A stretch of DNA of 21,392 nucleotides from a virus: the IMG/VR virus record IMGVR_UViG_3300046804_000302, positions 1-21,392 of that record; one strand, 5' to 3'. Shown here piece after piece: positions 1 to 21,392 of the stretch. Within the stretch, counting starts at the first letter, position 1. Each line of letters opens with the position of its first letter. Below the pieces are notes generated by a model. The model saw only the letters and a list, made by a program, of their open reading frames with translations, did no database searches and had not been told where the DNA came from. Made by a program: the position numbers and the translations under genes.

Positions 1-138
1 GTGTATGAACTGAAACAAGTGATCAGCATCTGGGTAGACTGAATCTGCAAAGAACGTCCACTTAAACTCTTTGTTATCTAATATTAACTTCTCAAGATGT
101 TTCCTATAATATAAAGGAACTAAATCTTTTAATACCAT
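1..138 (-). CDS. Partial N-terminus of an unknown phage protein (possible 2OG-Fe(II) oxygenase)
   Basis: The gene begins with an ATG one base after the nrdA stop codon and stays open for 46 codons to the window edge, so the 3' end is missing. The peptide starts MVLKDLVPLYYRKHLEKL and continues with a segment rich in aromatic residues (FKWTFFADSVYPDADHLFQF). The one-base gap after nrdA means it is almost certainly translated from the same message. An N-terminal helix followed by a W-[TY]-[FY] strand recalls the start of small phage 2-oxoglutarate/Fe(II) oxygenases often found near nucleotide-metabolism genes, but the catalytic HxD...H residues would lie outside the window. The function is therefore only a weak guess; the reading frame itself is well supported by spacing. 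Confidence 0.6.
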   Translation of the reverse strand, partial: MVLKDLVPLYYRKHLEKLILDNKEFKWTFFADSVYPDADHLFQFIH

Positions 139-139
139 A

Positions 140-1924
140 TTACCCTTCGCAAGCTAAGCAAGTGTCTCCATCTGTCATAGCTTTTAAATCGATCTCTGCA
201 ATAACTTCACGCTCGATCTTCTTAGATACTTTATCTGCCTTAGCGATCTTATCAGATCTGCAGTAGTACATTGTTTTAAGTTTTTGTTTCCATGCCATAA
301 AGTGTACAGCATGAATGTATTTAATATTACTATCAGGTCTAAAGAATACGTTTAATGATTGTGCTTGGTCAATAAACTCTTGACGATCTGCAGCATGTTG
401 TACCACCCATCTTTGATCGATCTCCATGCTAGTCTTAAACACATCTTTGGTCCAATCGTCCAGTATATCCAAATGTTGTACTGAACCATCGTTCGCAATA
501 ATTGAAGACCAGATCTCATCATACTTATCGGCATGTTTCTCCTTAATGATCTTATCTAAATATTGGTTCTTATGTAAGTGTGAACCGCTTAGTGTATCTT
601 GTCTGTATGCATTTGCTCTAAATGGTTCTATTGATGGGGAAGTATTGCCCATAAGGATAGAAGAACTAGCATTGGGAGCAATAGCCATGAGATGAGAAAA
701 ACGGTTTCCAGTGCCTTCGGCATCTGGTGCTTCACCTCTTTCTTTACCAAGGTGTTTGTTTGCTTTATCAAGGAACCCTCTAATGTGTTGAAAAATTTGC
801 TTATTGAGTCCCGTAGCCATTGCGGACTCCCATGGGATATTCCTTCGCTGCAATAGAGCGTGCCAACCAAGAGCCCCAATACCAATACTCCGCTCACGAG
901 CAGCAGAGTAACGAGCGCGCTTAATAGTAGAAGGAGCAGTATCGATAAAATATTGAAGCACGTTGTCAAGCATCTCTGCAACATCTTTAAGAAACAAGCT
1001 ATCATTTTTCCAATCATCATAGTATTCCAAGTTTAATGAAGATAGACAACATACTGCGGTCCTCTTCTCGTTAGTAGGTAAAATAATCTCTGAACATAGG
1101 TTTGATTGATGGATCTTTAAACCTTTGTCTTTTAACCATTGAGGCATCTTTCTATTAGATTCATCAATGAAATGTAAGTATGGCTCACCAGTTTGCATAC
1201 GCATCTCTAGTAGTTTTTGCCAAAGTTCTTTTGCTGATACAACTTCTGTAACAACTCCTGAATGTGGGTCTTTTAATTCCCAATCATCGTTAGCTTCATG
1301 ATCTAACATACATCTTTCGATGATCTCCATGAATGCATCAGGAATGTTAACACCGTGATGTAAGTTCAAGCAACGCATGTTTTGGTCACCTGTTGGCTTA
1401 CGCATCTCAAGGAACATTAGAATATCAGGATGTGATATATCCAAATAAGCAGCGTAGCTACCACGACGAGTACGACCTTGACGATAAGCCAAAGAACTAG
1501 CATCATACATTTTAAGATGAGGCATAACGCCAGTAGACTTATCATCGGCACTACGAATACCAAAGCCAATCCCAACACCACCCCCAAGCATAGATAACCA
1601 ATTAGTTTCACTTAAGTTTTCCACAAGCCCTTCAGCTGTGTCCTCAATAAAATTTAAAAAGCAAGAGATTGGTAGTCCTCTCTTGGATCTACCAAACGAT
1701 AAAATAGGTGTAGCATAACTTAGCCAATGCTTTGAGCTATACTCATATAATCTTTGTGCATGGAATTTGTCTGAGGCGAATTGACTTGATACGAATGCAA
1801 ATCTTTCTTGTGGAGAAACTTCGTCGTCCTTCATGTACGACTCTTTTAATCTAATTAAGCCTAATTCGTCAAACAGTGCATCTCTTGAATAGTCTACTTT
1901 AATTCCGTGAACTAGGTCGCTCAT
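140..1924 (-). CDS. nrdA: Ribonucleoside-diphosphate reductase, class I alpha (large) subunit
   Basis: This enzyme reduces ribonucleoside diphosphates to deoxyribonucleotides for phage DNA synthesis and needs a beta subunit (NrdB), which is not in the window. Numbered from the chosen start, it shows the active-site cysteine C88 (in SCFLN), the NLCSE triad N275-C277-E279, the partner cysteines in CCLSS (292-293), the radical-transfer tyrosine pair Y553-Y554 (MYY) and the C-terminal redox pair CLAC (589-592). At 594 aa it is shorter than E. coli NrdA (761 aa) and starts directly in the catalytic region, so it lacks the N-terminal ATP-cone and probably the usual dATP shut-off. I chose the ATG at 1924: it overlaps the primase stop as TAATG and sits nine bases after a GGAG. 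An upstream in-frame TTG at 1939 would add five residues but has no better signal. It is co-transcribed with primase. Confidence 0.95.
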   Translation of the reverse strand: MSDLVHGIKVDYSRDALFDELGLIRLKESYMKDDEVSPQERFAFVSSQFASDKFHAQRLYEYSSKHWLSYATPILSFGRSKRGLPISCFLNFIEDTAEGLVENLSETNWLSMLGGGVGIGFGIRSADDKSTGVMPHLKMYDASSLAYRQGRTRRGSYAAYLDISHPDILMFLEMRKPTGDQNMRCLNLHHGVNIPDAFMEIIERCMLDHEANDDWELKDPHSGVVTEVVSAKELWQKLLEMRMQTGEPYLHFIDESNRKMPQWLKDKGLKIHQSNLCSEIILPTNEKRTAVCCLSSLNLEYYDDWKNDSLFLKDVAEMLDNVLQYFIDTAPSTIKRARYSAARERSIGIGALGWHALLQRRNIPWESAMATGLNKQIFQHIRGFLDKANKHLGKERGEAPDAEGTGNRFSHLMAIAPNASSSILMGNTSPSIEPFRANAYRQDTLSGSHLHKNQYLDKIIKEKHADKYDEIWSSIIANDGSVQHLDILDDWTKDVFKTSMEIDQRWVVQHAADRQEFIDQAQSLNVFFRPDSNIKYIHAVHFMAWKQKLKTMYYCRSDKIAKADKVSKKIEREVIAEIDLKAMTDGDTCLACEG

Positions 1925-2943
1925 TAACATTTTCTCCAATGGGTGAACCTTAATCTGGCTTCCATGCCAGAAAAAGTATTGTTGTTTATAGTATCTAAAA
2001 TTTGTTCTGTTGTTTTACCGCTTGTGATCATCTCATTAATATCTTTCTCTGCGACAGTGTCAGGAAACATACAAACTTCATAACCAAGATCAATATATTT
2101 GGATATGAACTTAGTGATCTCTGTTGATCTTGGTTCATTATCCATGACTAAAACTGCTTTGTCTTTTAGACTCCTTACGAATGGGGTGTCGAACCCTGCG
2201 CCAGATACTGCTATGGCATTTGGTAGGAATAAAGAATCTATAGGACCTTCTACTATATATATCTTTTTATTCGTGTCTAGTCTGTCTAGACCGTAAATTT
2301 TTTCTTCATTCTCGTCTAGCTTAATAGTTATATATTTTGGCATCTCTTTACCAAAAGCTCGGCCTTGGAAGGCTATACACTTACCATCTTTATAATACGG
2401 TATAACTAAACGCGGTGTGTCATTGACAGGCTTGGGAAAAGTGTACTTAAGCTTATTAGTAAACTCTTTAAACTTAGGTACAAAGTATAGTACATCCCAT
2501 GCATCTCTTGGGATCTTACGTTTAACCACGTATTGTAGGGCTGGATGGGTTAAAGGTAGATTGGATATCACTTGGGCCCCTGCCTTGATCAACTCATTTG
2601 TGTCCGCTTTATTAAGGAATGGTACATCAATAACTTCTTCAAGCTTAGTATGGTCATTATGACTTGAGCTATTTTCCTTATAACGCTCCAGGACGTATTC
2701 TGAGTATAAAGTAGGATCTAAGTGTTTGATTAGATTACCAATATTGGAGCTAAAACCACAATTATGGCATTTATACACAAGTCTATTGTCATTCTTAAAA
2801 ACGAACCCCCGGGCTTTTAGGGGATTTTTCTTAGAATCACCACATATAGGACAACTAAAGTTCCAATAGTTGTCTGCTTTTTGTTTAAAGTTTCGGAGCT
2901 TGTAGGAGATACGACCTACATACTTGGCATCAATATATAACAT
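1924..2943 (-). CDS. 61: DNA primase, T4 gp61 type
   Basis: The primase makes the short RNA primers for lagging-strand synthesis and works with the gp41 helicase, whose C-terminal half is encoded at the other end of this window. The 339-aa length matches T4 gp61 (about 340 aa). An N-terminal zinc-binding domain is seen as CPICGDS (residues 31-37) followed by CHNCGFS about 27 residues later (C-x2-C...C-x2-C). The catalytic TOPRIM domain follows, with the glutamate motif IYIVEGPIDSLF and the acidic motif VLVMDNEP. The N-terminus aligns well with remembered gp61 sequences, so the ATG at 2943 looks right, although it has no Shine-Dalgarno. The gene is preceded by a good extended -10 promoter whose predicted start falls on this ATG, and its stop overlaps the nrdA start (TAATG). 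Confidence 0.93.
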   Translation of the reverse strand: MLYIDAKYVGRISYKLRNFKQKADNYWNFSCPICGDSKKNPLKARGFVFKNDNRLVYKCHNCGFSSNIGNLIKHLDPTLYSEYVLERYKENSSSHNDHTKLEEVIDVPFLNKADTNELIKAGAQVISNLPLTHPALQYVVKRKIPRDAWDVLYFVPKFKEFTNKLKYTFPKPVNDTPRLVIPYYKDGKCIAFQGRAFGKEMPKYITIKLDENEEKIYGLDRLDTNKKIYIVEGPIDSLFLPNAIAVSGAGFDTPFVRSLKDKAVLVMDNEPRSTEITKFISKYIDLGYEVCMFPDTVAEKDINEMITSGKTTEQILDTINNNTFSGMEARLRFTHWRKC

Positions 2944-2949
2944 AGAACC

Positions 2950-2978
2950 ATTATATCACAATACATAATTAAAGTAAA
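2950..2978 (-). promoter_or_regulatory. Predicted sigma70-type promoter of primase-nrdA, possibly leaderless
   Basis: Reading the minus strand, an exact TATAAT lies at 2955-2950 with TGn in front (TGATATAAT, extended -10) and TTTACT at 2978-2973 as -35, 17 bp upstream (4 of 6 consensus bases). Only six bases separate the -10 from the primase ATG, so the expected transcript start coincides with the A of the ATG. There is no ribosome-binding site in that gap, which fits a leaderless message. The site lies in the short space between tRNA-Arg and primase. Confidence 0.65.
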
Positions 2979-2988
2979 AATATTTTGC

Positions 2989-3065
<77 letters not shown>

Positions 3066-3070
3066 AAAAT

Positions 3071-3146
3071 TGGTGCCGGTTAACGGAATCGAACTGTTGA
3101 CCTTCGCATTACAAGTGCGCTGCTCTACCTGCTGAGCTAAACCGGC
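3071..3146 (-). tRNA. tRNA-Thr (anticodon UGU)
   Basis: The cloverleaf reads on the minus strand: acceptor GCCGGTT/AACCGGC (perfect), D stem GCTC/GAGC, anticodon stem GCGCA/TGCGA with loop CTTGTAA, and T arm AACAG-TTCGATT-CCGTT. The anticodon TGT (3113-3111) reads ACA and related threonine codons. CCA is encoded. One A-C mismatch sits in the T stem (second pair from the loop), and the last pair of the anticodon stem is not Watson-Crick, but the standard loops are intact. It starts six bases after the groES stop, so the two are likely one transcript. Confidence 0.93.
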
Positions 3147-3152
3147 GAAAAC

Positions 3153-3422
3153 TTATTCTTGTTCTAAGACTGCTACGATATCTTCTTCTAATATCATAAC
3201 ACGTTGAGCACCATCTACTGTAACCACTGCACCCTTATTCCACATCAATAAGACTACTTGGCCAACTTCAACGGATTTAACTTCTGGACCGATAGCTAAA
3301 ACAGTAGCGGTCTTTGATTCGCCCTGTGCATCACGGCCTTCGATGATGATACCTGATGCTGTTTGATTTTCTCTTTTATTTTCGGCAACAAGGACTTTCT
3401 TGCCTAATGGACGTACTGCCAT
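3153..3422 (-). CDS. groES: GroES-like co-chaperonin
   Basis: This is an 89-aa GroES family protein. A co-chaperonin caps the host GroEL ring; T4 uses its own gp31 in this role to fold the major capsid protein gp23. Family features are clear: the N-terminal PLGKKVLV strand, a mobile loop ending in ASGIII (residues 22-27), the VLAIGPEVKSVEVGQVVLL core and the C-terminal ILEEDIVAVLE strand. It is a little shorter than bacterial GroES (about 95-97 aa). The ATG at 3422 has AAAGGTGA as ribosome-binding site. Upstream lie both an extended-type TATAAT and an exact T4-type late octamer, so expression both early and late is possible. It probably replaces gp31, since head assembly in T4-type phages depends on such a partner; that role is inferred. 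Confidence 0.93.
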   Translation of the reverse strand: MAVRPLGKKVLVAENKRENQTASGIIIEGRDAQGESKTATVLAIGPEVKSVEVGQVVLLMWNKGAVVTVDGAQRVMILEEDIVAVLEQE

Positions 3423-3451
3423 GATGTATTCACCTTTACTGTTAAAATATA

Positions 3452-3457
3452 ATTATA
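3452..3457 (-). promoter_or_regulatory. Candidate sigma70 -10 element upstream of groES
   Basis: An exact TATAAT on the minus strand, 30 bp before the groES ATG, would give a leader of about 22 bases with the AAAGGTGA ribosome-binding site inside it. The possible -35 (TTGTAC, 18 bp upstream) matches consensus only in TTG, so this is a moderate candidate. Confidence 0.4.
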
Positions 3458-3482
3458 CCCTATTAAGGATATATTGTACAAT

Positions 3483-3490
3483 TATTTATA
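3483..3490 (-). promoter_or_regulatory. T4-type late promoter octamer upstream of groES
   Basis: The exact sequence TATAAATA, the T4 late promoter -10 recognised by the gp55 sigma factor, lies on the minus strand about 60 bp before groES. It overlaps the stop codon of the preceding nucleotidyltransferase gene. Such an octamer could drive late expression of groES and the two tRNAs. Confidence 0.55.
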
Positions 3491-4196
3491 GCGATAATTC
3501 TTGATCTTGGTTAGTCCTTTGATAAGCAGATAGCTTGTCAAGATAACCTTGGTTTCTTAGCTCTTTGAAGACTAGGTTTTCAAATGAAAACTCTCCACCC
3601 TTCTTAATAGCTGCACCACGCATGTCGCGTAGTTTTTCTTTGAAGTGTTTTACTGAATCAAGGTCTACATGATTATCAATCATATCATCAATCATCTTCA
3701 TATAGAACTTAACCTTCTTTTTAAGGTATGGATCTTTTAAAAATTCATCACCAATAAATTCTGGCTTTGCTATCCATTCGTTATTTGTTAATGAGTACAC
3801 ACCCTGATTTTTAGGGTATTCTACCGACTCATCTTGCGCATAAGGCTCTAATCCATATCCAAGGATAGTAATCTTATGGGACATAGTCCACATTTGTTTT
3901 TTATCTTGTAAGTAATCGTCTAATAGAGGATTATCTTTTGCTATAGCGGATTTATCAACAACAAGATGTACATCAATATCAGACATGTCAGTATAGTTAT
4001 AGTTGGCATTGCCACCAAGCATAATAACTTCTTTAACAGCTTCTTTAGGGATCTTAGCAAATTGTCTCCACACTTCGCCAAATTGTAATAGTTTGGCTCT
4101 TACCTCTGGCTTCAACACAAAATCATTCCAGAGTTTTGGGTTCAACTCTTTATGGTATTGTAATTGAAGTTTTAATTCTTTTAGAGTTAATTTCAT
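3486..4196 (-). CDS. Nucleotidyltransferase of the DNA polymerase beta superfamily
   Basis: The 236-aa protein carries the Pol-beta nucleotidyltransferase signature: GGNANYNY (from residue 61) followed by MSDIDVHLVV, in which D73-x-D75 would bind the catalytic metals. The pattern G-G/S...D-x-D, followed by a hydrophobic strand, is standard for this fold, which transfers a nucleotide to RNA, protein or an antibiotic. A third acidic residue is expected further on but I cannot place it with confidence. The N-terminal region (NPKLWNDFVLKPEVRAKLL) looks like the leading helix block of homologues in other myophages. The start ATG overlaps the stop of the upstream coiled-coil gene (ATGA). The substrate is unknown; toxin-like or RNA-modifying roles are possible. 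Confidence 0.75.
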   Translation of the reverse strand: MKLTLKELKLQLQYHKELNPKLWNDFVLKPEVRAKLLQFGEVWRQFAKIPKEAVKEVIMLGGNANYNYTDMSDIDVHLVVDKSAIAKDNPLLDDYLQDKKQMWTMSHKITILGYGLEPYAQDESVEYPKNQGVYSLTNNEWIAKPEFIGDEFLKDPYLKKKVKFYMKMIDDMIDNHVDLDSVKHFKEKLRDMRGAAIKKGGEFSFENLVFKELRNQGYLDKLSAYQRTNQDQELSL

Positions 4197-4582
4197 TTGT
4201 ATAATTTATTCACTAGGTAGCCAATAGCAATTGCCCCACCAATAACTAACCAGCGCCAGATCTCTAGTACTTTAACTCGTGCGTCAATACCTTTAAGCTT
4301 CTCTTCGATAGCAGCTTGGATCTTAGCATGACCTTCTACGCTATTTTGCATAGATTGGTCTAGCTTCTTATTGATCTCTTTAGCTATATTGTCAATCTTT
4401 ACATGGATATCTCTAATGTCGTCTTCGTTGCGCACGGTATCTTTCTCGATTACGTTTAATCTTGTGTCATGGACAGCAAGCAATTTACTTACTGAGTTAC
4501 TGACTTCTGTGAGTTTATCGATAGAAGTATCAAGCTTCTCAACGATCTTCTCTAATGATTTGATTTCCTCATTAGTTGCCAT
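4193..4582 (-). CDS. Coiled-coil protein with a C-terminal membrane anchor (lysis-cluster, holin-like?)
   Basis: The 129-aa protein is almost all heptad-rich helix (residues about 5-105), followed by one hydrophobic segment WRWLVIGGAIAIGYLVNKLY close to the C-terminus and a short basic tail. The architecture, cytoplasmic coiled coil plus C-terminal transmembrane helix, resembles the XhlA family of phage hemolysin/holin-associated proteins. Its gene overlaps the 3' end of the spanin gene by 11 bp and is followed by an ATGA overlap with the nucleotidyltransferase gene. The position beside the spanins makes a role in lysis timing or membrane damage reasonable, but no sequence motif proves it. 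A membrane-bound structural or scaffolding factor is the alternative. Confidence 0.6.
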   Translation of the reverse strand: MATNEEIKSLEKIVEKLDTSIDKLTEVSNSVSKLLAVHDTRLNVIEKDTVRNEDDIRDIHVKIDNIAKEINKKLDQSMQNSVEGHAKIQAAIEEKLKGIDARVKVLEIWRWLVIGGAIAIGYLVNKLYK

Positions 4583-5177
4583 TATAGATCTTTTCCTGTT
4601 GTGCTACCCAGTCTTGTAAAGCTTTTAATCTTTCGCTTAACTGATGGTAGTTGTTATAATTGATCGTTACTGTTTCTCCGATGGTAGAGAGTTTAACGGA
4701 ACTGGCGGTTCCATCAATTCCTTGGGAGGAGTCGGGAACTTCATTTTTTGCGGCAGAATCGTGGAGCACGACAAAAGATTTAGGCACAACGCACTTAGCG
4801 TCAGCGTCTTTATTGACATACTCAGTAACTTTCTTAATGATAACATCACCCTTCTCCTTAACTACCTTTGTTTTTGTAATATACTTAGTAACTACTTGTT
4901 TTGAATTCTTTTCAGATAATGCAACCTTACGGTCCATATCTGCTTTAAGTTTTGCAGCTTCAGCTCTCCACTTCATTTCAGTAGAATAACTACCAAAGAA
5001 GTATACGCCAGCAATCAATACTAGTGTTGATATTCCTTTAATCAATGCTGATGCAGTCTTAATTCCAGGAATAAATCCACCGAAGGTTCCAACAAGATAA
5101 CCTGTTGCACCAATACCCATTACTGCAATGACAGCTTGGTATAACCAACTATCTGGTATAAAACTCAGCATCCACAT
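4572..5177 (-). CDS. Inner-membrane spanin (Rz-like) with two N-terminal membrane segments
   Basis: The 201-aa protein has two hydrophobic segments (residues about 12-35 and 44-63), then a charged coiled coil (about 66-120), then a C-terminal domain with KCVVPKSFVVLHDSAA, a P-rich stretch and NYNNYHQLSERLKALQDWV. That last block is the pattern of Rz-type inner-membrane spanins (C-x-VP-x-x-FV-x-L-x-D-x-AA ... N-Y ... QL-x-x-LQ-x-W). Spanins join inner and outer membranes and disrupt the outer membrane in the last step of lysis of Gram-negative hosts. Two membrane segments instead of one are unusual; the first could be a fused holin-like hairpin. An outer-membrane spanin is embedded in another frame of the same gene. 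The start overlaps the stop of the upstream gene (TAATG). No endolysin lies in this window. Confidence 0.7.
   Translation of the reverse strand: MWMLSFIPDSWLYQAVIAVMGIGATGYLVGTFGGFIPGIKTASALIKGISTLVLIAGVYFFGSYSTEMKWRAEAAKLKADMDRKVALSEKNSKQVVTKYITKTKVVKEKGDVIIKKVTEYVNKDADAKCVVPKSFVVLHDSAAKNEVPDSSQGIDGTASSVKLSTIGETVTINYNNYHQLSERLKALQDWVAQQEKIYNGN
4667..4846 (-). CDS. Outer-membrane spanin lipoprotein (Rz1-like), fully embedded in the Rz-like gene
   Basis: This 59-aa frame lies wholly inside the inner-membrane spanin gene, shifted by one. It encodes a positively charged N-terminus, a hydrophobic signal core and a lipobox LLSC, so the mature lipoprotein would be 33 residues from the cysteine, with eight prolines (for example FPTPPKELMEPPVPL). 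A short, proline-rich lipoprotein nested in an Rz gene is the classic Rz/Rz1 arrangement of lambda. The ATG at 4846 is preceded, at seven bases, by a strong AAGGAG. A GTG at 4849 directly before it is a possible alternative start. The -2 residue of the lipobox is Leu, slightly off the most common pattern. Together with its host gene it should form the periplasm-spanning complex. Confidence 0.8.
   Translation of the reverse strand: MLSLRKLLSMSIKTLTLSALCLNLLSCSTILPQKMKFPTPPKELMEPPVPLNSLPSEKQ
4854..4859 (-). promoter_or_regulatory. Internal ribosome-binding site for the embedded spanin
   Basis: AAGGAG on the minus strand, seven bases before the ATG at 4846, lies in the middle of the inner-membrane spanin coding region. 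Such a strong site inside a coding sequence is unexpected unless an internal gene is translated, and it decides the start of the embedded lipoprotein. Confidence 0.7.
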
Positions 5178-5737
5178 TATACAGGCTTCGCTCTTCTAGT
5201 CATGCCGACGATAGGACCACCAGCATTCATTTGTTTATATTTGTTTACATCTTTCTTTTTTGGTACTGGGATATCTGTAGATACAGCAGCACCAGTAGAA
5301 TTGGTAGGAGCACCGCCGACTGCGCCGGCACCCATACCGTCTTCTTCTAGTTCTTTCATGTACTTCTCTACGATTAATAGTTCTTCAGCTAATAAAGCAT
5401 CAGACTCCATTAATCTATTGAACTTCTCTTCCATCATTGAGATAGAACGATCGTTCTTTTGATAATACTCTTTGATTAGGAAATATGCACTTACTAAACT
5501 CTTTAGCTTACTTTCCCCTCCAGGCAGTTTGTTGATAATCTTCTTCATGTTGAAGACCAATCGATGGAGATAGGTATAGGCATTCCTCTCTGCGTCAGTA
5601 TTGAGCAAAGAAGATCGTTTGAGGTTTTTACCTTTTGAGTCGATGATACCCAATTTGTAGGCATCTGTGTCTACAAATGGTTTTACCAACATAGAAAGTA
5701 CGCGGTAAGCTACTAAGTTGTCTATTAATCGTGACAT
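5177..5737 (-). CDS. Conserved T4-type marine phage protein, function unknown
   Basis: The 186-aa protein starts MSRLIDNLVAYRVLSMLV and contains the blocks KPFVDTDAYKLGIID and YTYLHRLVFNMKKIINKLPGG, which I recognise as typical of a protein found in many T4-type cyanophages and relatives; no function is known to me. It is mostly helical to residue about 130, then a Gly/Ala/Pro-rich linker and a basic tail ending RRAKPV. No membrane segment or catalytic motif is visible. It overlaps the spanin gene below (TAATG) and the gene above (TAATG), so the three are translationally coupled. A virion or assembly role is possible from the linker-and-tail shape, but this is only a guess. Confidence 0.7.
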   Translation of the reverse strand: MSRLIDNLVAYRVLSMLVKPFVDTDAYKLGIIDSKGKNLKRSSLLNTDAERNAYTYLHRLVFNMKKIINKLPGGESKLKSLVSAYFLIKEYYQKNDRSISMMEEKFNRLMESDALLAEELLIVEKYMKELEEDGMGAGAVGGAPTNSTGAAVSTDIPVPKKKDVNKYKQMNAGGPIVGMTRRAKPV

Positions 5738-6114
5738 TAAATCTTCCTAAGTGTTTGTATTATATATTCGTCCAATTTTATTTCAGCTAATTTTATCTTA
5801 TACTGTGGAACTTCTTCAGGCATCCTGTTAACGAATACTAAGAAAGTTACCAAACTATTCCAATATTCTTTATCGATCTTATAAAACAACATATTAGTTG
5901 CGTGATCTCCAAAGATATTATAGATTACAATGAGATGATTTAATATTAAGTTCTCTTTTAAATCGTTCTCATTATGATACCTATTGAATAGCTTCTTTAA
6001 GTATAAAAACCTTTTGAGGTCATCATTAAACTCTTCCAACGAATAGCATTGGCTATTGTCGTAATGATGCATCGCATAGGTTAAAAAATTATCTTCTGTC
6101 AACACTTGATTCAT
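5737..6114 (-). CDS. Conserved small phage protein, function unknown
   Basis: The 125-aa protein from the ATG at 6114 (MNQVLTEDNFLTYAMHHYDN) is rich in Leu, Tyr, Asn and His and looks all-helical; the LEEFNDDLKRFLYLKKLFNRY block is typical of a small protein conserved beside the 186-aa gene in T4-type marine phages. I know no function. A GTG at 6144 would add ten residues but would place the start inside the upstream terminator hairpin, so I prefer the ATG, even though its own ribosome-binding site is weak (the GGGGAG of the hairpin is the nearest). The stop overlaps the next start (TAATG). Confidence 0.7.
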   Translation of the reverse strand: MNQVLTEDNFLTYAMHHYDNSQCYSLEEFNDDLKRFLYLKKLFNRYHNENDLKENLILNHLIVIYNIFGDHATNMLFYKIDKEYWNSLVTFLVFVNRMPEEVPQYKIKLAEIKLDEYIIQTLRKI

Positions 6115-6116
6115 AT

Positions 6117-6141
6117 TAAAAGAAGGGGAGTTAACCTCCCC
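6117..6141 (-). terminator. Factor-independent terminator after the Ig-domain virion gene
   Basis: On the minus strand GGGGAG (6141-6136), loop GTTAA, CTCCCC (6130-6125) is followed by TTCTTTT. The six-pair GC-rich stem plus a T-rich tail begins eight bases after the stop of the 315-aa virion protein. It should cut off most transcription of a highly expressed structural gene while leaving some read-through into the next genes. Confidence 0.7.
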
Positions 6142-6148
6142 CACTTAG

Positions 6149-7096
6149 TTAGCTTGCTGTTACTGTTAATACTGCTGTTGTTGATGTTACGCTTGTAGAA
6201 CCTGCTGAAGATACTACGCAACGATATTTATCACCATTTGAATCTGCTGCACCAGCCGCAACTTGAGTTGCACCTGTTGTGTAAGAAGCTGTAGTGCCAC
6301 CAGTACCAGTTGATACGTTATTCCATGTAGTACCAGACTCAGTAGATTGTTGGATTTGCCATTGATATGTCAATGAACCAGCACCAGCTAATGATGCTGT
6401 AACAGAGAATGTTGCAGTAGCTGGAGCAACTTTACTGATACTTGCTGGTTGAGCTGTGATAGTGATTGTACCATCAACTGCTGTAGCATCGTCAGAACCA
6501 CCTGCACGTAATGTAGAACCAGAGTCACCAGTTGTAGCTTGTAGTTTGTCTGATTGACCACCTAAAGCAACTAAGCACTCTGCGTGTTTAGCAACTGAAC
6601 CATCTGCATTTGTCCATGAACGATATAACCACCAACCTGGACCTTTAAGTCCTCTTGCACGGTTTTCAGGTTGTTGTGCTTCATTGATATCAATGAAGAA
6701 TAAGTCCATACCGTTGTTGATGTGATCACCGTTACCAGCTGCTGTGTTCTCATTACCTTCAGCATTACGTTGTAAGTATTGAGCAGCATTACCTGTACCA
6801 GTAAATGTGATAGTGTTTGTACCTGCTTTAGCATGAGCTTCTGTATCTGATAACTTGATAACACCAGCTGCGCCGCCTGAAGCAACGTAGTATGTATTAC
6901 CTGATGTTAAACCAGCTAGAGATGTACCGCCTCCGTTAAAGTATACAACACCGTCACCTACTGCGAAACCAGTGTTTGAATTTGTTAGCGTGATAGTACT
7001 AGCTGATGTAGATACAGCTGATGTACCAAAGTACGCTTTCTTTGTGATGTACTTAGGCGCTGAAGCCAAAGCATCTGTTTTTCCCCATAAAGCCAT
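6149..7096 (-). CDS. Virion decoration-type protein with a C-terminal Ig-like domain
   Basis: The 315-aa protein starts MALWGKTDALASAPKY and contains FFIDINEAQQPENRARGLKG followed by GPGWWLYRSW (152-161) and HAECLVAL, the core of a protein shared by many marine T4-type phages and regarded as a virion structural component. Between the N-terminal tag and this core an extra Gly/Thr-rich beta module (about 28-105, with SGNTYYVASG and a TFTGTGN strand) is inserted, of a type common in phage fibres. The last 100 residues (about 212-315) form an Ig-like domain, with YQWQI (W246) and the partner YRCVV (C293). Ig-like domains of this sort sit on capsid surfaces (T4 Hoc) and are thought to bind glycans. 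It has AGGAG at the ribosome-binding position, a near-consensus late octamer upstream and a terminator downstream, as expected of an abundant late protein. Confidence 0.8.
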   Translation of the reverse strand: MALWGKTDALASAPKYITKKAYFGTSAVSTSASTITLTNSNTGFAVGDGVVYFNGGGTSLAGLTSGNTYYVASGGAAGVIKLSDTEAHAKAGTNTITFTGTGNAAQYLQRNAEGNENTAAGNGDHINNGMDLFFIDINEAQQPENRARGLKGPGWWLYRSWTNADGSVAKHAECLVALGGQSDKLQATTGDSGSTLRAGGSDDATAVDGTITITAQPASISKVAPATATFSVTASLAGAGSLTYQWQIQQSTESGTTWNNVSTGTGGTTASYTTGATQVAAGAADSNGDKYRCVVSSAGSTSVTSTTAVLTVTAS

Positions 7097-7119
7097 TTTT
7101 GTTTACTCCTTAAAAGTAT

Positions 7120-7127
7120 TATTTATT
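7120..7127 (-). promoter_or_regulatory. Near-consensus late promoter octamer before the Ig-domain gene
   Basis: AATAAATA (7 of 8 against TATAAATA) lies on the minus strand 24 bp before the ATG at 7096, followed by ATACTTTT and AGGAG. It overlaps the stop codon of the upstream 511-aa gene. The spacing matches the two better late promoters at 13762 and 20648. Confidence 0.4.
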
Positions 7128-8662
7128 TATTTTGGTAAGTGTAGTGTGTACTCTCTACCATCGATAGAGTTGTCTTTACCTACACCCTTTTGTCTAGCAC
7201 CTGACTTAGATCCATGTGGTCTGCCACGTCCACGTTTCTCTTGTTTTTCATTATCAGGTTTCTCATCACCTTCATCATCTTTTTGATTACTACCGCCGTA
7301 TGCAGTACCCTTATTTAAAGTAATATGAGGGTGCTTGTCATCCGCCTTATAGTCCTTGTCATAAGCAGACTTTGTAGCTGCTCTTAATCTTTGTGCATCA
7401 CGTAGATCATCGATCTTACCTTCATCCATAACTGCAAGCGTAGCTTTTAGGTATGGTGACATCTCAGCTGAAACATCTTCTGCTACTGATTTGTATGTGT
7501 TAGCTTTACCTTGTTGGTATGCAGCCTTAGTTGCACCCGGTAGAGCAGCAACAGCACCAACTGTTTTAGCGATAGTACCTATTGCTTGACCACCTAATTC
7601 AGCTGTACCTTTACCAGCATCTTTTAGTTCGTTACCAACACGTGCAATACCTTTTACGATCTTACCAGTAAATGTACCTGCTTCTTCGATCTCTTCTGCT
7701 TCTTCACCTAATTTTTTATTTGCATGTGCTAAAGCTTTTGTAGTTTTAGATAGCTGATGAGCAGCTGCATCATGAAAACTTTTAGCTTTTTCATATTTAG
7801 GACCATCTTTCTTTTTGCTTGCATCCATTCTTTTTTGTAGTTCATCTACATCAAACTTTCTTGCATTAATACTATGGGTTCCATGATGACCTGTAGCCAT
7901 ATCTTTATATTTCTGATATGAATCTTTTGATAATTCATCGATCTGTTCTACTTCTTCTTTAGCTAACTTGTCAATAGCTGTATCGATACCTTTTTCTCTA
8001 TTGCTAATACGTTTAGCATCAAATGGTCTCATTGTTTGTTGCCATTTAAGATCTTTAGTTGCCTTCTTAGCGTATGAACCTAATGCTCCTTTTGATAATT
8101 CATCTATCTGTTCTACTTCTTCACCGATAGAACCAGCTGGTTGACCTTTAGCTTTGTTCTTATCTTTTGGCATTGTCGATGTACCTTTTGGAGCAGAAGC
8201 ACCAGTCTTTACACCAGAAGCAGGGAATGCTTTCTCAACTTCATGTTTGTAAGTGCCTTCGCCTAACTGTGCTAACTTACCTTCAATAGCTTCTACTTCT
8301 TCTTTAGAAAGCACTGATTGTAAACCGCGTTGTGCTAAAGCTTTAGCACGGTCCATTTCATGGCCTTTTTCTACCGGCTTCTTGAAGTTTGTAGGATCAT
8401 AATGATGTTTAGGATGACCGTAATGTTTATGGAACTCATCATGACTCATGTCTTTAAGATCCATTGCAAGCTCTTTCATCTTGCCTTCATCAAGCTCTTC
8501 AATTTGTTCTGCTTCTTCTTTACATTCAAGTTTAGCGCCAGCACGTAATGCTTTTAAATCATCTGAATCGATTTTATCTTTATCACCAGCTAAACCAGCG
8601 ATCTTCTTTTGCTTAGGAGAAAGTTCCTTAGCTTCCTTTAAATAGTCGTTAAACTTTAACAT
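7127..8662 (-). CDS. 511-aa repeat protein with capsid-targeting-like N-terminus (predicted internal head protein)
   Basis: No enzymatic domain is recognisable. The N-terminus MLKFNDYLKEAKEL closely parallels the T4 internal-protein targeting sequence (MKTYQEFIAEA), with LKE-A as a gp21-type (L/I)-x-E site. The body is highly charged and Lys/His-rich. Two copies of the unit EEVEQIDELSK are seen at residues 181 and 236, each followed by a Y/K-rich helix (GSYAKKATKDL; QKYKDMATGHH), with looser copies near 48 (EEAEQIEEL) and 320 (EEAEEIEEA). Each holds an I-x-E site. A glycine/alanine segment lies at about 330-385. Near the C-terminus KRGRGRPHG (476-484) is an AT-hook-like DNA-binding motif. The start overlaps the stop of the 935-aa gene (TAATG). 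Packaging and proteolysis in the prohead are inferred. Confidence 0.75.
   Translation of the reverse strand: MLKFNDYLKEAKELSPKQKKIAGLAGDKDKIDSDDLKALRAGAKLECKEEAEQIEELDEGKMKELAMDLKDMSHDEFHKHYGHPKHHYDPTNFKKPVEKGHEMDRAKALAQRGLQSVLSKEEVEAIEGKLAQLGEGTYKHEVEKAFPASGVKTGASAPKGTSTMPKDKNKAKGQPAGSIGEEVEQIDELSKGALGSYAKKATKDLKWQQTMRPFDAKRISNREKGIDTAIDKLAKEEVEQIDELSKDSYQKYKDMATGHHGTHSINARKFDVDELQKRMDASKKKDGPKYEKAKSFHDAAAHQLSKTTKALAHANKKLGEEAEEIEEAGTFTGKIVKGIARVGNELKDAGKGTAELGGQAIGTIAKTVGAVAALPGATKAAYQQGKANTYKSVAEDVSAEMSPYLKATLAVMDEGKIDDLRDAQRLRAATKSAYDKDYKADDKHPHITLNKGTAYGGSNQKDDEGDEKPDNEKQEKRGRGRPHGSKSGARQKGVGKDNSIDGREYTLHLPK
7892..8122 (-). repeat. Two coding repeats of the EEVEQIDELSK module
   Basis: Units at 8122-8057 and 7957-7892 encode EEVEQIDELSK followed by an 11-residue helix ending in A-T; the first eleven residues are identical. 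The same unit recurs three times in the neighbouring 935-aa gene, so the repeats span two genes. Confidence 0.8.
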
Positions 8663-11469
8663 TACTTAGCTCCTTTTGTTGAATGCTTTTTAGAGTCGAA
8701 CTTTGTCCATGTTTCGTCATGTGGCATATCGACTTCATTTAATTTTTTAACATGGTGCATAACTTCAGCATGATCTAAAGATCTATTAGAATCTCTTTGA
8801 CCTTCAAAGTCTGTGATATGAGCCTTCGTTACGTTCTTACCATGTTTCTTTACTAGTTCTTTTGCAATAGCTGCATAGTCATCATGACCTTCAACTACTG
8901 TTTCTTCTGTATACTTTTCTACATCTGATGTTTTTGTAGCATGTGATGCACGGTGTTTAGCTTTGTTTCTACCATACTTCTTATAGAATGTATATGCATC
9001 AAGGTTCTTCATATCATCTTCTTCAGATTTACTTAAGAACGCTTCTTTCATGCCCATCATTTTCTTCTTCTCAACTGCATCTTTTTCTGGAGTCTCAATA
9101 CCCTTTTCTAAGTATTTGGGAGTTTGTTTATCTCCATTAAATGCTTTTTGAGCAACTTCTCTATTCTTAAAGAATGTAGCTAATACTTTATGACCACGAG
9201 ATTCTTCTACAGCTTCTTCTCTGATATGTTTGTTTCTATCATCTACTGATGTTTGTGATTTACTATTGAAACCACTTACAGCAGATTTAGTATAACCCTT
9301 TTTCCAAATACTGCCAGTTCTATTGATGAATGTCTTTTCGCTAGGTCTTGGCTTACGTGTAGGTAATGTTTCAACTTTACCACCCTTTTTTAAGTAAGCA
9401 GCAATAGCTGTTTGATACTGTTTATCAGTATATGCTTCTGCCAATGACTTATGTGGTACAGATGTCTTTTGTGTACCATATGAACCACCATGGAAGTGTA
9501 CTGTATCATTGTCACGTGTTGCTTTCCACTTACGACCTGTCTCATCTTTAAATGAATGTGATTCACCGTGTTTTAACTTAGCGATTGGCTCATGGTGTTC
9601 AGGATGTAGAGGGATTGAGAATGATTTACCGTGGTTAACAGTCTTCATTGTACCCCAATCATACTTACGTGTAGATACTGTTGCTTCTTCGATCTGCTCT
9701 TCTTTAAGTGATCTCTCTGCACGCTCATCACCTTTAACTCTGTTTGATAGCTTACGCATATCATCTTTATCTGTCTTCTTATAAGGGTTTTGATGGATGT
9801 CATATGCACGATCTACATCTTTACCAGCTTTATCTCTGTAAGATTGGTATGTACTCTTGTTTAGTTCATCGATCTGTACTTCTTCCTTAGCCATCTTAGT
9901 AGTAGCTTTAGGGATATTAACTAAACGTTTGTTAGCGCGAGCAAACTCCTTATTAGCTAGATCATGTTTCTTTTTAGAAGCATCCCAATCACTAGCTGCA
10001 GTATGTTGTAATGATTGTGCAGTATACTCTTTACCTTGATAAGCACCAGAAGCCGCATCATGTGCAGCTTTGTTTACATAATTAGCAAGAGTTTTCTTAG
10101 ATAACTCAGTGATAGTTTCTTCTTTAGTTAACTTATCAACAGCTTTAGCAATACCAGTTTCACGTTTCCATGATTTTGATAGGTATTTTCTATGTAGTCT
10201 TTCAAAGCTATCTTTCTTAGATTGTTTACGTGCTTTGTCACCTTGGTTTTCAAAGTCAGTTGCAATTTGACCCATATAGCGAGAATCTTTAGCAGCTTTG
10301 TTTACATATGAACCTAAAGTCTTCTTAGATAACTCATTGATAGTCTCTTCACCTAATGCAGCCATAACACGTTTGTTACCATGTTTATTGTTTAAGATGT
10401 GGCTAATAGCATGTTCTTTAGTTCTGAACTCTGAAGTATCGATGATCTTGTGTTGTTGTTTGATGATACCACGAAGTGTGCCGATATCATGTTTCTTTAG
10501 AGAATCATATTCTTTTTTGATATCTTCATGTAACTCTTTAAACTTAGACCATGCTTCTTTCTCACCATCATATGAATGCAATAGTTTTGAATTATGAAGA
10601 TCTTTAACAGATGGATTGCTCTTCTTATTATGTAATACATGCCATTTATCAGATGACTTAGTTAAGATAACATGACCACCTGATTTATGAGGTGCATCTG
10701 CTTTAACTTCATGCTTAGCGATTAGTTCCACACTTTCTTTTAACTTAGCTACTCTGTGTTTGTGCATCTTAACGATATCACCGCTAGCAGTTTTAATATG
10801 CCACATATCACCAGTGCGTGATGAAGATGAGCCAACAACTGTACCGTGTTTACCAGAATCAAGACCAGAACCAGCTAATACGGCAGCTTTATGACCAACC
10901 GCTACTTTAGCATCACGATCGATAGGACCATGATCATAACCTTCTTTAAAGTCTTTAACTTCTTTTTTCTTTTGTGTTAAAGGGATAGGTGGATTTAATA
11001 CCTTCTTCTTATCGACTACGTCTGTACCAATACCTTTATACTCTACAGCTTCTGATAGGTCTGCATAGCATGTTTTATGTGGGCATTTATCTACGTGACG
11101 TTTAAAATGTTCTGCGTCTTCTTTTGATTTGAATTTAAAGAATGCTCCTTTATCTGAGTGACCAGCCCACTGACCACCATGATGCATTGCGCCAGTCTTA
11201 ACATGTTCAATATCTTTTGGATGTGGAACTTCATCATACTTAGAACCATCAGATACATGTACTAAATGTTCTTCTTTAGCCTCATTTACAGACTCATTCT
11301 TTTGTGCACCATAATATGCACCCTTTGCCATCTCAATACGTTCAGCTTTAGTCTTACTAGCAAACTTTGGATTCTTAGAATGTACAAAATCGTCGATCCA
11401 TTTTTCAATAGGATCTGATGGTTTTAAAACTTCGTTAATCTGTGATATAAATTCTTTTAAAGACTTCAT
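8662..11469 (-). CDS. 935-aa modular basic protein, predicted internal head polyprotein
   Basis: The second largest shape in the window is a hydrophilic, Lys/His-rich mosaic without a known enzyme. Its start, MKSLKEFISQINEVLKPSD, is tag-like, with INE-V as the nearest cleavage motif. I see modules in order: KW-rich helix (20-60); an H/C segment with HVDKCPHKTCYADLSEA (about 70-141); a beta-like unit with GTVVGSSSSRTGDMWHI (about 180-245); a unit with GGHVILTKSSDKWHVLHN (about 255-310); three ELSKKTL/ELNKSTY repeats at 374, 450 and 529; and a unit with YQTAIAAYLKKGGKVETLP (about 680-735). Sites of the (L/I)-x-E type fall at joints: LSE-A 138, LKE-S 243, INE-L, ITE-L, IDE-L, IEE-A 593, LAE-A 676, LNE-V 910. 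Both ends are TAATG overlaps, with Dps upstream and the 511-aa gene downstream. The polyprotein idea is inference; a scaffold or DNA-binding core protein is the alternative. Confidence 0.75.
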   Translation of the reverse strand: MKSLKEFISQINEVLKPSDPIEKWIDDFVHSKNPKFASKTKAERIEMAKGAYYGAQKNESVNEAKEEHLVHVSDGSKYDEVPHPKDIEHVKTGAMHHGGQWAGHSDKGAFFKFKSKEDAEHFKRHVDKCPHKTCYADLSEAVEYKGIGTDVVDKKKVLNPPIPLTQKKKEVKDFKEGYDHGPIDRDAKVAVGHKAAVLAGSGLDSGKHGTVVGSSSSRTGDMWHIKTASGDIVKMHKHRVAKLKESVELIAKHEVKADAPHKSGGHVILTKSSDKWHVLHNKKSNPSVKDLHNSKLLHSYDGEKEAWSKFKELHEDIKKEYDSLKKHDIGTLRGIIKQQHKIIDTSEFRTKEHAISHILNNKHGNKRVMAALGEETINELSKKTLGSYVNKAAKDSRYMGQIATDFENQGDKARKQSKKDSFERLHRKYLSKSWKRETGIAKAVDKLTKEETITELSKKTLANYVNKAAHDAASGAYQGKEYTAQSLQHTAASDWDASKKKHDLANKEFARANKRLVNIPKATTKMAKEEVQIDELNKSTYQSYRDKAGKDVDRAYDIHQNPYKKTDKDDMRKLSNRVKGDERAERSLKEEQIEEATVSTRKYDWGTMKTVNHGKSFSIPLHPEHHEPIAKLKHGESHSFKDETGRKWKATRDNDTVHFHGGSYGTQKTSVPHKSLAEAYTDKQYQTAIAAYLKKGGKVETLPTRKPRPSEKTFINRTGSIWKKGYTKSAVSGFNSKSQTSVDDRNKHIREEAVEESRGHKVLATFFKNREVAQKAFNGDKQTPKYLEKGIETPEKDAVEKKKMMGMKEAFLSKSEEDDMKNLDAYTFYKKYGRNKAKHRASHATKTSDVEKYTEETVVEGHDDYAAIAKELVKKHGKNVTKAHITDFEGQRDSNRSLDHAEVMHHVKKLNEVDMPHDETWTKFDSKKHSTKGAK
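9820..10350 (-). repeat. Three coding repeats of the EE-x-I-x-EL-x-K module
   Basis: Units begin at 10350 (EETINELSKKTLGSYVNKAA), 10122 (EETITELSKKTLANYVNKAA) and 9885 (EEVQIDELNKSTYQSYRDKA). The first two differ at only three of 20 residues. Each is followed by about 55 residues of variable helix, then the next unit. Confidence 0.85.
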
Positions 11470-11921
11470 TATACTTCTCCGAGGTTTTTAATACTAGCAT
11501 GTAGCTGCCACTCAAACTTTTTATGCTTGTCCATACGATCAGCTACAAAGTTAGCAAGGCCTTGTTGTTTTTGTAATGTTGCTTCATCAAATAAAGCAGA
11601 AAGGCTTTGTAATAGCTGTGTATTTGCTTGTAATAAACTAACACACATGTCTACACATGTTTCTGGTTTAGCTGAATCTTCTGTAATAGTCTTGTATCCA
11701 TATAACTCCATTAAACTTACAGGAGCATATACATCAAGCTTTCTTAATTCTTCTGCAAATGGATCTACAGCACCATACACGTCTTCATAGATCTCACCGA
11801 AGAAGTCATGGAATTGGCTGAAGTGAATGCCTTCCACGTTCCAATGATGTGAATGAGCTTTAAAGTACATGATAAACGTATTACCAAGTACTAACTTTAA
11901 TGATGCGACTAATTTATCCAT
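11469..11921 (-). CDS. dps: Dps-like ferritin-fold protein
   Basis: The 150-aa protein belongs to the Dps/ferritin-like family, whose dodecamers oxidise and store iron and often protect DNA. The signature runs HHWNVEGIHFSQFHDFFGEIY...VDPFAEEL. Set against E. coli Dps, the ferroxidase ligands H26, H38, D53 and E57 are present, but the place of the acidic residue four after the second histidine is Gly42, with E43 next to it, so iron-site geometry may be altered. There is no lysine-rich DNA-binding tail at either end. It lies between two genes for predicted internal or modular proteins and ends in a TAATG overlap with the 935-aa gene, so it is probably made late with them. Whether it protects phage DNA, handles iron or sits in the virion cannot be told. 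Confidence 0.85.
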   Translation of the reverse strand: MDKLVASLKLVLGNTFIMYFKAHSHHWNVEGIHFSQFHDFFGEIYEDVYGAVDPFAEELRKLDVYAPVSLMELYGYKTITEDSAKPETCVDMCVSLLQANTQLLQSLSALFDEATLQKQQGLANFVADRMDKHKKFEWQLHASIKNLGEV

Positions 11922-11929
11922 TTACCTAT

Positions 11930-13729
11930 TTATTCCTTTGCTAATCTACGCTTTGTTAATTGATCAAAGTCAAAGTCGACGTTTTCTTTCTTTTGCTTTT
12001 CCATAAATGCTGAGAATGTATGGTCTCTTGTACCACCACCCAGTCTGTCAGCATCTTTCTTTTTAGGAGCTAATTCAGGTGGAAGAGGTTTAACTTTAGC
12101 TATCGTATCAGAACCAACTTCTCCTTCAGCTACAAACTTAGTAGCAAAGTCTTCATCCATTAGATCGCCTTGTACTGACTCAGTTGCATACATTACTTTT
12201 CTACGACGTAGATGATGGTCAGTAGCTAGTGTGTGGCCAGGCGCAGTTTGTGGATGACGTGGCCATTGTGGCTCAAGGTCATCTATTTGTTGGCCAATAT
12301 TTGGGTCGATAGGCATGCTTACTTCTTTTGCAGAAGGCATAACACCACGATCTTTCTTAAACATCTTCATTACGTCTTGGTATCTGCGAGCGCTCTTACC
12401 AATGTTTTCGTTGCTATGTTTACCGATGTCAAGATCTTCTTTGATCTTGTCTGCATGAGGTTTAATCATGTCGTCAAGCGTTTTACCATGTTTTGCCCAT
12501 ACTTCTTGATGTGCATCAAACTTACCAAGGTGTACTAATGTATCCTTAGCTTGGATATGTGCAGCTTTCCAAGTCTTTAATTTATCGACTGAAGGGTTAT
12601 CACCATATTGACCATGCAACTCCATGTATGCGTCTGTTGTCTTAACAGCTTTTAACATACCAACTGGATCTTTAACATCTTTAGTTGATAGCTCAAATGC
12701 TTTTGCAGTGTCTGAGCAGTGATGGAAGTTCTTTGTAGTATAACCTTTATAGCAGAATTGCTTAGGATCTACAGCCTCTTTTAGTTTATGTTGGTCGTAC
12801 TCTTTATCTAAAGCATGTTTACGACGAATTAACTCAGATGAAAGATCTGCATCTTTATGAGTGTTCTTGTCTAGTTGAAGATCTTGGATAGCTTTTGATT
12901 TAGCTTTATAATCTCCGTGTGGATCATTAGCATTTAATGAAGATTCTGGGATGCAGTTAGGAACTGTCTTACCGTTTTTCTTTTTAAGACCTAGTTGTTT
13001 GTAGCCTTTCCAGCAAGCTTCAACTAGGTTTACATCTTTAACCCATTTTCTATGAAGGTCACCAGACTTGTCAACTACCACTAAGTAGTTTGCGCCTCTG
13101 TCCATGATTTCATACTCTACACCAGCAGATTCAACGATATCACCGATATGGTAGATCTCGCCTTTAAAGTACTTGTCTCTTAATGTATCGATAGAGAACT
13201 TAACTTCTTCCTTGATAGCTTCAAGGCCAAACGTTTGTCTCATCTCATTGAATAGACGCTTAGCATCGATGTCTCTGAATGATGACGGCATGTTCTTTTT
13301 GAATGAAGTGTAGTCACCCTTTGTGATGATTGACTTCATCTTGATCTCATTGAGGTCTTCAGATACAACTACTTGTACTGACTCCATGAGGTTCTTTGTG
13401 ATTGCTTTTTTGGATTCTTCTGAAGTAACTACTATGACGTTCTTGTACCTCTTTTTAAGGCTCGCAACTTCCTCTTCCAATGTGCCTTTTAAAGGTACAA
13501 AGTTAACACCATTAAACATGATGTCTAAGAAGTGTTGTTGTCTGTCAGTGGGTAGACTGCCTGAGGACTCTTTGATGTATACGGCATGGTCAGCATTATT
13601 GAGTTTTACTAGCTTCTCAACTAGTTTAAAGCCTAATTCATGCTGAGCTGTTGGAGGTGAAAAGCTATCAAAAGAGATCACGATGCTCTTTGACGGCAAT
13701 TCTTTTACGAGTTGTCTATAGTTCTTCAT
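11930..13729 (-). CDS. 599-aa modular protein with N-terminal cytidylyltransferase-like domain
   Basis: Residues about 12-125 look like the nucleotidyltransferase Rossmann fold: a hydrophobic strand SIVISFDSFSPPTAQHE, in which TAQH stands where active enzymes have H/T-x-G-H, so the glycine is missing, and no ISxTxxR motif follows. The domain may be inactive. Further on come the block ACWKGYKQLGLKKKNGKTVP (238-257), familiar from many myophage proteins, a related FCYKGYTTKNFHHCSDTAKAF block (325-345) with Cys and His that could bind metal, and a disordered, charged C-terminal third. LKE-A at 316-319 separates two modules, as in the neighbouring predicted internal proteins. The N-terminus MKNYRQLVKEL is only loosely tag-like. 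An exact late octamer lies 33 bp upstream. Function unknown; a packaged or prohead-associated protein is plausible. Confidence 0.7.
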   Translation of the reverse strand: MKNYRQLVKELPSKSIVISFDSFSPPTAQHELGFKLVEKLVKLNNADHAVYIKESSGSLPTDRQQHFLDIMFNGVNFVPLKGTLEEEVASLKKRYKNVIVVTSEESKKAITKNLMESVQVVVSEDLNEIKMKSIITKGDYTSFKKNMPSSFRDIDAKRLFNEMRQTFGLEAIKEEVKFSIDTLRDKYFKGEIYHIGDIVESAGVEYEIMDRGANYLVVVDKSGDLHRKWVKDVNLVEACWKGYKQLGLKKKNGKTVPNCIPESSLNANDPHGDYKAKSKAIQDLQLDKNTHKDADLSSELIRRKHALDKEYDQHKLKEAVDPKQFCYKGYTTKNFHHCSDTAKAFELSTKDVKDPVGMLKAVKTTDAYMELHGQYGDNPSVDKLKTWKAAHIQAKDTLVHLGKFDAHQEVWAKHGKTLDDMIKPHADKIKEDLDIGKHSNENIGKSARRYQDVMKMFKKDRGVMPSAKEVSMPIDPNIGQQIDDLEPQWPRHPQTAPGHTLATDHHLRRRKVMYATESVQGDLMDEDFATKFVAEGEVGSDTIAKVKPLPPELAPKKKDADRLGGGTRDHTFSAFMEKQKKENVDFDFDQLTKRRLAKE

Positions 13730-13761
13730 TTTTATCCATCTATATAATTAATATCTAGTAT

Positions 13762-13769
13762 TATTTATA
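13762..13769 (-). promoter_or_regulatory. T4-type late promoter octamer before the 599-aa gene
   Basis: Exact TATAAATA on the minus strand, 33 bp before the ATG at 13729, followed by ATACTAG; a GGAT lies before the ATG. It overlaps the stop of the 78-aa gene. This should drive the late run of genes down to at least the 511-aa protein. Confidence 0.7.
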
Positions 13770-14001
13770 CGGCCGAGAGTATCACTTTTGTAATATTTAC
13801 GACCCATCTTGAAGTTACCTCATCTCCTGCAAGCTCGTCGTTAGCTTGTACATCACCGATTTGAGCTACTAGGTCTTTGAATTCTGCCTCTGTAAGTACA
13901 CCAGAATTGAATTGTTCTGTGATATCGTGTAGTTGAGTAGCCAATGCACCTTTAATTCCAGGCTCTCCCATTGCTTCTTGTAATTCTGCTAAGATTGACA
14001 T
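13765..14001 (-). CDS. Small phage protein, function unknown
   Basis: The 78-aa acidic protein (MSILAELQEAMGEPGIKG) has two predicted helices with the block FNSGVLTEAEFKDLVAQIGD and a hydrophobic C-terminal stretch, WVVNITKVILSAV, too short and broken to call a membrane helix. I do not recognise a family, though the GVLTEAEFK-x-L pattern resembles short SHOCT-like oligomerisation helices and small phage proteins of similar size. Its ATG comes one base after the lipoprotein stop (TAATATG), so it is translated from the same message. Confidence 0.6.
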   Translation of the reverse strand: MSILAELQEAMGEPGIKGALATQLHDITEQFNSGVLTEAEFKDLVAQIGDVQANDELAGDEVTSRWVVNITKVILSAV

Positions 14002-14002
14002 A

Positions 14003-14350
14003 TTAACGTCCCTTCCATGCTTTCTCTATGACCAATATTCTGGTCTTGTTAAGTTTAAGTGTAGCCTCACAGTAAGCTGTGGAGCCGTCTCGTGCTTTCT
14101 GCATAGCGATATATAGTTCTTCAAGTGTTTTGGCTTGTGGATCTTGCCTAAATTCTGTATACATGTTCAACCATCTTAGATCATCGATCAATGGCTGCCA
14201 TTCTTTATGATCCTTATCGATACAAGATAATGTTTCCATCTTTTGTTTAGCATCAATAAGTTTACCAGCTTCTACTGGATCATGTGGTACTGGCATAATG
14301 AAACTACAACCAGTCATGAGTAATGCTGCAATAAGTGTTAGTTTTTTCAT
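14003..14350 (-). CDS. Small lipoprotein, function unknown
   Basis: The 115-aa protein begins with a typical lipoprotein signal: MKKLTLIAALLMTGC, lipobox MTGC with Cys15 as the modified residue. The mature part is helical, with two further cysteines (C43 and C94) that could form a disulphide in the periplasm. It is longer than and lacks the proline-rich tail of an Rz1 spanin, and the spanin pair is encoded elsewhere in the window. Phage lipoproteins of this kind can block receptors against superinfection, so exclusion is one possibility. It is placed between a fibre-like gene and a small unknown gene with one-base gaps on both sides. Confidence 0.75.
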   Translation of the reverse strand: MKKLTLIAALLMTGCSFIMPVPHDPVEAGKLIDAKQKMETLSCIDKDHKEWQPLIDDLRWLNMYTEFRQDPQAKTLEELYIAMQKARDGSTAYCEATLKLNKTRILVIEKAWKGR

Positions 14351-14351
14351 A

Positions 14352-16010
14352 TTAATCCTCTGAGAATACTAGAGCTGCTGAGACCCTAGATATGTTTGAT
14401 GTTGATTTTATTGCTATACTTACATAACTTCCTGATGGGATGGCGATACGGAAGTCGCTTAGTCTATATTGTGCTTCTCCATTGATAGCTGTGATGAACC
14501 TACATACTGCAGTGTCTACAGTCTCATCAATTGTTCCATCCACAGTACTAATCATGCCATTATCTTTAGATTGACTACGATATGAATGGGTTCCAGAGAA
14601 TGATGTTGGTTCAAAGAATATGTACACGATACCAGGATCGTTTCCTTGTGTACCGATAGATATGTCTTTAAGGATGATCTCTTTTGCGTTTAGTATATAA
14701 TTACCATTGTATGCTCCTGCGGCTCCGTTAGTAACATATGGATTGCGCAGTGTTAATAAATGGTACAGAGTTCCAGCAGAGTTTAATGAAGTTTTACTTA
14801 CACTAGTAGATCTATTTAATTCATTTTGGAATATGGTACCTTCAATTGCCGCCATCATTGATGCACCAGTAACAGTTAGGTTGCTTGTGTTTGTTATATT
14901 ATATGCAGCATATGTTATCTTAAATGACGGGTTAGCCACATGTGGTACATTATTTTGGTTTGTATAATGTTCTTTATGAATGAATATCATGTTTCCTGTA
15001 GCTTGATCTTCTAAAGCATATCTAATCTCACCTGCACCCAACCAACGGAAGTTGATTTGATATACATTAAGTTTTGTTGGATCTAATGTCATCCCGCTTG
15101 GGTTGCGTGTGTGTCTCTCACCAGTCTCAGGATCTATTGCACCAAGAGTATCAACATTCCACTGATATTGATAAGTCCAATGATCTGTTTGTGCTATTCC
15201 AGCTTGTCGTTGAGCAAATGTACCTGATACAGTACCAGATCCAGTTAAACTATATGTTCCAGTTTTTGGTCCTAAAGTTGTGCTCATAAACACGATAGTG
15301 TTATCTACTTGATCAACTAACCAACCAGTGTATCCACCAACATGAGTTGCTATTGCCACTGCTGCGTCTTGTGGAGATGCAGTGTTTACGGTAACTGTGA
15401 ATGCTGTTCCATTTAATGTGATAGTAAGTGTCTGACTTCCTGTTGATATACTGTTGATAGTTAATTGTCTAATCTCAGTTTTACCACCAGTGCTTCTTAC
15501 AACACCAAATTTATCTCCATCATACCCGATAGCAATACGATTTTCTTGGTTTGCTAATCCAGCAAACTGTAAACTATTAGGAACTCCTGCAGTAAACGCA
15601 GCAGTAAACCTACAGAGAGCACCTTGGCCGGTACGATAGCGTATGAAGCGTTTAGATCTTACAACACCGTATCCGCCTGCAGTTGTTCCTGTATTTGCAG
15701 TGAATAAAGCACTTAATGGAGTTCCACCTGCGCCAGATCCTGTACCGTTATTATATGTTTGTATAACTTCAGGTGTGATACCATAGATCGCATCCAACTG
15801 GATAACAGGAGTGATACTAATACCATATTGTTCACCAAACGCCGTTACTGTACTTGGAGATTCTGCACGATCAATAGTAACAGTTCCAGTAATTACTGCA
15901 TCTGTGTGTATTGGATTTGCAGCACTGTTAGCTGATGTGTTCTTTGAAATTGGTATTGGATTACCAACATCGTTCTTAATCTCTTGGTTATTTGTAAATA
16001 AGTACGTCAT
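14352..16010 (-). CDS. Large beta-rich virion structural protein (fibre or baseplate-associated)
   Basis: The 552-aa protein from the ATG at 16010 is rich in Thr, Ser, Gly, Asn and Ala with alternating hydrophobic strands, as in tail fibres. Blocks such as YGVVRSKRFIRYRTGQG, FAGLANQENRIAIGYDGDKFGVV and NVYQINFRWLGAGEIRYALED look like a jelly-roll structural module of the kind found in several marine phage virion proteins. Within it (about residues 180-280) a Gly/Thr-rich stretch, with LTITLNGTAFTVTVNTAS and TGTYSLTGSGTVSGTFAQ, looks like an inserted beta repeat of the sort swapped between fibres. The ATG at 16010 follows GGAG at a good spacing and overlaps the upstream stop as ATGA; the ATG at 16022 would add four residues. 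The upstream 270-aa gene is a probable partner. Confidence 0.7.
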   Translation of the reverse strand: MTYLFTNNQEIKNDVGNPIPISKNTSANSAANPIHTDAVITGTVTIDRAESPSTVTAFGEQYGISITPVIQLDAIYGITPEVIQTYNNGTGSGAGGTPLSALFTANTGTTAGGYGVVRSKRFIRYRTGQGALCRFTAAFTAGVPNSLQFAGLANQENRIAIGYDGDKFGVVRSTGGKTEIRQLTINSISTGSQTLTITLNGTAFTVTVNTASPQDAAVAIATHVGGYTGWLVDQVDNTIVFMSTTLGPKTGTYSLTGSGTVSGTFAQRQAGIAQTDHWTYQYQWNVDTLGAIDPETGERHTRNPSGMTLDPTKLNVYQINFRWLGAGEIRYALEDQATGNMIFIHKEHYTNQNNVPHVANPSFKITYAAYNITNTSNLTVTGASMMAAIEGTIFQNELNRSTSVSKTSLNSAGTLYHLLTLRNPYVTNGAAGAYNGNYILNAKEIILKDISIGTQGNDPGIVYIFFEPTSFSGTHSYRSQSKDNGMISTVDGTIDETVDTAVCRFITAINGEAQYRLSDFRIAIPSGSYVSIAIKSTSNISRVSAALVFSED

Positions 16011-16819
16011 ACTATTCTCCATCCATTCCTATAAATTAGTTGAATGGCTCCGTTATTAATTTGAATTATAAATCCACCTGCATCATTATCAACATTTCCT
16101 GTTACAGTAATTGGGTTTGTCTCTGCATCGCCGTCTTCGTCTTTGATGATAAGCATCCTTCCAGAACTTGTCGTTGTGGGCAATGTTATTGTAACTGGTC
16201 CTGCATAGTTAACACCAATATAAAAATCATTGCTTGCAACTGTATAAGTCGGTGTTGTAACTTGAGTAGTGTTGTGAACTACTTCGTATGGGTTGATCTC
16301 ATCGAATACAAACTTCTTACGAGAATCGTCATACTTTAACCAACGACCATCTGAGATAGTTTCTCGTGCTACGTCATCTAACCATCTAAGGTTAACTTCA
16401 CCACCACCTGGTCCTGTTGCAGCTATACGACCGATAGCTTGCTCAAGGAACCTCATCTTTTGTCTAATAGCATCTATCTCAGGATTGACAAAATCCGGAT
16501 TAGGTTGTTGGAATGACTTATCTGTTAAATATTTATTGACATCTGAATCCACCTGTTTAGCTCTTACTTCAGGTGTATGGATGATTGGTTGTGCAGGGAT
16601 CTCTTCAGTTAACATGTCTTCAACGATCATGTCTTCTTGTTTAGATTCCTCAAGTTTGTCTACTTGTCTTTGTAGTGAGGATAACTCTTCAAAGAGTTTT
16701 GCAAGATCTGACTTAGCATGATCTTTTGCCTCTTTGATTTTCTTTCCTACTGGATCTGTGGTCTCGTAATGCTTTTTACCTTCAGCAAGAACCTTGAATA
16801 GTTCATTAAGATCTGACAC
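16007..16819 (-). CDS. Fibre-like virion protein with coiled-coil stem and beta tip
   Basis: The 270-aa protein starts MSDLNELFKVLAEGKK, followed by a coiled coil (about 25-65, LFEELSSLQRQVDKLEESK), a Pro-rich linker and a second short helix (RQKMRFLEQAIGRIAATG). A connector, GPGGGEVNLRWLDDVARETI, leads to DGRWLKYDDSRKKFVFDEI. The C-terminal 90 residues are beta-rich (TYTVASNDFYIGVNYAG, VTITLPTTTSSGRMLIIKD, GAIQLIYRNGWRIV), a tip-like module common in trimeric phage fibres and in bacterial surface proteins. The layout (anchor, coiled coil, beta tip) is that of a short fibre or tail-collar component. The stop overlaps the next start as ATGA. The gene directly follows the internal-protein cassette with no gap, which suggests one transcript. 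Confidence 0.7.
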   Translation of the reverse strand: MSDLNELFKVLAEGKKHYETTDPVGKKIKEAKDHAKSDLAKLFEELSSLQRQVDKLEESKQEDMIVEDMLTEEIPAQPIIHTPEVRAKQVDSDVNKYLTDKSFQQPNPDFVNPEIDAIRQKMRFLEQAIGRIAATGPGGGEVNLRWLDDVARETISDGRWLKYDDSRKKFVFDEINPYEVVHNTTQVTTPTYTVASNDFYIGVNYAGPVTITLPTTTSSGRMLIIKDEDGDAETNPITVTGNVDNDAGGFIIQINNGAIQLIYRNGWRIV

Positions 16820-17428
16820 TTATATGCTTCCGTGATGTACGTCATGCATTAGTTCTTTTGCATGTTTATCTGATACATGTTCTGGTACACCCTTACGGAA
16901 CTCGTGGAAGTTACCAGTCTTAGCGTGATGTCTTTGTTTAGTAGCAGATATGCCATGTGTACCTTCAGCATCAGGATCTCTATGACCAGCAGAATGTACT
17001 GTTATCTTTTTAAAGTTATAACCGTGACCACCTGCAGATGTAGAGCCATTATACTTATGTAGTAATGTGTGCATCTCTTTCTTACGATCAGAACCAACCA
17101 CTACATGTAGATGTGTTACACCTTTCTTATGTAATTCTGATGCATGATGCAAGATAGTTGGTGATTCTTTTGATGCAGCTTTAAAGTTTGTCTTAGGTGA
17201 ATAACGTTTAAGGTGTTTCATCTTTTGATCTGCAGATAGTGGGTTCTTTTTCTTATCTTGGCTGTGTGATGTCACCACTGTGTGTTCGGCTTTATGTTTA
17301 TCTGCAACGTCATGTACTTTATGGATTACTGCCATATGACCTGTAGTTGGAGGGTTCATACGACCAAAAGCCAACACATGGTGTTTGGCTCCAGCTTCTT
17401 CGATTAGGTAGTCTTTAAAATTTTGCAT
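16820..17428 (-). CDS. His-rich T-x-G-H nucleotidyltransferase with capsid-targeting-like N-terminus
   Basis: The 202-aa protein starts MQNFKDYLIEEAG, a close match to the tag of its neighbours, with LIE-E as a possible prohead protease site. The rest is a full nucleotidyltransferase of the cytidylyl/NMN-adenylyl type: VLAFGRMNPPTTGHM, in which T28-x-G30-H31 binds the nucleotide phosphates, and GISATKQR (159-166), the ISxTxxR motif. Such enzymes join a nucleotide to a phosphorylated small molecule, as in NAD or lipid-head-group synthesis; the substrate is unknown. It is remarkably His-rich (28 of 202 residues) and basic, unusual for a cytosolic enzyme but shared with other proteins of this cassette. 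I chose the ATG at 17428, which overlaps the upstream stop as TAATG, over one at 17440. Confidence 0.8.
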   Translation of the reverse strand: MQNFKDYLIEEAGAKHHVLAFGRMNPPTTGHMAVIHKVHDVADKHKAEHTVVTSHSQDKKKNPLSADQKMKHLKRYSPKTNFKAASKESPTILHHASELHKKGVTHLHVVVGSDRKKEMHTLLHKYNGSTSAGGHGYNFKKITVHSAGHRDPDAEGTHGISATKQRHHAKTGNFHEFRKGVPEHVSDKHAKELMHDVHHGSI

Positions 17429-17703
17429 TAGCAGTTCCACTTACGAAGAGCAAGTGCCTTTCTTGTTGGTTTACCATGTTCGTCCTTCATTGGGCCTTTA
17501 ACGCCGCTCATGCGCGCGCAGAATGACTTACGTCTACCTGCAGCTTTACCTTTAGGATCAAGCTTGGATGGAGGTGTAGTCACAGCCATTTTAAGGTGAT
17601 GACCAGGATTTTCTCTATTATACTTATCGACACCAGCACGAGTCAACCCACCAGTCTCTGATTTATATTTGTTCTCTTCTAAGTATTCTTTGAATGTTAG
17701 CAT
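17428..17703 (-). CDS. Small basic SFCARM-type protein with capsid-targeting-like N-terminus
   Basis: The 91-aa protein starts MLTFKEYLEEN, the cassette tag with LEE-N as a possible cut site. After it comes a highly conserved block: GGLTRAGVDKYNRENPGHHL, a linker, AVTTPPSKLDPKGKAAGRRK, SFCARMSGVKGPMK and a C-terminal GKPTRKALALRKWNC. I recognise this as a family spread across phages, large viruses and bacteria (I believe Pfam DUF6321) with no known function. It is strongly basic, with two cysteines (SFC and the C-terminal Cys) conserved in the family, so nucleic-acid binding is plausible. Both ends are TAATG overlaps. The tag in front of an otherwise free-standing family looks like an added targeting peptide. 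Confidence 0.82.
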   Translation of the reverse strand: MLTFKEYLEENKYKSETGGLTRAGVDKYNRENPGHHLKMAVTTPPSKLDPKGKAAGRRKSFCARMSGVKGPMKDEHGKPTRKALALRKWNC

Positions 17704-18875
17704 TATTTTCGTACCTTTAATAAGTTGGCTCTACTAAACTCTGCACGATCTACTAACTTAGTAGGTTCACCCTTATGATTCACTACATAACCCTCTGGAT
17801 TTGTAGGCTTATCTTCGATGTGATGAGTTAATGATCCTGCATTACTGTTTAATGTCTTGACTAATACGTTCTTTGCTTTTTGTAAATGCGTATGCATCTT
17901 TAAAGCATTCTCATATTGTTCTTTATGTTTTTGAATATGATCGACTTGTGCTTGTGCTTCAGCTTGTTTCTTTTGTGCTCCAGCTGCAGTCTTAAGTCTT
18001 GATTGGACTATCTGAGACTTATCCATAATATGCTGTTGTAAACCTCTTGCAGTTGGCTTCTCGTTCTTACGAACTGTTTGGTTAATATAAGTTGATAGAT
18101 GACCACCTTCACCAGCATGTGGTTCGATAGCAGCATACATCTTTTTGCCGCCTTGATCATGAAGCTTATGAGCAGCTTCCATATTTTTCTTATATTCTAC
18201 TTGATCCTTAGGTGCAAAGTCTGTAGTTGATGTATCATGTTCAGCGTTCTTATGATATACATCAGGGTGTTCTTTGAACTTAGCTTCAACGTTTGGGTTT
18301 GCTCTCATGTCATGGATATCTGTACCATGATATTGCTGATGTACTACAACACCAACTTTTGCGTTCTTAACTTTTTGGGCTTCTTGACCATGAGCTGTAT
18401 ATTTAATAGTGTTAGGTGTAAATGATGCAGATCCGTCTGGATTCTTTTTAACATCTCCATGGCTAAACATCATGTCACCTTGGAATACACCTTTCTTAGG
18501 AGCAACCTTTGGTAGGTGTTCTAATCCAGCTTTTAGTTTATCTACAAGACCTGGAGCATGACCGTGATGTAGCTCGATGTCTTTTTCATTATAGTTAATC
18601 TTTGGGTTCTTATTGAATGCAGACTTAGAAGCTACAAAGAACTTACCAGTCTTTGGATGATGACCAAACACAATAGATGGTGATCCATCATACTTCATTG
18701 TTAGGTTAGAGCTCTTATGACCAGACTTAATATGTTCATGTGCTTGGTTTAAAGCTCCTACTGCATGTTCAAACCCTTTGGCTCCATGCATTAAAGGACG
18801 ATCCTCTGGATGGTGGATATGCTTTAATTTGCCTTCATCGGCAGATTCTGTTAAGTAGTCTTTAAAATTAATCAT
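17703..18875 (-). CDS. Ligase-type covalent nucleotidyltransferase with capsid-targeting-like N-terminus
   Basis: The 390-aa protein starts MINFKDYLTESADEG, tag plus LTE-S cut motif. The rest carries motifs of the DNA/RNA ligase and capping-enzyme superfamily in the right order: motif I MKYDGSPSIVF (K61-x-D63-G64, the AMP-accepting lysine), a motif III-like VFQGDMMFS (130-138), a IIIa-like KVGVVVHQQYHG (173-184), motif IV EGYVV (361-365) and a motif V-like KLVDRAEF (373-380). Between IIIa and IV lies a 150-residue insertion with a long coiled coil (about 285-340). The family would be expected to attach AMP to itself and then to a nucleic-acid 5' end. It lacks a recognisable OB-fold domain; length is near RNA ligases. 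It is His-rich like its neighbours and overlaps the HAD gene as ATGA and the small basic gene as TAATG. Ligase activity is inferred. Confidence 0.7.
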   Translation of the reverse strand: MINFKDYLTESADEGKLKHIHHPEDRPLMHGAKGFEHAVGALNQAHEHIKSGHKSSNLTMKYDGSPSIVFGHHPKTGKFFVASKSAFNKNPKINYNEKDIELHHGHAPGLVDKLKAGLEHLPKVAPKKGVFQGDMMFSHGDVKKNPDGSASFTPNTIKYTAHGQEAQKVKNAKVGVVVHQQYHGTDIHDMRANPNVEAKFKEHPDVYHKNAEHDTSTTDFAPKDQVEYKKNMEAAHKLHDQGGKKMYAAIEPHAGEGGHLSTYINQTVRKNEKPTARGLQQHIMDKSQIVQSRLKTAAGAQKKQAEAQAQVDHIQKHKEQYENALKMHTHLQKAKNVLVKTLNSNAGSLTHHIEDKPTNPEGYVVNHKGEPTKLVDRAEFSRANLLKVRK

Positions 18876-19471
18876 TTTATTTGGTTAACGCTTCCATCTA
18901 AATGTGCATGCCATGCTGTAAATTTAATGTCTTTAAAGTGATTTTCTAATCTTAGAAAAGCCTTTAGGTTATTTATACTATCATCAAAGAGACGAACCTT
19001 ATTAAACTTTTTAGTGTTCAAATAGTTATATATGATGACAGCTTTTGCTTCAGCTGCACTTAAGCCTTTAATCTTGCCAGCCCTTTCTACTCGAACTTGA
19101 CTTATATCAAATCCATACTTCTTAAAAGTACTGAGGAACTTGTCTCTATTATCAAGGTCAGGCCTTGCTGTGACTATGATTACTTTATTGTTTGGGTGTT
19201 TCTTAGTATCAGCTAAGATTGCCTTAGCTTTATTAAGCATCTTTGTGATTGGGGTAGATTCTTTATAGAACTTATTAGAATCTGAGAACTCTGAGAAGTC
19301 TACAGACTCACCCTTAGCTAAATGATAGGTGTTATATTCAGCAGATGTTATCTTCTTAATAACCTTACCAGACTTACGGATTATGATTTTGGCTGTAGTA
19401 TGGAATAAGGTATCATCAATATCGAATATTGTTAGGTAACCGTCTTTTGTGAATTCTTTAAATTTAAGCAT
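18872..19471 (-). CDS. HAD-family phosphatase, possibly polynucleotide 3'-phosphatase-like
   Basis: All HAD motifs are present in the 199-aa protein: motif I TIFDIDDTLF (D17-x-D19-x-T21), motif II VIIVTARPD (T101), a lysine in the right zone (AEAKAVIIYNYL, K143) and motif IV VRLFDDSINN (D163-D164). The cap-like insert after motif I and VTARP resemble the phosphatase half of T4 polynucleotide kinase and other phage HAD proteins. Next to a ligase-like gene with an ATGA overlap, a role in trimming 3'-phosphates before sealing is attractive but unproven. The start MLKFKEFTKDGYL carries the first half of the cassette tag (M-x-x-F-K-E-F) but no L-x-E site, so it may be a decayed tag or coincidence. 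It has its own extended -10 promoter. Confidence 0.85.
   Translation of the reverse strand: MLKFKEFTKDGYLTIFDIDDTLFHTTAKIIIRKSGKVIKKITSAEYNTYHLAKGESVDFSEFSDSNKFYKESTPITKMLNKAKAILADTKKHPNNKVIIVTARPDLDNRDKFLSTFKKYGFDISQVRVERAGKIKGLSAAEAKAVIIYNYLNTKKFNKVRLFDDSINNLKAFLRLENHFKDIKFTAWHAHLDGSVNQIK
18970..18977 (-). promoter_or_regulatory. Possible internal late promoter octamer in the HAD gene
   Basis: An exact TATAAATA lies on the minus strand inside the HAD coding sequence (it encodes the S-I-N of DDSINN), about 95 bp before the ligase-like gene. It could allow late expression of the tagged cassette and fibres without the HAD gene. It may also be chance, since the motif is constrained by protein sequence. 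Confidence 0.35.
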
Positions 19472-19488
19472 AAAATCTCTATATTCTT

Positions 19489-19497
19489 ATTATACCA
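19489..19497 (-). promoter_or_regulatory. Extended -10 promoter of the HAD-ligase cassette
   Basis: TGGTATAAT (exact TGnTATAAT) on the minus strand ends 17 bp before the HAD ATG at 19471, giving a leader of about 11 bases with a weak AGAGAT. No -35 is recognisable at 16-18 bp (ACACCT at 17 bp). The missing -35 and the array of repeats just upstream suggest an activator-dependent promoter. Confidence 0.55.
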
Positions 19498-19501
19498 TAC
19501 T

Positions 19502-19550
19502 TTACAATTAAAGGTGTTACAGGATTGTAATAATTTGTAACAAATTGTAA
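19502..19550. repeat. Helically phased TTGTAA repeats upstream of the HAD promoter
   Basis: On the + strand ATTGTAA (19524-19530), TTTGTAA (19534-19540) and ATTGTAA (19544-19550) recur with a period of exactly 10 bp, about one helical turn. An inverted exact copy, TTACAAT, lies at 19502-19508 next to the -10 element. The array fills the 82-bp gap between two genes and looks like a set of protein-binding sites. Confidence 0.55.
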
Positions 19551-19553
19551 CAA

Positions 19554-20618
19554 TTACTTAGCATATGAGTAGTCACACATCAGATGGGAGATGTAGTTCC
19601 CACCTTGCTTATTTCTAAAGTTAAACTTCAGGATGTATGTGGGAGTAATGACCTCGATGTCTACTCGTTTGCCCGTGCCAGTCTTACCTCCATAGAATAC
19701 CGTAACCTTTTTAACCTTGGAAGCGTTGTCCCTGTAGGCTTTGGTCACAGGCTTGGAGATGATTTCCTGTCCTAGTTTATGGACCATATGATACCCATAG
19801 CCTATGCCAGACTTAATCAGGTCTTCAAGAATCTTAATGTTAACTTTCTTTGTGGTATCTACTGACTTAAAGTTCTTGCCTTTACCATTAAACACAGAGC
19901 AGAACGTAGCGTTATCTAAACCAAACATCTTAAGTAGTGTTATACCACCAGGATTCTTAACCATACCAGCTTTAAGCTCAGCGTCTGTTAAGTACTTCTT
20001 AGTTCCAGCATTAAAGAACGTTACCGTACCAGAATACTTTAATGATAGGTAAACTCCAGCTTCAGCTTTCTTATCTTTACCCTTTCTTAATGTGATGTCA
20101 GTAACGATAGCACCAATATCAACCAAACCTGGTGTTATCAATACGTTGTCACCAGATACCATCAAAGGTCTTGGTTTATTTAGAGCACCTTCGGCATCAA
20201 CATATAAGTCTTTCCACTTATCGATCTTGTATTCAGAGACTATACCTTTGATTAGTTTCTCATTCATCTGAGACGATACTTTACCAGTCTCCCACCACTT
20301 ATCAAAGTCTTTAGCTAGTTCATCTTCAAAAGCATTACCTTTATTTCCTGTACCACGTCCCCCTCTTGAACCTTCACCAAACTCAAGCTTGATCCGTTTG
20401 AATGGAGCTTGTAGCTCTTTGATGTTAAGAGACTCTTGTAACTTACGTGTTACTTTTGCAATACGTGGAGCTTTAGGATCTAATGCTAATGGATCTTTTA
20501 TGGAAGGAAACTTCTTATGAAGTCTCATCAATGCGAGAACGAGTTCCTCTGATATGGTCTTATCAGAGATAGTCTTAACTATATCGTTTGTGCTTGTAGG
20601 TATAAAGTCGTACGCCAT
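19554..20618 (-). CDS. 354-aa protein, function unknown (possible PD-(D/E)XK nuclease fold)
   Basis: I do not recognise the family with certainty. After a helical N-terminal region there is a Gly/Arg-rich loop (EGSRGGRGTGNKG, 82-94) followed by NAFEDELAKDF (95-105), then a beta region with LVDIGAIVTDITLR and AGVYLSLKYSGTVTFF. A conserved glutamate in a G-x-A-x-E helix, then an aspartate in a strand, then x-x-K at the end of the next strand (LSLK, K194) is the order of catalytic residues in PD-(D/E)XK nucleases, but the residue two before the lysine is Ser rather than Glu. The C-terminus is basic and beta-rich (VTVFYGGKTGTGKRVDIEV; FNFRNKQGG). A late octamer lies 30 bp upstream, right after the helicase terminator, so it forms its own late unit. 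It has no targeting tag. Confidence 0.65.
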   Translation of the reverse strand: MAYDFIPTSTNDIVKTISDKTISEELVLALMRLHKKFPSIKDPLALDPKAPRIAKVTRKLQESLNIKELQAPFKRIKLEFGEGSRGGRGTGNKGNAFEDELAKDFDKWWETGKVSSQMNEKLIKGIVSEYKIDKWKDLYVDAEGALNKPRPLMVSGDNVLITPGLVDIGAIVTDITLRKGKDKKAEAGVYLSLKYSGTVTFFNAGTKKYLTDAELKAGMVKNPGGITLLKMFGLDNATFCSVFNGKGKNFKSVDTTKKVNIKILEDLIKSGIGYGYHMVHKLGQEIISKPVTKAYRDNASKVKKVTVFYGGKTGTGKRVDIEVITPTYILKFNFRNKQGGNYISHLMCDYSYAK

Positions 20619-20647
20619 ATGAATCCATCAATAAAGTGTTTATATGG

Positions 20648-20655
20648 TATTTATA
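20648..20655 (-). promoter_or_regulatory. T4-type late promoter octamer before the 354-aa gene
   Basis: Exact TATAAATA on the minus strand, 30 bp before the ATG at 20618. The octamer starts directly after the T-run of the helicase terminator, so one transcription unit ends where the next begins. The predicted leader is about 23 bases. Confidence 0.7.
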
Positions 20656-20679
20656 AAACAAAAGGAGCCGAAGCTCCTT
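20656..20679 (-). terminator. Factor-independent terminator of the helicase gene
   Basis: On the minus strand AAGGAGC, the stable loop TTCG, GCTCCTT and then TTGTTTT form a perfect 7-bp hairpin with a T-rich tail, starting three bases after the helicase stop codon. UUCG-loop terminators of this form are common in T4. Confidence 0.9.
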
Positions 20680-20682
20680 ATG

Positions 20683-21392
20683 TTAAAACTTAAATCCAGT
20701 AAATTCTTCCGAAGAGACCCGTTTACCGAAGTCTGACTTATCAAATACTGGTTTATCGTCTTGACCAGAGTCAGCTATATTGGTTTGAGCCGAGACCTCA
20801 ACATCATATAGCTTCATCTTGGACCTATCAACACCGATCACGAAACGTTTATAATAAGATGGATCATTATAACGATTCTTAAGTTGTTTGACCATGATTT
20901 GACCTAGAGATTCTAAGTCCTCAGTGGAGATCAAAGCCAACATAAGATCAACTGTTGCAGGCAAACCAAAGGATTCGGATGTGTCCTCAAGACCTGGGTC
21001 GGAATTCGTAAAACCGGACCGAGTAGTCTGTGTGGCACTCACGATAGGTACATTATACTCAACTGCCAAACCCCTTAGTTCCTCTGCAATCGTTTTGACA
21101 TAAGTGTAACTGTTTACGTTAGCACCATATCGAAGTCGTTGCGAACTACAAATATTTAGATAGTCGATGTAGATAATGTCAGGTTGAAACTCTTGTTTAA
21201 GTTTTAACTCTTCAAGCAAAGCCCTAAAATGTCCAGCATGGGCACCGGCAGTTGGGTATTCCTTGATGATCAACTTACCTTGAGACTTCTTCCTGACTTT
21301 ATCTAACCGACTATCAAAGATGGGTTTATCGACCACCTTTAACTCATCCATAGAGAGGTTCAATAGGTTTGCATCGATACGTTCTGCAATCC
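20683..21392 (-). CDS. 41: Replicative DNA helicase, C-terminal part (T4 gp41 / DnaB type)
   Basis: The frame is open to the window edge, so this is a 5'-truncated gene; 235 codons are visible (an internal TTG at 21363 is not a start). The helicase unwinds DNA ahead of the fork and recruits the gp61 primase encoded in this window. Visible RecA-fold motifs are ERIDANLLNLSMDEL at the edge, the Walker B strand PDIIYIDYLNIC, the motif-3 strand VPIVSATQTTRSGF with its glutamine, the nucleotide-sensing QLKNRYNDPS with an arginine-finger-like region and the final FVIGVDRSKMKLYDVE. The Walker A loop lies outside the window. An acidic tail follows (ADSGQDDKPVFDKSDFGKR). The gene ends in a strong terminator. 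Confidence 0.92.
   Translation of the reverse strand, partial: IAERIDANLLNLSMDELKVVDKPIFDSRLDKVRKKSQGKLIIKEYPTAGAHAGHFRALLEELKLKQEFQPDIIYIDYLNICSSQRLRYGANVNSYTYVKTIAEELRGLAVEYNVPIVSATQTTRSGFTNSDPGLEDTSESFGLPATVDLMLALISTEDLESLGQIMVKQLKNRYNDPSYYKRFVIGVDRSKMKLYDVEVSAQTNIADSGQDDKPVFDKSDFGKRVSSEEFTGFKF

Follow-up and report, generated by a model that had tools for sequence, protein, structure and literature searches.

A shared leader peptide that very probably acts as a T4-type capsid-targeting sequence on diverse proteins, including enzymes, of an environmental phage

Why proteins with unrelated bodies should begin with nearly the same peptide is the question raised by this 21,392-nucleotide stretch of viral DNA, here called the window. 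The initial annotation reported four such leaders, likened them to those of the T4 internal proteins and proposed that they load diverse proteins into the head. All four peptides are encoded on the minus strand where they had been placed (Table 1), and the strict pattern M-x-x-F-[KN]-[DE]-Y-L-x-E stands at the N terminus of 4 of the 22 window genes, where 2.5e-6 matches would be expected (P for at least four, about 1e-24). For NTase 1 the mechanical open reading frame opens at GTG 17440, and the tag start is the ATG at 17428. The looser leaders described for the HAD protein and the 935-aa protein were also found, whereas the 599-aa NTase-like protein (NTase 2) had been overlooked; its leader MKNYRQLVKE fits a looser rule with Tyr-4, Leu-7, Val-8 and Glu-10. 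Tag codons vary at synonymous sites (Tyr TAC/TAT, Leu TTA/CTA, Phe TTT/TTC), so the peptide and not the DNA is what the tagged genes share, and a shared DNA element in its place is ruled out. Some of the tagged window genes adjoin and overlap each other.

Table 1. Features of the window discussed in the text.
Feature	Coordinates	Strand	Remarks
Untagged 236-aa protein	3486..4196	-	50% identity to S-CREM2 ORF156
gp61.1-like C-terminal segment of 186-aa protein	5177..5341	-	behind junction KELEE/DGMGAG
511-aa modular protein	7127..8662	-	
Tag MLKFNDYLKEA on 511-aa protein	8630..8662	-	
935-aa modular protein	8662..11469	-	
IPI-like variant leader MKSLKEFISQINE on 935-aa protein	11431..11469	-	compare T4 IPI MKTFKEFTSTTTPVSTITE/A
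NTase 2 / modular protein, 599 aa	11930..13729	-	
CWKGY...NC module of NTase 2	about 13015-12955	-	flanked by NLVE/A and CIPE/S
Variant tag MKNYRQLVKEL on NTase 2	13697..13729	-	
NTase 1, cytidylyltransferase/NMNAT-like, 202 aa	16820..17428	-	
Tag MQNFKDYLIEE on NTase 1	17396..17428	-	
DUF6321 protein, 91 aa	17428..17703	-	PF19846, 3.7e-24
Tag MLTFKEYLEEN on DUF6321 protein	17671..17703	-	
DUF6267 protein, 390 aa, RNA-ligase-like nucleotidyltransferase	17703..18875	-	motifs, predicted fold
Tag MINFKDYLTES on DUF6267 protein	18843..18875	-	F4, Y7, L8, E10
HAD-family phosphatase-like protein, 199 aa	18872..19471	-	4-base overlap with DUF6267 start
Degraded tag MLKFKEF on HAD protein	19451..19471	-	F4, F7 kept; L8, E10 lost

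The leader was compared with the T4 capsid-targeting sequence (CTS), for which mutagenesis of IPIII assigned positions 4 and 7 to targeting and positions 8 and 10 to gp21 processing (PMC9026906). Among 34 DUF6267 proteins the leader shows low entropy solely at tag positions 1, 4, 7, 8 and 10 (0.53, 0.85, 0.67 and 0.00 bits at columns 4, 7, 8 and 10), with more than 2 bits at columns 2, 3, 5, 6, 9 and 11–13. Position 4 holds Phe or Leu, position 7 Phe or Tyr, position 8 Leu or Ile, and Glu-10 is present in 34 of 34. The conserved positions are those mapped in T4, which bears out the parallel drawn in the initial annotation. The aliphatic residue 8 and Glu-10 of the CTS are present in the DUF6267 protein and lacking in the window HAD protein. 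As a positive control, a tag profile made from the pattern matches and the IPII/III peptide ranked gp61.1, IPII, IPIII and IPI at the top in T4, the ranking of IPII and IPIII not being independent because their peptide is part of the profile. The window fragment does not span the phage's gp21 and the protease evidence comes from relatives: the gp21-type S77 protease expected alongside the leader is encoded in a 122-kb relative, G001 (1.2e-32), whose gp23 has the site LNE/A, and of the 8 tag-bearing contigs at least 100 kb long, 5 encode an S77 protease.

In viral contigs, the tag with a ribosome-binding site gave more than 120 matches compared with 4 for a permuted control, and internal-ATG controls were seldom above the profile threshold; together these controls rule out chance or start-codon bias as the source of the tag. 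The 116 tagged proteins of the scan form 37 clusters with unrelated bodies, one cluster probably being a helix-turn-helix (HTH) protein tagged by chance, and the window bodies are unrelated as well, in agreement with the earlier statement that what follows the tag differs completely. Common ancestry of the leaders as old paralogues, or chance recurrence of short amphipathic N termini, could appeal to the shortness of the peptide and to the adjacent, overlapping genes, but the unrelated bodies and the two controls make this explanation extremely improbable. About 5 to 8 tagged genes are present both in the window and in G001. The HAD protein carries a full tag in relatives, namely MLKFKEYITEQ (L004 and L008), MLNFKEYIKEQ (L005 and L006) and MLKFKEYLLEE (L011 and L012); the DUF6321 tag is retained in L004–L008, L042, L076, L093 and L110, a relative of the 511-aa protein in L085 begins MINFKDYLKEA, and NTase 2 relatives have the leaders MKNYKQFIKES (L395) and MKQFRQLIKEL (L012). 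The tag is not universal in T4-superfamily jumbo phages, as the profile scan showed no clear tag in 121Q, which encodes an S77 protease, and the tag is nearly absent from PA5oct, where the ORF with the best tag score bears an ESI-MS/MS note.

Evidence from virions comes from published data on related phages. Tagged homologues of NTase 1 are listed in the published virion proteomes of S-CREM2, S-SZBM1 and S-SCSM1, NTase detection resting on 3 and 2 peptides. NTase 1 residues 18–194 share 34% identity with S-CREM2 ORF154, which is reported there as a virion protein by mass spectrometry and has the N terminus MKNFSSFLTEA. In S-CREM2 five ORFs have a profile score above 8, and every one, the NTase included, is a virion protein; for this association of tag with detection P = 6e-4 (4e-5 when the named structural genes are left out). 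The tagged virion proteins of S-CREM2 include a SAM hydrolase and an APH/ChoK kinase, and the Cas9-like ORF12 contains LRFASFMAEA from residue 17. ORF156, related to the untagged 236-aa window protein, also occurs in virions and matches NTP_transf_2 weakly. The tag might instead recruit proteins to another partner or place (membrane, replication centre or neck), the virion finding being lysate carry-over. The S-CREM2 authors themselves caution that co-purification is possible, and the largest tagged family, described below, lies between neck and terminase genes. We regard this as very unlikely, because positions 4, 7, 8 and 10 match the T4 CTS, tag and detection coincide in S-CREM2, and the usual replication enzymes are absent from the S-CREM2 and S-SZBM1 virion lists. 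Untagged homologues of the enzymes, which the initial annotation had named as evidence against packaging, do exist: cyanophage DUF6267 homologues have no tag at the N terminus, nor has the P-HM1 NTase. Against this, the untagged DUF6267 of S-SZBM1 is absent from the virion list, which does include its tagged neighbour, as would be expected of a real packaging signal. The best-tagged S-SZBM1 ORF (191, 105 aa) is also absent from that list.

The DUF6267 protein looks like an RNA-ligase-type nucleotidyltransferase, as judged from its motifs and predicted fold. In 34 sequences Lys-61, Asp-63 and Gly-64 of motif I (KxDG) are invariant, as are QGD 132–134, EG-x-V 361–364, Lys-373 and Arg-377, the III/IV/V-like ligase motifs being assigned by eye. 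The AF2 model has a pLDDT of 89, with tag residues 1–13 predicted to be disordered; VIA-align returned ligases in 50 of 50 among the matches listed (best Z 8.9), but the best Foldseek E was 0.024. The HAD protein matches a polynucleotide-kinase PHROG, and a PDB sequence search with the HAD protein, NTase 1 and the DUF6267 protein gave no useful match. Sites of the form [LI]-x-E-[AGSED] number 6 in the 511-aa protein and 8 in the 935-aa protein, compared with 2.1 and 2.5 in shuffles that do not preserve local Glu-rich clusters. An [LI]-x-E site lies upstream of DUF6321 in 8 of 8 cases, about four of them fused copies, and upstream of CWKGY modules in 10 of 25 compared with 22% at random positions. 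This last excess is modest, and the idea that the modular cargo consists of polyproteins cut apart by the prohead protease is therefore suggestive only. A peptide that resembles, by eye, the C-terminal segment of the 186-aa protein exists as a separate tagged protein in relatives and also in T4, where it is gp61.1.

The tagged proteins could also be core or scaffold helpers only, which are processed and stay structural or DNA-condensing, their enzyme domains inactive in the next host. The largest tagged family of the scan (65 of 116) matches the virion structural protein family phrog_14802, G001 has a short tag-like protein near gp21, gp21-type sites abound in the 511-, 935- and 599-aa proteins, as they would in a scaffold that is cut to pieces, and T4 IPIII aids head assembly (PMC9026906). 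This role is possible but somewhat unlikely: the packaged SAM hydrolase, kinase and NTase of S-CREM2 have recognizable enzyme domains, and the invariant catalytic motifs of DUF6267 would be needless in a filler.

The shared leader is thus very probably a T4-type CTS with enzyme cargo, and the proposal that the tag loads proteins into the head is well supported by the CTS positions, the gp21-type protease of the relative and the tagged virion homologues. Following T4, the protein would dock to the prohead core through its aromatic residues 4 and 7, and the gp21-type protease of the phage would cut at [LI]8-x-E10 during head maturation. One tag would in this way bring the DUF6267 protein, NTase 1, the DUF6321 protein, NTase 2 and the long modular proteins into the head, from which they would probably be ejected with the DNA to act during the earliest minutes of infection. 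That the cargo is ejected into the host and that the leader is cleaved after x-x-E are both inferred by analogy with T4 IPI and Alt, and the functions of the cargo are likewise presumed. As a whole, the proposal that a T4-type CTS loads diverse enzymes, probably ejected with the DNA, is in our judgement likely to be correct.

The pattern points to a general way for T4-like phages to bring ready-made enzymes into the cell. Cyanophage virion proteomes repeatedly hold NMNAT-like transferases, kinases and SAM hydrolase, their entry route unexplained and contamination a lasting concern; a leader that can be read shows how such enzymes may be loaded, helps to separate cargo from contaminants and allows candidate injected proteins to be listed directly from the genomes of T4-superfamily phages, including uncultured ones. 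T4 gp61.1 becomes a candidate for an internal protein. Because injected enzymes are at work before phage gene expression begins, the tagged list is a natural place in which to seek early counter-defence functions. A more far-reaching reading is that one gp21-processed leader marks a kit of injected enzymes in environmental T4-like phages, part of it as modular polyproteins cut in the head, including an RNA-repair set and an NMNAT-like counter-defence; we consider this unlikely as a whole. If true, the RNA-ligase-like enzyme and the gene-overlapping HAD phosphatase would be pre-made RNA repair against host RNA-cleaving defences, and the NMNAT-like enzyme could counter NAD-depleting defences. 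Another phage has a tagged polynucleotide-kinase-like protein, which would then join the RNA-repair set.

Among known systems, T4 IPI, IPII and IPIII (MKTYQEFIAE/A) are alike in the N-terminal position and length of the leader, in aromatic residues 4 and 7, aliphatic 8 and Glu-10, and in having one leader on unrelated bodies in a T4-superfamily phage with a gp21-type protease. In contrast to them, enzymes and long modular proteins are among the window cargo, and the tagged genes lie between gp41 and gp61/nrdA. The T4 ADP-ribosyltransferase Alt, which enters the head and is cut by gp21, is alike as an N-terminally processed enzyme carried there. Its propeptide of 7 residues is unlike the window leader (PMC9026906), and no Alt-like enzyme was recognized among the tagged cargo. 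The Dar system of P1 works alike, the N-terminal peptide of DarB sending a large protein into the head to be delivered, but differs in its signal, in the lack of a consensus among Dar N termini and in its head assembly system (PMC9024508). For cyanophage virion NTases no packaging signal is named in the accessible parts of PMC10665884, PMC9602691 and PMC9146016, and "capsid targeting sequence" retrieved no cyanophage paper by title in the open-licence literature. The virion NMNAT/cytidylyltransferases of S-CREM2, S-SZBM1 and S-SCSM1 are homologues of NTase 1, occur in virions and carry the tag recognized here, which appears to supply their packaging signal.

The 21.4-kb window covers part of the genome of a T4-like phage, and all of its genes lie on the minus strand. 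A gp41-type helicase is encoded at the right end, and the left end has NrdA and a gp61-type primase; these names come from comparison with HTVC008M and G001 (a 122-kb relative), where the gene order is the same. The initial annotation proposed that one short N-terminal peptide loads diverse proteins into the phage head, and the four leaders that it claimed, on the DUF6267, DUF6321, NTase 1 and 511-aa proteins, are all present. The motif in its strict form, M-x-x-F-[KN]-[DE]-Y-L-x-E, occurs 4 times across 22 window proteins, against 2.5e-6 expected from the window's own amino-acid frequencies (P ~1e-24), and synonymous codon sites differ among the leaders. A rule from T4 mutagenesis (aromatic at 4, F/Y/L/W at 7, aliphatic at 8, Glu at 10) matches five window proteins, the fifth being the 599-aa NTase (MKNYRQLVKEL). 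The leader of the HAD protein is degraded in the window and complete in viral contigs L004, L005, L006, L008, L011 and L012. An untagged Dps/ferritin-like gene lies between those of the 935-aa and 599-aa modular proteins, and adjoins the 599-aa homologue in L005, L006 and L012 too.

Alignment of 34 DUF6267 leaders shows conservation at columns 4 (F/L, 0.53 bits), 7 (F/Y, 0.85), 8 (L/I, 0.67) and 10 (Glu in 34/34, 0.00), with more than 2 bits at each of columns 2, 3, 5, 6, 9 and 11-13. Packaging of the T4 internal protein IPIII requires its first 10 residues, of which 4 and 7 are the main targeting positions and 8 and 10 serve processing (PMC9026906); judged by sequence, the leader is very probably a T4-type capsid-targeting sequence. 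When the 273 T4 ORFs were ranked with a profile made from the tags, the IPII/III peptide included among them, gp61.1, IPII, IPIII and IPI came out on top. The 54-aa hypothetical protein gp61.1 (L414) scored above the known internal proteins, making it a candidate for an unrecognised one. Residues 1-13 of the DUF6267 AF2 model are poorly predicted, with a well-predicted domain behind, as would be expected of a removable leader. Prohead genes are absent from the fragment. A gp21-type S77 protease is present in G001, whose DUF6267 is 56% identical to that of the window; genes gp20, gp22 and gp23 surround the protease gene, and the G001 gp23 has a likely processing site, LNE|A. Seven to eight of the 205 G001 ORFs score for the tag, including DUF6267, a 630-aa NTase, a 321-aa protein and a gp61.1-like protein; one adjoins the prohead genes, and no recognisable replication gene in the stretches listed was found to carry it.

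Loading into the head is supported by the published virion proteomes of related cyanophages. All five S-CREM2 ORFs with a tag score > 8 are on its list of 52 virion proteins (PMC10665884; P = 6e-4, or 4e-5 without named structural genes). The Cas9-like ORF12, likewise a virion protein (PMC10665884), has LRFASFMAEA from residue 17, the L codon being CTG. Homology between ORF154 and the window NTase (34%) begins only at residue 18, so that the match between leaders is independent of that between domains. In S-SZBM1, the sole enzyme singled out in the 30-protein virion list is a cytidylyltransferase (PMC9146016), which starts MRFRQFIIEA; the adjoining gene encodes an untagged DUF6267 (MAKNTHLEH) that is absent from the list. 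A contrary case is the small protein S-SZBM1_191, which has the best tag in that genome and is absent from the same list (PMC9146016). The NMNAT present in S-SCSM1 virions (PMC9602691) is most likely the NTase starting MKSFLQFLKEA. Strict tags are rare in PA5oct, where the top-scoring ORF is annotated with an ESI-MS/MS note, and no clear tag was found in 121Q. An untagged 236-aa window protein is 50% identical to the S-CREM2 virion protein ORF156 (PMC10665884), which has a weak NTP_transf_2 match; by this homology it may be packaged by another way in or be carry-over.

Leaders and coordinates of individual features (S-CREM2 virion data from PMC10665884)
Feature	Position	Leader	Virion status
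S-CREM2 ORF154, cytidylyltransferase		MKNFSSFLTEA	virion protein
S-CREM2 ORF14, APH/ChoK-like kinase		VKRFDAFLTEE	virion protein
S-CREM2 ORF6, SAM hydrolase		MKDFDSFLEEF	virion protein
S-CREM2 ORF13		MKDLHSFLTEQ	virion protein
S-CREM2 ORF136		MQTFSMFFSED	virion protein
T4 gp61.1	NC_000866 18966-19130	MKTFKEFIKED	
Window, 236-aa protein	3486-4196		
Window, Dps/ferritin-like protein	11469-11921		
Window, CWKGY...GKxVPNC module	~12955-13030		

When viral contigs were scanned for the tag with a ribosome-binding site in front of it, at least 120 stretches matched, compared with 4 for a permuted control pattern. Among the matches listed there were 121 tagged proteins, and the 116 long enough for clustering with the tag removed fell into 37 clusters, including the virion structural protein phrog_14802 (65), DUF6321 (11) and DUF6267 (6), with a P-loop kinase, an HD phosphohydrolase, a possible GNAT, a HAD protein and many unknowns as singletons; a singleton HTH protein in L033 is probably a chance match. 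The phrog_14802 proteins (e.g. L018, L051) are ~200 aa long and start MKSFKEYLTES or similar, and their relatives in PA5oct and 121Q are structural proteins encoded between neck and terminase genes, with the tag degraded. In sets gathered through the families' own conserved motifs and not through the tag, 59 of 79 DUF6267 proteins carry it under a strict rule, which missed near-tags in several others, and 53 of 80 NTase homologues score > 8. For at least five of these 53 (L358, L360, L364, L366, L396) the start that scores best is that of a DUF6267 sequence sharing the open frame. The NTase therefore appears to form the rear part of a fusion with a tagged DUF6267 in front, an arrangement also seen in phrog_455.

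The cargo includes enzymes and modular proteins. K-x-D-G, QGD, EG-x-V and K/R positions are invariant in DUF6267, and the model of this protein, which gave no significant match in Foldseek alone, matched RNA or DNA ligases in 50/50 of the structural comparisons listed (best, Naegleria RNA ligase, Z 8.9; T4 Rnl2 and Rnl1, Z 7.6-7.7); we read it as a putative RNA-ligase-type nucleotidyltransferase. Its gene overlaps by four bases that of the HAD protein, which weakly matches a polynucleotide-kinase family, and NTase 1 is cytidylyltransferase-like. The 511-, 935- and 599-aa proteins are modular, with gp21-type sites in excess. DUF6321 and the gp61.1-like peptide are tagged stand-alone proteins in some phages and modules of fusions elsewhere, where [LI]-x-E is kept at the junction, suggesting, as a lead rather than a result, that fused cargo may be cut there. 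Many phage proteins that are otherwise unrelated share the CWKGY...GKxVPNC module, and these include the virion protein S-CREM2 ORF160 (PMC10665884).

By analogy with T4, the tagged proteins, made late in infection, would bind the prohead core through leader residues 4 and 7 and be enclosed by the shell, after which gp21 would cleave behind x-x-E and remove the leader; the cargo would then remain in the head alongside the DNA and probably be ejected into the next cell. The relatives' proteomes bear out the loading half of the original proposal, while leader cutting and cargo ejection are what we infer. The relevant passages of the S-CREM2, S-SZBM1 and S-SCSM1 proteome papers name no packaging signal for the virion enzymes (PMC10665884, PMC9146016, PMC9602691). 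One leader on many bodies is a principle known for the T-even internal proteins, and a review of T4 suggested that cargo could be varied in this way (PMC9026906); what is new here is that the principle reaches environmental T4-like phages, that the leader sits on enzymes and that its distribution agrees with virion proteomes.
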